Source: Micromonospora lupini str. Lupac 08 (GTDB lineage: Bacteria > Actinomycetota > Actinomycetes > Mycobacteriales > Micromonosporaceae). From it: a stretch of DNA of 64,000 nt. The stretch is from the NCBI RefSeq assembly GCF_000297395.2, contig NZ_HF570108.1:4677910-4741909 (forward strand), given 5' to 3'. The stretch's first letter is position 1; the number at the start of each line of letters is the position of its first letter. Below the pieces are notes generated by a model that did not search any database, was not told the DNA's origin, and worked only from the letters and a program-made list of their open reading frames with translations. A program made the position numbers and the translations under genes. Below are positions 1 to 64,000 of the stretch, piece by piece.

Positions 1-984
1 TACCCCCTGTTCAAGCAGAAGGGCGCGGGCAAGGAACTCTGGATGACGGAGGTCTACTACCCCAACAGCAACACCAACTCCGGCGACGCCTGGCCCGAGG
101 CGCTCGACGTGGGCGAGCACATCCACCACGCCATGGTGGACGCCGAGTTCCAGGCGTACGTCTGGTGGTACCTCCGGCGCAGCTACGGCCCCATGCGGGA
201 GGACGGCCAGATCAGCAAGCGTGGCGCGATGATGGCGCACTTCGCCAGGTTCGTCCGCCCCGGGTACGTGCGGGTCGACGCGACGGCGAACCCGGCGTCC
301 AACGTCTACGTCTCGGCGTACCGGGGCGGCGACACCGTCGTGATCGTCGCCGTCAACAAGAACACGTCGTCGGTGAGCCAGCAGTTCACCCTGTCGAACA
401 CCTCGGCGTCCGGCAGCGTCTCCAACTGGCTGACCGACGGGAGCAGGAACGTCGCACCCCAGGGTGCGCTCACCATGTCGAACGGCTCCCTCACCGTCAC
501 GCTGCCCGCGCGAAGCGTGATGACCTTCGTGGCCAACGTGAGCGGCGGCGGCACCCCGACCGGGGACACCTACAAGCTGGTGAACGTCGACACCGGCGTC
601 GTCCTCGGCGTACAGAACATGTCCACCGCCGACGGTGGTCTGGCCGTGGTGTGGGGCGACACCGGCACCGCCGACCACAACTGGGTCCGGGTCACCGACG
701 GCAGCGCGTTCCGGTTCCGCAACGCCAACAGCGGCAAGGTCCTCGGCGTCGAGAACATGTCGACCGCCGACAACGCCCGCGTCCTGCAGTGGAGCGACAA
801 CGGCACCGCCGACCACCGCTGGACGCTTGTGGCCAACAGCGACGGCTCCTACCGGATCCGCAACGTCAACAGCGGCAAGGTACTCGCCGTCCTCAACGGC
901 TCCAGCACCTGGGGTGCGCAGGCCGTCCAGTACACCGACAACGGCAGCACCCGCAACAACTGGCGCCTGGTGCAGGTCGGCTGA
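1..984 (+). CDS. GH30 subfamily 8-like glucuronoxylanase, C-terminal part, with ricin-type lectin domain (5' truncated)
   Basis: The frame is open from base 1, so the N-terminus (signal peptide and most of the barrel) lies outside the window. The first residues contain WMTEVYYPNS, which matches the nucleophile region of bacterial GH30_8 xylanases (Glu at bases 49-51), followed by the family signatures QAYVWWYLRRSYGPMREDG and ISKRGAMMAHFARFVRPGYVR. The all-beta side domain runs to about base 540. A Gly-rich linker then leads to about 140 residues with three repeats of a NSGKVLGVENMSTADN-type motif, a ricin-B-like (beta-trefoil) carbohydrate-binding module. Family members are secreted and cut glucuronoxylan at MeGlcA-substituted positions, which fits the other hemicellulases in this window. 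Family assignment is strong; the exact specificity is inferred. Confidence 0.9.
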   Translation, partial: YPLFKQKGAGKELWMTEVYYPNSNTNSGDAWPEALDVGEHIHHAMVDAEFQAYVWWYLRRSYGPMREDGQISKRGAMMAHFARFVRPGYVRVDATANPASNVYVSAYRGGDTVVIVAVNKNTSSVSQQFTLSNTSASGSVSNWLTDGSRNVAPQGALTMSNGSLTVTLPARSVMTFVANVSGGGTPTGDTYKLVNVDTGVVLGVQNMSTADGGLAVVWGDTGTADHNWVRVTDGSAFRFRNANSGKVLGVENMSTADNARVLQWSDNGTADHRWTLVANSDGSYRIRNVNSGKVLAVLNGSSTWGAQAVQYTDNGSTRNNWRLVQVG

Positions 985-991
985 CCATCGC

Positions 992-1031
992 ACGGCTCCG
1001 GGCCGACCGCCACCGGCCGGCCCGGAGCCGT
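992..1031 (+). terminator. Intrinsic-type terminator hairpin after the GH30 gene
   Basis: Just after the stop, CGGCTCCGGGCC (993-1004) pairs perfectly with GGCCCGGAGCCG (1019-1030), extended by an A/T pair, around a 14-nt loop. There is no U-tract, as is usual for actinobacterial terminators. It separates the xylanase from the convergent gene at 1055. Confidence 0.6.
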
Positions 1032-1054
1032 CGTCACGCCATCCCGCGCGGGCC

Positions 1055-1411
1055 TCAGCCCGAGGGCTGCTCCTTGGTCAGGTGGAGCAGCCACCCCTCG
1101 CCGGTGCGGATGAGCGCGTACCGCCTGCGGCCGGTACGCCCGTGCAGCGTGAACAGCATCCGGCGGTCGGTGCGGTCGTGCTCCTCCCAGGTGCCGATGT
1201 CGGCGATCGACTTGTCGGCGTCCTCGTAGGTCAGGTGATCGAGGTCGTGATCCGGCACCTCGATCGCGAGCCGGTTGTCGCGGGGGCTGTCCGGCAGGCC
1301 ACGGGGAACCGCCCACGAGCGCAGCACCCCGTTCTCCTCGAGCCGCAGGTCGAAGTGCGGTCGTGGTCTGCGGTGGTGGTGCAGGACGAAGGCCGGGTCC
1401 ACCCTTGCCAT
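1055..1411 (-). CDS. Stand-alone LigD-type 3'-phosphoesterase domain protein
   Basis: This 118-residue protein reads FVLHHHRRPRPHFDLRLEE and then SWAVPRGLP, the signature of the 3'-phosphoesterase (PE) domain otherwise found at the N-terminus of the multidomain NHEJ ligase LigD. The His-rich HHH segment and HFDLRLE hold the metal-binding residues of the family. LigD PE trims 3'-phosphates and ribonucleotides at DNA breaks. No polymerase or ligase domain is attached and no Ku gene is nearby. Its length matches a single PE domain, so it is a complete small protein rather than an evident fragment. Convergent with the GH30 gene. A role in end cleaning is inferred from the family. Confidence 0.8.
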   Translation of the reverse strand: MARVDPAFVLHHHRRPRPHFDLRLEENGVLRSWAVPRGLPDSPRDNRLAIEVPDHDLDHLTYEDADKSIADIGTWEEHDRTDRRMLFTLHGRTGRRRYALIRTGEGWLLHLTKEQPSG

Positions 1412-1490
1412 TGTCGGCGATCTCCGGCCCGGCCGCGGTCCGGTGGGAATCAGGCCGGTCTCCCGATCCCCACCGGTCGGTGTGGCGCCC

Positions 1491-2939
1491 TCAGCCCAGG
1501 TACTTCTCCCACGGCCCGGTGATGGCCAGGGTGAGGCCGGGGTCCTGCATGTTGACGAAGAGCACCTTGCCGTCGGCAGTGAAGGTCGGCCCGCAGAACT
1601 CCGAGTCGTTGAGCTGGTTGCGGGCGATCGGGTACGTCGGCCCGCCCGGGATCGTGCTGAGCACGTGGGAGGCGCCGGTGCCGTCCTCGGCGAGCACCAG
1701 GCTGCCCCACGGGGTGACTGTCACGTTGTCCGGGCCGTCGAAGGTGAGGTCGGTGTACTTGACCGGCGTGCCCTCCTCGGAGGCCGTCTGGTGCGGGAAG
1801 TAGGTCACCAGCTGGATGGTCTGGGTCCGGAAGTTGTAGAACCACACCATGCCGTCGTGCGGCGCGGCGTCGGCCGGGAGGTCACCGTCGTCCCAGGCGT
1901 ACGAGTTGACCACGTACACGCCTTCGTCGGTGGCCCACACGCCCTCGAACTTGCGTCCCCGGGTGACCTGGCCGTCGGTGAACTGCTCGCGCACGGACGT
2001 GGTCCGCGCGTCGCGGTCCGGCACCTCGATCCACCGCACGGGGAAGGGGCGGCCCAGCTGGGCGGAGGTCAGGTAGGCGACGTCCGGCAGCACGGAGCCG
2101 TCGTCCATGATGATCTGCATCGCGGCGAGGACGCCGGCGTTCGGTGCGAGGCGGGTCAGCACGCCGGGGCCCAGCTTGACCCCGGCCGGGGCGGTCCAGC
2201 GGTAGAAGAGGCCGTTGGGCTCGTCCGCGTCCTCGGAGAGGTAGACGTGGGTCCGGTCCCTGTCGACCGCCACGGCCTCGTGGGAGTAACGGCCCAGGCA
2301 CTTGATCGGCCTCGGGTCGGCGCTGCCGTCGGCCCAGACCTCGAAGACGTACCCGTGGTCCTTCTGGAAGGTGCCGGTGCGGCCGCTCTCCTCCCACTCG
2401 TCGCCGGCCCGGTCCTCGGCCTCCTCGCAGCTCAGCCAGGTCCCCCAGGGGGTCGGACCGCCGGCGCAGTTGGAGATGGTGCCGGAGAGCGCGACGAACT
2501 CGCCCAGGTTGCGGCCCGCACGGTCCGTCCTGATCACGGTGCAGCCACCGGCGTCGACGGCGCCCGCGTCGTAGACCGTGCCCTTGACGTGCGGTACGGC
2601 GAACTCGGCGCCCGGGTCGATCTCGTGGTTCTGGATCAGGGTGTAGCGGCCGTGGCCGGCGTCGTAGACGGCCATGCCGTCGTGGTCCGACGGAGTCACG
2701 CCCTGGCCACGGTCGAGTCGGGTGACGCCGGTCCGGGTGACCACGGTGTAGCTGAAGCCCTCGGGCAGGGCCAGGATCCCCTTGGGATCGTCCACGAGCG
2801 GCGGGAAGGGCACGTGCCCGCCCGGCGAGTGCGGCCGGCCGGGGCTGGCCTGCGCCAGGGACGGCAGGCCACCGGCGACGGCGAGGCCCACACCGGCGGC
2901 GGCGCCGCCGGCGAGGAAGGTACGACGGGAGGAAGGCAC
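1491..2939 (-). CDS. PhoX-family (DUF839) phosphatase-like protein, Tat-exported
   Basis: I place the start at GTG 2939 because CAGGAG sits about 9 nt upstream and the protein then begins with the Tat signal SSRRTFLAGGAAAGVGLAVAGG; an upstream in-frame start would put 15 extra residues before it. The 482-residue product carries PhoX/DUF839 features: GFSYTVVTRTG, SDHDGMAVYD, NHEIDPGAEF, CAGGPTPWGTWLSCEE, GRYSHEAVAVD and LSEDADEPNGLFYRW. PhoX enzymes are calcium- and iron-dependent alkaline phosphatases exported folded by the Tat system. Several relatives have no proven phosphatase activity, so the substrate is inferred. No PHO box was recognised upstream. Confidence 0.85.
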   Translation of the reverse strand: MPSSRRTFLAGGAAAGVGLAVAGGLPSLAQASPGRPHSPGGHVPFPPLVDDPKGILALPEGFSYTVVTRTGVTRLDRGQGVTPSDHDGMAVYDAGHGRYTLIQNHEIDPGAEFAVPHVKGTVYDAGAVDAGGCTVIRTDRAGRNLGEFVALSGTISNCAGGPTPWGTWLSCEEAEDRAGDEWEESGRTGTFQKDHGYVFEVWADGSADPRPIKCLGRYSHEAVAVDRDRTHVYLSEDADEPNGLFYRWTAPAGVKLGPGVLTRLAPNAGVLAAMQIIMDDGSVLPDVAYLTSAQLGRPFPVRWIEVPDRDARTTSVREQFTDGQVTRGRKFEGVWATDEGVYVVNSYAWDDGDLPADAAPHDGMVWFYNFRTQTIQLVTYFPHQTASEEGTPVKYTDLTFDGPDNVTVTPWGSLVLAEDGTGASHVLSTIPGGPTYPIARNQLNDSEFCGPTFTADGKVLFVNMQDPGLTLAITGPWEKYLG

Positions 2940-3079
2940 GCGGATCAGCTCCTGGTCAAGGCAAGTGCGACGGCTGACAGCCAACCCCTGTCGACGGACA
3001 CCGACACGTCACCTGTGGGGTCGGGTGGTGACATCGGGGTGAAGAATCGGGGCCGCGCCCACCGGCGCCGGCTCTCGCC

Positions 3080-3796
3080 TCACCCGTTTCGGCGCGGTGA
3101 CGTCCAGCCCCGCTGGTGCAGCCGTTCGATGCCGTCGAGCAGCAGGTCCAGCGCGAACTCGAACTCGAACTGGTCGTCGCAGCCCTCCCCCACGATCGAC
3201 TGGTCGTCGTGGGACGCCGCCCCGGCGATCTCCGCCAGGTGGGGGAACCGGGCGGCGAACTCCGGCGGCAGGGCGGCGGGCGGCTCGGGGGTGGTGGCGC
3301 CGGACCGACCGGCCTGGCGGGAGGCGTCGAACAGTTCCTGACTGAAGCCCAGGACGCGGCTGCCCATCGTGTGCATCACGTGGTGGGCGAGGTTGGCGGA
3401 GAACCCGCCGGCCTTGAAGGTCGCGACCACCGAGTCGAGGTAGGCGAGGACGGCAGGCGTCGCCATCGTCCGGGACTCGATCGCGAGCGGTGCCCAGGGG
3501 TGGCGGCGCAGCACCTCCCGCGCCGAGAGGACGCGCCGACGGATGGCGTCCTTCCAGTGGATGTCGGAAGCGGGCGGGTCGATCTGGCCGACGATCACGT
3601 CGATCATGCCGTCGAGCAGTTCGTCCTTGTTGGCCACGTGCTTGTAGAGCGCCATCGGCACGACGCCCAGATCCTGGGCGAGGTTGCGCATGCTGAGGGA
3701 TTCGATGCCGGCCTCGTCGGCGAGCGCCACGGCGGCACGCAGGACGCGGTCCCTGCTCAGCGGCGTCCGGCGCAGCGTCTCAGCCTGCTCAGCCAT
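3080..3796 (-). CDS. TetR-family repressor (TetR_C-type C-terminal domain)
   Basis: The start at ATG 3796 gives a 238-residue protein; the frame upstream runs through the operator DNA and is not coding. The N-terminal HTH lies around residues 15-65 (RVLRAAVALADEAGIESLSMRNLAQDLGV, then ALYKHVANKDELL), the classical tetracycline-repressor type. The rest resembles the TetR_C ligand-binding dimerisation domain (HPWAPLAIESR, MGSRVLGFSQELFD). It is divergent from the alcohol-dehydrogenase-like gene at 3899, with two identical palindromes between them, so it very probably represses that gene and perhaps itself. The inducer is unknown. Confidence 0.9.
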   Translation of the reverse strand: MAEQAETLRRTPLSRDRVLRAAVALADEAGIESLSMRNLAQDLGVVPMALYKHVANKDELLDGMIDVIVGQIDPPASDIHWKDAIRRRVLSAREVLRRHPWAPLAIESRTMATPAVLAYLDSVVATFKAGGFSANLAHHVMHTMGSRVLGFSQELFDASRQAGRSGATTPEPPAALPPEFAARFPHLAEIAGAASHDDQSIVGEGCDDQFEFEFALDLLLDGIERLHQRGWTSPRRNG

Positions 3797-3838
3797 CTCG
3801 TCCTCGTCCTGTCCGGCGGTCGTTGAACCATAACCGCC

Positions 3839-3885
3839 TTGACAGGTGTACGCCGTACACCTACCGTCGGTGTACGCCGTACACC
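3839..3885 (+). promoter_or_regulatory. Promoter with two tandem TetR operators
   Basis: A TTGACA -35 box (3839-3844) is followed after 17 bp by TACCGT (3862-3867). The spacer is exactly the palindrome GGTGTACGCCGTACACC (3845-3861). An identical 17-bp copy lies at 3869-3885, 24 bp further on and over the likely transcription start. Each copy has perfect 7-bp arms around GCC. This is textbook architecture for repression of the gene starting at 3899 by the divergent TetR protein. Confidence 0.85.
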
Positions 3886-3898
3886 CTCGGGAGGGACC

Positions 3899-4882
3899 AT
3901 GAAGGCGATCGTTCAGGACCGGTACGGCCCACCGGAGACGCTCGCGCTCGCCGAGGTCGCCACGCCGACTCCCGCTCCCGACGACGTGCTCGTCCGGGTG
4001 GAGGCCGCCTCGCTCAACGCGTACGACTGGCATGCCATGCGGGGTGATCCCCGGATGGCACGGTTGGCGATGGGCCGGACGAGGCCCCGGGCGCGCATCC
4101 GTGGCCGCGACTTCGCGGGCCGGGTCGAGGCCGTCGGCGCGGAGGTTCGGCAGGTACGCCCGGGCGACGCCGTCTTCGGTGACCTCGGTGACGCCAACGG
4201 CGCGTTCGCCGAGTACGTGCGCGTGCCCGAGACGTCGGTCGCGACGATGCCGGCGAACCTGACGCCGCAGCAGGCGGCGGCCCTGCCACTGGCCGGCGTC
4301 ACCGCGCTCATGGGGCTACGCGACGTCGGGCGGGTCCAGCCCGGCCACCGCGTGCTCATCAACGGGGCCTCGGGCGGCGTCGGCACCCTCGCCGTGCAAC
4401 TGGGCAAGGCGCTCGGCGCCACCGTGACCGGGGTGTGCAGCACCCGCAACGTCGACCTGGTCCGCTCCCTCGGCGCCGACCACGTCGTCGACTACCACCG
4501 CGACGACTTCGCCCACGGCACGGACCGCCACGACGTCGTGTTCGACCTCGTCGGCAACCGCCCACTCGGCGACCTGCGGCGGGCGCTGACACCGACCGGA
4601 ACGCTTGTGCTCTCCGGTGGCGGCGTGTACGACGGTGGCCGTCTCCTCGGACCGGTCTGGCTTATCGCGCGCGGACGGCTGCTGGCGCCCCTGGTCCGAC
4701 ACCGCATCGTCACGCTCGCGACGACGCCGAGCCGACCACACCTCGACGCCCTGCGCGACTACGTCGAAGCCGGCCGCCTCACCCCGGTCATCGACCGTAC
4801 GTATCCACTCCACGAGGTGCCCGCGGCCATCCGGTATCTCGAAGGCGAGCACGCGCGGGCGAAGGTCGTCATCACCATCTGA
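3899..4882 (+). CDS. Zinc-less MDR-family NAD(P)H:quinone oxidoreductase / alcohol dehydrogenase-like protein
   Basis: ATG 3899 follows GGGAGGGACC and gives 327 residues starting MKAIVQDRYGPPE. The N-terminal GroES-like domain contains ASLNAYDWHAMRG and GRDFAGRVEAVG. The Rossmann domain has INGASGGVGTLAVQLGKALGA, the nucleotide-binding AxxGxxG motif of the quinone-reductase branch, with VVDY downstream. The catalytic-zinc Cys/His set of true alcohol dehydrogenases is not apparent. Likely a cytosolic NAD(P)H-dependent reductase of electrophilic carbonyls or quinones, induced when the adjacent TetR protein releases its tandem operators. Confidence 0.85.
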   Translation: MKAIVQDRYGPPETLALAEVATPTPAPDDVLVRVEAASLNAYDWHAMRGDPRMARLAMGRTRPRARIRGRDFAGRVEAVGAEVRQVRPGDAVFGDLGDANGAFAEYVRVPETSVATMPANLTPQQAAALPLAGVTALMGLRDVGRVQPGHRVLINGASGGVGTLAVQLGKALGATVTGVCSTRNVDLVRSLGADHVVDYHRDDFAHGTDRHDVVFDLVGNRPLGDLRRALTPTGTLVLSGGGVYDGGRLLGPVWLIARGRLLAPLVRHRIVTLATTPSRPHLDALRDYVEAGRLTPVIDRTYPLHEVPAAIRYLEGEHARAKVVITI

Positions 4883-4966
4883 CCGCCGCCGCTTTACGAC
4901 GGAGAGGCTCTGCCGTTCGCGGGGGGTCGATCCCTCGATTACGGTGATCAGGAACGGGGGTGGGTC

Positions 4967-6211
4967 ATGGCATGGGAGGTGTCGCCGCGACGGGCCAGGG
5001 CCATGCTCGTCACGCTCTCCCTCGCCGCGTTCGCGTTCATCACGACGGAGTTGCTGCCCGTCGGCCTGCTGACCCACATCGCACCCGACCTCGACCGGTC
5101 CCGCTCGCAGGTGGGTCTGCTGGTCAGCGGGTACGCCGTCGTGGTCGTGCTGGCATCCGTGCCGCTGGCCCGGCTGACCCAGCGGATTCCCCGGCGGCAC
5201 CTGCTCGGCGCCACCATGCTCCTGTTCGCCGCCGCGAACGCCGCCGCCGCGCTCGCTCCGACGTACGCCGTGCTGGCCGGCTCGCGTCTCGCGACCGCCC
5301 TCGCCCAGGCGCTGTTCTGGTCGGTCGCCACGGCGACGGTGATCGGGCCCTTTCCGGTCGCGGTGCGCGGCCGGGTGGTGGCGCTGTTCGCGACCGGGGC
5401 GACGCTCGCGCCGGTGCTCGGCGTACCCCTCGGCACCTGGCTCGGGCAGCAGGCCGGTTGGCGCGTGGCGTTCGCCGTGCTGGCCGGAGTCGGTCTGGTG
5501 ATCGCCGCCGGAGTGGTCGTCCTCCTGCCCTCGTATCCCCCGGCGGCGGGCGGCGCCGCCCGGGGCACCGCACCGGACGGCCGGCGCTTCGCCGTGCTGC
5601 TGATCGCCACCGCCCTCGGCATCGGCGGCTTCATGACCCTGCAGACCTACATCACACCGTTCCTGCTCGACATCAGCGGCTTCGCCGACGCGGCCCTGGC
5701 GCCGCTGCTGTTCGCCTCCGGCGCCGCGGGCGTCCTCGGCACCCTGGCCGCGGCCCGCACCCTGGACACCTGGCCGATCGCCTCCCTGGTGACACCGCTG
5801 AGCATCGGCACGGCCGCGCTGTTCGGCATGTACGCGCTCGGCACGCTCCGGCACGTCACTGTCGCATTTCTCGCCGGGATCGGCCTCGCCTACGCGGCGT
5901 TCGGCTCCGCCGTGCAGAACCGGATGCTGCACCTGGCTCCCGGCAGCACCGACATCGCGTCGGCCGGCGTCAGCACCGCCTTCAACGCCGGCATCGCGGG
6001 CGGGTCGCTGCTCGGCGGCGCCCTCCTGCCCACCTCGGGGGCACGCCCGCTGGCGCTCGCCGGTGGACTGCTGACGCTTGTCGCCCTCGCCCTGCTCGCC
6101 GTGGACACGCGGCCGCGCCCCGCCGGCGGGTCAGCGCCGACCACCGTCCGTCCTGCCCGCCAGACCCGCACTCAGGCGGCAGGCCGCACCTGCCCGGACC
6201 AGGCGAGATAG
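4967..6211 (+). CDS. MFS efflux transporter (DHA1 / AraJ-like, 12 TM)
   Basis: The 414-residue product starts at ATG 4967 after GGGGGTGGG. It shows about twelve hydrophobic segments, beginning VTLSLAAFAFITTELLPVGLL, the loop 2-3 sequence PLARLTQRIPRRHLLG, and a central hydrophilic loop around residues 185-210. The sequence is typical of AraJ/sugar-efflux and chloramphenicol-type DHA1 exporters. It lies downstream of the TetR-controlled oxidoreductase with an 84-bp gap, so joint induction is possible but not shown. The exported compound cannot be read from the sequence. Confidence 0.88.
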   Translation: MAWEVSPRRARAMLVTLSLAAFAFITTELLPVGLLTHIAPDLDRSRSQVGLLVSGYAVVVVLASVPLARLTQRIPRRHLLGATMLLFAAANAAAALAPTYAVLAGSRLATALAQALFWSVATATVIGPFPVAVRGRVVALFATGATLAPVLGVPLGTWLGQQAGWRVAFAVLAGVGLVIAAGVVVLLPSYPPAAGGAARGTAPDGRRFAVLLIATALGIGGFMTLQTYITPFLLDISGFADAALAPLLFASGAAGVLGTLAAARTLDTWPIASLVTPLSIGTAALFGMYALGTLRHVTVAFLAGIGLAYAAFGSAVQNRMLHLAPGSTDIASAGVSTAFNAGIAGGSLLGGALLPTSGARPLALAGGLLTLVALALLAVDTRPRPAGGSAPTTVRPARQTRTQAAGRTCPDQAR

Positions 6212-6230
6212 GCCCGAGCGGGCATCCCCG

Positions 6231-6692
6231 TCAGATGAACGGCCCATCCGACACCTCGAACGAGAAATTCTTCGCGATCACATACTGCCTGGGGCCACTG
6301 ACTGGCGCGTCCCGGAACGCGGCTGGGGACCAGTCGTCCGGGCCCGGTTCCAGGTCGAGCACAAACTGATCGTCGAGTAATCCGACCTTCAGCCCGTCGG
6401 AAAGAACCTGGAGCGGGTATCGAGCCGTCTCACTCAGGCTGTATTCGCAGATACCCCGCAGGCAGATGCGAACCAACTTCCATCCGAACAGTCTCCCGCT
6501 CGGGCCACCCTGGCCCGGAGACGTCCGGTCCATCGCCTGAATTTGCAACTCGATCTGGCGACCCTCAGTCTCGCCTCGAGGCAGCACGATGGAGATCCCC
6601 GTCAGTACACCGTCCTCGAAGCCGAGGAACCTGTCGAGGAACTCCGCGATGACGACCGGATCACCCGAACCCACCATGACCACCTCCCTCAT
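6231..6692 (-). CDS. Hypothetical protein (unrecognised, 153 aa)
   Basis: I do not recognise this family. The protein is soluble, acidic in its C-terminal half, and has no signal peptide or membrane segment. Its composition is visibly less GC-extreme than the neighbours (several AT-containing third positions), which suggests later acquisition. It reads like a single compact alpha/beta domain, with QIELQIQAMDRTSP and ending FSFEVSDGPFI; a small immunity-type protein is one possibility. It is divergent from the XRE/NB-ARC regulator at 6818 and convergent with the MFS gene, with only 19 bp between the stops. Confidence 0.6.
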   Translation of the reverse strand: MREVVMVGSGDPVVIAEFLDRFLGFEDGVLTGISIVLPRGETEGRQIELQIQAMDRTSPGQGGPSGRLFGWKLVRICLRGICEYSLSETARYPLQVLSDGLKVGLLDDQFVLDLEPGPDDWSPAAFRDAPVSGPRQYVIAKNFSFEVSDGPFI

Positions 6693-6817
6693 GGCTGAGT
6701 CTGCCGTCCCTCCATCACCGACGACGCTCGGGTACCTCCGGCGGCAGCTCCGTTGTCACCACCGACGGATCTCTTGCGTCGTATGGCCGATTGCCCCCAC
6801 TGAACGCCGTCGATACC

Positions 6818-9064
6818 GTGATCCCCGTGTTCGGGGAGGCCGTACAGGAGCTGCGGCGTCACAGCGCGCTGACGCAGGAGGATCTGGCCGCGAAGACGGG
6901 GCTGTCGGTCCGGCACCTCCGGGACCTGGAGGCGGGCCGGATCGCGCGGCCGCGACCCGCGACGATGCTGCTGTTGGCCGACGCCTTCGGCCTGCGGGGG
7001 GTCCGACGGGACCGGTTCCTCTCCGGTACGCCGACGCCGGCCGCCACGAGCGGTGTTCCGGCGCAGTTGCCGGCGGACGGCTTCGGTTTCGTCGGTCGAG
7101 CCGACGCGCTGGCTCGCCTCGACGAGATCCTGGCCCGGGTGGTGGAACAACCGACCGCGATGGGACTCGCGATCGTCTCCGGCACCGCCGGAGTGGGTAA
7201 GACCGCCCTCGCGGTGCACTGGGCGCATCGCGTCGCCGCGCACTTCCCCGACGGCCAGCTCTACGTCAACCTGCGCGGCTTCGACCCGGGCGGCGTCCCG
7301 GTCAGCCCGAGCACGGCGCTCGCCGGATTCGTCAACGCTCTCGCGGGACCGGGCGCCCGGCCGCCGACCACGCTGGACGAGCAGGTCGCGCGATACCGCA
7401 GTCTGCTGGGCGGCCGGCGGGTGCTCGTCGTCCTGGACAACGCCGGCGACGCCGACCAGGTACGCCCGCTCCTGCCGGGCGCGCCCGGCTGCTTCGTCCT
7501 CGTCACCAGTCGGGACCAGTTCCTGGGTCTGGTCAGTGTGAACGGCGCCCATCCGATCACCCTGGACGTCATGTCCGGTGTCGACTCCCGCGAACTGCTG
7601 ACCCGGCGCCTCGGCGCGGAGCGCGTGACCGCCGAGCCCGAGGCCGTCGACGTCATCGTCAGCGCCTCGGCCGGGCTGCCCCTGGCGCTGTCCGTCGTCG
7701 CGGCCCGCGCTGCCATCCACAGCGGATTTCGTCTGCTGGAGCTGGCGGCGAATCTCCGCCCGATGGCCGGGCGCCTGGACGCCTTCGACGGCGGCGAGCC
7801 GGTCACCGACGTACGGCTGGTCATGTCGTGGTCGTACCGGACCCTCGACCCGCTCACCGCCCGGCTGTTCCGGTTGCTGAGCGTCCATCCGGGGCCGGAC
7901 TTCGCCGTTGCGGCGGCGGCCAGCCTCGCGGGGATCACACCCGCTCAGGCCCACCGTCACCTCGCCGAGCTGACCCGGGCCCACCTGCTCACCGAGCACC
8001 GTCCGGGCCGGTTCACGTACCACGACCTGCTGCGCGCGTACGCCGCCGAGCTGACGGCTGCCGAGGACAGCGACGCGACCCGTCACGCCGCCCGGTCCCG
8101 CCTGCTCGACCACTACCTCTCGGTCGCGTACGCCGCCGACGAGCTGGTCTATCCACAGCGGGACCGGTTGCCGATCGACCCGCCGGGGCCCGGGGTCGCT
8201 CCGGTGGCGCTGCCCGATCGGGACGCGGCCGTGTGGTGGTTCGCCGACGAGCACCAGGTGCTGCTCTCGGCGCTGCGGCTGGCCAGCAGCCACGGCTTCG
8301 ACCGCCACACGTGTCACCTCGCCTGGGCCATCACCACCTACCTCAACCAGCGCGGCTACTGGGAGGACTGGACCAGCAGCCTGCGGGCGGCACTGGCGGC
8401 TGCCGTCCGGCTGGCCGACGACCGGGCCGAGGCGTACGCCCACGGGGTGCTCGGCTTCGCCGACATCGCGCGACAGCAGTACGCCGACGCGCAGCACCAT
8501 CTGGAGTCGGCGTACGACAGGTACCGGCGGCTGGGCGACCTGGCCGGGCAGGCCCGGGTCGAGCTCAACCTCGGATGGATCTGCGACCGGACCGGGCAGC
8601 CCGAGTTGGCCCTCGACCACGCCCGGGAGGCGCTGCGCCTGCACCGGCAGGCCGGGCACGTCACCGGTCAGGCCTTCGCGCTCAACGCGGTCGGCTGGTC
8701 GCACAGCCAGCTCGGTGACCACCTCGCCGCGATCGAGAGCTGCGAACAGGCGCTGGCCCTGTTCAGGTCGGTCGACAACGTCCTCGGCCAGGCGATCACC
8801 TGGGCCAGTCTCGGGCACGCCCACCTGCAGCTCGACGCGTTCACGGAGGCGGTCACCTGCCATGGGCACGCCGTCCGCCTGCGCCGCGAGATCGGTCACC
8901 GACGGTTGGAGGCGGACGCGCTGGTGAGCCTCGGCGACGCGCACCTGGCCGCAGGCGACGGCGGTTCGGCCCGGGTCGCCTGGCAGCAGGCGCTGGACAT
9001 CCTCGTGTCGCTGCGGGAGGCCGACACCGACGCGATCGAGGCCAAACTCGCCGCACTGCGCTGA
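6818..9064 (+). CDS. STAND-type regulator: XRE helix-turn-helix, NB-ARC ATPase, TPR repeats
   Basis: The N-terminal 70 residues form an XRE HTH (LRRHSALTQEDLAAKTGLSVRHLRDLE). A conserved GFVGRADALARLDEIL segment precedes the P-loop GTAGVGKT (about residues 122-129) and a Walker B strand VLVVLDNAGD, followed by the winged-helix part (LFRLLSVHPGPDF). The C-terminal third is a TPR array (AQHHLESAYDRYRRLGDLAGQARVELNLGW and similar units). The start is uncertain: TTG 6791, GTG 6818 and GTG 6827 are all in frame. Such proteins are ATP-dependent signal-integrating regulators frequent in antibiotic-producing actinomycetes; the target is unknown. No biosynthetic cluster is visible here. Confidence 0.85.
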   Translation: MIPVFGEAVQELRRHSALTQEDLAAKTGLSVRHLRDLEAGRIARPRPATMLLLADAFGLRGVRRDRFLSGTPTPAATSGVPAQLPADGFGFVGRADALARLDEILARVVEQPTAMGLAIVSGTAGVGKTALAVHWAHRVAAHFPDGQLYVNLRGFDPGGVPVSPSTALAGFVNALAGPGARPPTTLDEQVARYRSLLGGRRVLVVLDNAGDADQVRPLLPGAPGCFVLVTSRDQFLGLVSVNGAHPITLDVMSGVDSRELLTRRLGAERVTAEPEAVDVIVSASAGLPLALSVVAARAAIHSGFRLLELAANLRPMAGRLDAFDGGEPVTDVRLVMSWSYRTLDPLTARLFRLLSVHPGPDFAVAAAASLAGITPAQAHRHLAELTRAHLLTEHRPGRFTYHDLLRAYAAELTAAEDSDATRHAARSRLLDHYLSVAYAADELVYPQRDRLPIDPPGPGVAPVALPDRDAAVWWFADEHQVLLSALRLASSHGFDRHTCHLAWAITTYLNQRGYWEDWTSSLRAALAAAVRLADDRAEAYAHGVLGFADIARQQYADAQHHLESAYDRYRRLGDLAGQARVELNLGWICDRTGQPELALDHAREALRLHRQAGHVTGQAFALNAVGWSHSQLGDHLAAIESCEQALALFRSVDNVLGQAITWASLGHAHLQLDAFTEAVTCHGHAVRLRREIGHRRLEADALVSLGDAHLAAGDGGSARVAWQQALDILVSLREADTDAIEAKLAALR

Positions 9065-9195
9065 GCGGCGCGAAGTGCCGGTCAATCTCCGGTCCGGCTC
9101 CTGTCCGGGCTCCGTGGGGGACGAAACGATGGTGAGGCAAGCCGCGCGCCGCAGCGTCGCGGGTGCGGCCCACACACCTCGACCTGGGGGTTCCC

Positions 9196-9654
9196 ATGTT
9201 CCGACGTCTCCTTCGCCTCGGCCTCACCGCCCTGCTCACCGTCACGACCGTGGGCGGCGCGGTGGCGATCTCCTCGCCCGCCCAGGCCGCCCTGCCGCAC
9301 TGCAACGGCGCGGGCGTCTACACCTCCACCTGGTCCGGCGCCCGCGGCGCGACGGCCTGGATCCCGGCGTACGTCAGCAGCACCATCAACTTCAACTGTC
9401 TGCTCATCCGCGGCGACCACAGCTCGGGCGTCGGCGAGCTACAGCGCACGCTGACGGGGATCTACAGCAGGTACCTCGGCCCCAACGGAGTCGACAACGA
9501 CTTCGGCGGCTACACCCAGAGCGCGTTGCGCAGCGTCCAGGCCGACATCGGCATCTCGGCCGACGGCGAGTACGGGCCGCAGACCCGCGACAACCTGTGC
9601 TGGCGGTGGACGGGAAGCGACAACTCCTGCATCTGGCTGAACAACAACCACTGA
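9196..9654 (+). CDS. Small secreted peptidoglycan-binding-like protein
   Basis: ATG 9196 follows GGGGGTTCCC and starts a Sec signal peptide (FRRLLRLGLTALLTVTTVGG ending PAQAA). The mature protein of about 120 residues contains GVGELQRTLTGIYSRYL, DNDFGGYTQSALRSVQADIGISADGEYGPQT, which is the repeat logic of PG_binding_1 domains (helix, G-x-D/Y-G-x-x-T). Five Cys residues in the mature part suggest disulfides. No hydrolase domain is fused, so it is a bare binding module. It lies downstream of the regulator gene but with a 131-bp gap. Confidence 0.75.
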   Translation: MFRRLLRLGLTALLTVTTVGGAVAISSPAQAALPHCNGAGVYTSTWSGARGATAWIPAYVSSTINFNCLLIRGDHSSGVGELQRTLTGIYSRYLGPNGVDNDFGGYTQSALRSVQADIGISADGEYGPQTRDNLCWRWTGSDNSCIWLNNNH

Positions 9655-9693
9655 GGACGCGCGGGGCGCGCCTACGGGGGGCGCCCCGCAACC

Positions 9694-9721
9694 GACCGCC
9701 TCGGCTCCGGCCGAGGCGGTC
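9694..9721 (+). terminator. Terminator hairpin after the peptidoglycan-binding-like gene
   Basis: GACCGCCTCGGC (9694-9705) and GCCGAGGCGGTC (9710-9721) form a perfect 12-bp stem with a TCCG tetraloop 39 bp after the stop. A second GC-rich inverted repeat (GGGGCGC/GCGCCCC, about 9663-9688) precedes it. Confidence 0.7.
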
Positions 9722-9773
9722 ACCCCCTGCCCGTACGGCCGGGGACGAAACCGCAAGCATCGACGGCCAACAA

Positions 9774-9812
9774 TTGACTGAGTGTCCGCCGTACCTCTAT
9801 AACGTGGTACGG
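9774..9812 (+). promoter_or_regulatory. Promoter of the GH2 gene with inverted repeat over the -10 box
   Basis: TTGACT (9774-9779) and TATAAC (9798-9803) are separated by 18 bp, a good vegetative promoter about 80 bp upstream of the GH2 start. CCGTACC (9789-9795) and GGTACGG (9806-9812) form a perfect inverted repeat with a 10-bp spacer that encloses the -10 box, so a dimeric repressor probably binds here. No regulator gene adjoins it, so the protein is unknown. Confidence 0.65.
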
Positions 9813-9889
9813 GTGCCACCCGACGCCCACCGCCCGCGCGCTTCGGGCTCGGCTGCACGGCCCGCGGCGACCCGCCCCTCGGAGACGGC

Positions 9890-12244
<2,355 letters not shown>

Positions 12245-12289
12245 CGTATCGTCGCCACAGCCGCCCACGGTGACGGCCAGCAGCTCCGG

Positions 12290-13420
12290 TCACTCGGGGC
12301 GGTAGGCGTCCAGTGCGTGCTCGGTCTTCCAGTCGTCCACCGCCGTGAGCGGGACCGGCGCGGGCCGCTGCGCCATCGTCGTCAGCTCGATCCGCCGGCC
12401 CTCGGCTGCCGACCGGAGCAGGGTGGTCATCGTCTCGAGGACGTGCAGCGCGACGTCACCGCCGGCACGCGGCGGACGCCGGCCATCGGCTCCGACGAGG
12501 TCGATCAGGCCGATGCCCCGGGAGCCCTCGGCGTACCCGGCCCGCGGTTCGACAACGCGCCACTCGGTGTCGCCGAGCGCGCGGAGGCGGACCGTCCCGT
12601 CGAAGTTGTTCGGGTCGGGTACGGCGAGGGTTGCGGTCTCCCCGTGCACCTCGATCGGTGCGGCGGTCGTCGCGACGCCGTCGAAGCTCGTGGTGATGGT
12701 GGAGAGAGCGCCGTTGACGTGTTCGAGAACGCCTGTGACGTGGGTGTCCACCTCCACCGGAATCCGCTGGCCGGCGCGCGGGCCGGAGCCGATGACCCGC
12801 TCGGCGCGCAGGCGGCTGGCGGCTCCGACCACCGCGCGTACCGGCCCGAGCAGGTGGATGAGCGCCGAGATGTAGTACGGCCCCATGTCCAGCAACGGGC
12901 CGCCCCCGGGGACGTAGTAGAAGTCGGGGTGGGGGTGCCAGCGCTCGTGCCCCGGCGTGACCATGACGGCGGTCGCGGCCAGCGGGCGTCCGATCAGTCC
13001 GTCGTCGACCGCCGCCCGCGCCGTCTGCGTACCCGTCCCCAGGACGGTGTCCGGCGCGCACCCCACGTGGACCCGAGCCGCCGTGGCTCGCTCCATGATC
13101 GAGCGGCCGTCCGGGAACGTCACCGCGAGTGGCTTCTCGACGTACACGTTCTTGCCCGCGTCGATCGCGCCGAGCGAGATGTCGGCGTGCGCCGCGGGGA
13201 TCGTGAGGTTGAGAACCGTCTGCACGTCCGGGCGGGCGAGCAGACGCTCCACGCTGGACGCCTCGCTGCCGGGGATCGCGGCCGCGGCGGCGGCCGACCG
13301 GGACGCGTCGAGGTCGGCCAGCGCGACGATGCGCACGGCAGGATGGTTCGCGAGGGTGTCCAGGTACGCGCGGGAGATGACCCCGAGACCTACGATGCCG
13401 ACGCCGTGCGGGTCGCCCAC
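12290..13420 (-). CDS. Gfo/Idh/MocA-family NAD(P)-dependent sugar oxidoreductase
   Basis: The start is GTG 13420, giving 376 residues that open directly with the Rossmann motif VGIVGLGVISRAYLDTL. EKPLAVTF carries the family's catalytic Lys-Pro, and YVPGGGPLLDMGPYYISAL is the usual C-terminal-domain signature. It overlaps the upstream ThuA gene by 31 bp, so the two are translationally coupled. Family members oxidise or reduce hydroxyls of sugars and inositols. Together with ThuA-type proteins they recur in trehalose/disaccharide and 3-keto-sugar catabolism, which is the likely setting here. The substrate is not evident. Confidence 0.88.
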   Translation of the reverse strand: MGDPHGVGIVGLGVISRAYLDTLANHPAVRIVALADLDASRSAAAAAAIPGSEASSVERLLARPDVQTVLNLTIPAAHADISLGAIDAGKNVYVEKPLAVTFPDGRSIMERATAARVHVGCAPDTVLGTGTQTARAAVDDGLIGRPLAATAVMVTPGHERWHPHPDFYYVPGGGPLLDMGPYYISALIHLLGPVRAVVGAASRLRAERVIGSGPRAGQRIPVEVDTHVTGVLEHVNGALSTITTSFDGVATTAAPIEVHGETATLAVPDPNNFDGTVRLRALGDTEWRVVEPRAGYAEGSRGIGLIDLVGADGRRPPRAGGDVALHVLETMTTLLRSAAEGRRIELTTMAQRPAPVPLTAVDDWKTEHALDAYRPE

Positions 13421-14103
13421 ACCATCCCCCTCTCGATGACGGTACGTACGCTCGGGTGCTCCAGCACGTCGACGCTGTGTCCCGGTGTCGTGACGACGAT
13501 GCGCCCGGCACCCCAGCGCCGGGTCCAGATCGCCGGCGAGGTGACCGGCCGGTGCCAGGGATGCCACGCCTGCGTGGGGTGGGTGGTGACCGCCAGGACG
13601 TCGATCAGGTCGTCGTGCAGCACCCAGTACTGCTCGGTGACCAGCTCGAAGTCCTCGACTCCCGTGGTGATCGGGTGCTCTCGGCCGAGGTCGGTGACGC
13701 GCACCGTGTGCGGCAGGAAGTTGTCCTCCGCACCACCGTGACGCTCGCACGGCTCCTTGCCCGGGTGGGTCGCGAACTGGCCGCCCACCAGGTGCAGGTA
13801 CTCCGCGGAAGCCCGGAACGAATCGACGACGCCGCCGTGCCAGCCGGTGAAGCCGGTACCGGCGCTGACCGCCGCGCTCAGGCCGGCCGACTGGGCCGAG
13901 GTGATCTCCGACATCGTCATGCACTGCACGACGAGGTCGGTGTCGGCCATCTCGGCGGCGTCGGCGTAGATCTCCGTCGACTCCTCGACCCGTACGGCGT
14001 AACCGCTTCGTTCGAGGAAGGGGATGAACAAGTCCGTCGCCTGGACCGGCTGGTGCCCCTCCCATCCGCCCCGAACCACGAGTGCTCTCGGCTGCTGCGC
14101 CAC
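13390..14103 (-). CDS. ThuA-like (trehalose utilisation family) protein
   Basis: This 237-residue cytosolic protein shows the ThuA domain, a glutamine-amidotransferase-like alpha/beta fold: ALVVRGGWEGHQPVQATDLFIPFLE, DLVVQCMTMSEITSAQ, GTGFTGWHGGVVDSF, then HPITTGVEDFELVTEQYWVL and GRIVVTTPGHS. ThuA proteins accompany sugar dehydrogenases in alpha-glucoside and trehalose catabolism through 3-keto intermediates. It is the first gene of a two-gene operon with the Gfo/Idh/MocA oxidoreductase, whose start lies inside its last codons. No transporter is linked. Confidence 0.85.
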   Translation of the reverse strand: MAQQPRALVVRGGWEGHQPVQATDLFIPFLERSGYAVRVEESTEIYADAAEMADTDLVVQCMTMSEITSAQSAGLSAAVSAGTGFTGWHGGVVDSFRASAEYLHLVGGQFATHPGKEPCERHGGAEDNFLPHTVRVTDLGREHPITTGVEDFELVTEQYWVLHDDLIDVLAVTTHPTQAWHPWHRPVTSPAIWTRRWGAGRIVVTTPGHSVDVLEHPSVRTVIERGMVWATRTASAS

Positions 14104-14241
14104 CCTCGCTCCCTTCCACGTACCGCCGCCACCGGGTCGGCCGCTTTCCGCCCCGGCGACGTGCGCCGGTGCCCGTGCTTGTCGAGCACCGAAACCGTAC
14201 CCGTGAATGCGTTCCGCGGCCGCGCTCCGGTGCCGGCGGTC

Positions 14242-14718
14242 CTAGCGCAGCGCGGCGATCCTGGCTCGGGTGTTGGCGGGGGCTTCGGGGTGCCCGCGCT
14301 CGACGCCGGTCCGGACGTCAGCCACGGTCTTGCCGGCCAGCTCCCGCCGCCACGCCAGGTCGGCACCTCGCATGACCTGGGAGAACTCGCACGACTGTCG
14401 ATAGTCGACACCGGCGTGCTCGCCCGGCCCCCGGCGGAGGATCTGCTCGCACCGGAACAGCTCCTCGGGCCCCTCGATCGCGGTCACGATGTCCAACAGG
14501 GAGACCGCCTCCGGCGGCCGTGCGAGCTGGAAGCCTCCGCGCGGCCCCGAGGTCGACGTCAGGATCCCGGCCCGCGCCAGAGCCTGAAGCTGCTTGTTCA
14601 GGTAGGCAGGGGGCAGCTCGTAGAACGTCGCGAGGACGCTGGTCGGCACCGGGGCGTCCAGCCAGCTCAGGTTGAGGCACGTGTGGAGGGCCCATTCGAC
14701 GCCCTGGCTCATCCGCAT
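14242..14718 (-). CDS. Rrf2-family transcriptional regulator
   Basis: The chosen start is ATG 14718 (MRMSQGVEWALH); ATG 14712 is also possible. The winged HTH shows VLATFYELPPAYLNKQLQALARAGILTSTSGPRGGFQLARPP, diagnostic of Rrf2 proteins. The three clustered Cys that ligate the Fe-S cluster in IscR/NsrR are missing: only two Cys are seen in the relevant region (FRCEQ, RQSCEF), so this member probably senses something else. It is divergent from a cupin gene, with one perfect inverted repeat overlapping its own promoter and a related site in the cupin promoter. Confidence 0.88.
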   Translation of the reverse strand: MRMSQGVEWALHTCLNLSWLDAPVPTSVLATFYELPPAYLNKQLQALARAGILTSTSGPRGGFQLARPPEAVSLLDIVTAIEGPEELFRCEQILRRGPGEHAGVDYRQSCEFSQVMRGADLAWRRELAGKTVADVRTGVERGHPEAPANTRARIAALR

Positions 14719-14719
14719 A

Positions 14720-14744
14720 ATCCTGGAGCTTACCTGTCCAGGAT
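14720..14744 (-). promoter_or_regulatory. Probable Rrf2 operator 1 (autoregulatory)
   Basis: ATCCTGGA (14720-14727) and TCCAGGAT (14737-14744) are perfect 8-bp inverted arms around a 9-bp spacer. They lie immediately upstream of the Rrf2 start codon, overlapping its 5' leader. On the minus strand the left part reads CCTGGACA, shared with site 2. Confidence 0.7.
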
Positions 14745-14779
14745 TTGGGACGCCGGCCATGATCGCTGGCGTGAGGCGA

Positions 14780-14803
14780 TTCTGGACATCTAGTGTCTAG
14801 GAA
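14780..14803 (+). promoter_or_regulatory. Probable Rrf2 operator 2, upstream of the cupin gene
   Basis: CTGGACA (14782-14788) and TGTCTAG (14794-14800) are inverted arms with one mismatch around TCTAG, related to operator 1 through CTGGACA. The site lies 27 bp upstream of the cupin start, placing it over the likely promoter. Confidence 0.6.
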
Positions 14804-14829
14804 ACAGCCGAACAGCGAAGGAGCCGACA

Positions 14830-15297
14830 ATGACTGTGGTACGCGCCGTCCAGGCCGAGGTTCTCGACAGCGATCCGGCCAGCGTGATCACGCTGCTCTT
14901 CGACCCCGAGCACACCGGGGGCGCCCTGACCAGCAACCGCACCCTGCTCAAGGACGGCACCGACGGCGCACCGCCGCACCTGCACACCCACTCCGGTGAG
15001 CTGTTCTTCGTGCTCGACGGCGCCCTCGAGATGCTCGTCGGCGACGAGTTGCACATCCTGGGCACGGGCGACGCGCTCTTCGTGCCGCCGAACACCCCGC
15101 ACGCCTTCGCCCCCGCCGAGGGCCGGGACGCCGACTTCCTCGTCGTCATCACCCCTGGCAAGCCCCGGTTCGACTACTACCGCCTGCTCGACAAGGTGCA
15201 CCGGGGCGAAGCCACCTGGCAGGACGTCGGCGAGACCCAGGACCGCTACGACAACCACTACGTGGACAGCCCGGTGTGGGCGGGTCGCCGCGGCTGA
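14830..15297 (+). CDS. Single-domain cupin protein
   Basis: ATG 14830 follows GAAGGAG and yields 155 residues. The two cupin motifs are clear: PPHLHTHSGELFFVLDGALEMLVGD (HxH plus Glu) and PPNTPHAFAP (His), giving a 3-His/1-Glu metal site. Single-domain cupins may be dioxygenases, isomerases or binding proteins, and none of these can be chosen here. Its gene faces the Rrf2 regulator and carries a copy of its putative operator, so it is probably the main target of that regulator. Confidence 0.85.
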   Translation: MTVVRAVQAEVLDSDPASVITLLFDPEHTGGALTSNRTLLKDGTDGAPPHLHTHSGELFFVLDGALEMLVGDELHILGTGDALFVPPNTPHAFAPAEGRDADFLVVITPGKPRFDYYRLLDKVHRGEATWQDVGETQDRYDNHYVDSPVWAGRRG

Positions 15298-15335
15298 CCG
15301 AACCCCGTCGGTGTCGGTCAGCCCACCCGCTTTAT

Positions 15336-15380
15336 TTGCGCGCCGCGCATCTTTGCGGGTCGCGCAACTAGTGCTACCGT
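15336..15380 (+). promoter_or_regulatory. Tandem TetR boxes and leaderless promoter
   Basis: Two 15-bp near-palindromes follow each other 17 bp apart: TTGCGCGCCGCGCAT (15336-15350) and TTGCGGGTCGCGCAA (15353-15367), each TTGCGSG-N-CGCGCAW. TACCGT (15375-15380) is a likely -10 box ending 6 nt before the ATG at 15387, so transcription would begin at or next to the start codon and the mRNA would be leaderless. The second box covers the -35/spacer region, which suggests autorepression. Confidence 0.65.
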
Positions 15381-15386
15381 GGTGGC

Positions 15387-16007
15387 ATGACGGGGTTGCG
15401 GGAGCGCAAGAAGGCCGAGACGCGGGCGGCGCTCGGCTGGGCCGCGATCCACCTCACCGCCGAGCGGGGCTACGACAACGTCCGCGTCGAGGACATCGCC
15501 GAGGCTGCCGGCGTCTCCCCGCGCACCTTCAACAACTACTTCTCCAGCAAGGCCGAGGCGATCGCCTCCCGCCACCTCGACCGCAGCATGCGCACCGCCG
15601 CCGCGCTGCGCGAACGCCCCGCCGACGAGCCGCTCTGGGCGGCGCTCACCCAGGCCGCGCTGGAGCAGTTCACGCGCGGCCCCGAGGTCGATGCCATGCC
15701 GTCCCCCGCGCACGCCCAGTGGGTGGCCGGCGTCCGCACCATGCTCGCCGAGCCCGCCCTGCAGGGCGAGCGACTGCGTGCCGTCGCGATCGCCGAGGCC
15801 GAGTTGGCCGCCGCGGTCGCCGAGCGCACCGGCACCGACCTCGCCACCGACATGTATCCCCGGCTCGTCGCGGCCGCCGCCAGCGCCGCCGTCGCCGTCG
15901 CCATGCAGCACTATCTCGACAGCCCCGACCCGCCCACCCCGATCGAGCGCCTCATCACCGAGGCCTTCGCCCAGGTCGCCGCCGGCCTTCCCGCGCCGCC
16001 CCGCTGA
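15387..16007 (+). CDS. TetR-family regulator
   Basis: The protein has 206 residues. The N-terminal HTH (ERKKAETRAALGWAAIHLTAERGYDNVRVEDIAEAAGVS, then RTFNNYFSSKAEAI) is typical of the family. The C-terminal domain is Ala-rich and helical, as in many actinobacterial TetR proteins linked to monooxygenases. It has tandem boxes in front of its own gene and lies 126 bp upstream of a co-directional FAD monooxygenase, so it probably controls both. The ATG is likely the first transcribed codon, consistent with the lack of a ribosome binding site. Confidence 0.9.
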   Translation: MTGLRERKKAETRAALGWAAIHLTAERGYDNVRVEDIAEAAGVSPRTFNNYFSSKAEAIASRHLDRSMRTAAALRERPADEPLWAALTQAALEQFTRGPEVDAMPSPAHAQWVAGVRTMLAEPALQGERLRAVAIAEAELAAAVAERTGTDLATDMYPRLVAAAASAAVAVAMQHYLDSPDPPTPIERLITEAFAQVAAGLPAPPR

Positions 16008-16133
16008 GGTCCGATCCCCCCGCTCCGGGCGAGCCGCACCCACACGTCTTCCAGCAGCGTCACACCCCACGGTGGGCCGGCCGCGTGCCGCGCCTGCCGG
16101 GGCGATGGCGCACACCCCGAAGGGATCACTGCC

Positions 16134-17639
16134 ATGATCGACGTCCTCATCGTCGGGGCCGGCCCCAACGGCCTCATGCTCGCCTGTGAGCTGGCCCTCG
16201 CCGGCGTCCACCCCGTCGTCCTCGAACGCCACGCCACACCCACCGGCGAGCCCCGCGCCAACGGCGTCGTCGGCCAGGTCGTCCGCCTGCTCGACAGGCG
16301 CGACCTCTACACGCGGCTCAGTGCGGAGAGCACCCCGCCGTCGCCCCAACCGGCCTTCACCTTCGGCGCGTTCCCGCTGGATCTCACGATGCTCGCGGAG
16401 AACCCGCACTACGTGCTCGGCGTGCCGCAGGCCCAGCTCGAGGCCACCCTCGCCGCCCGAGCAGCCGAGCTCGGAGTGGATCTGCGCCGCGGCCACGAGG
16501 TCGTCGACCTTCGCCAACGCCCCGACGTGGTCGAGGTCTGTCTTGCCGACGGTACGCAGCTCACCGCCCGTTTCCTCGTCGGCGCCGACGGTGGCCGCAG
16601 CGCGGTACGCCGCCTCGCCGGCATCGACTTCCCCGGCGTCACCTACGACCGGTCGGTCTCCCGCACCGCCACCGTGACCGTCCCCGCGTCATTCCTCGAC
16701 CCCGACACCGGCGCGCTGCGCGTCCCTGGCCACGGTGTCGTCCCACCCTTCCTGCACACCCGCACCGAACGCGGCCTGATCGCCTGGGCCCCGTTTCCCG
16801 GCCGTCCGGCGATCCTGAGCACGACGGAGTGGCCCGACGTGCCGACGAGCGACGAGAATCCGATGAGCCTGGCGGAACTACGCGCCAGCGTCGCCCGCGT
16901 GCTCGGCGCCGACGTCCCCCTCGGCGAGCCGGACGGCCCCGGCCCCGGCCTGCTGCGGCGGCTGAACGGCCAGAACACCCGCATCGCCGCCCGCTACCGC
17001 GCCGGCCGGGTGCTGCTGGTCGGCGACGCCGCGCACGTACACCCGGCGATCGGTGGCCCCGGCCTCAACCTGGGCCTGCAGGACGCCGCCAACCTGGGGT
17101 GGAAACTCGCCGCCACGGTGCGCGGCTGGGCGCCGCAGGGCCTGCTCGACACGTACGAGACCGAGCGCCGCCCCGTCGCCGAACGGGTGGTCATGTCCAC
17201 CCAGGCGCAGTCGGCGCTCATCGGCCCCGGCGACGAGATCACCGGCCTGCGGGAACTCTTCGCCGAGCTGCTGCGCACGCCGGAGGTGACCGGGCACATC
17301 GCGGCGCTGATGTCCGGCGCGGACATTCACTACCCCGCCGACCCGGCCGACCCGTTGGCCGGCCGCAGTGCCCCCGACGTGGTCGTGGACGGCGACCACG
17401 GCCCGGTACGCCTCGCCGAGTTGACCCGTACCGCCCGGCCGTTGCTGTTGGATTCCACGGGCGTCTACGCCGAGGTGGCCGCACCCTGGCGCGACCGGGT
17501 CGACATCGTCACCGGTGCGCTGCGAGGCACGACAGCGACGGCATTGCTCGTACGCCCCGACTGCTTCGTCGCATGGTCCGCCGGCGACGCGGACACCCTG
17601 CGCGCCTCGCTCACCCACCACTTCGGCCTGCCCGGGTGA
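16134..17639 (+). CDS. FAD-dependent class A aromatic monooxygenase
   Basis: The 501-residue protein starts with the dinucleotide-binding fold DVLIVGAGPNGLMLACELAL and ends its FAD site with VLLVGDAAHVHPAIGGPGLNLGLQDAANLGWKL. These GxGxxG and GD motifs define the PheA/TfdB-like flavoprotein hydroxylases, and the DG motif (VGADGGRSAVRR) is present. The C-terminal thioredoxin-like tail is retained. Relatives hydroxylate phenolic compounds, polyketides or rifamycins. Cytosolic and NAD(P)H-dependent. Placed after a TetR gene, it is likely inducible by an aromatic compound, for detoxification or tailoring. Confidence 0.88.
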   Translation: MIDVLIVGAGPNGLMLACELALAGVHPVVLERHATPTGEPRANGVVGQVVRLLDRRDLYTRLSAESTPPSPQPAFTFGAFPLDLTMLAENPHYVLGVPQAQLEATLAARAAELGVDLRRGHEVVDLRQRPDVVEVCLADGTQLTARFLVGADGGRSAVRRLAGIDFPGVTYDRSVSRTATVTVPASFLDPDTGALRVPGHGVVPPFLHTRTERGLIAWAPFPGRPAILSTTEWPDVPTSDENPMSLAELRASVARVLGADVPLGEPDGPGPGLLRRLNGQNTRIAARYRAGRVLLVGDAAHVHPAIGGPGLNLGLQDAANLGWKLAATVRGWAPQGLLDTYETERRPVAERVVMSTQAQSALIGPGDEITGLRELFAELLRTPEVTGHIAALMSGADIHYPADPADPLAGRSAPDVVVDGDHGPVRLAELTRTARPLLLDSTGVYAEVAAPWRDRVDIVTGALRGTTATALLVRPDCFVAWSAGDADTLRASLTHHFGLPG

Positions 17640-17771
17640 CCGGAGAACGCCGTCGGTCAGCAGGCCGGGCGTCGAGTCTCGTGCGGCGAGCACGACCGGT
17701 CGTATCGTGGGAGGCGGCGACGGCGATTCGCAGCCTTCGATGACACACCACCTGCGGCGGCCGAGGAGACC

Positions 17772-18173
17772 ATGATGATCGGTGTGGCGACCATCGGTGC
17801 CGTCGTGGCCGTCCTGCTCGTCGGTGTCGTGGTCCTGGTCCGCAGGCCGGAGGACGTTCGGTGGATCCTGCGCTGCTCGGCCCTGGCGATCACCGTGCTG
17901 GTCGCCGCCGCGCTGACCCCCTACACCGTGGACGACTCCGGGGCCGCGGCCGGCTATCTGCTCGGGGTGCCTGTCGTCGCCGCGCTGCTGCCGGTCCTCG
18001 CACAGCGGATCGGCCGGCTGGGCCTGGTCGTCGACCTGACGGCGGCGCTTGTCATCACCGGGTGGGGGCTGCTGCTCGGGCTGGGCATCGGCGGCGCCTT
18101 CCTGCCGGCCGTGGTGCTTCTTCTCGCCGGCGCCGTGAGCCCCAGCTCGCCGCGACCGTCCACCACCGCCTGA
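17772..18173 (+). CDS. Small integral membrane protein (4 TM, unknown)
   Basis: ATG 17772 follows GAGGAGACC. The 133 residues contain about four hydrophobic helices (IGAVVAVLLVGVVVLV; ALAITVLVAAALT; GYLLGVPVVAALLPVLA; LVITGWGLLLGLGIGG plus FLPAVVLLLAGAV) and a short polar C-terminus rich in Ser/Pro. No known family was recognised. It follows the monooxygenase by 132 bp and lies among other small membrane proteins. Confidence 0.65.
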   Translation: MMIGVATIGAVVAVLLVGVVVLVRRPEDVRWILRCSALAITVLVAAALTPYTVDDSGAAAGYLLGVPVVAALLPVLAQRIGRLGLVVDLTAALVITGWGLLLGLGIGGAFLPAVVLLLAGAVSPSSPRPSTTA

Positions 18174-18309
18174 CCCGGGAGGCGTCTCGTGGACGCCGTT
18201 GGAGTCCGCCGCGTACGGCGACGAATCCCGGGCTGACCCCGCGCCGCGGGACATGGCCGGTGGCCGGCACCATCGTCGGGCGCCGGCCACCGACCACACC
18301 GACGAAGGA

Positions 18310-18456
18310 TCAGCCGGTGATCACCGGCCAGGCGTACGCGAGCAGGGCGCAGGCGGCACCCAGCAGCGCGAACGAGATGCCGCGAGTGGGCAGCGGCAGG
18401 GCGGCGAGCACGATCAGGATGACCGCGATGACGTAGAGAAATGCCTGGACCGACAT
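18310..18456 (-). CDS. 48-residue membrane peptide (2 TM)
   Basis: ATG 18456 has a strong GAGGAG ribosome binding site 7 nt upstream. The product MSVQAFLYVIAVILIVLAA continues with a short LPTRGI turn and a second helix, SFALLGAACALLAYAW. Such two-helix peptides recur in actinomycetes but have no assigned function. The clear ribosome binding site and clean helical hairpin argue that it is real. Confidence 0.65.
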   Translation of the reverse strand: MSVQAFLYVIAVILIVLAALPLPTRGISFALLGAACALLAYAWPVITG

Positions 18457-18562
18457 GGAGCTCTCCTCAATCAGGGAATTGATGGCGACCGACGTCGACC
18501 GCCGGGGTGACACCCCGCTCGTGCAGCGAACGCCGCACGGGCGGGCGGGTGCGGGGGCCTGA

Positions 18563-18946
18563 TCAGCCGTCCGGCGTGAAGAGCCCCTGAATGCCGACGA
18601 CGATCGCGATGAGACCGAAGATCGCGAGCAACAGGCGGACCCCGGTCGCGCCGTCCGACTGCTCGGCGCGTGGCGTCGGCCGCCCGGTGAGGCGACTCCA
18701 CAACAGGGCGAGACCCACACCGATCCCCACCACCTCGAAGTGGAACACCCGAGGGCCGGACACCAGGTGGACGATGAGGTAGTAGCCGCCGGTCACGAGC
18801 GCCACGAGGCCGACCACCCACGCGATCGGGGCCGCCCGACCGGCGAGGCGGCCCAGGTCGTCACCGACGCGTGGCAAGAGCCGCAGCACGGAGACGGCGA
18901 GCAGGAAACCACCAACGATGTTGGCGAGGTCGAGCAGCAGAGCCAT
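18563..18946 (-). CDS. Integral membrane protein, probable 4 TM (unknown)
   Basis: ATG 18946 gives 127 residues: helices LANIVGGFLLAVSVLRLL, IAWVVGLVALVTGGYYLIVHLV, VVGIGVGLALLWS and LLLAIFGLIAIVVGIQGLF joined by short charged loops. The frame upstream of this ATG encodes no plausible protein. No family recognised. It is divergent from nhaA and shares a 215-bp intergenic region with it. Confidence 0.7.
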   Translation of the reverse strand: MALLLDLANIVGGFLLAVSVLRLLPRVGDDLGRLAGRAAPIAWVVGLVALVTGGYYLIVHLVSGPRVFHFEVVGIGVGLALLWSRLTGRPTPRAEQSDGATGVRLLLAIFGLIAIVVGIQGLFTPDG

Positions 18947-19161
18947 GATCACGAGGGTCTCCGTCGATCGGATGATCAGCCGGTGGGAGCGTACCCACGG
19001 ACCCGGTCGGTTGAAACGAGTTCTGGTGGCCGACGGGGTGCCGCCGGCAGCGGGTGGTCGAGGGGCCCCGCGGCGAAAGGTCCCGGTAGGATGGTTTCCG
19101 GTGCGCCGGGAAGTCTGGTCGGCAGATCGCCCCGACCTGTCTTCCGAAAGCTGGCCCGCCT

Positions 19162-20436
19162 GTGACGTCGAATTCCCCGCCCCGTGTCCTCGGCCGTGGT
19201 TCCTGGGCTGAGGCACGTCGCATCGCCGACGTGCTACGCAAGGAAACGATCGGCGGCGCGCTCCTCCTGATCGGCGCCGTCGTCGCGCTGATCTGGGCCA
19301 ATTCCCCCTGGGCGGACCGCTACCACGCGATGACGGCGTTCACCGTCGGGCCCCACGCGCTGCACCTCGACCTGCCGCTGGCGATGTGGGCGGCCGACGG
19401 GTTGCTGGCGATCTTCTTCTTCGTCGCCGGTCTCGAACTCAAGCGCGAGTTCGTCGCCGGTGACCTGCGTGATCCCCGTCGGGCGGCGGTCCCGGTCGCC
19501 GCGGCGGTCGGCGGCGTACTCGTGCCGGCCCTGCTGTACTTCGTGGTGAACCGGGGCGGCGCGGTGCAGGGCTGGGCGGTGCCGACCGCCACGGACATCG
19601 CGTTCGCCCTCGCCGTGCTGGCGGTGATCGGTCGGCATCTGCCGAGCGCGTTGCGCACCTTCCTGCTGACCCTGGCGGTGGTCGACGACCTGCTGGCGAT
19701 CGTCATCATCGCGATCTTCTACACGGCCCACCTGTCGCTGCTGCCGCTGCTGGCCGCGGCGGTGCCGCTGGGCCTGTTCGCGCTGCTGGTGCAGCGTCGG
19801 GTGCGCTCATGGTGGCTGCTCCTGCCGCTGGCGTTCGCGACCTGGGCGCTGGTGCACGCCTCCGGTGTGCACGCCACCGTCGCCGGGGTTCTGCTCGCCT
19901 TCGCCGTCCCGGTGCTGCGCTCCACCGGCCCGGGGCCCGGCCTGGCCGAGCACTTCGAGCACCGGTTCCGGCCGATCTCGGCAGGCGTCGCGGTGCCGGT
20001 GTTCGCGCTGATGTCCGCCGGGGTGGCCGTCGGAGGGCTCGACGGCCTGGCGCAGGCCGCCAGGGATCCGATCGCCGTCGGCATCACGCTCGGCCTGGTC
20101 GCCGGCAAGCCGATCGGCATCCTGCTGGCGACCTGGCTCGTCGCCCGGTTCACCCGGGCCCGGCTGGACGCGGGGCTGGCCTGGATCGACGTGGTCGGCC
20201 TGGCCGTGCTGGCCGGCATCGGGTTCACCGTCTCGCTGCTGATCGGCGAACTCGCCTTCGGTGTCGGCAGCGACGCCGACGGCCGGGTCAAGATCGCCGT
20301 ACTGGCGGGCTCCCTGATCGCCGCCGCGCTCGCCACGATCATCTTGCGGACGCGCAATCGCGCTTACCGTCAGCTCTACGAGGCCGAGCAGGTCGATCGC
20401 GACCGCGACGACGTTCCCGACGTCTACCAGCGGTAG
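19162..20436 (+). CDS. nhaA: NhaA-type Na+/H+ antiporter
   Basis: GTG 19162 begins a 424-residue protein with about 12 TM segments. Diagnostic NhaA motifs are [45 protein letters not shown] (transport Asp) and [17 protein letters not shown] (the Asp-Asp pair of the ion site). It exports Na+ in exchange for protons across the cytoplasmic membrane for pH and salt homeostasis. The C-terminus carries a hydrophilic tail with [13 protein letters not shown] protein follows on the same strand 69 bp later. Confidence 0.95.
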
Positions 20437-20505
20437 GTCGGCCGCAGGCGGACCGACACTCGGCATCAGAGCGGTCGACACGACGCCCGGGCGTATCGTC
20501 GGTGC

Positions 20506-20952
20506 GTGCGCGCGAGCGATGTGGCGATCCCGATGGAAACCGTTACCGAGGACATGCCGGCCCGGGAGGCCGCGCGGATCCTGGCGGCGCAGGACCTGCC
20601 CGGCCTGATCGTGGTGGACACCATGGGCCGCCCGTCGACGGTGCTGGCCGGCACACAGGTGCTGCGGATGGCGCTGCCGTCCTACTGCCAGGACGATCCG
20701 GCGCTGGCCCGGGTGATCGACGAGGCCGCTGCCGACGTGATCCTGAAGGGCATCGGGGAGCGCACCGTCGCGGACCTGCTGCCCCGCAACCGTCCGGAGC
20801 TGCCGGCGGTCAGCGCCGAGGCCACACTGCTCGAAGTCGCCTCGGTGATGGCCCGATCGAATGTGCCGCTGGTGGCGGTCGTCGACCGCGACCGGGTGAT
20901 GACCGGCGCGATCACCCTGGACGGGCTGCTCGACCGGATGCTCGGCACCTGA
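20506..20952 (+). CDS. CBS-domain-pair protein
   Basis: GTG 20506 gives 148 residues with two CBS repeats: VTEDMPAREAARILAAQDLPGLIVVD...RPSTVLAGTQVLRMALPS and VSAEATLLEVASVMARSNVPLVAVVDRDRVMTGAITLDGLLDRML. CBS pairs bind adenine nucleotides and modulate partner proteins. A TATCGT -10 box (20494-20499) ends 6 nt before the GTG, so the mRNA is probably leaderless. It stands between nhaA and a convergent ArsB/NhaD-type carrier (3-bp gap between stops), so it may link one of these to energy status. That link is inference. Confidence 0.85.
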   Translation: MRASDVAIPMETVTEDMPAREAARILAAQDLPGLIVVDTMGRPSTVLAGTQVLRMALPSYCQDDPALARVIDEAAADVILKGIGERTVADLLPRNRPELPAVSAEATLLEVASVMARSNVPLVAVVDRDRVMTGAITLDGLLDRMLGT

Positions 20953-20955
20953 GCG

Positions 20956-22245
20956 TCAGAAGAATCGCAGCCACAGATACGGCACCGCGATCGCCACCGA
21001 GATCACGGTGACGATCAGGCCGTACTTGGTGAAGCCCCAGAAAGTGATCTTGTGCCCGGCGCGGTCGGCGATGCCGAGCACCACCACGTTCGCCGACGCG
21101 CCGACGGCAGTGGCGTTGCCGCCGAAGTCAGCTCCGATGGCAAGCGCCCACCACAGCACCTGAGCCCTGCCGAGCCCGCCTTCGGCGTTCACCAGCTCGC
21201 TCACGATCGGGCTCATCGTCGCCACGTACGGGATGTTGTCCACGATCGCCGACAACCCCGCCGAGGCCCACAGCAGCAACATGGTGGCCGGCCACAGCTT
21301 GCCCTCGACGGCCTCGGTCGCCGACCGGGCGATGTTGTCGATCACCCCGGTGGCGACCAGTGCCCCGACCATGATGAACAGGCCGGCGAAGAACACAAGC
21401 GTCGGCCACTCGACGTCCTTTGCCACGTCTTCCGCGTCCAGCCGGGACAACGCCAGAAGCAGCAGGCCGCCGAGTATGGCCACCACCGACGGCTCCAGGT
21501 GCAGCACCGTGTGCAGACTGAACGCGACAAGCACCGTGCCCAGCACCACCAGGCTGATCACCACGAGGCGGGGGTCGCGAATCGCGTCCGCCTCCCGCAG
21601 CGCCATCACCCGAGCCGCGCGCTCGGCGTCGTAGCGAAACGCCGTGCGGAACATGATCCGGCACAGGCCGATGAAGACGACGAGCACGATCAGCACCAGC
21701 GGAGCCATGACGTTCAGGAAGTCGGTGAAACTGAGCCCCGAACGGCTGCCGATGATGATGTTCGGTGGGTCGCCGACAAGCGTGGCCGCACCACCGATGT
21801 TGGACGCCATGACCTCGGCGATCAGGAACGGGACCGGCGGCACACCGAGCCGCTCGCACACCAACAGCGTCACCGGCGCCACCAGCAGCACCGTGGTGAC
21901 GTTGTCCAACGCCGCCGACACCACGCCGGTCACCACAACCAGGATCACCATGATCGGGAACGGACGGCCGCGGGCCTTCTTGGCGCTCCAGATCGCCAGG
22001 TACTCGAACAGGCCGGTACGTTTCAGCACACCGACGATCAGCATCATCCCCAGCAGCAGGAAGATGACGTTCCAGTCGATGCCCGCCTCTTCCGAGAAGA
22101 ACGCGTGTTCGGCGTCGGTGGCCCCGATCGCCAGCATGATGGATGCGCCACCCAGGGCCACCGCCACCCGGTTGATCTTCTCCGTGGCGATGAGGATGTA
22201 GGCGGCGACGAAAACGGCCACCGCGATCCAGGCCAGGGTGCTCAT
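20956..22245 (-). CDS. ArsB/NhaD-type ion transporter (IT superfamily)
   Basis: The 429-residue protein has about 11 TM segments with the IT-superfamily hallmarks: ALDNVTTVLLVAPVTLLV in the first half and GGAATLVGDPPNIIIGS, repeated in the second half as SAIVDNIPYVATMSPIV and GADFGGNATAVGASANVVVLG. These duplicated Asn/Asp-containing hairpins occur in ArsB arsenite carriers, NhaD antiporters and related SLC13-like proteins. No arsenic genes are near, and nhaA and the CBS gene suggest a Na+/H+ or organic-anion function. Substrate unresolved. Confidence 0.87.
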   Translation of the reverse strand: MSTLAWIAVAVFVAAYILIATEKINRVAVALGGASIMLAIGATDAEHAFFSEEAGIDWNVIFLLLGMMLIVGVLKRTGLFEYLAIWSAKKARGRPFPIMVILVVVTGVVSAALDNVTTVLLVAPVTLLVCERLGVPPVPFLIAEVMASNIGGAATLVGDPPNIIIGSRSGLSFTDFLNVMAPLVLIVLVVFIGLCRIMFRTAFRYDAERAARVMALREADAIRDPRLVVISLVVLGTVLVAFSLHTVLHLEPSVVAILGGLLLLALSRLDAEDVAKDVEWPTLVFFAGLFIMVGALVATGVIDNIARSATEAVEGKLWPATMLLLWASAGLSAIVDNIPYVATMSPIVSELVNAEGGLGRAQVLWWALAIGADFGGNATAVGASANVVVLGIADRAGHKITFWGFTKYGLIVTVISVAIAVPYLWLRFF

Positions 22246-22384
22246 TCGGCGCTTCTCCGGTTCTGGTCAGCCGTCATCGCAACGCCGACCAGGCTTCCCG
22301 GCACACCTCAGATCAACCTATCAGCCTGGGCGATCAGCATCGGGTGTGGTGGCAGGCAGGCGGTACGCCGGTGTGGGACGGTTC

Positions 22385-22575
22385 AGCGTGATCAGCGGGG
22401 CTTGGTCGGTGCGGGTGGGCACGTGGATCGGGGCGAAGCTGGCCGATGCCGCGCTGCCCCTGGCCACTGCCCTCGCCGGCACGGCGAACCTGCTGCCGGT
22501 CGCGCTGCTCGGCGCCGCGTCCGCCACCCTCGCCCTCGGTCTGGCACCCTGGGGCGTGGCAAGCGTCGTAAGAGT
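22385..22575 (+). pseudogene. Possible remnant of an ABC-2-type permease C-terminus
   Basis: In the 383-bp gap between two genes, one frame reads GAWSVRVGTWIGAKLADAAL and then LPLATALAGTANLLPVALLG followed by AASATLALGLAPWGVASV. This resembles the last two TM segments of actinobacterial antibiotic-exporter permeases. No start signal or upstream half is present. If correct it is a decayed 3' end. The rest of the gap (22246-22384) holds nothing I recognise. Confidence 0.35.
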
Positions 22576-22628
22576 TCCGAAAGGGCTCGCGACCGGTCCG
22601 ACGGCGGCAACGGCCGTACGCTCCGGGG

Positions 22629-23207
22629 GTGGGAAAAAGGATCTTCCGGTCGCGAGCGGCCTGGACCGCTCTCGCCGCCGCTGTCCTCGTGACGGCTCTT
22701 GCCCTCTACTGGTTCCAGCCGTGGAAACTGTTCACCGACACGTACGTCGACGAGGCGGTTCCCCCCGCGCGGACGACATCGGCCACGCCGACGCCAGCTC
22801 CCGCGTCCGCGGCTCCCCCGGCTTCGACAGCTCCGACGGCGACACCAGCGGGGAACGAGATCCTGACCGCCGGCGAGTTCGTTACCCATGAGCACCGGAC
22901 GACCGGCAGCGCCGAGATCCACCGGCTCGCCGACGGGCGCCACCAGCTCGTGATCCGGAACCTGAGCACGTCGAGCGGGCCGGACCTGCGAGTGTGGCTG
23001 ACCGACCAACCGGTCACCCTCGGCAAGGCCGGGTGGCGGGTGTTCGACGACGGCGAGTGGGTCGAGCTGGCGAGGCTCAAGGGCAATCAGGGCAACCAGG
23101 TGTACGAGATACCGGCCTCGGTCGACCCACGCGACTTCCGGAGCGTCTCCATCTGGTGCAAGCGATTCGCCGTCTCCTTCGGCGCGGCCGACCTCAGGGC
23201 CGCCTGA
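22629..23207 (+). CDS. Membrane-anchored DM13-domain protein
   Basis: GTG 22629 opens a 192-residue protein: a basic N-terminus, one TM helix (WTALAAAVLVTALALYWF), a Pro/Ala/Thr-rich spacer (about residues 45-75), then a domain GEFVTHEHRTTGSAEIHRLADGRHQLVIRNLSTSSGPDLRVWLTD ending SVSIWCKRFAVSFGAADL. This matches the DM13 domain, thought to take part in extracytoplasmic redox or electron-transfer chemistry and having one conserved Cys (here in WCKRF). Exposed outside the membrane. No linked partner. Confidence 0.82.
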   Translation: MGKRIFRSRAAWTALAAAVLVTALALYWFQPWKLFTDTYVDEAVPPARTTSATPTPAPASAAPPASTAPTATPAGNEILTAGEFVTHEHRTTGSAEIHRLADGRHQLVIRNLSTSSGPDLRVWLTDQPVTLGKAGWRVFDDGEWVELARLKGNQGNQVYEIPASVDPRDFRSVSIWCKRFAVSFGAADLRAA

Positions 23208-23266
23208 CGCGGGAATGGCCGCGCTGGCCCGGTGCGAGGCCGACACCTCCGGCGCCGGTACGGCGC

Positions 23267-23306
23267 GCACCCCCGGTACCGGTCACCAGATCGGTACCGG
23301 GGGTGC
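23267..23306. terminator. Bidirectional terminator hairpin
   Basis: GCACCCCCGGTACCG (23267-23281) pairs perfectly with CGGTACCGGGGGTGC (23292-23306) over 15 bp with a 10-nt loop. It lies between the stops of the DM13 gene and the convergent GH5 gene and can serve both. Confidence 0.75.
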
Positions 23307-23343
23307 GGGTCACCGTGGATCGGTCGTCACGTCGAGAAGACCG

Positions 23344-24864
23344 TCAGACCGCCGTGCGCGACCACTGCTGGTTGGCGCCGGTGTTGCACGTGTACTGCTT
23401 GAGAATCACGCCGTCCGCGGTCGAGGCGGCCGGCACGTCCACGCACTTGCCGCTGTGGCGGGCGCGGAGCTGGAAGTAGCTGCCATTGGTGACCATCTGG
23501 AACTGCTGGTTGGTGCCGCTGCCGCAGGTGTACTGGACGAGTTCGGCGCCGTCGGCGGTCGACGCGCTCACCACGTCGAGGCACTTGCCGCTGTTCCGGC
23601 TGACGATGCGCCAGTAGCCGCTGCCGGCGTCCTGGAACTGCCACTGCTGCCAGGCGTTGCCGCCGTAGGTGTACTGGGCGACGCGCGCGCCGTTGTCGGT
23701 GTTCGGTGACTGGACGTTCATGGCCTTGCCGCTGTGCCGCACGTCGAGCCGGTAGAACGTTCCCGTCGACGGCGGGGGCGTCGTCGGGTCGCCGCCGCCG
23801 ATGGTGTCGCCCCACGCGTACCGGATCCGGTCGGCGCCGGAGGTGTTGCGGACGGTCAGGTTGAGGTCGGTGCCGCTGCCGGTGAGGGCGAACATCGAGT
23901 ACCAGTCGTAGCCGATGGTGCCGGTCTTGCCGCCGAGGGCGGGCCAGTAGGTGCCGCCCATCTGGTTGTCCCGCATGACCTGGGCCATGGCCCGGATGTA
24001 GCGCACGAAGTTGTCGGTGCTGCCCGCGTCGGCGTAGTTGCGACCGTCGTTCATGGGGCCGCCGAACTCGGTCGCGACCGCGCGGGAGGCGCAGTTGCCG
24101 AGGCGTTCCCGGATGTGGCTGCGGAAGCCGTCGTAGGTCATCGCTCCGTAGAAGAAGGCGTAGTAGTGGAAGGACAGCAGCGTCGAGTTGAAGCGGCTGT
24201 CGTTGCAGATGTCGCGCAGGTCCTGGCTGAAGCCGGTGCCGCCGATCAGCACCCGGCCGGGCACCGCGGAGGTGTGGTAGCTGAGCCAGTTCGCGGCGAC
24301 GGTGCGCCACTCGGCCGAGCTGTAGCCGTGCGGCTCGTTCATCGGTTCGAAGTAGACGTTGGTGTTCGAGCCGTACGTGTTGGTCACCGTGGACCACATC
24401 GTGTTCCAGGCGGCGAGATTGGTGATTCTGCCGCCGGAGGCGGCGCCGTCCTCCCAGTAGGCGAGGATGACTTTGAAGCCGCGGGCGGTGGCGGCGTCGA
24501 TGGCGCCTCGGTAGGCCTCCCACCAGGCCGTACCCACCGTGTGGGTGTTGATGGGCAGCCGGACGGTGTTGACCCCCATGGTGGACGCCATGTCGTCGTA
24601 GAGGGCGTTGGCCTTGGCCCGCACCGTCGCGTTGCTGTCGGACATGCTCAGACCCTGCACGACGAGCGGGCTGGTCTTGAAGTTGTCGCCCAGCATGGCC
24701 CAGTTCATGCCGCGGAACTGGCTGGTGGCGGCAGTGGCCGGCGACGACGTGACGACGACGATGCCGACCAGCGCGGTCAGCGCGCTCAACAGAGCGATCA
24801 GGAGCCGGCGCAGCGGCCGGCTGCTCGGCGACACGTGTCCATGGGGCGGCCTTTTCCGTTTCAT
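23344..24864 (-). CDS. Secreted GH5 endoglycanase with C-terminal ricin-type CBM13 domain
   Basis: The 506-residue precursor has a long Tat/Sec-like signal region (RPLRRLLIALLSALTALVG, cleaved near ATAA). The GH5 barrel shows the acid/base in YFEPMNEPHGY (Glu about 177) and the nucleophile in AVATEFGGP (Glu about 266), with HYYAFFYG before it. A TTPPPSTG linker leads to a ricin B domain (residues 370-506) with QxW-type repeats (WQQWQF, NQQFQM, NQQWSR). GH5 enzymes cut beta-1,4 glucans, mannans or xyloglucan; subfamily not determined. It follows the GH43 gene by 36 bp and is co-transcribed with it. Confidence 0.9.
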   Translation of the reverse strand: MKRKRPPHGHVSPSSRPLRRLLIALLSALTALVGIVVVTSSPATAATSQFRGMNWAMLGDNFKTSPLVVQGLSMSDSNATVRAKANALYDDMASTMGVNTVRLPINTHTVGTAWWEAYRGAIDAATARGFKVILAYWEDGAASGGRITNLAAWNTMWSTVTNTYGSNTNVYFEPMNEPHGYSSAEWRTVAANWLSYHTSAVPGRVLIGGTGFSQDLRDICNDSRFNSTLLSFHYYAFFYGAMTYDGFRSHIRERLGNCASRAVATEFGGPMNDGRNYADAGSTDNFVRYIRAMAQVMRDNQMGGTYWPALGGKTGTIGYDWYSMFALTGSGTDLNLTVRNTSGADRIRYAWGDTIGGGDPTTPPPSTGTFYRLDVRHSGKAMNVQSPNTDNGARVAQYTYGGNAWQQWQFQDAGSGYWRIVSRNSGKCLDVVSASTADGAELVQYTCGSGTNQQFQMVTNGSYFQLRARHSGKCVDVPAASTADGVILKQYTCNTGANQQWSRTAV

Positions 24865-24900
24865 GACAGGTCCAATCGGTGTGGGGGTGGCGGTCGGTGG

Positions 24901-26340
24901 TCAGGTGGTCAGGCGGAAGGTGGCGTCGGCGCGGCCAGACGTGTCGCTGACCGGGTCGAGCCGGAGCAGGTAGCTGTAGTGCCGGATGTAGCGGTCCGGG
25001 TGGCTGTACGACTGGAACGACGTCCACGAGGAGTTGGCCAGGCCGGCGACCTGCCGGAAGGTGGCGTCGGCGGCGAAGGTGGCGGTGCCGTCGTTGGCTT
25101 CCAGCCGGAAGTCGAACCCGTAGTGGCGCAGGTAGTGGCTCGGGTAGTTGACCGACTGGATGGAGACCGTTCCGGAGCCGGCCAGGCCGGGCACCACCCG
25201 CCACTGGCCGTCCTGGGCGGGGCTGACGTTCGGGTCGATCCGCACGTCGTAGTCGTAGTGCCGCACGTACCGGTCCTGGAAGTTGTACGACTGGATCCGG
25301 TTCACCGCGGTGACCGGCCAGCGGGCGAGCACCCGGCTCTGTTCGGCGGCGGTCAGGTTGAGGATCGTTCCGTGCCGTTTCCTGGTGCCACCCATGGCGT
25401 ACGAGCCGGACGCCGGCAGTCGGTAGCTGCCCGCGTTCGACGGGTCGGTGGTCAGGACCGGTAGGTAGCCGCGACCGCTGGAGTACTGATCGAGGTAGAG
25501 CGCCCATTCGTTGCGCGAGTTGAACTTCGTCCACATCGGGCCCTCGACCTGGGCTCCGGTCAGCCCGACGCCGGACAGGTTCCCGAGGCTGGTCCAGGTG
25601 CCGAGGATGGAGTTGCTGCCCTCGATGGCGATCTGACCGTCCCGGGAGGCCCGGACGTACCGGTAGACGCCGACGCCGGCCGGCACCTCGACGATCTGGG
25701 TGTCGATGATCTCCTGGCTGCCGGGCCGGTCGATGTAGAGCTGCGGCGTGGTGATGCTGCGGAAGTTCGTCGTGCGCGCGGCGTAGATGCGGTGCTTGGT
25801 CGCCCCGTTGAGCGGGACGTTCGTCGCCCAGTAGAGGACGTAGTCGCCGGTGGCCGGGTTCCAGATCGCCTCCGGGGCCCAGGCGTTGCGTCCGTCCGGG
25901 ATCGCGCCGGCGACGTTCAGCAGCCACGGCGCCGACCAGTTGACCAGGTCGGTGGACTCCCACACGACGAGGTTGCGGCTGCCGTTGTTGATGGCGGCCG
26001 ACCAGTCCTGGCCGCAGCCGATGCACAGGTCCGTGGCGATGATCCAGTACCGGTCACCGTTCGGCGAGCGGACCAGGGCGGGGTCGCGAACGCCACGGGT
26101 GCCGACGGTGGAGCGCAGCACCAGTCCGCCGCTGTTGAGGTCCGTCCACCGCAGGCCGTCCGTGCTGTGGGCGAGGTAGATCTGTTGGCCGGTCGAGGAC
26201 TCGCCGGTGAAGTGCGCCATCAGGTAGCCGACGGTCGGGTCGAGCGCGGCCGCCTCCTTCGGCGTCGCCACCGACCAGGTGGTGAACAACAGGCACGCGG
26301 CGAGCGACACCGCGTAGAGCCGGGCGAGGACTCTCGACAT
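24901..26340 (-). CDS. Secreted GH43-like enzyme with AbfB (CBM42-like) domain
   Basis: The start ATG 26340 follows AAGGAGAAGG. A Sec signal peptide (about 33 residues) precedes a five-bladed-propeller GH43-type catalytic domain: GYLMAHFTGE, LAHSTDGLRWTDLN, TRGVRDPALVRSPNG, NAWAPEAIWNPATGDYVLYW, IDTQIV and VEGPMWTKF, which carries the likely general-acid Glu. Residues from about 345 form an AbfB trefoil with RYVRHYDYDVRID, HYLRHYGFDFRLE and RYIRHYSYLLRLD. Predicted extracellular exo-acting arabinofuranosidase, xylosidase or galactosidase on arabinose-decorated polymers. First gene of an operon with GH5. A LacI-type operator lies 126 bp upstream. Confidence 0.87.
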   Translation of the reverse strand: MSRVLARLYAVSLAACLLFTTWSVATPKEAAALDPTVGYLMAHFTGESSTGQQIYLAHSTDGLRWTDLNSGGLVLRSTVGTRGVRDPALVRSPNGDRYWIIATDLCIGCGQDWSAAINNGSRNLVVWESTDLVNWSAPWLLNVAGAIPDGRNAWAPEAIWNPATGDYVLYWATNVPLNGATKHRIYAARTTNFRSITTPQLYIDRPGSQEIIDTQIVEVPAGVGVYRYVRASRDGQIAIEGSNSILGTWTSLGNLSGVGLTGAQVEGPMWTKFNSRNEWALYLDQYSSGRGYLPVLTTDPSNAGSYRLPASGSYAMGGTRKRHGTILNLTAAEQSRVLARWPVTAVNRIQSYNFQDRYVRHYDYDVRIDPNVSPAQDGQWRVVPGLAGSGTVSIQSVNYPSHYLRHYGFDFRLEANDGTATFAADATFRQVAGLANSSWTSFQSYSHPDRYIRHYSYLLRLDPVSDTSGRADATFRLTT

Positions 26341-26879
26341 CGGTCCTTCTCCTTCGCGGAGGGGCAGACGACTCGGCTGGGAGGTCCTGCGACGGGGCGG
26401 AGGCCGCTGTCGCGTCGAACCTTCGCTGGCGCGTCACTGACGACAACACCCGGGTGGACTTCACCTGTGAGCGTTAACAGCACTGAGGAGGCACGGCCCC
26501 GGGCTGTACGGCTGCGGGTGGTGGGTAATGTGCCGCGCCGGTGTCGCCGGCGAGGCAGACGCCATGTGTCCAGATCATTAAGTACTTGTTGCGGACAAGT
26601 GTTAGCGATCCCATCTAGAGTGTCAAGGCATCGAAGGCGCTCGTTCGGCCACGAATGACGTCATACGTCACACGACGATGCTAGTCTATGTGTGGCGTGG
26701 CTCACTGCCAGCCGTCGGCCCGGCGACCAGAACCGGCCACCGCGGCGTCGGCAGTGCCCTCGACGGTCCGCGAAGGACCGCCGTCGACGCCATCGCTGGC
26801 CGGTGACCCCGAACGCCAGCAGCAACAACGCACCGGCCTTTGTCCACCACCACCACCACCACCACAAGGAGGCGCAGCT
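26341..26879. promoter_or_regulatory. 539-bp intergenic region between divergent GH43/GH5 operon and esterase gene
   Basis: No gene is seen. TGTGAGCGTTAACA (26466-26479) resembles the LacI-family operator type TGTTAGCGCTAACA and lies upstream of the GH43 operon. The stretch 26560-26700 is unusually AT-rich for this genome and includes TGACGTCATACGTCA (about 26656-26670) and a TAGTCT -10-like box near 26691. Seven CCA repeats (26844-26864) run into a near-perfect AAGGAGG (26866-26872) for the esterase-like gene at 26880. Confidence 0.5.
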
Positions 26880-28235
26880 GTGCCACTTCGCAAACTCTCC
26901 AGCCCCTGGATAGGGGCCGTCATGGCGGTCATGGTTCTGTTCGCCGTCGGGGCGTACGTCATCATGGCCGGCGGATCGGCATCCGCCGCCACCACCGCCG
27001 GCTGCGGCAAGGCGCCCGGCCTGAACAGCGGCACCCACACCATCCAGAGCAGCGGAAAGACCCGCAGCTTCATCCTTCGGCTGCCCGACAACTACAACAA
27101 CACCTACGCCCACCGGCTGGCCTTCGGGTTCCACTGGTTGGGCGGCACCGCCGAGCAGGTCGCGTCGGGCGGCAGCGACGGAGCCCCGTGGGCCTACTAC
27201 GGCATGCTCTCCCAGTCGAACAACACCACGATCTTCGTCGCCCCGCAGGGCATCGGTAACGGCTGGGGCAACTCCAACGGTGAGGACGTGACCTTCACCG
27301 ACGACATGGTCCGCGTCATCGAGAACGCGCTCTGCGTCGACACGACGCAACTCTTCTCGGTCGGGTTCAGCTACGGCGGCGCGATGAGCTACTCGTTGGC
27401 GTGTTCCCGGCCGACCGTGTTCCGAGCGGTCGCGGCGATCGCGGCCCCGGGGGCGATCAGCGGCTGCAGCGGTGGCAACCAGCCAGTGGCGTACCTGGGG
27501 ATTCACGGCATCAACGACAACATCGCGAACGGACGGGCGTTGCGCGACAGGTTCGTCCGGAACAACGGTTGCGCCGCGCAGAACCCGCCGGAACCGAGGG
27601 CGGGCAGCCTGAGCCACATCACCACCGCCTACTCGTGTCAGGCCGGATACCCGGTGCTCTGGGCCGCGTTCGACGGCGGCCACCAGCAGGGGCCGGTCGA
27701 CGGGTGTGCCGGCTGTGAGAGCGGCGCGCGGAGCTGGGTCAAGCAGGAGGTGTGGAGGTTCTTCAGCCAGTTCGGGTCGACCGTGCCGCCGACCAGCCCT
27801 CCGCCAAGCACTCCCCCGCCGAGCACTCCCCCGCCGTCCGGCCAGCAGAACGTGCTGATCGTGGGTAACCAGTCCGGCCGCTGCATCGACGTCCCCGGCT
27901 CCAGCACCACCAACGGGGCCCGTCCGGCACTGTGGGACTGTCACGGTCGCACCAACCAGCGCTGGACCCACACCTCCAACCGCACCCTGACCGTCTACGG
28001 CAACAAGTGCCTGGACGCCAGCGGAGCGGGTAGCAGCAACGGCACGGCGGTCATCATCTGGGACTGCAACGGCCAAGCCAACCAGCAGTGGAACCTGAAC
28101 TCCAACGGCACCATCACCGGAGTCCAGTCGGGGCTCTGCCTCGACGCCGTCAACTCCGGCACGGCCAACGGAACGCAACTGCGCCTCTGGGCCTGCCAAG
28201 GCAGCGCCAACCAGCAGTGGAGCACGCGCGCCTAG
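26880..28235 (+). CDS. Secreted feruloyl-esterase/PHB-depolymerase-like (CE1-type) protein with CBM13
   Basis: GTG 26880 lies 7 nt after AAGGAGG. The 451-residue precursor has an N-terminal signal anchor (SPWIGAVMAVMVLFAVGAY). The alpha/beta-hydrolase domain shows RSFILRLPDNY, FGFHWLGGTAEQ, VAPQGI, the nucleophile elbow GFSYGGAMSY, HGINDNIANG and a late ALWAAFDGGHQQ-type His. A PPS/TPP-repeat linker (about residues 300-320) leads to a ricin-type CBM13 with NQRWTH, NQQWNL and NQQWST. This branch includes feruloyl and acetylxylan esterases that remove side groups from arabinoxylan, which suits the linked hemicellulases; polyhydroxyalkanoate depolymerases are the alternative. Confidence 0.86.
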   Translation: MPLRKLSSPWIGAVMAVMVLFAVGAYVIMAGGSASAATTAGCGKAPGLNSGTHTIQSSGKTRSFILRLPDNYNNTYAHRLAFGFHWLGGTAEQVASGGSDGAPWAYYGMLSQSNNTTIFVAPQGIGNGWGNSNGEDVTFTDDMVRVIENALCVDTTQLFSVGFSYGGAMSYSLACSRPTVFRAVAAIAAPGAISGCSGGNQPVAYLGIHGINDNIANGRALRDRFVRNNGCAAQNPPEPRAGSLSHITTAYSCQAGYPVLWAAFDGGHQQGPVDGCAGCESGARSWVKQEVWRFFSQFGSTVPPTSPPPSTPPPSTPPPSGQQNVLIVGNQSGRCIDVPGSSTTNGARPALWDCHGRTNQRWTHTSNRTLTVYGNKCLDASGAGSSNGTAVIIWDCNGQANQQWNLNSNGTITGVQSGLCLDAVNSGTANGTQLRLWACQGSANQQWSTRA

Positions 28236-28268
28236 TGCCGCATCCGGCAACGCCGAGCCTGCCGGAGA

Positions 28269-28300
28269 CGCGCCGCCCGGGTCCTGTCCCGGGCGGCGCG
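28269..28300. terminator. Terminator hairpin between convergent genes
   Basis: CGCGCCGCCCGGG (28269-28281) and CCCGGGCGGCGCG (28288-28300) form a perfect 13-bp stem with a TCCTGT loop, 33 bp after the esterase stop and 42 bp past the end of the uronide operon. Confidence 0.75.
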
Positions 28301-28342
28301 TTGCCGTCCGGCGGTGCGGACGGCCGAACGAGCCACGCATCG

Positions 28343-29167
28343 CTACAGCCCCACGCTGCGCAGGGTCGGCACGGTCTTGCCCACCCAGGCGAGGTCGGCG
28401 TCCTCGCGGGCGCCCTGGGTGCGTTGTGTGCCGGCCAGGAACCACAGGAAGTACGTGGTGTAGCCGGGCGCGCTGACCACTGTGTGGTAGCCCTCGGGCA
28501 TCATCTGCATCACGTGGTCGCGGATGGTGACGTTCTCTTCGTACCCGTCGTCGGTGTAGACCCGGCTGATGCCGAACCCGTTCGCCGGGTTGACGCGGTA
28601 GTAGTACATCTCCTCGTGTGCGGCCTCGGCGGGCAGGTCGTCGACCCTGTGCCGGTGTGGCGGGTAGGTGCTCCAGTTGCCCGAGGGCGTGTAGGTCTCG
28701 CCGACGATGAGCCGGCGGGCGGGCAGGTCCGGTTGGGCGATCTCGGTGAGGATCTGGTGGTAGTTGCGGCCGAAGTTGGCCGCTCCCCAACGGCCGGTCG
28801 CGACCTGCTCCGGCGCGATGACATAGGGGTCGGCGGCCAGGTCGCTGGGGGCGCTGGGAAGGGCGATCTCCACGTCGGTGACGGCCTCGACGGTGATCGG
28901 GGACCCGGCCGGGAGGTAGACGGAGTGCGGCTTGCCCGAGAACACGTCCGGACGACCGCCGACCCGTGGGAAGTGGTGGCCGGCGACGGTGAAGCTGGCG
29001 GTGCCACCGAGGATGACGGCCAGGATCTCCCGGTCACCGGACTCGCCGGTCCAGGACTCGCCTGCCGACAGCCGCAGCAGGGTGAAGTCCAGCAGGCGGC
29101 AGGGATTGAAGGGCAGCGTGTTCCGGCCGTCGGAGGCGGGAATGGAGCAGTGGTAGCGGTAGTCCAT
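28343..29167 (-). CDS. IolB/KduI-family isomerase (probable unsaturated-uronate isomerase)
   Basis: ATG 29167 follows GAAAGGTGACC; the product has 274 residues, the usual IolB length. Motifs of the bicupin IolB family are clear: SGKPHSVYLPAG, NWSTYPPHRHRVDDLP, EEMYYYRVNPANGFGISRVYTDDG and PEGYHTVVSAPGYTTYFLWFLAG; the His/Glu set forms the metal site. IolB isomerises 5-deoxyglucuronate, while the same superfamily (KduI) isomerises 5-keto-4-deoxyuronate. No inositol gene is present, and the gene is the last of an operon containing GH88, so the KduI-type reaction on the GH88 product is the more likely role. That choice is inferred from context. Confidence 0.85.
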   Translation of the reverse strand: MDYRYHCSIPASDGRNTLPFNPCRLLDFTLLRLSAGESWTGESGDREILAVILGGTASFTVAGHHFPRVGGRPDVFSGKPHSVYLPAGSPITVEAVTDVEIALPSAPSDLAADPYVIAPEQVATGRWGAANFGRNYHQILTEIAQPDLPARRLIVGETYTPSGNWSTYPPHRHRVDDLPAEAAHEEMYYYRVNPANGFGISRVYTDDGYEENVTIRDHVMQMMPEGYHTVVSAPGYTTYFLWFLAGTQRTQGAREDADLAWVGKTVPTLRSVGL

Positions 29168-29214
29168 GGTCACCTTTCTCAGGATTCGGGGGCGGTGCGG
29201 GTCGGTCGCGGTGG

Positions 29215-30399
29215 TCACCAGGGGCTGGTCCAGCCGGGGATCGTGGCGCGGGTGAGGGCTTCCAGATAGAAGTAGTCGCCCCACAGGGTTCCCTCGTCGA
29301 CGCCGACGTCCTTGGGTTTGTCGTAGACGCCGTGCAGGATCAGCGCGTTGGAGACCGGATGGCCGCCGGTGGAGTAGTGGTCGATGAGCGAGCGCAGGAT
29401 CTCCGCTGCGGCCGTCCGGTACCGGCCGGCGCTGGCCGGGTCGGCGAGGTTGTCGGCCAGTTCGACCAGGCCGCAGGCGGCGATCGCCGCGGCGGAGCTG
29501 TCCCGCTCCTGACCGCTGCCGTCGCCGAACTCCAGGTCCCAGTACGCGACGTGGTCGTTCGGCAGACTGGCGAGGAAGCGGTCCGCGCAGATCCGCGCGG
29601 CAGCGAGCAGCCCGGGGTCGCCGGTGTGTCGATGGTTGAGGCTGAACCCGTAGATGCCCCATGCCTGCCCGCGGGCCCAACAGGAGTGGTCGGCGTGGCC
29701 CTGCTCGGTTTCGCCGTGCAGGGGCACCCCGCTGTCCGGGTCCCAGTAGAAGGTGTGGAACGTCGTGCCGTCCGGGCGCAGGATGTGCTGGCGCAGCTGA
29801 GCGGTGTGCCGACGGGCCGCGGCGGCGTAGCGGTCGTCGCCGGTGGCCTGGCTGGCCCAGAACAGCAGCGGCGTGTTCATGAGGCTGTCGATGATGGTGC
29901 GACCCCGTTGGCGGGGATCGTTCAGGTCGCCCCAGGCCTGGATGATCCCGGCGGGTTCCAGGAACCGCGTCATCAGGTGGTCGGCCGCGGCGAGAGCCGC
30001 GCCTCGGGCCCGTGCATCGTCGGTACGGCGGGCCGGGGTGACGCAGGAGAGGGTGTAGAGAAACCCGAGGTCGTGGGTGTCCAGGTCGATGCCGCGGTTC
30101 ACCCGATCGGCGAAGCTGTCCACGTGGGACAGCGCCGCACGCAGATGGCGGTCGTCACCGGTCAGGTCGTGGGCCAGCCAGAGCATCCCGGGCCAGAAGC
30201 TCGTGGTCCAGCCGACGTTGGCACCCTCGGGCTGGCCGACGCTCGGTGGCCGGAGCGGGTAGCGGTTGGCGGCGGTGGTGTCCGCGGGGTACCGGTCGCC
30301 GAAGGCGGCGATGTTCGCGTCGACGGTGCCTATCGCGGCGGCCACCGCGGCCGCCGTGGCCTCTGCGTCGGAGTTGGGACGGACGTCGGTCGCCGTCAT
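29215..30399 (-). CDS. GH88 unsaturated glucuronyl hydrolase
   Basis: The 394-residue cytosolic protein has no signal peptide. GH88 signatures are VGWTTSFWPGMLWLAHDLTG, DTHDLGFLYTLSCV, GDLNDPRQRGRTIIDSLMNTPLLFWAS and ADHSCWARGQAWGIYGF. The two catalytic Asp of the family correspond to Asp110 (HDLGF) and Asp171 (IIDSLMN), 61 residues apart as in Bacillus UGL. The enzyme hydrates the 4,5 double bond of an unsaturated glucuronyl residue at the non-reducing end of oligosaccharides made by polysaccharide lyases, releasing 5-keto-4-deoxyuronate. It lies between the transporter genes and the isomerase in one operon. Confidence 0.93.
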   Translation of the reverse strand: MTATDVRPNSDAEATAAAVAAAIGTVDANIAAFGDRYPADTTAANRYPLRPPSVGQPEGANVGWTTSFWPGMLWLAHDLTGDDRHLRAALSHVDSFADRVNRGIDLDTHDLGFLYTLSCVTPARRTDDARARGAALAAADHLMTRFLEPAGIIQAWGDLNDPRQRGRTIIDSLMNTPLLFWASQATGDDRYAAAARRHTAQLRQHILRPDGTTFHTFYWDPDSGVPLHGETEQGHADHSCWARGQAWGIYGFSLNHRHTGDPGLLAAARICADRFLASLPNDHVAYWDLEFGDGSGQERDSSAAAIAACGLVELADNLADPASAGRYRTAAAEILRSLIDHYSTGGHPVSNALILHGVYDKPKDVGVDEGTLWGDYFYLEALTRATIPGWTSPW

Positions 30400-30483
30400 G
30401 GATGCTGTTCTCCCTCGTGGGTCCGGTCCGGTGCCGGGCAGGTGTGTCGTCGGCGCCCCGGCTCGGCGGCCGGAACGCGGTGG

Positions 30484-31161
30484 TCAGATGCGCTGGGGTG
30501 CTGCCGTCGGTGGGTCGAGGGCGGCGCGCAGGGTGAAGCGGCTGTTGGCCCACACGACGTAGAGCAGCGGCGCGGCGGCGAGACCGAGAGCGATGGCGGG
30601 GCGGGCCGCCAGAATCTGGGCGAGCAGCGCGAGCACGAGCAGAGACGCGGCGGTGAGGTACCACCGACGCACCGCCAGATACACGCAGGTACGGGCCACC
30701 TCGCGCAGCGGCGCGCCGGGTCGCTCGGCGACGGTCACCAGCCCGAGCAGCGCGGTCGCGACGGTGAGCACGATCAGGGTCGCCAGCACCGGCAGGGCGA
30801 GTGCGCCGACCCGGTGGCCCCACGCGGCGCGGGCGTCGACGGCGAGCACCACCAGGGCGGTCACGGCCGCCGCCGTCCAGAGCATCGCCGGCCGGGCGGT
30901 GGCTCGCCAGGCGCGGCCGTAGGTGCGCAGCACGCCGCCGGTGTCGCCCGCCGAGTAGGCGGACATGACCGCGAAGGCCGCGCAGAGTCCTGGCGCGCAG
31001 AGCGGGGCGGTCAGCGCGTACAGGGGCCAGGAGCGCGCCGCCTCGGTGGTGAACGCGAGCGTCACCAGGGGCAGGCAACCGAGCACCAGCAGCAGGTTGG
31101 TGACGAGCGCGACGTAGATTCCGTCGAAGACGGCGGTGATGATGGTGTGGCGCGATCGCAC
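30484..31161 (-). CDS. DUF624 / YesL-like membrane protein
   Basis: I prefer GTG 31161 (GAGG just upstream) over the TTG at 31170, which would overlap the permease stop by 4 nt. The roughly 225-residue protein has about five TM helices (ALVTNLLLVLGCLPLVTLAF, PGLCAAFAVMS, LWTAAAVTALVVLAV, ALPVLATLIVLTVATALLG, LTAASLLVLALLAQI), with the DUF624/YesL pattern of a short conserved N-terminus. YesL-type proteins accompany carbohydrate ABC importers and uronide hydrolases, e.g. the Bacillus yes locus for rhamnogalacturonan. Biochemical role unknown. Confidence 0.8.
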   Translation of the reverse strand: MRSRHTIITAVFDGIYVALVTNLLLVLGCLPLVTLAFTTEAARSWPLYALTAPLCAPGLCAAFAVMSAYSAGDTGGVLRTYGRAWRATARPAMLWTAAAVTALVVLAVDARAAWGHRVGALALPVLATLIVLTVATALLGLVTVAERPGAPLREVARTCVYLAVRRWYLTAASLLVLALLAQILAARPAIALGLAAAPLLYVVWANSRFTLRAALDPPTAAPQRI

Positions 31162-31166
31162 GGGCC

Positions 31167-32063
31167 TCAACCCTTCAGTCCGGTCGAGGCGACACCCTCG
31201 ATGAAGTAGCGCTGACCGAGCAGGAAGATGACGGCGACGGGCAGCACGGACAGCACCGAGCCCGTCATGATGAGCGCGTACTCGGCGTTGTACTGGGAGA
31301 TGAAGGTGTTCAGCCCCAACTGGATCGTGCGCAACTCCGGACTACGCAGATAGATCAGTGGGCCGAGGTAGTCGTTCCAGGTGGTCGTGAACATCAGCAG
31401 GGCCAGACTGGCGAGCGCCGGCCGGGACAACGGCAGGATGATCCGTCGGTAGATGCCGTACTCGCTGAGCCCGTCGACCCGCGCCGCTTCGCTGAGCTCC
31501 TCGGGGATCGTCTCGTAGAACTGCTTCATCAGGAACACGCCGATCGCGCCGAACGCCTGTATCGCGACGATCGACCACAGCGTGTTCGACAGGTGCAGCT
31601 TCGACATGAGGATGAACTGCGGGATCATGTACGACTGCCAGGGCACCGCGATCGTCCCGACGTACGCCAGGAAGAGCAGGTTACGACCCGGGAAGCGGAC
31701 GCGGGCGAAGCCGTAGGCCGCGAAGCTGCCGGTGAACACCTGCAGGAAGGTGACGGTCACCGACAGCAGCAGGGTGTTCCGCAGCCACGTCGTCATGTCC
31801 GAGCGCTGCCAGATGTCGACGTAGTTCCGCCACACCACGGGATCGGGGAGCCAGGTGATCGGGATGGTGAAGACGTCGTTGTTGGTCTTCAACGACGTCA
31901 CCACCATCCAGAAGAACGGCAGCAGCAGCCCGGCCGCCGCGAGCACGAGAGCGACGTACCCGACGAGCCGCCAGCCCCGAGACCTGACACGTCGGGCGGA
32001 CGTTGCGTGGTTGCCGGGCGCGGCGACGGCCGGGACGGGCGTGGAGAGGTCGGTCGCGGTCAT
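31167..32063 (-). CDS. Carbohydrate ABC importer permease (MalG/AraQ type)
   Basis: ATG 32063 overlaps the stop of the preceding permease by one base (TGATG). The 298-residue protein has six TM helices, with the ATPase-contacting EAA loop EELSEAARVDGLSEYGIYRRI in the C-terminal half and GLKG at the end. It forms the heterodimeric channel with the permease at 32063-32968. No ATPase gene occurs in the operon, so a shared MsiK-like ATPase encoded elsewhere is expected. Confidence 0.93.
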   Translation of the reverse strand: MTATDLSTPVPAVAAPGNHATSARRVRSRGWRLVGYVALVLAAAGLLLPFFWMVVTSLKTNNDVFTIPITWLPDPVVWRNYVDIWQRSDMTTWLRNTLLLSVTVTFLQVFTGSFAAYGFARVRFPGRNLLFLAYVGTIAVPWQSYMIPQFILMSKLHLSNTLWSIVAIQAFGAIGVFLMKQFYETIPEELSEAARVDGLSEYGIYRRIILPLSRPALASLALLMFTTTWNDYLGPLIYLRSPELRTIQLGLNTFISQYNAEYALIMTGSVLSVLPVAVIFLLGQRYFIEGVASTGLKG

Positions 32064-32968
32064 CAGCTGTTCCTCCGCTTGTTGACCCAGAACTGGATGA
32101 CCGTGATGCCGAAACAGATGGCGAACAGGACGATGGAGACCGCCGAGGCGTAGCCGAACTGGTTCTCCTCGAAGCCCTTCTGGTAGATGTACTGCGAGAG
32201 CACAAGTGTCGACTGTCCCGGTCCGCCGCCGGTCATCACGAGGATGAGGTCGAAGACCTTGAAACTTTCGATGGTGAGCAGCACGGTGACGAAGAAGGTC
32301 GTGGTTCGTAACCCGGGCAGGGTCACGTGCACGAACCGCTGCCACGGTGAGGCGCCGTCGGTCTCGGCCGCCTCGTAGAGCTGGGCCGGGATGGTCTGCA
32401 GGCCGGCCAGGAACAGCAGCATGTAGTAGCCCATGTACCGCCAGGTGCCGACGATGATGACCGCCGGCATCGACCAGGTCGCCGACGCGGTCCAGCCCGG
32501 CGGATCGTCCACCCCGACGGCGCCGAGGAGAGCGTTGATCGGGCCGTACTCCGGGCTGAACAGCTGGTTCCAGACGACCGCGATCGCCACGATCGACGTG
32601 ATGTAGGGGAAGAAGGCGACGGTGCGGAAGAACCGCACGCCACGCAGTTTGCGGTTGAGCAGCAGCGCCAGCCCGAGTGCTGCCGCGAGGGTCAGTGGGA
32701 TGTGGAAGACGGCGTAGTAGACGGTGTTGCGCAGTGCGGTCCAGAAGCTCGCGTCGTCCCACATCCGCCGGAAGTTTGCCGTGCCGGTCCACTCGGCCAC
32801 CCCGAAGACGTTCCAGTTGGTGAACGCCACGTAGAACAGCACCACGACGGGTAGCAGGGTGAGCACGGCGAAGCCGAGAAAGTTGGGCAGGATGAACGAC
32901 CAGCCGGCGACCGTGTTGCGCGACACCAGCCGCCGGTTCCTGGGTCTCGTGCGCGGCAATGTTGCCAT
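32063..32968 (-). CDS. Carbohydrate ABC importer permease (MalF/UgpA type)
   Basis: A 301-residue six-TM permease with a cytoplasmic N-terminus (RPRNRRLVSRNTVAGWSF) and the EAA loop AQLYEAAETDGASPWQRFVHV. GGGPGQSTLVLSQYIYQKGFE is typical of MalF-like proteins. It pairs with the MalG-type permease encoded by the overlapping next gene. A strong hairpin lies between the upstream binding-protein gene and this one. Confidence 0.93.
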   Translation of the reverse strand: MATLPRTRPRNRRLVSRNTVAGWSFILPNFLGFAVLTLLPVVVLFYVAFTNWNVFGVAEWTGTANFRRMWDDASFWTALRNTVYYAVFHIPLTLAAALGLALLLNRKLRGVRFFRTVAFFPYITSIVAIAVVWNQLFSPEYGPINALLGAVGVDDPPGWTASATWSMPAVIIVGTWRYMGYYMLLFLAGLQTIPAQLYEAAETDGASPWQRFVHVTLPGLRTTTFFVTVLLTIESFKVFDLILVMTGGGPGQSTLVLSQYIYQKGFEENQFGYASAVSIVLFAICFGITVIQFWVNKRRNS

Positions 32969-32997
32969 AGGGAGTCTCCGGAAGCGTTCGGCCTGGC

Positions 32998-33036
32998 GGC
33001 GGGACCGGCGTACGGCGCAGGCGCGCCGGTCCCGCC
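32998..33036 (-). other. Intercistronic hairpin after the solute-binding-protein gene
   Basis: GGCGGGACCGGCG (32998-33010) and CGCCGGTCCCGCC (33024-33036) form a perfect 13-bp stem with a 13-nt loop, starting 6 nt after the binding-protein stop. It probably protects the upstream mRNA from 3' decay or causes partial termination, giving excess binding protein over permease. Confidence 0.65.
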
Positions 33037-33042
33037 ATCAGC

Positions 33043-34347
33043 TCACTGGTTGAGAACTTCGTTCTTGGCGCGGGTCTGCGCCTTGCTCAGTTCCGCGTCG
33101 ACGCCCTTGTTGTCGGAGAGGATCGCCGAATGCGTCTCGTTGAGGAGGTTCTGCAGGCCGGCGGTGTGCTTCGACACCGGGTTCTCCGGCTTGATGGTGT
33201 GCTTGGTGTAGGCGAACTTCGACAGATCGTCCTGCGGTACGCCGTCCAGCCCGAACAGGCTCGCGGTGACCGCGTCCGTGACCTGGGCCGGGGTGAGGCC
33301 GATCCCGGCCAGTGCCTTGCCGGCTTCCGGGCCGGCCGCGTACTTGAGGAAGTCCTTGGCCACGGCGGCCTTCGACTTACTGATCTTCGGGTTGATCCCC
33401 AGGCCGGTCGGGTCACCGAAGGTGACGGGCGTGGCGGAGGTGCCGGTGGTGGACTTGTCGAACTGCGGCGCCGGTGCCATCCCCCACTCGAACGTGTCGG
33501 CGTCACCGCTCTTGCGCTGGTTGAGCAGCGTGGCCACGTACCAGGTGCCCATCAGCAGCATCGCCGACTGCTGCTTGCCGAACTGCGCCTGGTAGGTCAG
33601 CTTGTTGGTCTTCGCGGTGCCGAAGGTCGGCTGCGCGCCGGCCGCCTGCAGGTCCAGTGACCGCTCGTAGTACGGCTTCATGAAGCCGAAGTCGCCGGAG
33701 AGCAGGTCCGCGTTGGGGGTCTGGGCGAGCGCGAATCCCTGCACTGTCGACTGGAAGGTGTGCTGGTACGCGCCTGTCGCGTTCGAGCCGGCCCCCTTCA
33801 GCCCGGTGTGCAGTCGCTTCGCGGCGTCGGTGTAGTCGTCCCAGGTCCAACTGCCGTCCGGCAGCGCCACCTTCGCCTTGGCGAACAGGTCCTTGTTGTA
33901 GTAGAGCACCCAGGAGTCCTGCCGGTACGGCACCGCGTACGCCTTGCCGTCCACCTGGTACGACGCGAGCGCAGGGCTCGAGCCGAGACCGGAGGTGACG
34001 TCGGAGACGTCGAGCAGCTGACCACCGCTCTGGTACGTGTAGAAGTTCTTGAGGTTCTTCATGACATAGACGTCCGGGGCGGTGCCGGCGGCCAGGTCCG
34101 TGATCATCTGGGTGTCGTAGTCGTTGCCCGGGGCGTACTCCTTGAGCTCCACCGTCACGTTCGGGTGGGTCGCCTTGAAGCCGTCGGCGAGCGTCTTGAA
34201 CTCGGGCGTGGACGACAGGCTCCAGCCGGCCAGGGTGATCGTCACCGGGGCGTTGGGGTCGACTGGCTCGTCTCCGCCCCCGCAGCCGGTGAGAACAAGC
34301 GTCAGGGCCATCGCGGCGCTGATGACGGCCGGTATCGTGCGCTTCAT
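33043..34347 (-). CDS. Extracellular solute-binding lipoprotein of a sugar ABC importer
   Basis: A 434-residue family-1 solute-binding protein. The lipobox is LVLTGCGGG. Motifs include VTITLAGWSLSSTPEFKTLADGFKATHPNVTVELKEYAP, APDVYVMKNLKNFYTYQSGGQLLDVSD and AVPYRQDSWVLYYNKDLFAKA. Anchored by lipid outside the membrane, it delivers ligand to the two permeases encoded next. GH88 and the isomerase in the same operon suggest an unsaturated uronide oligosaccharide as ligand. A short GGGCCC-ACAT-GGGCCC hairpin (34367-34382) lies upstream, after the DUF2264 gene. Confidence 0.92.
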   Translation of the reverse strand: MKRTIPAVISAAMALTLVLTGCGGGDEPVDPNAPVTITLAGWSLSSTPEFKTLADGFKATHPNVTVELKEYAPGNDYDTQMITDLAAGTAPDVYVMKNLKNFYTYQSGGQLLDVSDVTSGLGSSPALASYQVDGKAYAVPYRQDSWVLYYNKDLFAKAKVALPDGSWTWDDYTDAAKRLHTGLKGAGSNATGAYQHTFQSTVQGFALAQTPNADLLSGDFGFMKPYYERSLDLQAAGAQPTFGTAKTNKLTYQAQFGKQQSAMLLMGTWYVATLLNQRKSGDADTFEWGMAPAPQFDKSTTGTSATPVTFGDPTGLGINPKISKSKAAVAKDFLKYAAGPEAGKALAGIGLTPAQVTDAVTASLFGLDGVPQDDLSKFAYTKHTIKPENPVSKHTAGLQNLLNETHSAILSDNKGVDAELSKAQTRAKNEVLNQ

Positions 34348-34388
34348 CCCTTTCTCCTTAGGTCAGGGGCCCACATGGGCCCGCACTG

Positions 34389-36392
34389 CTACCAGGTCGC
34401 CTGGCTGGGCCTGGATTGCTCCGTGTCCGGACGGGTCGATGTGCTGATCCCGTCGGGCCAGTCGACCGCCACGTGGAGGCCGCGGGCGTCCTCGTCGATC
34501 ACGGCCTGGCATGCCTGCCCGACCGTGGCCGTCGGCGCCGTGGACAACTCGATGAGGGTGGCGGCCCATGCGCCCGGCCGGACGGGGTGATCCAGCCAGG
34601 GCACGACCAGCCCGCCGGCCAGAGGGCCGCCGTTCGCAACGGTGGTGGCGTCGGCGGTTCCGCCGCCGTGCACACTCGCGATCCGACTGGTCAGACCGGC
34701 GCAGGTCACGGCCGCCATGTTGCCGCGAAGAGTTACCGTCGCGTCCCCGGCGATGGCCCAGCCCCCGATCCGTAGTCGCAGCGCGTCCGCCTCGACGCCG
34801 TCGGCGAGGCCGTCGACGCGGGTCAGACGCAGCTCCCAGGGGCCGCGGACCAGCGAGTACACGGTGAGGTGCCCGGCCGGTCGAGACCGACCCAGGCGGC
34901 CGCCGCCGTGATCGCGCTGACCCGGATCCGGGTCGACCCAGTGGGCGAGGGCACGTGATCCGGCCACACCCACACCGTCGGTGTCGACGTGCACGGTCAG
35001 CAGGCGCATGCCGGCGCGGTGGGTGACCCGGCCCGCGTCGTCGACGAGGGTGACGGACTGGTCGAGAGGACTGAGCCAGCCGCTGTCGTCGAGGACGGGG
35101 CTGGTAGCGGTGGAGTAGCCCAGCCGGGCGTAGAGCGGGGAATCTCCGACGGTGGCACCCTCGACCGTGTGGTCGGTGCCGTGGTTGACGACGCGGACGA
35201 TCCCGTCGGCGCGGGTGCCGGAGACGAGCCAGCCGGGTGCGTGTATCGCCCGCACCTCGTCGCGCTCCTCGACCGGCAGCGGCTCCTCGGGTGTCGTCCA
35301 CACCGGATGGTCGGCGGGCAGCGCGATGCCGAGCAGGCCCTTGCTGGCCCAGTACGGCGAGCCCGGCCCGGAGTACGACTGCGCCAGTCGCGGCCACGGC
35401 CGGTGCCAACCGACGGTGAGCAGGCCGCGTTCGTCCGGGGCGTCGTTGGCGACGAAGTGGCGCACGATGCGGGTCGCCGCGCCGCGCAACCGACCGAGGC
35501 TGACCGAGGGCACGCCGGCGATCGCGCCGACCCAGAAGGGCGCCGCCGCGGCGAAGCGGTAGATCAGGCTTCGCCCCTGGAGCAGCGGTGATCCGTCGGC
35601 TCCGACGAGCGCGACCGCGTCGCTCAGGAAGCGGTCGAGGCCGGCCAGGTCCCGTTCGCGGCGCTGCTCGGCCAGGTCGGCGGCGCCGGCCATTCGCGCC
35701 CACAACGTCGGGTAGAGATGCAGGGCCCAGCCCACGTAGTGGTCGTACGCGCGGTCCGGCCCGTCGGACATCCAGCCGTCCCCACGGGCGAAGCCGTCGT
35801 GCGTGCGCAGGTCCTCGGCCATCTCGTCGAGCGAGTGCGGCCCATCCACCGACCGCAGGAACGTCTGGACGACCAGCCGGAACCAGACCCAGTTGATCCG
35901 TGGGTACGTGTCGTCGCCGACCGCGGGGCGCAGGTAGTCGACCACGCGCCCCTGCACCGCGGACGGCAGCCGGTCCCAGATCCACGGGCGGGTCAGGTCC
36001 AGGACCAGCGCGATGGAGGCGGCCTCCACCTTGGCCTGGGGGTGCTCGTCCAGGCGCGCCCAGCGGTCCGGAGAGCTCGGGTCGGTGCCGGCGGCGATGC
36101 CTGCCGCGTACCTGTCCACCAGCTCGTCCACGCCAACACCCTGGGCGCCGGTGATGCGGAAACCGGCCAGGAGGAAGGTGCGGGCGAAACCCTCCAGGCC
36201 GTCGACGGCCCGCCCGTAACCGCCCTCCGGGCCGGGAAGGGTGACGAGGGCGTGGCCGGGCGACGCGAACGGTCGGGTGGCGGCGAGCATCCGGTCGGCG
36301 AGGACCAGCCAGTCATCCCGGGTCCAGGTCGCGGCGGTGGCGGCATCCACGGCCGGTCCCGGTGTCGACCGGCCGGTCATCCCGGACGTCAT
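34389..36392 (-). CDS. DUF2264-domain protein (GH154-like candidate glycosidase)
   Basis: I use ATG 36392 (AGGA upstream), giving 667 residues; ATG 36380 is close. The N-terminal two thirds form a helical, probably (alpha/alpha)-barrel domain with DUF2264 features: PEGGYGRAVDGLEGFARTFLLAGFRI, PRINWVWFRLVVQTFLRS, DGWMSDGPDRAYDHYVGWALHLYPTLWARM, FWVGAIAG and GPGSPYWASKGLLGIALP. The C-terminal third is beta-rich. I recall DUF2264 corresponding to a glycosidase family acting on glucuronides (GH154), but this should be verified. No signal peptide, so it is cytosolic. First gene of the seven-gene operon and likely to act on imported oligosaccharide. Confidence 0.8.
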   Translation of the reverse strand: MTSGMTGRSTPGPAVDAATAATWTRDDWLVLADRMLAATRPFASPGHALVTLPGPEGGYGRAVDGLEGFARTFLLAGFRITGAQGVGVDELVDRYAAGIAAGTDPSSPDRWARLDEHPQAKVEAASIALVLDLTRPWIWDRLPSAVQGRVVDYLRPAVGDDTYPRINWVWFRLVVQTFLRSVDGPHSLDEMAEDLRTHDGFARGDGWMSDGPDRAYDHYVGWALHLYPTLWARMAGAADLAEQRRERDLAGLDRFLSDAVALVGADGSPLLQGRSLIYRFAAAAPFWVGAIAGVPSVSLGRLRGAATRIVRHFVANDAPDERGLLTVGWHRPWPRLAQSYSGPGSPYWASKGLLGIALPADHPVWTTPEEPLPVEERDEVRAIHAPGWLVSGTRADGIVRVVNHGTDHTVEGATVGDSPLYARLGYSTATSPVLDDSGWLSPLDQSVTLVDDAGRVTHRAGMRLLTVHVDTDGVGVAGSRALAHWVDPDPGQRDHGGGRLGRSRPAGHLTVYSLVRGPWELRLTRVDGLADGVEADALRLRIGGWAIAGDATVTLRGNMAAVTCAGLTSRIASVHGGGTADATTVANGGPLAGGLVVPWLDHPVRPGAWAATLIELSTAPTATVGQACQAVIDEDARGLHVAVDWPDGISTSTRPDTEQSRPSQATW

Positions 36393-36485
36393 CCCAGATC
36401 CTGTCGCATCGATCCGTCTCCGTGGAGTGTGGCGAGCGGGGCGTTGCCCACGAATGTGACGGGCCGGCATCCGCGAGGTTTCCGA

Positions 36486-36552
36486 AGTAAAACGCTCACA
36501 TCAGATCAAGTCAATGCTGATCTCAAACCAGTTCGAGCACATCCGATCAAAA
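36486..36552 (-). promoter_or_regulatory. Promoter of the uronide operon with repeated GATC-containing operators
   Basis: On the minus strand TTGACT (36509-36514) and TTTACT (36486-36491) form a promoter with a 17-bp spacer. The spacer contains the motif CGCTCACATCAGATCAAG (36493-36510 on the plus strand), and a close copy CGAGCACATCCGATCAAAAG (from 36534; about 14 of the first 18 positions identical) lies 41 bp upstream, nearly four helical turns. Such phased boxes fit binding by the divergent DeoR/LacI-hybrid regulator. Confidence 0.65.
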
Positions 36553-36649
36553 GAACACACGTCGTTACCGTGACCTGCGCCGACCAGGGCCGCCGATCGG
36601 CCAGCCTGCGGCCCCAGCGACCCCCTACCAGGGCCATCGGGCCGGCGGA

Positions 36650-36691
36650 CTCGACGTCCCAACTGATCTGATACGATCAGAATCGCTCACA
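36650..36691 (+). promoter_or_regulatory. Promoter of the hybrid regulator with a GATC palindrome
   Basis: TCGACG (36650-36655) and TACGAT (36672-36677) are a possible -35/-10 pair with a 16-bp spacer. CTGATC (36663-36668) and GATCAG (36675-36680) form a perfect inverted repeat over the -10 box, followed by CGCTCACA (36684-36691), also present in the operon operator. The remaining DNA between 36393 and 36805 shows no gene. Confidence 0.55.
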
Positions 36692-36805
36692 GCCGCTCGC
36701 CCAGCCCGAGGGGCCATGACTGTCGCGGCCGCCTCGCCGTCCCTCCGGCTGCGGCGGCGGGCAACAGGACGGAATTGCTGGAAGCGTTCCTCGGAGGTCT
36801 CCCCC

Positions 36806-37945
36806 ATGTCCAAGGACAGTCCCGGCGTCACCACGGCAGAGACTTCCCGCGCGCCGCTTCAGGTCGCCCGCCGCCAGCAACTGTTGGCCGCCCTGCAACG
36901 CGACGGCTCGATGCGCGTCTCCGACCTGTCGCACGCGCTCGGCGCCGCGCCGGTCACCATCCGGCGCGACATCGCGGAGCTCGCCGCCGAAGGGTTGGTT
37001 CGCCGGGTCCACGGTGGGGTCGCCCTGCTCCTGCCGGACGACGTCCCTTCAGCCGAGGAGCTGCCCGCCGCAGGCCGCAACCCGCTGGGCGGGCGCGCCC
37101 TCGGCATGCTCGTGCCCTCACTGGACTACTACTGGCCGGACGTGGCGCGCGGCGTCGAAAGCGCCGCCCGCGAGCTGGACATGCGCGTGGTTCTGCGCGG
37201 CTCCTCCTACGACACCGAGGACGACCAACCGCAACTGGCCCGCATGGTGGGGCGGATGGGCGTCGACGCGCTGATCATCGCGCCGAGCATGGCCGCACCG
37301 ACCGCCGAGCGCACCATCGAGTGGCTCGACCAGGTCGGCGTCCCGGTCGTCCTGCTGGAACGCACCGCCACGGCCGGCAGTCACCACGCTGTCCTGGAGT
37401 CGGTGGTCACCGACCACGCGCTCGGTGCGGCCATGGCGGTGCGCCACCTCACCTCGCTCGGACACCGCAAGGTCGGCCTGGTGCTCGACGCCAACAGCCC
37501 CACCAGCCAGCACGTGCGGCGCGGCTGGCTCGACGCCACCACCGAGTGCGGCCTCGACTCCGACGCGACAGTGGTGGCCGTGGCACCCGACACGCGCTCA
37601 CCGGAGCGGGACACCGTGCTCGACGGCGTCCTCGACAGGTGCCAGGCGACCGGGACGACGGCGCTGCTGGTGCACGCCGACGCCGAGGCGATCGCGCTCG
37701 TGCAGCGCTGCGAGGAGCGGCACCTCTCCGTCCCCGGCGACCTCTCCATCGTGGCGTACGACGACGAGGTCGCCGGGCTCTTCAGCCCGCCGCTGACCGC
37801 GGTCCGACCGCCGCGACGCTCGATCGGACGGGCCGCCGTGCGTCTCGTCGCCGACCGACTCGCCGACCCCGACCGCCCCACCCACCGGGTCGTCATCAGC
37901 CCATCGCTGCGGGTGCGGGGGTCGACCGCGCCGCCGCCCGCGTAG
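36806..37945 (+). CDS. Hybrid regulator: DeoR-type HTH with LacI/periplasmic-binding sensor domain
   Basis: ATG 36806 lies after GGAGG. The 379-residue protein begins with a DeoR winged helix (ARRQQLLAALQRDGSMRVSDLSHALGAAPVTIRRDIAELAAEGLVRRVHGG), not the LacI HTH. From about residue 90 it switches to a LacI-like effector domain: ALGMLVPSLDYYWPDVARGVESAARELDMRVVLRGSSYD, then DLSIVAYDDEVAGLFSPPLTAVRPPRRSIG. Such hybrids occur in actinobacteria as repressors of carbohydrate operons. Divergent from the uronide operon, with shared GATC-type sites in both promoters, it is the probable repressor, released by an imported or metabolised uronide. Confidence 0.88.
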   Translation: MSKDSPGVTTAETSRAPLQVARRQQLLAALQRDGSMRVSDLSHALGAAPVTIRRDIAELAAEGLVRRVHGGVALLLPDDVPSAEELPAAGRNPLGGRALGMLVPSLDYYWPDVARGVESAARELDMRVVLRGSSYDTEDDQPQLARMVGRMGVDALIIAPSMAAPTAERTIEWLDQVGVPVVLLERTATAGSHHAVLESVVTDHALGAAMAVRHLTSLGHRKVGLVLDANSPTSQHVRRGWLDATTECGLDSDATVVAVAPDTRSPERDTVLDGVLDRCQATGTTALLVHADAEAIALVQRCEERHLSVPGDLSIVAYDDEVAGLFSPPLTAVRPPRRSIGRAAVRLVADRLADPDRPTHRVVISPSLRVRGSTAPPPA

Positions 37946-38039
37946 GCGGTCTTCCAGTCCTCGGCCCCCGGCGGCGGACATGGCACGATGGCCGTGTCCT
38001 GCGCCGCCGGTGGCCGGGCACGACGCTGATGGAGTCGGA

Positions 38040-39341
38040 ATGTCAGAACTGGCCGGCACGCCGGTGCCAGGGTTGGCGAAACTGTGGACGCACGATCCGG
38101 TCACCGCCGGCCCGTACCGGCTGGTCGGTCGGCTGGGCGCGGGTGGGCAGGGGGTCGTCTACCTCGGTGAGGACGACGCCGGTGACCGGGTCGCGGTCAA
38201 GATGGTAAACGTCGATCTCAGTGATCCTCGGGCGCGGTCGCAGTTCGTGAAGGAGATCGCCGCCGCACGACGGGTCGCTCCGTTCTGCACCGCGCAGGTG
38301 CTCTTCGCCGAGGTGGACGGCGAACGGCCCTATGTGGTCAGTGAGTTCATCGAGGGCCTGACCCTGCACCGGCACGTCCGCGAGCGCGGCCCGGTGACCG
38401 GAAACGCCCTGCACCGGCTCGCGGTCGGCACGGTCACGGCGCTCGCCGCGATCCACAGCGCCGGGGTGGTGCACTGCGACCTGAAGCCGGACAACGTGGT
38501 GCTGGGCGAGGACGGTCCCCGGGTGATCGACTTCGGCATCGCCCGCGCGTTGGGTGTCACCGAGACCGCGTCCAGCCGGGTCATGGGGACCACCGCGTAC
38601 ATGGCGCCGGAGCGCTTCCGCAACGACGCGATCGGTCCCCCCTGCGACGTCTTCGCCTGGGCGGCCACGATCGCCTTCGCCGCCGGTGGTCGGCCGCCGT
38701 TCGGCAATGACTCGCTCTTCGCCGTGATGCACCGGGTGCTGCACGATCCGCCCGAGCTACCGGCGTTGCCTCCCGTCCTGGACGAGCTGATCCGGGAGTG
38801 CCTGGCCAAGGACCCGGCCGACCGGCCGGCCGCCGAGCGCGTGCTGGTGCGGCTGCTCCGGCAGGACGGCACGGTCAGCGAGCCGCTACGTCGGGAGAAC
38901 CTGCTGGAGGTCGGCAACGAGACCGCTGGCGCACCGACGCCGAACGACCCGCTGCCGCAGGTCACACCGACGGCGTCGCAGCCACGTCCGACCCAGCCGC
39001 AGGCGCCGGCACCGCCACGGACGCCGACGCGGCCGACGGTGCCGACCCAGGCCCGGCCGACCCAACCGGTGACGACGCAGCCTGCACACCAGCCGGTGAC
39101 GGTGCCCGGCGTCGGTGCCGGAGGTGGCGGCGGGGCATGGCGGCGCCTGCGTGGTGAGGCCCTCGACGCCTGGGGCATCTCGACCGCGCTCTTCCTCGGT
39201 TCGGCCGGCTCCGCCGCCGGCTACGTCGCGTCGAGCGCGGTCGGCCCCGCCGCCGCGGCCGGGGCGGTCACCTTCGTCGTGGTCTACCTGGTTCGGCTGC
39301 TGGTCGCGACGGCGGTCGGGGGGCGACCCGACCACGGGTGA
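38040..39341 (+). CDS. Membrane-associated Ser/Thr protein kinase (Hanks type)
   Basis: ATG 38040 gives 433 residues. The kinase domain is complete: glycine loop GRLGAGGQGVVYLG, ATP-Lys in VAVKMV, catalytic loop VVHCDLKPDNVV, DFG in VIDFGIARAL, TTAYMAPERF (APE), and DVFAWAATIAFAAGGRPPFG. A Pro/Thr/Gln-rich linker follows (about residues 295-370). The end holds two hydrophobic segments (ISTALFLGSAGSAAGYV and AAGAVTFVVVYLVRLLVA), unlike the single TM plus PASTA layout of PknB. The kinase faces the cytoplasm. The following gene encodes a membrane-anchored VWA protein, a candidate substrate or partner. Confidence 0.92.
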   Translation: MSELAGTPVPGLAKLWTHDPVTAGPYRLVGRLGAGGQGVVYLGEDDAGDRVAVKMVNVDLSDPRARSQFVKEIAAARRVAPFCTAQVLFAEVDGERPYVVSEFIEGLTLHRHVRERGPVTGNALHRLAVGTVTALAAIHSAGVVHCDLKPDNVVLGEDGPRVIDFGIARALGVTETASSRVMGTTAYMAPERFRNDAIGPPCDVFAWAATIAFAAGGRPPFGNDSLFAVMHRVLHDPPELPALPPVLDELIRECLAKDPADRPAAERVLVRLLRQDGTVSEPLRRENLLEVGNETAGAPTPNDPLPQVTPTASQPRPTQPQAPAPPRTPTRPTVPTQARPTQPVTTQPAHQPVTVPGVGAGGGGGAWRRLRGEALDAWGISTALFLGSAGSAAGYVASSAVGPAAAAGAVTFVVVYLVRLLVATAVGGRPDHG

Positions 39342-39425
39342 CCGGCGCGCCGGGGTCAGGGTCGCCGGCTGGCACCGGATCGATAGGTTGACTGCCACCA
39401 GCCGCCCGCCGAGGAGGACATCCCG

Positions 39426-41201
39426 ATGGCCCCATCCGCTACGCGCACGCGGCAGTGGTTGCCGTACACCGCTGCCGTCACCGCCGGGCTGGTGGTCATC
39501 GCCGGGGCGTTCGTGTTCGTCCGGCAGCGCGAAGCGGGCAACAACTGCGCCACCGTCCTCCAGGTGAACTCCTCCACGGAGAAGGCGGCTCTGCTTGTCG
39601 ACCTGGCCGAGCGGTACAACCGCAGCGACCGGTCGATCGACGGCGGCGGCTGCGCCCAGGTGCACGTGAGCGCGCTGAACTCGGGCAAGGCCACCGAGGC
39701 GCTGGCCACCGGCTGGACCCACACCGGTCTGCCGCAACCACAGGTCTGGCTGCCGACGTCGAGCCTGTGGACCGGCCAGCTCCGGCTGCTCGACGAGGCC
39801 GCCGGACGGAAGCTGCAGACTCCGGACCACTACCCGTCGATCGCCAACAGCCCGTTGGTGATCGCCATGCCGCAGCCGAAGGCCGAGCTGCTCCGCAAGC
39901 GCGGGCCGCTGGGCTGGGGGGAGATCCTGGGCCTCTCCGGGCGGGACGGGTGGGCGGGCTTCGGCAAGCCGGAGTGGGGGCGCTTCACCTTCGGCAAGGA
40001 CAACCCGAACCTGTCCACCTCCGGGCTGGCGGCGACAATCGCCACCTACTACGCGGCGGTGCAACGGTCGAGCGACCTGACCCGGGACGACCTGGCCGAC
40101 CCCGCGGTCACCCAGTTCGTCCGCCGGATCGAGGCCAACGTGTCGCACTACAGTGACGACTCGGTGGACCTGCTGCGCAGCCTCGCCGAGGCGGACCTGG
40201 CCGGCGGGGCGGGCAGCACCGACGACATGAGCGCCATCGTCCTCCAGGAGGAGCTGGTGGACCTCTACAACACGGGCGCGCTGAGTCCTCGGCAGGACGG
40301 GCAGGAGCGGGGTCGCCGGCCGAATGTGCCGTTGGTCGCCGTCCACCCGAAGGAGGGCACGTTCAACCTGGACCACCCGTTCGTGGTGCTGCCCTCCGCC
40401 GATGATCGGCAGCGCGCGGCAGCGGCCGACTTCCAGAAATTCCTGACCGAGGGTGACCAGCAGGAGAGCTTCGCCCGTCTCGGCTTCCGGGACCACGAGG
40501 GTCGCGCCTCGGCGGAGCTGCTCGCCAGCGTCGGCGCCGAGCCGACCGGCGGGCTGAACTACTTCACGCCGCCGGACCCGGAGGTGGTGAGCGCGATGCT
40601 TGACGGCTGGCGGACGCTCCGCAAGAAGGCAAACATCCTGATCGCCCTGGACACCTCGGGGTCCATGCTGGCGAAGGTCGGCACCCGTACCCGTTTCCAG
40701 GTCGCCTCGGCGGCGGCGGGCAAGGGCCTCGCGCTGCTGAACACCGAGGACCGGGTCGGGCTCTGGTCGTTCTCCTCGGAGACCAAGCAGCGGCCGAACA
40801 GCCCCTACCGGGAAGAGGTGCCGCTCGGCGAGTTCGACGAGAAGAGGGTCAACAGCAAGATCGCCGGCATGGCCGTCAACGGTGGCACCGCGCTCTACGC
40901 CACGGTCCGGGCCGCGCACCGCGAGCTTGTCGACAGGTACGACCCGCAGCGGATCAACGCGATTGTCGTGCTCACCGACGGCAAGAACGAGTACAGCAAG
41001 GACAACGACCTGGCCCGGTTGCTCGCCGAGGTCGCCCTGGACCCGCAGCATCCGGTGAAGGTGTTCTGCATCGCCTTCGACCGGGAGTCGGACTTCGCCA
41101 CCCTGGACCAGATCGCGAAGGCATCGTCGGGCAAGGCCTACGACGCCACCGATCCGGCCAAGATCGATGAGGCATTCGTGAAGCTGGTCAGCAGCTTCTG
41201 A
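39426..41201 (+). CDS. Membrane-anchored solute-binding-like / von Willebrand factor A fusion protein
   Basis: The 591-residue protein starts with a signal anchor (WLPYTAAVTAGLVVIAGAFVF). Residues about 40-390 resemble an extracellular solute-binding (SBP_bac_11-like) domain: VNSSTEKAALLVDLAERYNRS, GKATEALATGWTH, ANSPLVIAMPQPKA, NPNLSTSGLAATIATYY, HPFVVLPSADDRQRAAAADF. A VWA domain follows with a full MIDAS: DTSGS (about residue 409), a mid Thr region (NGGTALYATV) and VLTDGKNEY. VWA domains bind metal-dependent protein partners. Both domains face outwards. It follows the kinase gene by 84 bp on the same strand. Confidence 0.88.
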   Translation: MAPSATRTRQWLPYTAAVTAGLVVIAGAFVFVRQREAGNNCATVLQVNSSTEKAALLVDLAERYNRSDRSIDGGGCAQVHVSALNSGKATEALATGWTHTGLPQPQVWLPTSSLWTGQLRLLDEAAGRKLQTPDHYPSIANSPLVIAMPQPKAELLRKRGPLGWGEILGLSGRDGWAGFGKPEWGRFTFGKDNPNLSTSGLAATIATYYAAVQRSSDLTRDDLADPAVTQFVRRIEANVSHYSDDSVDLLRSLAEADLAGGAGSTDDMSAIVLQEELVDLYNTGALSPRQDGQERGRRPNVPLVAVHPKEGTFNLDHPFVVLPSADDRQRAAAADFQKFLTEGDQQESFARLGFRDHEGRASAELLASVGAEPTGGLNYFTPPDPEVVSAMLDGWRTLRKKANILIALDTSGSMLAKVGTRTRFQVASAAAGKGLALLNTEDRVGLWSFSSETKQRPNSPYREEVPLGEFDEKRVNSKIAGMAVNGGTALYATVRAAHRELVDRYDPQRINAIVVLTDGKNEYSKDNDLARLLAEVALDPQHPVKVFCIAFDRESDFATLDQIAKASSGKAYDATDPAKIDEAFVKLVSSF

Positions 41202-41382
41202 CGCTCCCCCTGGCCCGCACCGGGCAGCTTGCGCCGGCTCAGCGGAGCGCCTGACGTCCTGCGCCGTCGACGTGGCGGCCAGGCTGGGACCGACTGGCCG
41301 CCGCCGGAACGTCGCCGTCGGCGCCGGCGCCAGAAATTCGTCGTCCCCGCCGCGCTCGCGGGACGGCAATGCCCGCCGGCCC

Positions 41383-41408
41383 GGAACTTTCGCGCTACGG
41401 CGTTCGAC
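41383..41408 (+). promoter_or_regulatory. Candidate ECF-sigma promoter of the copper/DyP operon
   Basis: GGAAC (41383-41387) and GTTCGAC (41402-41408) are separated by 14 bp, 36 bp before the start of the PCu(A)C gene. The same GGAAC-N14-GTYCGAC arrangement recurs before the PepSY gene at 45937. GGAAC is the typical ECF -35 core. The rest of the 41202-41443 gap is GC-rich and holds no gene that I can see. Confidence 0.5.
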
Positions 41409-41443
41409 AAACGATGCAGCAGCAACCATCGGAGGAAGAACCC

Positions 41444-42049
41444 ATGCGCACCGCCACCAGCCCGTTCGGATCGCGCCGACGCTCGGCCGTTGCCCTCGCC
41501 ACCGCCGCCGCGCTCGTGGCGGTCGGTGCCGCCGGCTGCAGCTCGTCCGACTCGCCGTCTTCCGCCCAGTCAGGCCCATCGGCGTCGGCGAGCGCCGTCG
41601 CCGGCGTGGTCACCATTCGCGACCCGTGGGTGAAGGCTGCCGACGAGGGGATGACGGCGGCCTTCGGGACCCTCGTCAACGACGGCGACACCGATGTCAC
41701 GGTGACCGGTGCCACGACCGACGTGTCGTCGATGGAGCTGCACGAGATGGCCATGAAGGACGGCACGATGGTCATGCGGCAGAAGCAGGGCGGCATCGTG
41801 ATCAAGGCCAGGAGCACCCACGCGTTGGAGCCGGGCGGTGACCACCTCATGCTGATGAGCCTCACCAGGCCCGTCCAGGCGGGCGACGAGTTGACGTTCA
41901 CGCTCACCTTCGCCGACGGCAGGACCCAGCAGTTCAGCGCGGTGGCCAAGCCGTTCACCGGCGCACAGGAGAGCTACGCTCCCGGCCACGGCGAGCCGAT
42001 GACCGGCATGAGCGCCACGCCGGAGATGAGCACGAGCCCGGCATCGTGA
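41444..42049 (+). CDS. PCu(A)C-family periplasmic copper chaperone lipoprotein
   Basis: ATG 41444 follows GGAGGAAGAACCC. The 201-residue protein has a lipoprotein signal (AVALATAAALVAVGAAGCSSS) and the PCu(A)C fold with the copper motif MELHEMAMKDGTMVM...GGDHLMLMSL (His and Met ligands), then a Met/His-rich tail (GHGEPMTGM). These chaperones hand Cu(I) to cytochrome oxidase or other exported cuproproteins. It is first in a tight operon: the DyP gene starts inside its stop (GTGA overlap). Relatives next to DyP peroxidases occur in Streptomyces (ECuC with DtpA). Confidence 0.92.
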   Translation: MRTATSPFGSRRRSAVALATAAALVAVGAAGCSSSDSPSSAQSGPSASASAVAGVVTIRDPWVKAADEGMTAAFGTLVNDGDTDVTVTGATTDVSSMELHEMAMKDGTMVMRQKQGGIVIKARSTHALEPGGDHLMLMSLTRPVQAGDELTFTLTFADGRTQQFSAVAKPFTGAQESYAPGHGEPMTGMSATPEMSTSPAS

Positions 42050-43287
42050 CCGACACGCCGACTGCCCGGCCCGTGAGCAGGCGTGGCCTGCTCACCGGCG
42101 GGGCGCTTGCTGCGGGAGGAGCCCTGGCCGGCGGTGCCGCGATCGCCACGACACGTACCGACGGGGCCGAGCGACCGGACACGGTCGGCGCCGACGCGAC
42201 GCCGGTGGCGAACGTCGGCGGTTTGGTCGAGCCCTTCCACGGCGCGCGACAGGCCGGAGTGGCCACCGAACCGCAGGCGCACGCGTCGTTCGTGGCGCTC
42301 ACCCTGCGGGCCGGCGTCGACCGGACCGCGCTGGCCCGGATGCTGCGACTGCTCACCGACGACGCGGTCCGTCTCACCCAGGGCAAACCCGCGCTGGCCG
42401 ACACCGAGGCCGAACTCGGGCTGCTGCCGGCACGGCTGACCGTGACCTTCGGCTTCGGGCCCGGCCTGTACCGGGCCGCCGGGGTCGACGATCGACGACC
42501 GGCATCGGTCGCCGACCTGCCGTCGTTCCGCGTCGACCGCCTCCAGCCGGCCTGGTCCGGCGGTGACCTGCTGGTGCAGATCTGCGCGGACGACGCGATC
42601 ACCGTCGCCCACGCCCAACGAGTCCTGATCAAGGACAGTCGACCCTTCGCCACCGTCCGGTGGGTCCAGCAGGGCTTCCGGCGCGGCCCCGGCGTCGAGC
42701 CGGGCGGCCACACCCAACGCAACCTGTTCGGGCAGCTCGACGGCACCGCCAACCCGCGGCCCGGCATCGGTCTGGACACTGCCCTCTGGGTGCCGGACGG
42801 CCCGCCGTGGCTTCGCGACAGCACCACAGTCGTGATTCGGCGGATCAGCATGAACATGGAGACCTGGGACCTGCTCGGCCGGACCGATCGTGAACTCGCC
42901 ATCGGCCGGCGCCTCGACAGCGGCGCCCCGCTCACCGGCACCGCCGAGCACGACGAACCCGACTTCGCCGCCACCGGCCCGGACGGCCTCACCGTCATCC
43001 CCGACTTCTCGCATCTGACCCGCGCCCACGTCACCGACGACCGGTTGAAGATCCTGCGGCGGCCGTACAACTACGACGGGGCGCCGACGGCGCAGGGTCA
43101 CGCGGACAGCGGCCTCATCTTCACGTCCTACCAGGCCGACATCGCCCGGCAGTACCTGCCCATCCAACGCCGGCTGGCCGACCGGGACCTGCTCAACGAG
43201 TGGACCACGCCGATCGGGTCCGCCGTCTTCGCCATCCCTCCCGGCTGCCGGCCGGGAGGATGGGTGGGCGAGCAGGTGCTCGCATGA
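42046..43287 (+). CDS. Tat-exported DyP-type haem peroxidase
   Basis: GTG 42046 overlaps the previous stop by 4 nt. The 413-residue product has the Tat signal SRRGLLTGGALAAGGALAGG. The DyP signature GQLDGTANPR (GxxDG, distal Asp) is followed by VIRRISMNMETWDLLGRTDRE and by the proximal-His region DFSHLTRAH; YQADIARQYLPIQRRLADRDLLNEW is the conserved C-terminus. It uses H2O2 to oxidise bulky substrates and is exported with haem bound. Linkage to copper chaperones parallels S. lividans DtpA, which serves maturation of a cuproenzyme; EfeB-like iron uptake is less likely because no efeO or efeU is present. Confidence 0.93.
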   Translation: MTDTPTARPVSRRGLLTGGALAAGGALAGGAAIATTRTDGAERPDTVGADATPVANVGGLVEPFHGARQAGVATEPQAHASFVALTLRAGVDRTALARMLRLLTDDAVRLTQGKPALADTEAELGLLPARLTVTFGFGPGLYRAAGVDDRRPASVADLPSFRVDRLQPAWSGGDLLVQICADDAITVAHAQRVLIKDSRPFATVRWVQQGFRRGPGVEPGGHTQRNLFGQLDGTANPRPGIGLDTALWVPDGPPWLRDSTTVVIRRISMNMETWDLLGRTDRELAIGRRLDSGAPLTGTAEHDEPDFAATGPDGLTVIPDFSHLTRAHVTDDRLKILRRPYNYDGAPTAQGHADSGLIFTSYQADIARQYLPIQRRLADRDLLNEWTTPIGSAVFAIPPGCRPGGWVGEQVLA

Positions 43288-43841
43288 CCGCACCGTCGTC
43301 CCGCTCTGCCGCCGTCCGATTCGGCGCGGCGCTGCTCGCCGTCGTCGTGGCGCTGCTCATCCCGGCCAGCCCGGCCTGGGCGCACAACAGACTTCGGTCG
43401 GCGGCGCCCGTCCAGGAGTCGACAGTGTCCCGCGCGCCCACCGAGATCGTGCTCGAATTCGACGAGCGGCTCGACCCGCCGTTCACCACTGTCGTGCTCA
43501 CCGACGCCGCCAAGCGGAAGATACCCACGGATGACCCGGTGGTCGACGGGGCGAAGGGGTCGGTCCAGGTCACCGGGGCACTGCCGAACGGCAGTTACAC
43601 GGTCGCCTACCGGGTCGTCTCGATCGACGGTCACCCGGTCCAGGGGTCGTACCCGTTCACGGTGGCCGACCCCGCGTCCAGCGCCGCGCCGATCGTCAGC
43701 ACGACGACCGAGGCGCCGTCCGCCGCCGCGTCGGCGAAGAGCGGTGGTCCGGGTGCCGGTGTCCTGGTCGCCGGCGCCGCGCTTGCCATCCTCGTCGTGG
43801 TGGGCGCCGGGCTGCTGCGGCGACGGACGAACCGTCGATGA
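43284..43841 (+). CDS. copC: CopC-domain copper-binding protein with C-terminal anchor
   Basis: ATG 43284 overlaps the DyP stop by 4 nt (ATGA). The signal peptide ends at PAWA, leaving His as mature residue 1 (HNRLRSAAPVQES). With the Asp-His of SIDGHPVQGSYPF this gives the Cu(II) site known in CopC proteins. ALPNGSYTVAYRVVS is the family core. After an Ala/Ser-rich spacer, a TM helix (VLVAGAALAILVVVGAGLL) and RRRTNRR anchor it to the membrane. It presumably passes copper to the CopD domain of the next gene. Confidence 0.93.
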   Translation: MTAPSSRSAAVRFGAALLAVVVALLIPASPAWAHNRLRSAAPVQESTVSRAPTEIVLEFDERLDPPFTTVVLTDAAKRKIPTDDPVVDGAKGSVQVTGALPNGSYTVAYRVVSIDGHPVQGSYPFTVADPASSAAPIVSTTTEAPSAAASAKSGGPGAGVLVAGAALAILVVVGAGLLRRRTNRR

Positions 43842-45907
43842 CCGGACCGCTCCTCGCCCTGCCCGCCGGTCGGTCCCGGTCCGCTGCCCCACGCGCCAGA
43901 TCGGCGGCGTACGACTGGTTGACGGTCGTCGCCGCCTGCGCCTCGGGCGTCGCTCTGCTGCTGCTCGGCCTGCGGGTCGGAGGTGCCCTCACCGCAGCGA
44001 TTCCGGGCCTGCCGGACGCGGGACCGGCCACGACCTGGGCGCTGCCGGTGGTCCGCCTGCTCTCCGACGGCCTCGCCACCGTCACCGTCGGCATGCTGGT
44101 GACCTCGACCTTCCTGCTGCCCGGCGACGAACGGACCGTGTCGCCGCACGGCTACCTGCTGCTCCGGCGAGCGAGCCTCGGCGCGCTGGGGTGGGCGATC
44201 ACGGCGCTGTCGCTGACGGTGCTGACGGTCTCGGACCTGCTCGGCCAACCGCTGGCGACGCTCAGCCCCGCGACCGTCGTCAGTTTCGCCACCACGATCT
44301 CGCAGGGGCAGTCGCTCATGCTGCAGGCCGGGCTGGCCCTGACCGTGGCTCTGCTGGCCCGCGCCGGGGTGTCCCGGGGGCTGGCAGCGACAGTCACGAT
44401 CCTGGCCCTGGTGGCGGTGCTGCCTCCGGCCTTCACCGGTCACTCCGCCGGGGCCGGCAACCACCAGATCGCCGTCACCAGCCTGGCCCTGCACGTCCTG
44501 GCGGCCGCGGTGTGGATCGGTGGGCTCGTCGCCCTGGTGATGGTGCGGCGCAGCCGACTGCTGGCCGAGGCCGCCACCCGGTACGGTCGGCTCGCCCTGG
44601 GCTGCTTCGTCGCCGTTACGGTCAGCGGGCTCGCCAACGCCGCCGTCCGCCTCGGCGCCGTCGACCAGCTCTGGCAGTCCCGGTACGGCTGGCTGGTCCT
44701 CGGCAAGCTCGCCGCCCTGCTGCTCCTCGGCGTGCTCGGTGCGGTACACCGCTCCCGTACCGTGCCGGCGTTGCGGGCCGGGAGGTCCCGGGCGTTCGGC
44801 CGACTGGCCGCCGGGGAGCTGATCGTCTTCGCCGCCACCGTGGGGCTGGCCGTGGCGCTGTCGCGCAGCCCCACACCCATTCCCGACGCCGGCATCGACG
44901 CCGACCCGATCACCGAGCTACTCGGCTTTCCGATGCCCGCCGCACCCACCGCGGGCAACCTGCTCGGCCAGCCGCTGCCGGACATGTTCTTCCTGACCCT
45001 CGGCGCTCTCGGTGTCGGCGGGTACCTGGCCGGCGTGCGTCGGATGCACGTGGCAGGGCACCGCTGGCCGGTCGCCCGAACGGCGAGTTGGCTGGGCGGG
45101 ATGCTCCTGTTGGTGGCGGCCACCGACCTCGGTGTCGCGCGCTACGCGTACGTGCTGTTCAGCGCGCACATGGCACAGCACATGGTGTTGTCGATGCTGG
45201 TGCCGATCCTGCTGGTCGGAGGCGCACCGGTCACGCTGGCCCTGCGCGCTCTGCGCCGACCGACCGACCCGCAGGTACGCGGCGCCCGGGAATGGCTGCT
45301 GATCGCGCTGCACAGCCGTGCCACCAGGCTCCTCACACATCCGCTCGTCGCGCTGGGCATCTACACCGCGAGCCTGTTCGGCCTGTACCTGAGCGACCTG
45401 CTCGGCGTGCTGATGCGCTCGCACCTCGGGCACCTCGCGATGCTCACCCACTTCGTGGTGGCGGGCTGTCTGCTGTTCTGGGTGCTCATCGGCGTCGACC
45501 CGGGCCGCCGACGCCTCCCCCATCCCCTGCTGGTGATCATCCATCTGGCGTCGATGATGGCGCACGGCTTCTTCGGCCTGGTCCTCATGCAGACGACCAC
45601 TGTCATCGCCCCCGGCTGGTACACGGCGGTCCACCCCACCTGGGCGTCGTCGCTGCTGGCCGACCAGAAACTCGGCGCCGGCATCGCCTGGGCGTTCGGC
45701 GAGCTGCCCGCCGTCCTCGTCATGGTCATCCTGATTCGTCAGTGGATTCGCGCCGACCACCGTGAACAGGGCCGCCTCGACCGGGCCGCCGACCGGGCCG
45801 ACGCCACCGGCGCGGAGGACGACCTCGCCCGCTACAACGCTTTTCTCGCCGCGGCCGGACGCACCGACGGCGACCCGGGCCGCGCCGATGGGCCTGACAG
45901 GCCCTGA
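43838..45907 (+). CDS. CopD copper-import domain fused to CtaG-type cytochrome oxidase assembly domain
   Basis: ATG 43838 overlaps the copC stop by 4 nt. The 689-residue protein has about 15 TM helices. The N-terminal half is CopD-like (VTSLALHVLAAAVWIGGLVALVMV, RYGWLVLGKLAALLLLGVLGAVHR). From about residue 385 the caa3_CtaG domain begins (DMFFLTLGALGVGGYLAGV, FSAHMAQHMVLSMLVPILLVGGAPVTLALRAL, HFVVAGCLLFWVLIGVDP, MAHGFFGLVLMQTT). CopD imports copper; CtaG helps insert copper into cytochrome oxidase. The fusion makes import and delivery one polypeptide and occurs in other actinobacteria. Confidence 0.92.
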   Translation: MTGPLLALPAGRSRSAAPRARSAAYDWLTVVAACASGVALLLLGLRVGGALTAAIPGLPDAGPATTWALPVVRLLSDGLATVTVGMLVTSTFLLPGDERTVSPHGYLLLRRASLGALGWAITALSLTVLTVSDLLGQPLATLSPATVVSFATTISQGQSLMLQAGLALTVALLARAGVSRGLAATVTILALVAVLPPAFTGHSAGAGNHQIAVTSLALHVLAAAVWIGGLVALVMVRRSRLLAEAATRYGRLALGCFVAVTVSGLANAAVRLGAVDQLWQSRYGWLVLGKLAALLLLGVLGAVHRSRTVPALRAGRSRAFGRLAAGELIVFAATVGLAVALSRSPTPIPDAGIDADPITELLGFPMPAAPTAGNLLGQPLPDMFFLTLGALGVGGYLAGVRRMHVAGHRWPVARTASWLGGMLLLVAATDLGVARYAYVLFSAHMAQHMVLSMLVPILLVGGAPVTLALRALRRPTDPQVRGAREWLLIALHSRATRLLTHPLVALGIYTASLFGLYLSDLLGVLMRSHLGHLAMLTHFVVAGCLLFWVLIGVDPGRRRLPHPLLVIIHLASMMAHGFFGLVLMQTTTVIAPGWYTAVHPTWASSLLADQKLGAGIAWAFGELPAVLVMVILIRQWIRADHREQGRLDRAADRADATGAEDDLARYNAFLAAAGRTDGDPGRADGPDRP

Positions 45908-45936
45908 CCTCGGAGACCCGATCGTCCACTCTCCCG

Positions 45937-45962
45937 GGAACCACAGGCGTCTCCCGTCCGAC
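45937..45962 (+). promoter_or_regulatory. Candidate ECF-sigma promoter of the PepSY gene
   Basis: GGAAC (45937-45941) and GTCCGAC (45956-45962) are spaced by 14 bp, identical in layout to the candidate promoter at 41383-41408. It lies about 90 bp before the PepSY start. Confidence 0.5.
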
Positions 45963-46053
45963 TACCACTCAGGGCCGACGACACACCACCGGGCGACCAG
46001 ACCAGTACGGGAAACACCAACGGATGCTTCTCCACTAATCCGATCGGATCACC

Positions 46054-47520
46054 ATGTCTCTCACCGAGTTGTCCGGCGCACCGACGTCGGGGCCCTCCAC
46101 CACTGCCGAGAAGCCGGGCCGGCCGGTCCGGCGCACGTCACCGTTCGGCGCGCTGCTGCTGCGGCTGCACTTTTACGCCGGCATCCTCGTCGCCCCGTTC
46201 CTGGTGGTCGCCGCACTGACCGGCCTGGCCTACACCACGACCCCACAACTCGACACGATCCTCTACGGCGACCAGCTGACCGTCGCCCAGGTGAGTGACC
46301 GTCCGCTCCCCCTGGCCGAGCAGATCGGGGCAGCGCGCAACGCACACCCCGACGGCAGCATCACCACCGTGCAACCCGGCGACGGCGACCGGACCACCCG
46401 GGTGGTGTTCTCCCTGCCCGAGCTCGGCGAGAAGCAGCACACCGTCTACATCAACCCGTACACCGCCGAGCCCCAGGGGCAGCTCACCACCTGGTTCGGC
46501 TCCACGCCGGCCGCCACCTGGCTGGACGACCTGCACCGCCACCTGCACCTGGGCACGGTGGGCGAGACCTACTCCGAGCTGGCGGCGAGCTGGCTGTGGG
46601 TGATGGCGCTCGGCGGGGTCATCCTCTGGTGGCGTCGACGCGGCGCCGCCCGAGCCGCCGCTCGGCACCTGCTCGTACCTGACCTGTCCGCGGGCAGGGG
46701 TGTCCGCCGTACCCGGGGCTGGCACGCGACCACAGGCATCTGGCTGACCGTCGGCCTGCTCTTCCTCTCGGCCACCGGCCTGACCTGGTCCCGCTACGCC
46801 GGCGCGAACTTCACCGCCGGACTCGACGCGCTCAGCGCCCGTACGCCGGAGATCTCCACCAGCCTCGCCGCCGTCCCCGTCGAGCCTGCCGGCGGTCACC
46901 ACCACGGTGACGCCGGGGCGGGCGGGACGGTCGAGTCGGCGGCCTTCGATCGGGTCCTGACAGTCGCCCGCGACGCGGGCCTCGCCGGGCCGGTCGAGAT
47001 CACCCCCGCGCCGGCGCCGGGCACCGCCTGGACCGTCACGCAGACCGACAACACCTGGCCGGTCCACAAGGACCGCATCGCCGTCGACCCGGCGACCAGC
47101 ACGGTCACCGCCCGCAGCGACTTCGCCGACTGGCCCCTGCTGGCCCAACTGAGCGGCCTCGGCATCCAGGCCCACATGGGTCTGCTCTTCGGCCTGGTCA
47201 ACCAGATCATGCTCGCCGCGCTCGCCCTCGGCCTGCTCTGCGTCATCGTCTGGGGCTACCGCATGTGGTGGCAACGCCGACCGACCCGCACCGACCGGCC
47301 CGCCCTCGCCGGCACCCCGCCGGCCCGCGGCGGCGTACGCGGCCTGCCGCTCTGGGCACTGCTGATCGGCGTCCCGGTGATCGTGGCGATCGGTTGGGCG
47401 CTGCCCCTGTTCGGGATCACCCTGCTCGCCTTCCTCGTCGTCGACGTCATCGCCGGCGCGGTGACCCGACGCCGACGACCTGCCGCGGCGCCCACCTCCC
47501 CGGCACCCGCCGGCACCTGA
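46054..47520 (+). CDS. PepSY-associated TM protein (PiuB-like)
   Basis: The 488-residue protein has four main TM segments: LLLRLHFYAGILVAPFLVVAALTGLAY, SWLWVMALGGVILWWRRRG, GIWLTVGLLFLSATGLTWSRYAG and LLFGLVNQIMLAALALGLLCVIVWGYRMWWQRR, plus C-terminal helices. The RLHFYAG and LHRHLHLG motifs and the large external loop with a PepSY-like part are typical of PepSY_TM (PiuB/FecR-linked) proteins, implicated in ferric-siderophore or metal reduction at the membrane. It follows the copper operon with its own candidate promoter of the same class. Substrate unknown. Confidence 0.88.
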   Translation: MSLTELSGAPTSGPSTTAEKPGRPVRRTSPFGALLLRLHFYAGILVAPFLVVAALTGLAYTTTPQLDTILYGDQLTVAQVSDRPLPLAEQIGAARNAHPDGSITTVQPGDGDRTTRVVFSLPELGEKQHTVYINPYTAEPQGQLTTWFGSTPAATWLDDLHRHLHLGTVGETYSELAASWLWVMALGGVILWWRRRGAARAAARHLLVPDLSAGRGVRRTRGWHATTGIWLTVGLLFLSATGLTWSRYAGANFTAGLDALSARTPEISTSLAAVPVEPAGGHHHGDAGAGGTVESAAFDRVLTVARDAGLAGPVEITPAPAPGTAWTVTQTDNTWPVHKDRIAVDPATSTVTARSDFADWPLLAQLSGLGIQAHMGLLFGLVNQIMLAALALGLLCVIVWGYRMWWQRRPTRTDRPALAGTPPARGGVRGLPLWALLIGVPVIVAIGWALPLFGITLLAFLVVDVIAGAVTRRRRPAAAPTSPAPAGT

Positions 47521-47603
47521 CACGGCAACTGCCGCCCGGCCGCCCGTTCAGCGGAGGACGGCCGGTGGCCGGGCCGGCAGCGTGCGACGCCGGCGACCGT
47601 CGC

Positions 47604-48647
47604 TCACGTGCCGGTCCCGGCCAAAGGCGCTGTGCTCTGACGCACCACCAGCTTGGGAACGACCAACGGCAGGGGCTGCGGCACCGTGTCGTCGATGGCC
47701 TGGGTGACGGCCGTGATGGCCCGTTGACCGACCGCGTCGAAGTCCTGCTGGATCGTGGTCAAGGGCGGAATCAGATACGCCGCCTCGGGGACGTCGTCGA
47801 ATCCGACGACGGAGATGTCCTGTGGCACCCGCCGCCCATGTTCGTGCAGCGCACGCAGCACACCGATGGCCATCTGGTCGTTGGCGGCGAAGACCGCTGT
47901 GGTCCCGGGCATCTCGCAGATCCGCAGCCCGGCGACGTAGCCGCTGGGGGCCCTCCAGTCGCCCTGGACCGGCTCGGGTGGGCGTAGGCCCGCAGCGGTC
48001 ATCGCCGCGCGCCAACCGTCGCGACGGGCACGGGCCTCCGCCCAGTTGAGTGGGCCGGACACGTGCACGATCTCCCGGTGGCCGAGGTCGAGCAGGTGGT
48101 CGGTCGCCATCCGGGCGCCGAGCACCTGGTCGACGCCGACGGTGACGCTGGCCCTGGACAGGTCGCCCTCCACCACGACGAAGGGGACGCTGGACCGGGT
48201 CATCCGCACCACCTCCAGCGCCTCGTCGTTGCCGGCGATCATCACGACGCCCTCCACGCCGACGCGCATGAGGTGTTCGGTGGCGTCGCTGAGCGCCCGT
48301 ACCGTCACCTCGGAGAGGCTCACCGAGGTGGCGAAGTAGCCGGCCGCGCGGGCGGCGTCCTCGACGCTGCGGTGGATGCTCGTCGGACCGAACAGCGTCC
48401 GGGCCGTGCCGATGATGCCGATCATCCCGGAGCGTCCGCGGACCAGCGCGCGGGCGGCGGTGTTGGGCCGGTAGTCGAGCCGTCGGATGGCCTCGAGAAC
48501 CCGTTCCCGCGTCTCGCGCCTGATGGCGGGCGCTCCGTTGATGACCCGGGACACCGTCTGGTGGGACACGCCCGCCAGGCGGGCGACGTCAGCCATGACC
48601 GGTGGCCGATGGGCGGCCGTCACCACTTTGTCCGCGTGAACTCGCAC
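47604..48647 (-). CDS. LacI-family repressor
   Basis: Starts at GTG 48647, 48626 or 48623 are possible; I list the longest. The HTH is VMADVARLAGVSHQTVSRVINGAPAIRRETRERVLEAIRRLDYRPNTAARAL. The periplasmic-binding-like effector domain shows IGIIGTARTLFGPTSIHRSVEDAARAAGYF and ISVVGFDDVPEAAYLIPPLTTIQQDFDAVG, with PKLVVRQSTAPL at the end. It lies 52 bp after the dehydratase gene and is probably the last gene of the pentose-importer operon, regulating it in response to a sugar or sugar acid. Confidence 0.9.
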   Translation of the reverse strand: MRVHADKVVTAAHRPPVMADVARLAGVSHQTVSRVINGAPAIRRETRERVLEAIRRLDYRPNTAARALVRGRSGMIGIIGTARTLFGPTSIHRSVEDAARAAGYFATSVSLSEVTVRALSDATEHLMRVGVEGVVMIAGNDEALEVVRMTRSSVPFVVVEGDLSRASVTVGVDQVLGARMATDHLLDLGHREIVHVSGPLNWAEARARRDGWRAAMTAAGLRPPEPVQGDWRAPSGYVAGLRICEMPGTTAVFAANDQMAIGVLRALHEHGRRVPQDISVVGFDDVPEAAYLIPPLTTIQQDFDAVGQRAITAVTQAIDDTVPQPLPLVVPKLVVRQSTAPLAGTGT

Positions 48648-48699
48648 TGGCCGGCCGTCCGTTCTTCCATGAGTCGGTTCCTCGTCTGGTCCGCGACCG

Positions 48700-50427
48700 T
48701 CAGTGTGAGTGACGGGGCACCGCGCTGCCGCTGCCACCGACGAGGAAGTCGAGGTCCGCGCCGCTGTCGGCCTGGAGGACATGCTCGCTGTACAGCCGTA
48801 CCCACCCCCGGTCGGCCACCGGCTGTGGTGGTGTCCAGGCGGAACGGCGTTCGGCGAGTTCGGCGTCGTCGACCAGAAGGTCCAGGCGGCGTGTGGTGAC
48901 GTCGACGCTGATCAGGTCGCCGGTGCGCACCAGCGCGAGGGGGCCGCCCACGGACGCCTCCGGCGCCACGTGCAGGACGCAGGTGCCGTAGCCGGTGCCG
49001 CTCATGCGGGCGTCCGAGATCCGCACCATGTCCGTGATGCCGTCGGCGAGCAACCGGCGGGGCATGGGCACGTTGCCCACCTCCGGGAAGCCGGGGTAGC
49101 CGCGTGGTCCGGCGTTGCGAACGACGATCACCGTGTCGGCTGTGACGTCGAGGTCCGGGTCGTCGGCGGCGACGACGTACTCCTCGATCCGGTCGAACAC
49201 GAGCGCCGGGCCGGTGTGCGTGAGCAGGTGCGGGGTGGCTGCGGAGACCTTCAGCACCGCCCCGGACGGCGCGAGCGACCCGCGCAGAACTACGGTGCCC
49301 GAGCCGGCGGGCTGGAACGGCTCCTCCAGGGTGGCGATGACGTCCCGGTTCCAGCACTGGGCGCCGTCGACGTTCTCGGCGACGCTCCTGCCGCTGACGG
49401 TGACGTGGTCCATGTGCAGCAGCGGGGCGAGTTCCCTCATCACCACCGGAAGACCGCCGGCGTAGGCGAAGTCCTCCATCAGGTACGTCCCGGACGGCAT
49501 GAGGTTGACAAGCATCGGCACGTCGGCGGTGAGGGTGTCGAAGTCCTCCAGCGACAGGGGTACGCCGAGGCGTCCGGCGATCGCGAGCAGGTGCACGACC
49601 GCGTTGGTGGAGCCGCCGATCGCGGCGTTTACCCGAACGGCGTTCTCGAACGCCTCCCGGGTGAGCACCGAGGACAGCCGCTGGTCCTCGCCGACCATCG
49701 CGACGATCCGGCGTCCGGCGGCGTGCGCGAGCGCGTACCGCCGGGAGTCGACCGCGGGCACGGCGGCCGCTCCGGGCAGTTGCACGCCCAGCGCCTCGGT
49801 CACGCAGGCCATGGTGGACGCCGTACCCATGGTCATGCAGTGGCCCCGGCTGCGGGACATGCCGACCTCTGCCTCGGCGCAGTCGGCGGCGGTCATCCGG
49901 CCGGCCCGCATCTCCTCCGTGAAGCGCCAGACGACAGTGCCGGAGCCGATGTCCTGGCCGCGGAACTTGCCGTTGAGCATCGGGCCGCCGGTCAACATCA
50001 GCGTCGGCAGGTCGACGCTCGCGGCCCCCATCAGCAGGCCGGGAGTGGTCTTGTCGCAGCCGGAGAGCAGGACCACCCCGTCGAGGGGATTGGCGCGGAC
50101 CGACTCCTCCAACTCCATCGCGAGCAGGTTGCGGTAGAGCATGGTGGTGGGTCGCATGAGCGGCTCGCCGAGGCTCATCGCCGGGAACTCCAGCGGCAGG
50201 CCGCCGCTCTCCCACACGCCCCGCTTCACCGATTCGGCCAGGTCGCGCAGGTGGGCGTTGCAGGGCGTCAGCTCCGACCAGGTGGTGGCGATGCCGATCA
50301 CCGGGCGACCGTCGAAGACGTCGTCCGCGAAACCCTGGTTGCGCATCCAGGACCGATGGATGAACCCGTTGCGGCCCTCCGCACCGAACCACTGCCCGCT
50401 GCGCAGCGACCGATCCGTCGTCGACAT
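48700..50427 (-). CDS. IlvD/Edd-family pentonate (arabonate/xylonate) dehydratase
   Basis: ATG 50427 follows GAGAGG. The 575-residue cytosolic protein has the Fe-S cluster Cys motifs of the family: SELTPCNAHL, LLSGCDKTTPG and SRGHCMTMGTAS. The start RSGQWFGAEGRNGFIHRSWMRNQG is characteristic of the sugar-acid branch (L-arabonate/D-xylonate/galactonate) rather than of IlvD or Edd. It removes water from a pentonate to give 2-keto-3-deoxypentonate. It is co-transcribed with a sugar importer, and the matching next enzymes (XylX-like and semialdehyde dehydrogenase) are encoded at 59.4-62.2 kb. Sugar-acid specificity is inferred. Confidence 0.9.
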   Translation of the reverse strand: MSTTDRSLRSGQWFGAEGRNGFIHRSWMRNQGFADDVFDGRPVIGIATTWSELTPCNAHLRDLAESVKRGVWESGGLPLEFPAMSLGEPLMRPTTMLYRNLLAMELEESVRANPLDGVVLLSGCDKTTPGLLMGAASVDLPTLMLTGGPMLNGKFRGQDIGSGTVVWRFTEEMRAGRMTAADCAEAEVGMSRSRGHCMTMGTASTMACVTEALGVQLPGAAAVPAVDSRRYALAHAAGRRIVAMVGEDQRLSSVLTREAFENAVRVNAAIGGSTNAVVHLLAIAGRLGVPLSLEDFDTLTADVPMLVNLMPSGTYLMEDFAYAGGLPVVMRELAPLLHMDHVTVSGRSVAENVDGAQCWNRDVIATLEEPFQPAGSGTVVLRGSLAPSGAVLKVSAATPHLLTHTGPALVFDRIEEYVVAADDPDLDVTADTVIVVRNAGPRGYPGFPEVGNVPMPRRLLADGITDMVRISDARMSGTGYGTCVLHVAPEASVGGPLALVRTGDLISVDVTTRRLDLLVDDAELAERRSAWTPPQPVADRGWVRLYSEHVLQADSGADLDFLVGGSGSAVPRHSH

Positions 50428-50475
50428 CAGCACACCTCTCTGTTCGTCCGAACGCGTAGCTGGTGGAGGGGGGCC

Positions 50476-51360
50476 CTACCGGAGGCCCCCGACGGACAGT
50501 CCGCCGCGCCAGTGTCGTTGCAGGCTGAAGAACGCGATGACAAGTGGGATCACTGACACGAGCGAGCCCAGGATGATGAGGCTCCACAGCGAGGTGCCTC
50601 CCGAGTTGTTCGCGGAGGCGATCCCCTGCCAGAGGCCGAGGCCGACAGTCACCGGGAAGAGCCGGTTGTCGGAGAGCATGGCCAGGGGCAGGAAGTAGTT
50701 GTTCCACGACGCGACTGCCGAAAGGAGCAGCACGGTCACCACCGCGGGGCGCATCAGCGGAAGGGCGATCTGGAGGAACGTCCGCACCTCTCCCGCGCCG
50801 TCGACCCGCGCCGCGTCGAGAAGCTCGTCGGGCACCGCGTCGCGGGCGTACACGTGCATCAGGTAGACGCCGAACGGGTTGAGCAGCGACGGGAGGATCA
50901 CCGCCCACACCGTGTTCGTCAGGCCGAGCCGGGAGAACATGATGAAGGTGGGGATGACCAGGGCGGTGGCGGGCACCATCAGCGCGCCGAGCACGACGGC
51001 GAAGCTGAAGCGCCGCGCGGCGAACCGGTACTTGGCGAACCCGTAGCCGGCCATGACCGCCAGGACCGTGGCGCCGATCCCGCCGGCGATGGCGTACAGC
51101 GTGGAGTTGAGGATCCACCGCAGGTAGATGCCACCGTCGTAGGTGAAGAGCTGCCTGAGGTTGCCGAGGTAGTCGATCCGGTCGGTGAACCAGAGGGTGT
51201 TGCCGCCACCGAACAGGCCCGGCGCGTCCTTGGAGCTGTTGACGATGACCCACCAGAACGGCACGAGGAAATAGATCACCAGGAAGCCGAGGAGGATCTG
51301 CAGAGGAAGGTAGTGCTGCGGGCGGCGGGCGCCTGCGCGGACGCTGGTTTGGTCGGCCAT
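50476..51360 (-). CDS. Carbohydrate ABC importer permease (MalG type)
   Basis: A 294-residue six-TM permease whose ATG directly follows the TAG of the previous permease (no gap). It contains the EAA loop DELLDAARVDGAGEVRTFLQI and the start YLPLQILLGFLVIYFLVPFWWVIVNSSK. It pairs with the product of 51361-52302. The dehydratase gene follows 48 bp later. No ATPase is encoded nearby. Confidence 0.93.
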   Translation of the reverse strand: MADQTSVRAGARRPQHYLPLQILLGFLVIYFLVPFWWVIVNSSKDAPGLFGGGNTLWFTDRIDYLGNLRQLFTYDGGIYLRWILNSTLYAIAGGIGATVLAVMAGYGFAKYRFAARRFSFAVVLGALMVPATALVIPTFIMFSRLGLTNTVWAVILPSLLNPFGVYLMHVYARDAVPDELLDAARVDGAGEVRTFLQIALPLMRPAVVTVLLLSAVASWNNYFLPLAMLSDNRLFPVTVGLGLWQGIASANNSGGTSLWSLIILGSLVSVIPLVIAFFSLQRHWRGGLSVGGLR

Positions 51361-52302
51361 CTAGAGGAAGCTCCTCCGCTTGCGGGTGAAGAACAGGAAG
51401 GCGTACACGCAGATGAACACGATGCCGCCGAGGGCGAACGAGATCGCCGACCCGTAGTTGAAGTTGGCGAGCGAGAACGCCTGCTGGTACGCGTACATGT
51501 TGGGCGTGAAGTCGGTCCCGATCGTGCCCGCGGCGAGGTAGCGCAGGATCTGCGGTTCGTTGAAGAACTGCAGGGTGCCGATGAGCGAGAAGACCAGGAT
51601 CAGGATCAGCGCGGGGGCGATCAGCGGGATCTTGATGCGCGTCGCGATCTGCCATCGTCCGGCGCCGTCCATCCGCGCGGCCTCGTAGAGCGTCGGGTCG
51701 ACTCCCTGCAACGCCGCGTACAGGATGATCATGTAGTAGCCGGCCCACTGCCAGGTGACGACGTTGAGCAGGCCGTAGAAGATCAGGTCGCTGCCCAGGA
51801 AGTCGGGTGCGGTGGCGCCGAACAGCCCGAAGATGTCGGTGAGCGGGCCGAAGCCCTTGCTGTAGAGGAACCCCCACATCACGGCCCCGATGACCGTCGG
51901 GATCGCGTACGGCAGAAAGATCATGAGACGGGAGAAGCGCGCGAACAGCGTCGTCACCGCGTCCAGGATGAGGGCCAGCACGAGCGCGATGCCGATCTGC
52001 AGCGGGATGGAGACGAGCGAGAAGCGGAGAACGAACCACGCCCCGGACAGGAAGCTCGGGTCGGTGAACGCCTTCACGTAGTTGTCGAAGAGGACGAAGC
52101 TGGTGCCGCCGATCAGCTTCTTCTGAAAGAGACTGAGGTACAACGCGTACGCCAGCGGCGCGATGAGGAACGCCAGGAAGACGACCGCGAACGGCCCGAC
52201 GAAGAGCCACCCCATCAGGTGCTCGCGGAGGTGCACCTTGCCACGGATCTTGGGCGTCTCGTGCTGACGACGCCGTGCGCGCTTCTCGGTCAGGAGTGTC
52301 AT
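51361..52302 (-). CDS. Carbohydrate ABC importer permease (MalF type)
   Basis: A 313-residue permease with a charged cytoplasmic N-terminus (KRARRRQHETPKIRGKVHLRE), six TM helices and the EAA loop PTLYEAARMDGAGRWQIATRI. It is the first permease of the pentose/oligosaccharide importer and is separated from the binding-protein gene by a 34-bp perfect palindrome. Confidence 0.93.
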   Translation of the reverse strand: MTLLTEKRARRRQHETPKIRGKVHLREHLMGWLFVGPFAVVFLAFLIAPLAYALYLSLFQKKLIGGTSFVLFDNYVKAFTDPSFLSGAWFVLRFSLVSIPLQIGIALVLALILDAVTTLFARFSRLMIFLPYAIPTVIGAVMWGFLYSKGFGPLTDIFGLFGATAPDFLGSDLIFYGLLNVVTWQWAGYYMIILYAALQGVDPTLYEAARMDGAGRWQIATRIKIPLIAPALILILVFSLIGTLQFFNEPQILRYLAAGTIGTDFTPNMYAYQQAFSLANFNYGSAISFALGGIVFICVYAFLFFTRKRRSFL

Positions 52303-52338
52303 CTTTGGTCTCCGGGACGTGGACGCTGAGGGGGTCGT

Positions 52339-52372
52339 GGGTGGGCCGCGCCGGCGCCGGCGCGGCCCACCC
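52339..52372 (-). other. Perfect 34-bp intercistronic palindrome after the solute-binding-protein gene
   Basis: GGGTGGGCCGCGCCGGC (52339-52355) is followed directly by its exact inverse complement (52356-52372), beginning 6 nt after the binding-protein stop. The transcript would form an extremely stable hairpin, suited to stabilising the upstream message or partly terminating before the permeases. Confidence 0.75.
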
Positions 52373-52378
52373 CTCCGG

Positions 52379-53719
52379 TCACTGAACGGTGAAGCCCTGT
52401 TCCTTGGCGTACTTCGCCACGTCCTCCTGGAGCTTGTCGGCAGCCTGGGAACCGGTGACCGAGCCCTTGATGACCTCGCTGACCTGCTTCGTCATGGCGT
52501 CGAGGTAGTACTGGCCGAAGGGCGCGTAGGCGACACCCTTGTAGGCCTCGGCGGCGGGAAGGTAGACCTCCTTGTTCGCCTGCTGGCCGTCGAAGAACGC
52601 CACCTTCAGGTCGGCGAACGCCGGATCCTTGAGCGCCGTGAGGTTCAGCGGGAAGATGATCTGGTTGGTCCAGCCGTCGGTGAGTGACTCCTTGTCGGCG
52701 TAGAGCCCGTAGGCGACCTTCGCCGCCAGCTCCGGCTTCTTCGCCTGCTTGGTCACGGAGAAGGCCGACCCACCCCAGTTGACCTGCACCGGGTTGGCCG
52801 GATCCCACTGCGGCAGCGGCGCCACCGCGAACTTGCCGGTGTCCTGGCCCTTACCGACACCCGCGCCGGTGAGGTAGCCGGGCGCCCAGGCCGCCGAGAT
52901 GTACGTCGCGTACTTGCCGTTGATCACGCCGGAGATGTACTCCGGGGTGAACTGGTCCTGCGTGCCGACCAGGCCCTTCTTGGCGAGGCCGCCCCAGTAG
53001 TCCAGCACGTCCTTGGACGCCTGGTCGTTGAGCTTCACGCCTATCGACTTCGGCTGCGCCGGATCGAAGGTGAAGGGCGAAGCGCCCTTCTGGATCTGCA
53101 GCGCCATCAGGACCGCCGGGACGTTCGCGCCGAGGTCGCCGAAGAGCGGGCCGCCGGCGTCCTTCACCTTCTGTGCGGCCTGCTCGTACTCGGCCCAGGT
53201 CTTCGGCGGGGTGATCTTGTACTTGTCGAAGATGTCCTTGCGGTAGATCATGCCCATCGGACCACCGTCGACAGGTACGCCGTAGACCGCGTCGCCTACC
53301 GACACGTCCTTCCAGGCGCCCTCGCCGTAGTTGGCCTTCACCGCGTCGTAGCCGTACTGCTTGATGTCGACGAGCGCGCCCTGGATCTGGAACGTCGGGA
53401 TCCGGTCCGCCTCGACCATGATCACGTCGGGCGCCCCGGTGCCCGCCGAGATGGCCGTCTGGAACTTGTCGTACTCGTCGCCGCCCTGCCCGACGTTGGT
53501 CCAGCAGACCTGCACGTCGTCGTGCTGCTTGTTGAAGTTGTCCACGACGAGCTGGGTGTTGGGGTACCAGCCCCACATCGTCACGACCGGCACGTTCTGC
53601 TTCGTGATGGTGTTCGTGCAGTTGCTCGCGTCGCTGCCGCCCTCGTCGGAGGAGCAGGCGACCAGGCCGCTCCCGGCCGCGAGCATGGCCACCGTGGCGA
53701 GTAAGCGTCTTCTCTTCAT
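52379..53719 (-). CDS. Extracellular solute-binding lipoprotein of sugar ABC importer
   Basis: ATG 53719 gives 446 residues with an RR-containing lipoprotein signal (KRRRLLATVAMLAAGSGLVACSS). Family-1 motifs include PVVTMWGWYPNTQLVVDNFNKQHDDVQVCW, GAPDVIMVEADRIPTFQIQGALVDI, YGVPVDGGPMGMIYRKDIFDKY and WDPANPVQVNWGGSAFSVTKQAKKPELAAKVAYGLY. Two Cys residues (NCTN and QVCW) may form a disulfide. It feeds the two permeases that follow. Neighbouring arabinofuranosidase and pentonate genes suggest arabinose- or xylose-containing ligands. Confidence 0.93.
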   Translation of the reverse strand: MKRRRLLATVAMLAAGSGLVACSSDEGGSDASNCTNTITKQNVPVVTMWGWYPNTQLVVDNFNKQHDDVQVCWTNVGQGGDEYDKFQTAISAGTGAPDVIMVEADRIPTFQIQGALVDIKQYGYDAVKANYGEGAWKDVSVGDAVYGVPVDGGPMGMIYRKDIFDKYKITPPKTWAEYEQAAQKVKDAGGPLFGDLGANVPAVLMALQIQKGASPFTFDPAQPKSIGVKLNDQASKDVLDYWGGLAKKGLVGTQDQFTPEYISGVINGKYATYISAAWAPGYLTGAGVGKGQDTGKFAVAPLPQWDPANPVQVNWGGSAFSVTKQAKKPELAAKVAYGLYADKESLTDGWTNQIIFPLNLTALKDPAFADLKVAFFDGQQANKEVYLPAAEAYKGVAYAPFGQYYLDAMTKQVSEVIKGSVTGSQAADKLQEDVAKYAKEQGFTVQ

Positions 53720-53773
53720 TGAGATTGGTTCCCTTCGGAGGTGGCGGTGCAGAGGCATCCATGCGCCGGCGGG

Positions 53774-53809
53774 CGCCACCGGGGCAGGAGACCCCTGCTC
53801 CCGGTGGCG
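53774..53809 (-). terminator. Hairpin between esterase and solute-binding-protein genes
   Basis: CGCCACCGGG (53774-53783) pairs with CCCGGTGGCG (53800-53809), extended by GCAG/CTGC across one bulge, with a 7-nt loop. Located 18 bp after the esterase stop, it may end the esterase transcript or act as an attenuator. Confidence 0.55.
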
Positions 53810-53826
53810 TCGCGGGGTAGGGGCTC

Positions 53827-56001
53827 CTAGCGCTTGAACAGACGCGGAGCCAGGTCGATGAGGTTCTTCTGCCACACGTCCCAGCCGTGCGGCCCGGGTG
53901 TGACGCCGTCGAACTCGTAGCGGATACCGAGGGTGTCCAACGTGGTCAGCGACGCCAGGAAGCTCGGGTAGACGAAGTCGGTCCGGTCGCCCACGTACAG
54001 GCGCAGCATCTTCGTCCCGTTGTTGATCGCGGCCACGTCGACGCCGGTGCCGCTGCCGAATCCGGCCGAGAGGGCCGCGACGTACGCGAACTCCCCCGGG
54101 TAGGCCCGCAGGACGCCAAGCGCCTGCCCGCCGCCCATCGACAGGCCGGCGAGGGCCTGCTGGGACGGATCGCTGGAGATGTGGTAGCGGGCACGGGCCA
54201 TCGGCACGATGTTCTCCAACAGCTCCCGGTTGAAGTTCGACGAGTTGCCGTTGCCCATCACGACGACCATGGGCGTGAGGTCGCCGTCGAGGAACTGGTT
54301 GTCGAGGATCTGCTTGGCACGGCCCATCTCGACCCAGTCGGTGTAGCTCTGGCCGCTGCCGTGCTGGAGATAGAGGACGGGGTACGGCTGTGCCCGATTC
54401 GGGTCGTACCCGGGTGGGGTCCACACCAGCGCGGTGCGGTCCTGACCGGCCACGGTGCTCGGGTAGGTCATGCTCTCGACGGTTCCGCCCCGACCGGCGG
54501 GCACGTCCGACAGCAGTCGGGCGCCCGGTCCCGGGAGGAGGAAGGTGCTCCACATCGGTTCGGAGGTCACAGTGGTCGGGTTCGAGGTGTCCTTGACCGC
54601 GACCCGGTCCACGATCAGCCGGTAGTAGTAGAACCAGGGCTTCAGCGGGCCGATTGTCGCCCGCCACCGGTCGCCGTCCCGCGTCAGCGGCACGCGCAGC
54701 CAACTGCCGCCCGGCGCGATGTTGGCCCACACCGTGACGTGCTGGGCATTCGTGAACTCGGTGGTGGTCTCGAAGGTGACGAACCCGCCCTCGCTGACGA
54801 ACGGCGTCGGCGTGGTGCCGGCCGGCGGCGGGGTGAACTCCCGCCGCAACGGCTGGTGACCGGGGCTGGGCCGGTGGTCGGACACGTGCTGGAACAGCCG
54901 CGGCAGGAAGTCGGCCAGGTTCTCCTGCCAGGTGGTCCAGTTCGCGCCGCCGTCGGGGTTGACCCCGTCGAACTCGAACCGGACATCGGCTCGGTCCAGC
55001 GCCTTCATCAGCCGGTAGGTGGGGTTGTACGCGGGATCGGTGACGTTGCCCGTGTAGAGGCGCAGCAGCTTGACGCCGCGGTTGGTCGCCGTGGCGTGCT
55101 TCCGGTCGATCGCCGGCGCCGACGTGCCCGAGAACGATCCGACGTAACCGAACTGACCAGGCTTGGCGAGCGCGGCCCGCAGCGCCTGCGTGCCACCGTC
55201 GGCCACTCCCGCGATCGCCTGGTGTGCCGGATCGCGGAGGACCCGGTAGGTGTCGGCGACCGCCTTCCGGAGGTCCGTCAACTGCCTGTCGTCGGCATCG
55301 CTGAGCACGACCACCATCGGGCGCATGGCGCCGGCGGCCGAGAGGTTGTCGAGGATCTGCTTGGACCGACCGAGGTCGAGCCAGTCGGTGGCGGCAGCAC
55401 CGGCGCCCGACTGGAGGAAGAGGGCGGGGTATCCCTTCGGTCCCTTGGCCGCGTATCCCGGCGGCGTCCAGACCAGGGCGGACTGCTGAGCGCCGCCGGT
55501 CCGGTAGGTGAGCGTCCCGATCGCACCGCCGGTGCCGGCGGGCGCGTCGACCAGCCAGCGCGCCGAGTCACCCGCGACCAGGAAGGTGCTCAGGAGCGGG
55601 TGGGACGCGACGCTCGTGCTGTTCGTCGGGTCCTTGATGGTCTTGGTGTCGTCGGCGGTGAGCTGGTAGTGGTAAAGCCCCGGCGCGAGCGCGCCGAGCA
55701 CACCTGACCACACGTCGCCGCGACGGGTCAGACCGAATTCCGCCCAGGTGGCGGACGGACCGAAGTTGCCCTCGACGACTACCTGCGAGACGGTGCCCAG
55801 CTTCTCCTGGACGTACGCCGCCGGAACGGTGAACGAGGCGTAGCGGTCCTGGGAGACGTCCAGCCACGGCGTGTCGGCCGCCGCGGGTTGCGGGGCGAGC
55901 AGGGCCGCCGCGAGGGCGATGACTACGGCCGTGAACGCCGCCGAGACCCGCCGGCGTACGCCCGGACGGCGTAAGCGCCCGTGATAATGTTCGGTTGTCA
56001 C
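53827..56001 (-). CDS. Secreted two-lobed esterase (tandem esterase units, first unit lacking catalytic residues)
   Basis: The start used is GTG 56001. The 724-residue precursor has a signal peptide (AAFTAVVIALAAALLAPQPAAA). Each half consists of an N-terminal beta-sandwich (CBM48/E-set-like, LYHYQLTADD and FYYYRLIVDR) and a Fes/CE1-type alpha/beta-hydrolase unit (ALVWTPPGY, ILDN, PMVVV). The second half is intact: nucleophile AGLSMGGGQAL and terminal His in TPGPHGWDVWQKNL. In the first half these read AGVADGGTQAL (Ser to Ala) and PDGGANWTTWQENL (His to Ala), so that unit should be inactive. Relatives are feruloyl or acetylxylan esterases. It lies between the LacI gene and the importer. Confidence 0.88.
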   Translation of the reverse strand: MTTEHYHGRLRRPGVRRRVSAAFTAVVIALAAALLAPQPAAADTPWLDVSQDRYASFTVPAAYVQEKLGTVSQVVVEGNFGPSATWAEFGLTRRGDVWSGVLGALAPGLYHYQLTADDTKTIKDPTNSTSVASHPLLSTFLVAGDSARWLVDAPAGTGGAIGTLTYRTGGAQQSALVWTPPGYAAKGPKGYPALFLQSGAGAAATDWLDLGRSKQILDNLSAAGAMRPMVVVLSDADDRQLTDLRKAVADTYRVLRDPAHQAIAGVADGGTQALRAALAKPGQFGYVGSFSGTSAPAIDRKHATATNRGVKLLRLYTGNVTDPAYNPTYRLMKALDRADVRFEFDGVNPDGGANWTTWQENLADFLPRLFQHVSDHRPSPGHQPLRREFTPPPAGTTPTPFVSEGGFVTFETTTEFTNAQHVTVWANIAPGGSWLRVPLTRDGDRWRATIGPLKPWFYYYRLIVDRVAVKDTSNPTTVTSEPMWSTFLLPGPGARLLSDVPAGRGGTVESMTYPSTVAGQDRTALVWTPPGYDPNRAQPYPVLYLQHGSGQSYTDWVEMGRAKQILDNQFLDGDLTPMVVVMGNGNSSNFNRELLENIVPMARARYHISSDPSQQALAGLSMGGGQALGVLRAYPGEFAYVAALSAGFGSGTGVDVAAINNGTKMLRLYVGDRTDFVYPSFLASLTTLDTLGIRYEFDGVTPGPHGWDVWQKNLIDLAPRLFKR

Positions 56002-56123
56002 GCTCCACTCCTTTCATGTGCCGGCAGCGGATGCGACCCGCTGGCCGGCTCAACTCATCGGTGGATCTCGCCGTGCGTGGTGCGTGCACCTCCTTCCCGC
56101 TCCTGCCACGGGTGCGAAAGTTC

Positions 56124-57146
56124 TCACGGTCGTGCCGCGCTCGTCGGTGCTGCGGTCGAACCGCGGACCACGAGGCTGGTCGGAAGCACTATCTGGTGGG
56201 GGTCGTCCCACTCGCCGGTCACCAGTGACTTGAGCATCCGCGCGGCTTCGTACCCGAGCTGGTACATCGACTGGTCCACTGTGGTCAGACCCGGCTCGGT
56301 CAGCGCCGCCTCCGGGATGTTGTCGAACCCGACGACGGACAGGTCCCCGGGGACGGAGAGCCCCATCTCCCTGGCGACCTCCAGGACCTTGAGGGCCATC
56401 CCGTCGCTCGCCGCGAAGATCGCCGACGGCGGGTCCGCGCGTTGCAGCAGGGCACGCGCCAACGGAGCTGCCGACTCGGGGTTGAAATCCCCCCTGCCGA
56501 TCAACGTCGGGTCGACCGGGACGCCGGCCGTGGTCAGCGCGGCCCGGTAGCCCTCCTCACGCGACCACGCCGAGGCCAGGCTGTCGCGGCCCGCGATGAA
56601 CCCGATGCGCCGATGACCCAGGCCGAGCAGGTGCTCGACAGCGGTGGTGGCGCCCACGAGGTTGTCGGCCGTGACCGAGGGCGCCGTCGAACCTCGCACC
56701 GGGTCGATGGCCACGACGGGTGTCCGGCTGCGCACCTCGCCCCAGGGCGTGACGACGATGCATCCATCGGTGAGCGTGCCCGACAGCCGGGTCAGATGCC
56801 GCTGCTCCCAGCCCTCCGAGTACGACCCGTAGAGGTCGCTGTTGGCGTAGATGATGAGGTCGAAGCCCGAGCGACTCAGAGCCTTCATGACCCCCTTGAG
56901 CACCTCCGCCGTGTACGACTGGAAGCTGTGCGCCACGAGGCCCAGAACATTGGTGCGGCTGCGCCGGAGGCTCGACGCCACCAGGCTCGACTCGTAGCCG
57001 AGCTGCTCGATCGCGGTCCGCACCTGGGCGATCGTGCCGGCGCTGACGCCGTAGTGCCCGTTGACGACGCGCGAGACGGTGGCGGTGGAAACGCCGGCGA
57101 CCCGGGCGACATCACTCATCGTCACCGGCGCATTGGCTTCTATCAT
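56124..57146 (-). CDS. LacI-family repressor of the arabinoxylan genes
   Basis: ATG 57146 follows AGAGAGAGCGGC. The 340-residue protein has the LacI HTH VTMSDVARVAGVSTATVSRVVNGHYGVSAGTIAQVRTAIEQLGYESSLVASSLR and a sugar-sensor domain (VLGLVAHSFQSYTAEVLKGVMKALSRSGFDLIIYANSD; LSVVGFDNIPEAALTEPGLTTVDQSMYQLG). It is divergent from the GH51 gene. CGTTAYCGGTAACG-like sites lie close to both promoters, so it probably represses itself and the arabinofuranosidase, and perhaps the esterase gene 122 bp downstream. Confidence 0.92.
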   Translation of the reverse strand: MIEANAPVTMSDVARVAGVSTATVSRVVNGHYGVSAGTIAQVRTAIEQLGYESSLVASSLRRSRTNVLGLVAHSFQSYTAEVLKGVMKALSRSGFDLIIYANSDLYGSYSEGWEQRHLTRLSGTLTDGCIVVTPWGEVRSRTPVVAIDPVRGSTAPSVTADNLVGATTAVEHLLGLGHRRIGFIAGRDSLASAWSREEGYRAALTTAGVPVDPTLIGRGDFNPESAAPLARALLQRADPPSAIFAASDGMALKVLEVAREMGLSVPGDLSVVGFDNIPEAALTEPGLTTVDQSMYQLGYEAARMLKSLVTGEWDDPHQIVLPTSLVVRGSTAAPTSAARP

Positions 57147-57728
57147 GCCGCTCTCTCTGGACTGCAATCGTTATCGGTTACGTTTCCAGGATGTTGCCAA
57201 CGTAACGGACGACGATTACGAACACAAGACTCCTTCACCCGCACGCGAAGGCCGATCGGAAGGTCCTAACGGGACGTTCGCAGGGTGGACTTCCCGACTC
57301 GGTAACCGATGCGCAGAAGGCGAACGGTTGCCACTCCCGGCGGCCTGAGTGGATCGCCAATTCGCCTTGGCTCCACCCGATGACGACGTCGGGAACCATT
57401 CCCGGCCGCCGATGACCGATCACGACGCCGGAACGAGCGCGGGGCAGGCGACCCCCGCGTCGGTGCGCAGCCGCCCGACGCGAACATTGGTCACGGCCAC
57501 CGTGTTCCCTGCCGCAAACGTGATCGGTAACGTTTACATAGATCGACAACGTAATCGACGATCATGGCGATGTCCAGAGCTCGCACCGACCCACCACCCC
57601 TCGGTCCCGGCACCGCGATCCAGATCCCGACGTCGGGAACCCCAAGCGAAGGAGCCCGCCCTGAACACCCACCCCCACCTCGCCGCGCTGCCGGTCCGAC
57701 CCCGTCACCACCAGCAGGGAGGGCTGTC
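57147..57728. promoter_or_regulatory. 582-bp control region with LacI operators between LacI and GH51 genes
   Basis: No gene is seen. On the LacI side, CGTTATCGGTTACG (57169-57182) and GTTGCCAACGTAAC (57193-57206) lie within the leader and promoter. On the GH51 side, AAACGTGATCGGTAACGTTT (57516-57535) is a 20-bp palindrome with 8 of 10 paired positions, directly followed by a TACATA -10-like box and a further half site (ACAACGTAATCG, about 57547-57558). All share a GATCGGTAACG-like core typical of LacI proteins. The middle part (57240-57500) shows nothing recognisable. Confidence 0.7.
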
Positions 57729-59252
57729 GTGAACACCGCGCGCCTGCTCCTGGACCCACGCCGACGCGTCGCGCCGGTGCCCCGCCGGCTCTTCGGCTCG
57801 TTCGTCGAGCACCTGGGCCGCTGTGTCTACGGCGGAATCTACGAGCCGGACCACCCGACCGCCGACGCGGACGGCTTTCGGGGCGACGTCCTCGCGCTCG
57901 TCCGCGAGCTGGGCATCACCACGGTCCGCTACCCGGGCGGCAACTTCGTCTCCTCCTACCGCTGGGAGGACGGCGTCGGCCCGGTCGACAAACGACCGGC
58001 CCGACTCGACCTCGCCTGGCACAGTCTGGAGACGAACGCGTTCGGGCTGGACGAGTTCATGCGCTGGGTCGGCAAGGCCGGCGTCGACCCGATCATGGCG
58101 GTCAACCTCGGCACCCGTGGCACCGCCGAGGCCGTCGACCTGCTGGAGTACGCCAACCACCGCGGTGGGAGTCACCTCGCCGACAAGCGTCGCGACAACG
58201 GTGCCGTCGACCCGTACGGGATCAGGCTGTGGTGCCTGGGCAACGAGATGGACGGCCCGTGGCAGGTGGGTCAGCGGAGCGCGACCGAGTACGGGCGGCT
58301 CGCGGCACAGACCGCGAAGGCCATGCGCCGTTTCGACTCGGACCTCGAACTCGTCGCCTGCGGCTCGTCGTACCTCGGCATGCCGACCTTCGGCAGCTGG
58401 GAGCGCGACGTGCTGACCGAGGCGTACGACGACGTCGACCTGATCTCACTGCACGCCTACTACCAGCCGGTCGACGACGACCTGCCCAGCTTCCTCGCCT
58501 CGGCCGAGGACATGGACACCTACATCGACGCCGTCACCGCCATCGCCGACTCGGTCGGAGCGATCCGCCGGTCGACCAGGAAGATCATGATCGCGTTCGA
58601 CGAGTGGAACGTCTGGTACCAGTCCGCAGCTCCGTCCACCCCGCCGAGTGGGGAGGACTGGCCGGTCGCGCCGCCCCTGCTGGAGGACCACTACAGCGTG
58701 GCCGACGCCGTCGTCGTCGGTGGCCTGCTCATCAGCCTGCTCCGGCACAGCGACCGGGTGACCGCGGCGTGCCAGGCCCAACTGGTGAACGTCATCGCCC
58801 CGATCATGACCGAACCGGGCGGCTCGGCCTGGCGGCAGACCATCTTCCACCCCTTCGCCCGCACGGCCCGGCACGCCCGGGGCGCCGTGCTCGACGTGCT
58901 CCGCGACAGCAGCACGACGACCACCGACCGCTACGGTGTCGTCGACGCGGTCGACGCGGTCTCCACCTGGGACGACAGCACCGGTGAGATGACCGTGTTC
59001 CTCGTCAACCGGGTCCTCGACACTCCGGCCGAGGTGACAGTCGACGTGGCGGGCGCCCAGGTGGGCGGGATCATCGAGTGCGTCACCGTCGGCGGCGCCG
59101 ACCTCGACGCCAGGAACACCGCCGACGGTCCGGACCACGCCGAGCCGCGCACCAACGACACGGCCCGGGGCAGCGGCGCCAGCGTCCAGCTGACGCTTCC
59201 GCAGGCGTCGTGGACCATGCTGCGGCTCCGCGCCACCGACGTGACCCCGTAA
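57729..59252 (+). CDS. abfA: GH51 alpha-L-arabinofuranosidase (intracellular)
   Basis: GTG 57729 follows GGGAGGG; the Pro-rich frame upstream is not coding. The 507-residue protein has no signal peptide. GH51 hallmarks are LFGSFVEHLGRCVYGGIYEP, TTVRYPGGNFVSSYRWEDGVGP, the acid/base in WCLGNEMDGPWQ, HAYYQPV and the nucleophile in IMIAFDEWNVWYQ; a C-terminal jelly roll ends WTMLRLR. It releases L-arabinose from arabino-oligosaccharides after uptake. It is monocistronic with a terminator behind it and an operator palindrome in front for the divergent LacI protein. Confidence 0.95.
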   Translation: MNTARLLLDPRRRVAPVPRRLFGSFVEHLGRCVYGGIYEPDHPTADADGFRGDVLALVRELGITTVRYPGGNFVSSYRWEDGVGPVDKRPARLDLAWHSLETNAFGLDEFMRWVGKAGVDPIMAVNLGTRGTAEAVDLLEYANHRGGSHLADKRRDNGAVDPYGIRLWCLGNEMDGPWQVGQRSATEYGRLAAQTAKAMRRFDSDLELVACGSSYLGMPTFGSWERDVLTEAYDDVDLISLHAYYQPVDDDLPSFLASAEDMDTYIDAVTAIADSVGAIRRSTRKIMIAFDEWNVWYQSAAPSTPPSGEDWPVAPPLLEDHYSVADAVVVGGLLISLLRHSDRVTAACQAQLVNVIAPIMTEPGGSAWRQTIFHPFARTARHARGAVLDVLRDSSTTTTDRYGVVDAVDAVSTWDDSTGEMTVFLVNRVLDTPAEVTVDVAGAQVGGIIECVTVGGADLDARNTADGPDHAEPRTNDTARGSGASVQLTLPQASWTMLRLRATDVTP

Positions 59253-59260
59253 GCCACCCC

Positions 59261-59300
59261 GGCCGCGCTCCCCCTTGTTTTCACCCGGGGGTGCGCGGCC
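59261..59300 (+). terminator. Terminator hairpin after the GH51 gene
   Basis: GGCCGCGC-T-CCCCC (59261-59274) pairs with GGGGG-T-GCGCGGCC (59287-59300) except for one T/T mismatch, with a 12-nt loop, 8 bp after the stop. Confidence 0.75.
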
Positions 59301-59459
59301 GGGACTTTCCCACCAAAGGGAGTACGTCAGCAGATCCGCGAATTGCGACGACGGCCACACCGGGTCGGCAGAATGGGATCTGGAAATCACGCCGACAACC
59401 ATTCGGGCGTGCTTCGGCGACGCCGGTCGCGGAGTACCGCGAGAGAGCGGCGGACGCGA

Positions 59460-60977
59460 TTATTCGACCGCTGGCGTCAACCTCCCGTCGACGCGTCGGG
59501 GAATGGCCGAATAGTCGTCGCGCAACTCCTCGGGAAGCACCCAGGCCGGGGCGTCCTGCCACGCCAACGGGCGGAGGAATCGTCGGATCGACGTGGCGCC
59601 CACCGACGTGTGCACGGCGTTCGTCGACGGCCAGGGTCCACCGTGGTGCTGGGCCCACGACACCCGTACACCTGTGGGGTAGCCGTCGAAGACGATGCGG
59701 CCCGCGCGGGCGGAGAGCACGTCGACCAACCGACGTACGACGTCGGCGTCGTCACCCGGGCCGCGATGGACGGAGCCGGTCAGCGACGGCGGGACGGCGT
59801 TCAGCGCGGCGTCGAGTTCGGCAGCGTCGTGATACCGGACCACGACCATGAGCGGGCCGAAACACTCGTCGGCGAGCTCGGCGTTCAGGCCCGGCAGGTC
59901 GACCTCCAGGAGCCTCGGTGCGGCGGTGAAGCCCGCACCGGGGTCGACCTGGGGCCGCGCCGAGACCCGGGCGCCGGCCCGCTCGAACTCCGTCGCCCGG
60001 GTCTCGTACGCGTCCCGGATGCGCTCGTTGAGCAGGACCGTGCCGCCCGACGTGGCGACCTTCTCCCGCAGCGAGTCGACCAGCCGGTCACCGCCCCGAT
60101 CCGTCGGGATGAACGCCAGGCCGGGCTTGGTGCAGAGCTGACCGCCCGAGGCGGTGAACGAGGCGAACAGACCCTCGGCGATCTGGTCACCCCGGTCGGC
60201 GGCCGCGTCGGGCAGGACGACGATCGGGTTCACGCTGCTCAGTTCGGCGTACAGGGGAATGGGGTCGGGTCGTTCGTCGATGGCCGCCTGGATGGCGCGG
60301 GCGGCGTTGACCGAGCCGGTCAGGGCGGCCGCGCGGATCGCGGAGTGACGTACGAGCGAACGGCCGGCCTGCTCCCCGTACACGGCCGCGACGACACCCT
60401 CGGGCCCGCCCAGGTCGCGGACGGCCGAGGAGATCGCGGCGGCGGAGGCGTGCGAGGTCAACGGGTGGGACGGGTGGGCCTTCAGGACCGCCGGACAGCC
60501 GGCGGCGAGCGCGGCGGCCGTGTCACCGCCGGCGACCGAGAAGGCGAACGGGAAGTTGCTGGCTCCGAAGACGGCGACCGGCCCGAGGGGTACGAGCATC
60601 CGCCGCACGTCCGGGCCGCGTCCGAGCGGTGTGTCGGCGGCGTGGTCGATGGCCGCCTCGACGTACGCCCCGTCGCGCAGCACGTCCCCGAACATCCGGA
60701 ACTGGACCGCGGCCCGGGTGAGTTCCTGGTCGAGCCGCGCGTGGGCCAGCCCGGTCTCCGCCTCGGCGGCGGCGACCAGGTCCACCCGACGGGCCTCCAG
60801 CGACGCGGCGATCGCGTCCAGCAGGTCCGCCCGCCCGAGCCTTCCGAGGCCGGACAACCACCGCGTCGCCCGGGACGCCTGGCCGACGATCGTCTCCAGC
60901 CGCGCCTCGTCGGTCTCGGTGAGATCCGTCGCGCTACGTCGGCCGTCGCGCGGATCGACAGTCGTGACCACGTTCAC
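59460..60977 (-). CDS. 2-oxoglutarate semialdehyde (2,5-dioxovalerate) dehydrogenase
   Basis: GTG 60977 overlaps the stop of the XylX-like gene by 4 nt and has a GGAGAGGAC leader. The 505-residue NAD(P)+-dependent aldehyde dehydrogenase contains LVPLGPVAVFGASNFPFAFSVAGGDTAAALAAGCPAVLKAHPSHPLTS (cofactor domain), the catalytic Glu in YAELSSVNPI and the catalytic Cys in ASGGQLCTKPGLAF. These are typical of the semialdehyde-dehydrogenase branch of oxidative pentose and hexarate pathways. It makes 2-oxoglutarate from the product of the upstream dehydratase. Confidence 0.9.
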   Translation of the reverse strand: MNVVTTVDPRDGRRSATDLTETDEARLETIVGQASRATRWLSGLGRLGRADLLDAIAASLEARRVDLVAAAEAETGLAHARLDQELTRAAVQFRMFGDVLRDGAYVEAAIDHAADTPLGRGPDVRRMLVPLGPVAVFGASNFPFAFSVAGGDTAAALAAGCPAVLKAHPSHPLTSHASAAAISSAVRDLGGPEGVVAAVYGEQAGRSLVRHSAIRAAALTGSVNAARAIQAAIDERPDPIPLYAELSSVNPIVVLPDAAADRGDQIAEGLFASFTASGGQLCTKPGLAFIPTDRGGDRLVDSLREKVATSGGTVLLNERIRDAYETRATEFERAGARVSARPQVDPGAGFTAAPRLLEVDLPGLNAELADECFGPLMVVVRYHDAAELDAALNAVPPSLTGSVHRGPGDDADVVRRLVDVLSARAGRIVFDGYPTGVRVSWAQHHGGPWPSTNAVHTSVGATSIRRFLRPLAWQDAPAWVLPEELRDDYSAIPRRVDGRLTPAVE

Positions 60978-62182
60978 AGCAGTCCTCTCCTCACCAGATT
61001 GCCCATCAGATCGCGGACGCCGAAGTGCCAGGGCTCGCACTCCTCCGCCTGCCGCACCCGGTTGACCAGGGTGCCGAGCGCCGGGCAGCTGATCCGTACC
61101 ACGTCGTCGGCCTTGTGGGTGAAGCCCTCACCGGGGCGGTCCCGGTCCTGGATCGGCGCGAACATGGTGCCGAGCATCAGGGCGGCGCCATCCGGATAGT
61201 GGTGGTGCGGGCCGATCAACTGGCGCACCAGGTCCTCCGGGTCGCGCGACATCCGGGTCATCTCCGAGACCGCCTCCAGCAGGAAGCCGTCCACACCGCG
61301 GACCTCCAGTCGCACCTCCAGCTCGCGTACCCGATCCATTCCGAACCGGTCGTCGAAGAGCCGGATCAGGGGGCCGAGGGCGCAGGAGGCGTTGTTGTCC
61401 TTCGCCAGGGGAAGCAGGAGCGCCGAGCGGCCCTCGATGTCGCGCAGGTTCACGTCGTTGCCGAGGGTGGCGCCGACGATCCGGCCGCTGGACGCGACGA
61501 TGAGCGTGACCTCGGGCTCCGGGTTGTTCCAGGTCGACGCGGCGAGGACGCCGACCTCGACGGCGGTGCCGACGGCGGAGAGAATCTGCCCCTTGGTGAA
61601 GATCTCGGCGTCCGGGCCGATCCCCACCTCCAGGTACTGGCTCCACATGCCCTCGGCGACCAGCAGACTCTTGAGCCGGGCCGCCTCGGCCGAGCCCGGT
61701 TTCAGGTTGTGCAGGTCGACACCGAGGTCGGCGAACATCCGTTGCCTGATGTCCGCCGCGAGCGCCAGGTCCCCCCGTGCCCGCTCCTCGATGACGCGTT
61801 CGATCATCGAGACGGGAAAGGTCACGCCTGCGGCCTTGAGCGCCTGGAGGTCGACCGGGGCGAGCAGCCAGGGCCGGCCACGGTCGCGCGTCGCGGCTCC
61901 GGTGTTGGCCAGGATCTCCCCGAAGTCGCCCAGCCGCGCCCCGTCGAGCCCGGCCACCGTCGCGGCGGGGTCGGGCAGCTCGCAGATGTCCCGGACCGTC
62001 GGGAAGCGGTGGCTGAGGTCGATGACCTCGCCGTTCCGGACGGCCACGGGCGTGGGGCCCTCGACGGTGGGGTCCCAGATCCGGCCGATGAGGACAGCGT
62101 CCGCATCGGCCGGCAACGCCTCCGCGGCCGTTCCGACCCAGTCCACGTCGGCGCCCGACCCTCGGGACTGTGGCACCGTCAT
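60974..62182 (-). CDS. xylX: XylX-like 2-keto-3-deoxypentonate dehydratase (fumarylacetoacetate-hydrolase superfamily)
   Basis: ATG 62182 follows GGAGAGCGGCTC. The 402-residue protein belongs to the FAH superfamily: LAPVDLQALKAAGVTFPVSMIERVIEERARGD, then GIGPDAEIFTKGQILSAVGTAVEVGVLAASTWNNPEPEVTLIV (metal-binding Glu residues) and GATLGNDVNLRDIEGRSALLLPLAKDNNASCALGP. This long N-terminally extended form corresponds to XylX of the Caulobacter xylose pathway, which turns 2-keto-3-deoxyxylonate (or the arabonate epimer) into 2-oxoglutarate semialdehyde. It is translationally coupled to the dehydrogenase and divergent from IclR. Confidence 0.88.
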   Translation of the reverse strand: MTVPQSRGSGADVDWVGTAAEALPADADAVLIGRIWDPTVEGPTPVAVRNGEVIDLSHRFPTVRDICELPDPAATVAGLDGARLGDFGEILANTGAATRDRGRPWLLAPVDLQALKAAGVTFPVSMIERVIEERARGDLALAADIRQRMFADLGVDLHNLKPGSAEAARLKSLLVAEGMWSQYLEVGIGPDAEIFTKGQILSAVGTAVEVGVLAASTWNNPEPEVTLIVASSGRIVGATLGNDVNLRDIEGRSALLLPLAKDNNASCALGPLIRLFDDRFGMDRVRELEVRLEVRGVDGFLLEAVSEMTRMSRDPEDLVRQLIGPHHHYPDGAALMLGTMFAPIQDRDRPGEGFTHKADDVVRISCPALGTLVNRVRQAEECEPWHFGVRDLMGNLVRRGLL

Positions 62183-62219
62183 GAGCCGCTCTCCAAAGAG
62201 TTGGCGTCAACGAATTAAA

Positions 62220-62299
62220 TTGCAACGATCGTAGCGACATGTGCAACGGTGTCAAGTGGCGATTGCGCATTGCATCACGTCGATTGCACATGATGCAAT
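62220..62299. promoter_or_regulatory. Divergent promoter region with TTGCA/TGCAA IclR-type operators
   Basis: For the xylX direction, TTGACA (complement of 62250-62255) and TACGAT (complement of 62228-62233) form a promoter with a 16-bp spacer. TTGCA (62220-62224) and TGCAA (62242-62246) flank its -10 box. ATTGCACATGATGCAAT (62283-62299) is a perfect 6-bp-arm palindrome, and GATTGCGCATTGCATCA (62261-62277) is a partial direct copy 21 bp away. The divergent IclR protein is the probable ligand. Confidence 0.7.
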
Positions 62300-63128
62300 G
62301 ACAGCGACCGTGCTGCCCGTCGTGCGAGGGGAGACAGCCTTGGCACAATCGATACGCCGCGCGATCGACCTCATCCGTCGATCGGCCGAGCACCCGCTGT
62401 CCCTGACGGAGGCCGCGGACGTGCTCGGCGTCCACAAGTCCACGGCCCTGCGGATCCTGCAGACACTGGAATCGGCGCGTTTCGTCCGCCGGACGGGGGC
62501 GGGCACCTACGTGCTCGGCAGCGGGCTGATCGAGCTGTCCGAACTGGCGCTGGGCTCGATGGACCTGCGCCAGCCCGCCGCCGCGCACCTCCGTGCGCTG
62601 CAACGCGAAACCGGCCACACCGTGCACCTGGCACAACTGACCGGCGACGAGATCATCTACATCGACAAGGTGGACAGTCCGGCGTTCGACGCCGTCAAGC
62701 TGCCCTCGCGTATCGGGCGCGCGGTGTCCATCTACGCGAGTGCGGTGGGCAAGACGATCCTGGCCCACCTACCTCGCGAGGATCGCGACCGTCTCCTCTC
62801 GCACGTCGTCTTCGAGAGGTTCACCGACACCACCTTCACCGACCACGACGCCCTCGACGCCGAACTCGCCCACATCCGCGAACGCGGCTGGGCCGTGGAC
62901 AACGGCGAACACGACGCGTACGTGCTGTGCGTGGCCGCGCCGATCCGGGATTCGCGCGGTCAGGTCATCGCTGCCGCCTCCATCACGGCGATCGAGGTCA
63001 TCGCGAGCCTCGACCAACTGAAGAGCAACCTTCCGCTCCTGCTGGAGACCGCCAGCCAGATCTCGTACGAACTCGGTTACCCGCGGCCCGCCGCGAACTC
63101 GGACGGTGACGGCAGGTCCACGACCTGA
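62298..63128 (+). CDS. IclR-family regulator of the pentonate genes
   Basis: ATG 62298 is listed, but TTG 62340 has a better ribosome binding site (GAGGGGAGACAGCC) and leaves the operator fully upstream, so the protein may be 262 rather than 276 residues. The winged HTH is IDLIRRSAEHPLSLTEAADVLGVHKSTALRILQTLESARFVRRTGAGTYVLG. The effector domain shows ETGHTVHLAQLTGDEIIYIDKVDSP, ASAVGKTILAHLP, GWAVDNGEHDAYVLCVAAPIRD. It is divergent from xylX and the dehydrogenase gene and probably represses them until a pentonate or keto-acid binds. Confidence 0.9.
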   Translation: MTATVLPVVRGETALAQSIRRAIDLIRRSAEHPLSLTEAADVLGVHKSTALRILQTLESARFVRRTGAGTYVLGSGLIELSELALGSMDLRQPAAAHLRALQRETGHTVHLAQLTGDEIIYIDKVDSPAFDAVKLPSRIGRAVSIYASAVGKTILAHLPREDRDRLLSHVVFERFTDTTFTDHDALDAELAHIRERGWAVDNGEHDAYVLCVAAPIRDSRGQVIAAASITAIEVIASLDQLKSNLPLLLETASQISYELGYPRPAANSDGDGRSTT

Positions 63129-63140
63129 CCGCGCGCGGCC

Positions 63141-63156
63141 CGGGCGTCAACGCCCG
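63141..63156 (+). terminator. Short hairpin after the IclR gene
   Basis: CGGGCG (63141-63146) and CGCCCG (63151-63156) form a 6-bp stem with a TCAA loop, 12 bp after the stop. It is weak. The rest of the gap to 63356 shows no gene. Confidence 0.4.
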
Positions 63157-63356
63157 TCGTTCCGGTCGACCGCCAGGGGGTGCCCTCGGACGTGGTCAGG
63201 CGCGGTGATTTCCGCGTTGGCGTACGCGAGGCCACTGACCAGGATCACCTCACCCGATCCGTCCGACTGCCCAGGCGTGGTTGTCGTCGTCGGGCACCGG
63301 TCGTCCCCAACGCGGCCCGACGCGGCCCCGCCCTGCCGACCCCGACCACCAGGAGG

Positions 63357-63902
63357 TCAACCGGCCGCACGGTAGACGGCGGCGCCCATCGGCTTGTCGA
63401 CGTCCAGGTCCGTCGCCGCGGCAACCCGGGCGATCATCATGTACTGCCCGATCACCATCAGGAGTTCGACGACCTCGCGGGAGGAGAGCAGCCCGGTCAG
63501 CGCGGTGACGGTGTCGTCGGAGGGACGGACGTCGCGGACGACCTCGGTCGTGAAACGCAGGACGGCCCGCTGGTCCGGCGAGAAAGAGCCGGCCTCGATC
63601 TCGTCGCGCCCGAGCGCGCGGACCATCTCGTCGGTGGCGCCGGCGGAGCGGGCGATCGGCTCGTGCTGAACCCACTCGTACCTGACGTCGCTCAGCCCGG
63701 CGACTCGCAGGATCGCGATCTCCCGGAGCAGCGGGTCGAGGGCCAGGTCCTTGAGCAGCGCGCCTCCCCATCGCATCCAGTCCGGAAAGGCCGTCTCGGC
63801 GTGGGCCATGATGCGGAAGAAGTTCAGGGGTGCCGCGGCCTGCAGCGCCTCGCGGACCGGCGCTGGGGCGTCGGCGGGGTTCACGTACGGCAGACGACTC
63901 AC
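63357..63902 (-). CDS. Carboxymuconolactone decarboxylase / AhpD-like family protein
   Basis: GTG 63902 follows AGGGGGAAACC and starts SRLPYVNPADAPAPVREAL; 181 residues. The CMD-type helical domain is visible (FRIMAHAETAFPDWMRWGGALLKDLALDPLLREIAILRVAGLSDVRYEWVQHEPIARSAGATDEMVRAL). The CxxC pair of AhpD peroxidases is replaced: the segment that usually reads EWxxH retains YEWVQHEPIA but no Cys is present, so a thiol peroxidase role is unlikely. Relatives are often linked to aromatic or sugar catabolism. The promoter probably lies in the last 100 bases of the window. Function unresolved. Confidence 0.85.
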   Translation of the reverse strand: MSRLPYVNPADAPAPVREALQAAAPLNFFRIMAHAETAFPDWMRWGGALLKDLALDPLLREIAILRVAGLSDVRYEWVQHEPIARSAGATDEMVRALGRDEIEAGSFSPDQRAVLRFTTEVVRDVRPSDDTVTALTGLLSSREVVELLMVIGQYMMIARVAAATDLDVDKPMGAAVYRAAG

Positions 63903-64000
63903 GGTTTCCCCCTCAAAACCGGCAGATAGGGCGTCCCGCACCATATCCGATCCCGGTTGCGCTCGCCGCCGATCCGCTCGACGAGATCGGAGGTCGGGAG

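Follow-up and report, generated by a model that had tools for sequence, protein, structure and literature searches.

A tandem CBM48-CE1 esterase of Micromonospora lupini whose first unit lacks the catalytic serine and histidine and may serve as a partner of the second

The tandem esterase and its genomic neighbourhood

The window, a stretch of 64,000 nucleotides from Micromonospora lupini str. Lupac 08, encodes a secreted esterase of 724 residues on the minus strand (53827..56001). The open reading frame starts with GTG, is preceded by AGGAG and has no internal stop codon. Its product is a (CBM48-CE1)x2 tandem, the parts of which, all on the minus strand, are as follows. A putative secretion signal covers residues 1-42 (55876..56001); it was recognised by eye as a hydrophobic stretch ending in AAA-D, presumably the cleavage site. 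Unit 1 consists of a CBM48-like beta domain (residues 43-148, 55558..55875), delimited by the fold model and by alignment to wtsFae1B (model residues 1-331), and of a degenerate CE1 fold (residues 149-372, 54886..55557). A conserved linker (residues 373-398, 54808..54885) leads to the CBM48-like domain of unit 2 (residues 399-496, 54514..54807) and to its CE1 catalytic domain (residues 497-724, 53830..54513), which is defined by matches to Pfam PF00756 and to PDB entries. As the first-pass annotation had noticed, the two halves are homologous from end to end: residues 43-372 and 386-724 share 130 of 309 aligned positions in BLASTP (42% identity, 230 bits, E 4e-78), a likeness far beyond chance.

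Unit 2 carries the motifs LQHGSG, AGLSMGG with the nucleophile Ser621 (54139..54141), DRTDF with the acid Asp675 (53977..53979) and GPHGW with the catalytic His705 (53887..53889). At the matching alignment columns unit 1 reads LQSGAG, AGVADGG with Ala267 (GCC, 55201..55203) in the nucleophile position, NVTDP with the retained acid Asp322 (55036..55038) and GGANW with Ala353 (GCG, 54943..54945) in the position of the catalytic His. The replacement of Ser and His by Ala had been noted before; not so the change in the oxyanion loop, where HG of unit 2 (residues 547-548) corresponds to SG in unit 1 (residues 198-199). The register of this comparison is fixed by orthologues with an intact first unit (for example GLSMGG, GHNW). 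A misaligned His was rejected as explanation, since such orthologues have, for example, PDAGHNW at the place of PDGGANW, and a sequencing error was rejected because the substitutions recur in many separately sequenced species.

The Pfam Esterase profile PF00756, an alpha/beta-hydrolase fold, matches unit 2 (E 2.3e-32, best stretch residues 515-716), and sequence matches in the PDB are CBM48-CE1 feruloyl esterases, the best of them on the second half (8bbp_A, E 4.3e-43). The closest NCBIfam model, a xylanase/feruloyl esterase, scores 147 bits and is thus far under its cut-off of 1200. With the Pfam CBM48 profile no match was obtained in the tandem protein at E 0.01; a sub-threshold match to the CBM46 profile PF18448 was recorded (0.001). 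Judged by sequence, unit 2 is a CE1 esterase domain, having the fold, the Ser in GxSxG, the acid and the His. Unit 1 has the CE1 fold and lacks the catalytic Ser and His; it is best described as a putative CE1-derived pseudo-esterase and not as a catalytic CE1 domain, and is presumed inactive from its residues.

The gene lies among genes for sugar uptake and sugar-acid metabolism. Downstream, on the same strand, follow a sugar ABC transporter binding lipoprotein that recurs in synteny (52379..53716), ABC permease 1 (51361..52302), ABC permease 2 (50476..51360) and an IlvD/Edd-family sugar-acid dehydratase resembling L-arabinonate dehydratase (48700..50433; 855 bits, cut-off 882), past which there is a second LacI regulator. 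A LacI-family regulator (56124..57167, minus strand) is located directly upstream; beyond it are an alpha-L-arabinofuranosidase on the plus strand (57564..59252; ArfA model 691 bits, cut-off 625), which we take to belong to GH51, an aldehyde dehydrogenase and an FAA-hydrolase-family protein. Of 26 loci compared, each with at most 10 kb of flanking sequence, 16 keep the order LacI, tandem esterase, binding protein and permease 1, and 10 have a GH51 relative nearby, among them the Microbacteriaceae whose first units are intact. Three of the 26 loci (L039, L040, L060) have none of these neighbours, and L072 has only distant permeases. The first-pass annotation had named feruloylated or acetylated xylan; what the neighbourhood suggests is an arabinose-bearing glycan as substrate. 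Ferulate is attached to arabinose in such polymers, and a role as feruloyl esterase is therefore the one suggested for the tandem protein.

Catalytic residues of the first unit across relatives

The genome of the window contains one match to the tandem esterase. Matches at E <= 0.001 were present in 33 of 61 genomes (own genome included), many of them distant single CE1s; at E <= 1e-60 they were present in 47 of 250 genomes of the family, and at E <= 1e-30 in 18 of 394 genomes of the class, the own genome being counted in both. The named genome collection contributed 44 loci, from Micromonospora, Microbispora, Nonomuraea, Planotetraspora, Actinoplanes, Phytoactinopolyspora, Microbacterium, Mycetocola, Promicromonospora and Glycomyces among other genera. 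Open reading frames of at least 600 residues with a match above 400 bits (125) gave, after removal of 25 duplicates, 100 actinobacterial tandem ORFs; as L117 and L129 represent the same gene in overlapping segments, 99 of the 100 are different. Subsets of these served for a unit tree (31), a careful tree (39) and structure alignments (42), and the synteny table covers the 26 loci. The label Jiangellaceae type used below was assigned tentatively because two rows equal L049 (Phytoactinopolyspora) and L050 (a MAG).

The choice of open frames of at least 600 residues leaves out broken copies by design. Two loci at contig ends (L070, L074) and two damaged ones (L066, L073) stand outside the set of 100. 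The damaged copy of Microbispora triticiradicis (L066) carries a frame change in unit 1 and lacks about 54 residues there, possibly through an assembly error; of the copy in a Streptosporangium sp. (L073) no more than residues 638-724 remain, a piece of unit 2. Maintenance of unit 1 is thus not universal. The first-pass annotation had described the unit as fully maintained without stops; this agrees with the absence of internal stops from all matches listed, but not with these two loci.

In unit 2, HG, Ser, Asp and His are retained in 99 of the 100 proteins; the exception is L056, where the match ends at residue 681. The acid of unit 1 is retained in all 100, and its other residues form a graded series. 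HG, Ser and His are all present in 17 proteins, Ser and His with a changed HG in another 17, Ser without His in 28 and neither in 38, which brings the loss of His to 66 of 100. The 17 intact units are defined by HG, Ser and His only; 14 are clear cases (nine of the Jiangellaceae type, four Microbacteriaceae and one Promicromonospora), and in the other three (L090, L091, L094), which are of the Actinoplanes type, the sequence around these residues is altered. The first-pass annotation had named orthologues with an intact first unit in advance as an argument against its reading. Such orthologues do exist, and they show that the loss arose inside individual clades and does not characterise the family at large.

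The protein of the window belongs to a clade of 47 rows (branch support 100). At the His column of unit 1 this clade has Ala in 42 and Gly in five rows. The Ser column is more mixed: 28 rows retain Ser, 16 have Ala and three have Gly. The claim that both residues were exchanged for Ala thus applies to the protein of the window but not to its own clade as a whole, where His is replaced in 47 of 47 rows but Ser only in some. The Ser codons of the clade are mostly TCC and the Ala codons mostly GCC, one base apart, and the fewest changes that explain the tree are two for His and nine for Ser. Since His is lost throughout the clade but Ser is kept in 28 rows, the loss of His came first and Ser was exchanged later. 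As read from these sequences, unit 1 of this clade lost its His once, and Ser has drifted since. The sister rows of the Actinoplanes type retain both residues. A second His-less group, formed by the Glycomyces type and by a W-type paralogue with a C-terminal tail, is placed apart on the trees; a single clade of all His-lost rows was not rejected (p-AU 0.143), and two origins are thus not claimed as certain.

The kept Ser (28 of 47), the kept Asp (47 of 47) and a His at position 260 in 44 of 47 rows might be taken as traces of a rebuilt site, so that unit 1 would still catalyse some reaction. We consider this highly improbable: the old His column has no His, Ser drifts to Ala or Gly, in the window's protein as well, and HG of the oxyanion loop is changed. 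No column with an invariant His that could act as replacement was found in the CE1 domain of unit 1 across the 47 rows; the His-rich columns between residues 149 and 399 are 260 and, in the linker, 376 (46 of 47) and 382 (47 of 47).

The age of the duplication was assessed on a tree of single units, for which 31 proteins were cut into their units and combined with four CE1 outgroup sequences. All 31 first units fall on one side of one branch and all 31 second units on one side of another, with support of 95 and 81, respectively, and the root of this tree is less sure as the outgroup branches are long. By this topology both units descend from one old duplication, and because all first units and all second units each group together, the losses in unit 1 postdate it. 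We assume that this duplication yielded two active units, that the ancestor of the Micromonospora and Streptosporangiaceae proteins lost the His of unit 1, and that the Ser, by then useless, was replaced by drift with Ala or Gly in a number of lineages, the one of the window among them.

Predicted fold and the distribution of constraint

Structure prediction, which the first-pass annotation had proposed together with the alignment of the halves, bears out the esterase fold of the first half. Unit 1 alone was predicted with a pLDDT of 92.0 and a pTM of 0.90, and the top match of its model is wtsFae1B (8bbp_A), with Z 36.3 and 2.0 A for 315 aligned residues, alongside other CBM48-CE1 chains (Foldseek E about 1e-29); the closest solved folds are 8bbp, 8bf3 and 6rzn (Z 35.8-36.3, 311-315 residues aligned). 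Unit 2 matches CE1 chains with Z up to 38.0, over 320 residues. The order CBM48-CE1 corresponds to that of 6RZN, 8BBP and 7B5V, as the alignments to these chains begin at model residue 1-2 in the case of unit 1 and at 347-355 in that of unit 2. The model of the mature full-length protein (682 residues) has a pLDDT of 92.5 and a pTM of 0.88, with residues 321-360 in blocks of 88-94. In our reading, a pTM of 0.88 for two equal units points to a predicted fixed mutual placing.

Selection was estimated from 210 sequence pairs (209 for the CBM48 of unit 1) among 21 sequences of the Micromonospora clade. Unit 1 has a median omega of 0.262 (range 0.141-0.373), unit 2 one of 0.145. Taken separately, the CE1 parts give 0.292 and 0.127 and the CBM48 parts 0.199 and 0.178 for units 1 and 2, respectively. 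Unit 1 is relaxed yet still selected, and the description of the protein as a duplicated secreted esterase whose first unit lacks the catalytic residues is in agreement with purifying selection on that unit. With an intact unit 1, the ratio of unit 1 to unit 2 CE1 divergence is 0.94 in Microbacteriaceae and 1.24 in the Jiangellaceae type. It reaches 1.99 in the His-lost clade and 1.59 in both the Actinoplanes and the Glycomyces types, but only 1.16 in the W type, whose dead unit 1 is nearly as constrained as the live unit 2.

These values bear on the view that unit 1 is a functionless passenger in slow decay, kept because its deletion would break the chain and selected only to avoid misfolding. 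An approximately twofold relaxation, the stepwise change from oxyanion loop to His to Ser, the frame change and missing stretch in unit 1 of L066 and the bare unit 2 remnant of L073 are what such a decay would leave. Against it stand the low ratio of the W type and an acid loop that is more conserved in unit 1 than in unit 2; furthermore, the 47 clade rows cover several genera of two families and have 118 invariant positions within residues 43-399 (169 within 400-724). Internal stops are also absent from the matches listed, though the 47 rows had been chosen as open frames of at least 600 residues. We regard a mere passenger as quite unlikely.

Constraint has been redistributed within unit 1. 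For the pocket, defined as 21 positions around the nucleophile, the oxyanion loop and the His, the His-lost clade has a diversity of 0.283 in unit 1 and of 0.027 in unit 2; first units that are intact give 0.040-0.078. Elsewhere in the CE1 domain of this clade the values are 0.258 and 0.144, and in the CBM48 0.214 and 0.179, for units 1 and 2, respectively; in the acid loop the order is reversed (0.065 in unit 1, 0.119 in unit 2). Once the best conserved part of its domain, the pocket of unit 1 is thus now no more than average there, and this comes in addition to a relaxation that is general. Two groups are off this simple pattern: the Actinoplanes type has kept Ser and His, yet its pocket is equally diverse (0.317), and in the Microbacteriaceae and Promicromonospora rows the pocket of unit 2 (0.140) is more diverse than that of unit 1 (0.040). 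The linker of 26 residues has a majority frequency of 0.863 in the clade and is as conserved as the domains (0.812-0.906); Gly381, His382 and Gly395 of the linker and Pro400 just past it occur in all 100 proteins. The beta1 segments are without special conservation.

The proposal of the first-pass annotation, a binding lobe or scaffold, has to be judged by the same data. As a lectin-like module unit 1 would hold feruloylated or acetylated xylan with its old groove or with its CBM48. Its CBM48 is indeed nearly as conserved as that of unit 2, and the acid loop and the His-loop window are still conserved. Catalytic-Ser mutants of CE1 enzymes were solved with ferulate according to the PDB titles 1gkl and 7xrv, so that a dead CE1 domain can bind, and deletion of the CBM48 from a CE1 enzyme disturbs substrate recognition, a finding cited in PMC12247016. 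However, diversity in the unit 1 pocket is on a par with that of the remaining CE1 domain, an argument against a ligand site that is still conserved; entropy in the oxyanion-loop window is 0.83 in unit 1 and 0.29 in unit 2; and residues 289-310, which may or may not lie near the pocket, are the most variable stretch (1.25-1.39), though the nucleophile window has only 0.46. Isolated CBM48s of DmCE1A/B, moreover, bound no glycan tested (PMC8040265). The idea of a lobe or scaffold thus retains the conserved CBM48, acid loop and linker in its favour and loses the old pocket, and as a binding module proper unit 1 appears unlikely to us.

The lost conservation of the pocket together with the conserved linker makes a body retained for shape and contacts more likely than a retained ligand pocket. 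The first copy probably now assists the active copy, as a partner in structure or in binding. The reading that we prefer, and to which we would give an even chance, is that of a secreted tandem in which unit 2 is catalytic and unit 1 is a derived pseudo-esterase retained as structural partner, in the form of an intramolecular CBM48-CE1 dimer. Unit 2 would do the chemistry as a feruloyl (or acetyl) esterase on an arabinose-bearing hemicellulose. Unit 1 would be kept because its body of CBM48, CE1 core and linker is a fixed partner of unit 2, and the chain would fold as an intramolecular copy of the homodimer of single CBM48-CE1 proteins, in which one protomer is catalytic and the other is not. 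Contact of the unit 1 CBM48 with the polysaccharide may persist. Of this proposal, the duplication, the loss of residues in a given order along the tree, the purifying selection and the lost special conservation of the pocket are observed; the fold and the fixed arrangement of the units are predictions; and the inactivity of unit 1, the pseudo-dimer and the substrate are inferences. Several observations count against it: the rate of evolution of unit 1 is about double that of unit 2, two further copies of the clade (L066, L073) are damaged, the former in unit 1, as slow decay would have it, relaxation extends beyond the pocket, two groups deviate in pocket diversity, and the beta1 segments are not specially conserved.

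Related esterases

Each unit of the tandem shares the two-domain CBM48-CE1 fold of wtsFae1A and wtsFae1B (PDB 6RZO, 6RZN, 8BBP, 8BF3). The solved chains consist of one such unit, whereas here two are present per chain and the first lacks Ser and His. Like DmCE1B of Dysgonomonas mossii (CE1-CBM48-CE1), the protein has two CE1 domains in one secreted chain, and one CE1 domain of DmCE1B, the C-terminal one, is described as minimally active (PMC8040265). DmCE1B differs in having one CBM48 only, in CE1 domains that all keep the triad and in a domain identity of 35%, in which its authors saw no recent duplication (PMC8040265). DmCE1B_ct, the C-terminal CBM48-CE1 fragment, forms a dimer, also in solution, with clasped CBM48s and neighbouring CE1 beta1 strands, and full-length DmCE1B appears dimeric in solution as well (PMC8040265). 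It is this dimer that the tandem would, in the preferred reading, reproduce in a single polypeptide. Against that reading, DmCE1B still dimerises with two CE1 domains (PMC8040265), so that two units in a chain do not by themselves imply an intramolecular dimer.

Fll4 of Flavimarina sp. Hel_I_48 (CE6, CE1a, CE1b) is another multi-esterase chain, the third domain of which is inactive on the substrates studied; it differs in its marine origin and in the included CE6, and a loss of the triad is not stated in the available portion of the source (PMC12247016). Enzymes of the CBM48-CE1 type are hence already known, as are CE1 domains paired with a weak or silent one (PMC8040265, PMC12247016). A published tandem in which one CE1 domain lacks its catalytic residues was not found in the open-licence literature and may exist in other print. 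Dead relatives are important in plant-wall breakdown elsewhere, as for GH28 of beetles (PMC6549527).

A wider version of the preferred reading is that actinobacteria repeatedly made the tandem CBM48-CE1 esterase into a one-chain heterodimer, in the Micromonospora and Streptosporangiaceae lineage and separately in the Glycomyces and W types, that the inert half is needed for attack on the polymer or for stability, and that the surviving orthologues show the steps from oxyanion loop to His to Ser. This we put forward tentatively and consider rather doubtful. Pseudo-enzyme units are known from many families. What the tandem chain offers is a series of steps between an active and a dead unit, with the active twin as internal control, and thus a clean setting in which to ask why a dead domain is kept. 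The series may help to explain CE1 pairs with one near-silent member, such as DmCE1B_ct and the third domain of Fll4. It also cautions that counts of CE1 domains overstate catalytic capacity.

Note that an esterase fold without a working triad is also known from MPT51/FbpC1, a single-domain protein of another family and with another biology. This member of the antigen 85 group (PDB 1r88) was among the structure matches to the model of unit 1.

Tandem paralogues of the W-type
The W-type paralogues (loci L009, L010, L011, L137, L142, L143, L145, L146, L147 and L148) are tandem esterases that lack the catalytic histidine of unit 1, the first CBM48-CE1 half, and that stand apart from the clade of the Micromonospora lupini protein. 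GLSWG forms the nucleophile elbow of their unit 2, and unit 1, dead as judged from its residues, is under almost as much constraint as unit 2. The C-terminal tails, 112-115 aa in length, are alike among the five W-type sequences compared. In L137 a deletion shortens the nucleophile elbow of unit 1.

Damaged copies and additional CE1-like genes
In the assembly of Microbispora triticiradicis (L066:10013-11889) the tandem gene is broken across two frames, and ≈54 residues of unit 1 are absent at the frame break. In Streptosporangium sp. KLBMP 9127 (L073:10001-10261) the protein was found as residues 638-724 only (numbering of the 724-aa M. lupini protein). A search of the M. lupini str. Lupac 08 genome with the tandem esterase yielded no second match. 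Upstream of the tandem gene, at a distance of ≈3.6-6.3 kb, several Micromonospora (L031, L032, L033, L046 and L071) feature another CE1-like ORF of 542-634 aa.

Plant-polymer genes and a hybrid regulator
Additional genes for plant-polymer use are grouped at 23344-36470 of the window; they code for a GH5 protein with a ricin-type lectin, a GH43-like protein with AbfB (GH43 match below the cut-off), a GH88-like protein, an ABC binding protein and a DUF2264 protein. The gene at 9890-12244 (+) encodes a GH2-type protein that carries an AbfB arabinose-binding domain at its C-terminus. The regulator encoded at 36716-37945 (+) is a hybrid, in which a DeoR-type HTH (PF08220) is fused to a LacI-type sugar-sensing domain (PF13377).
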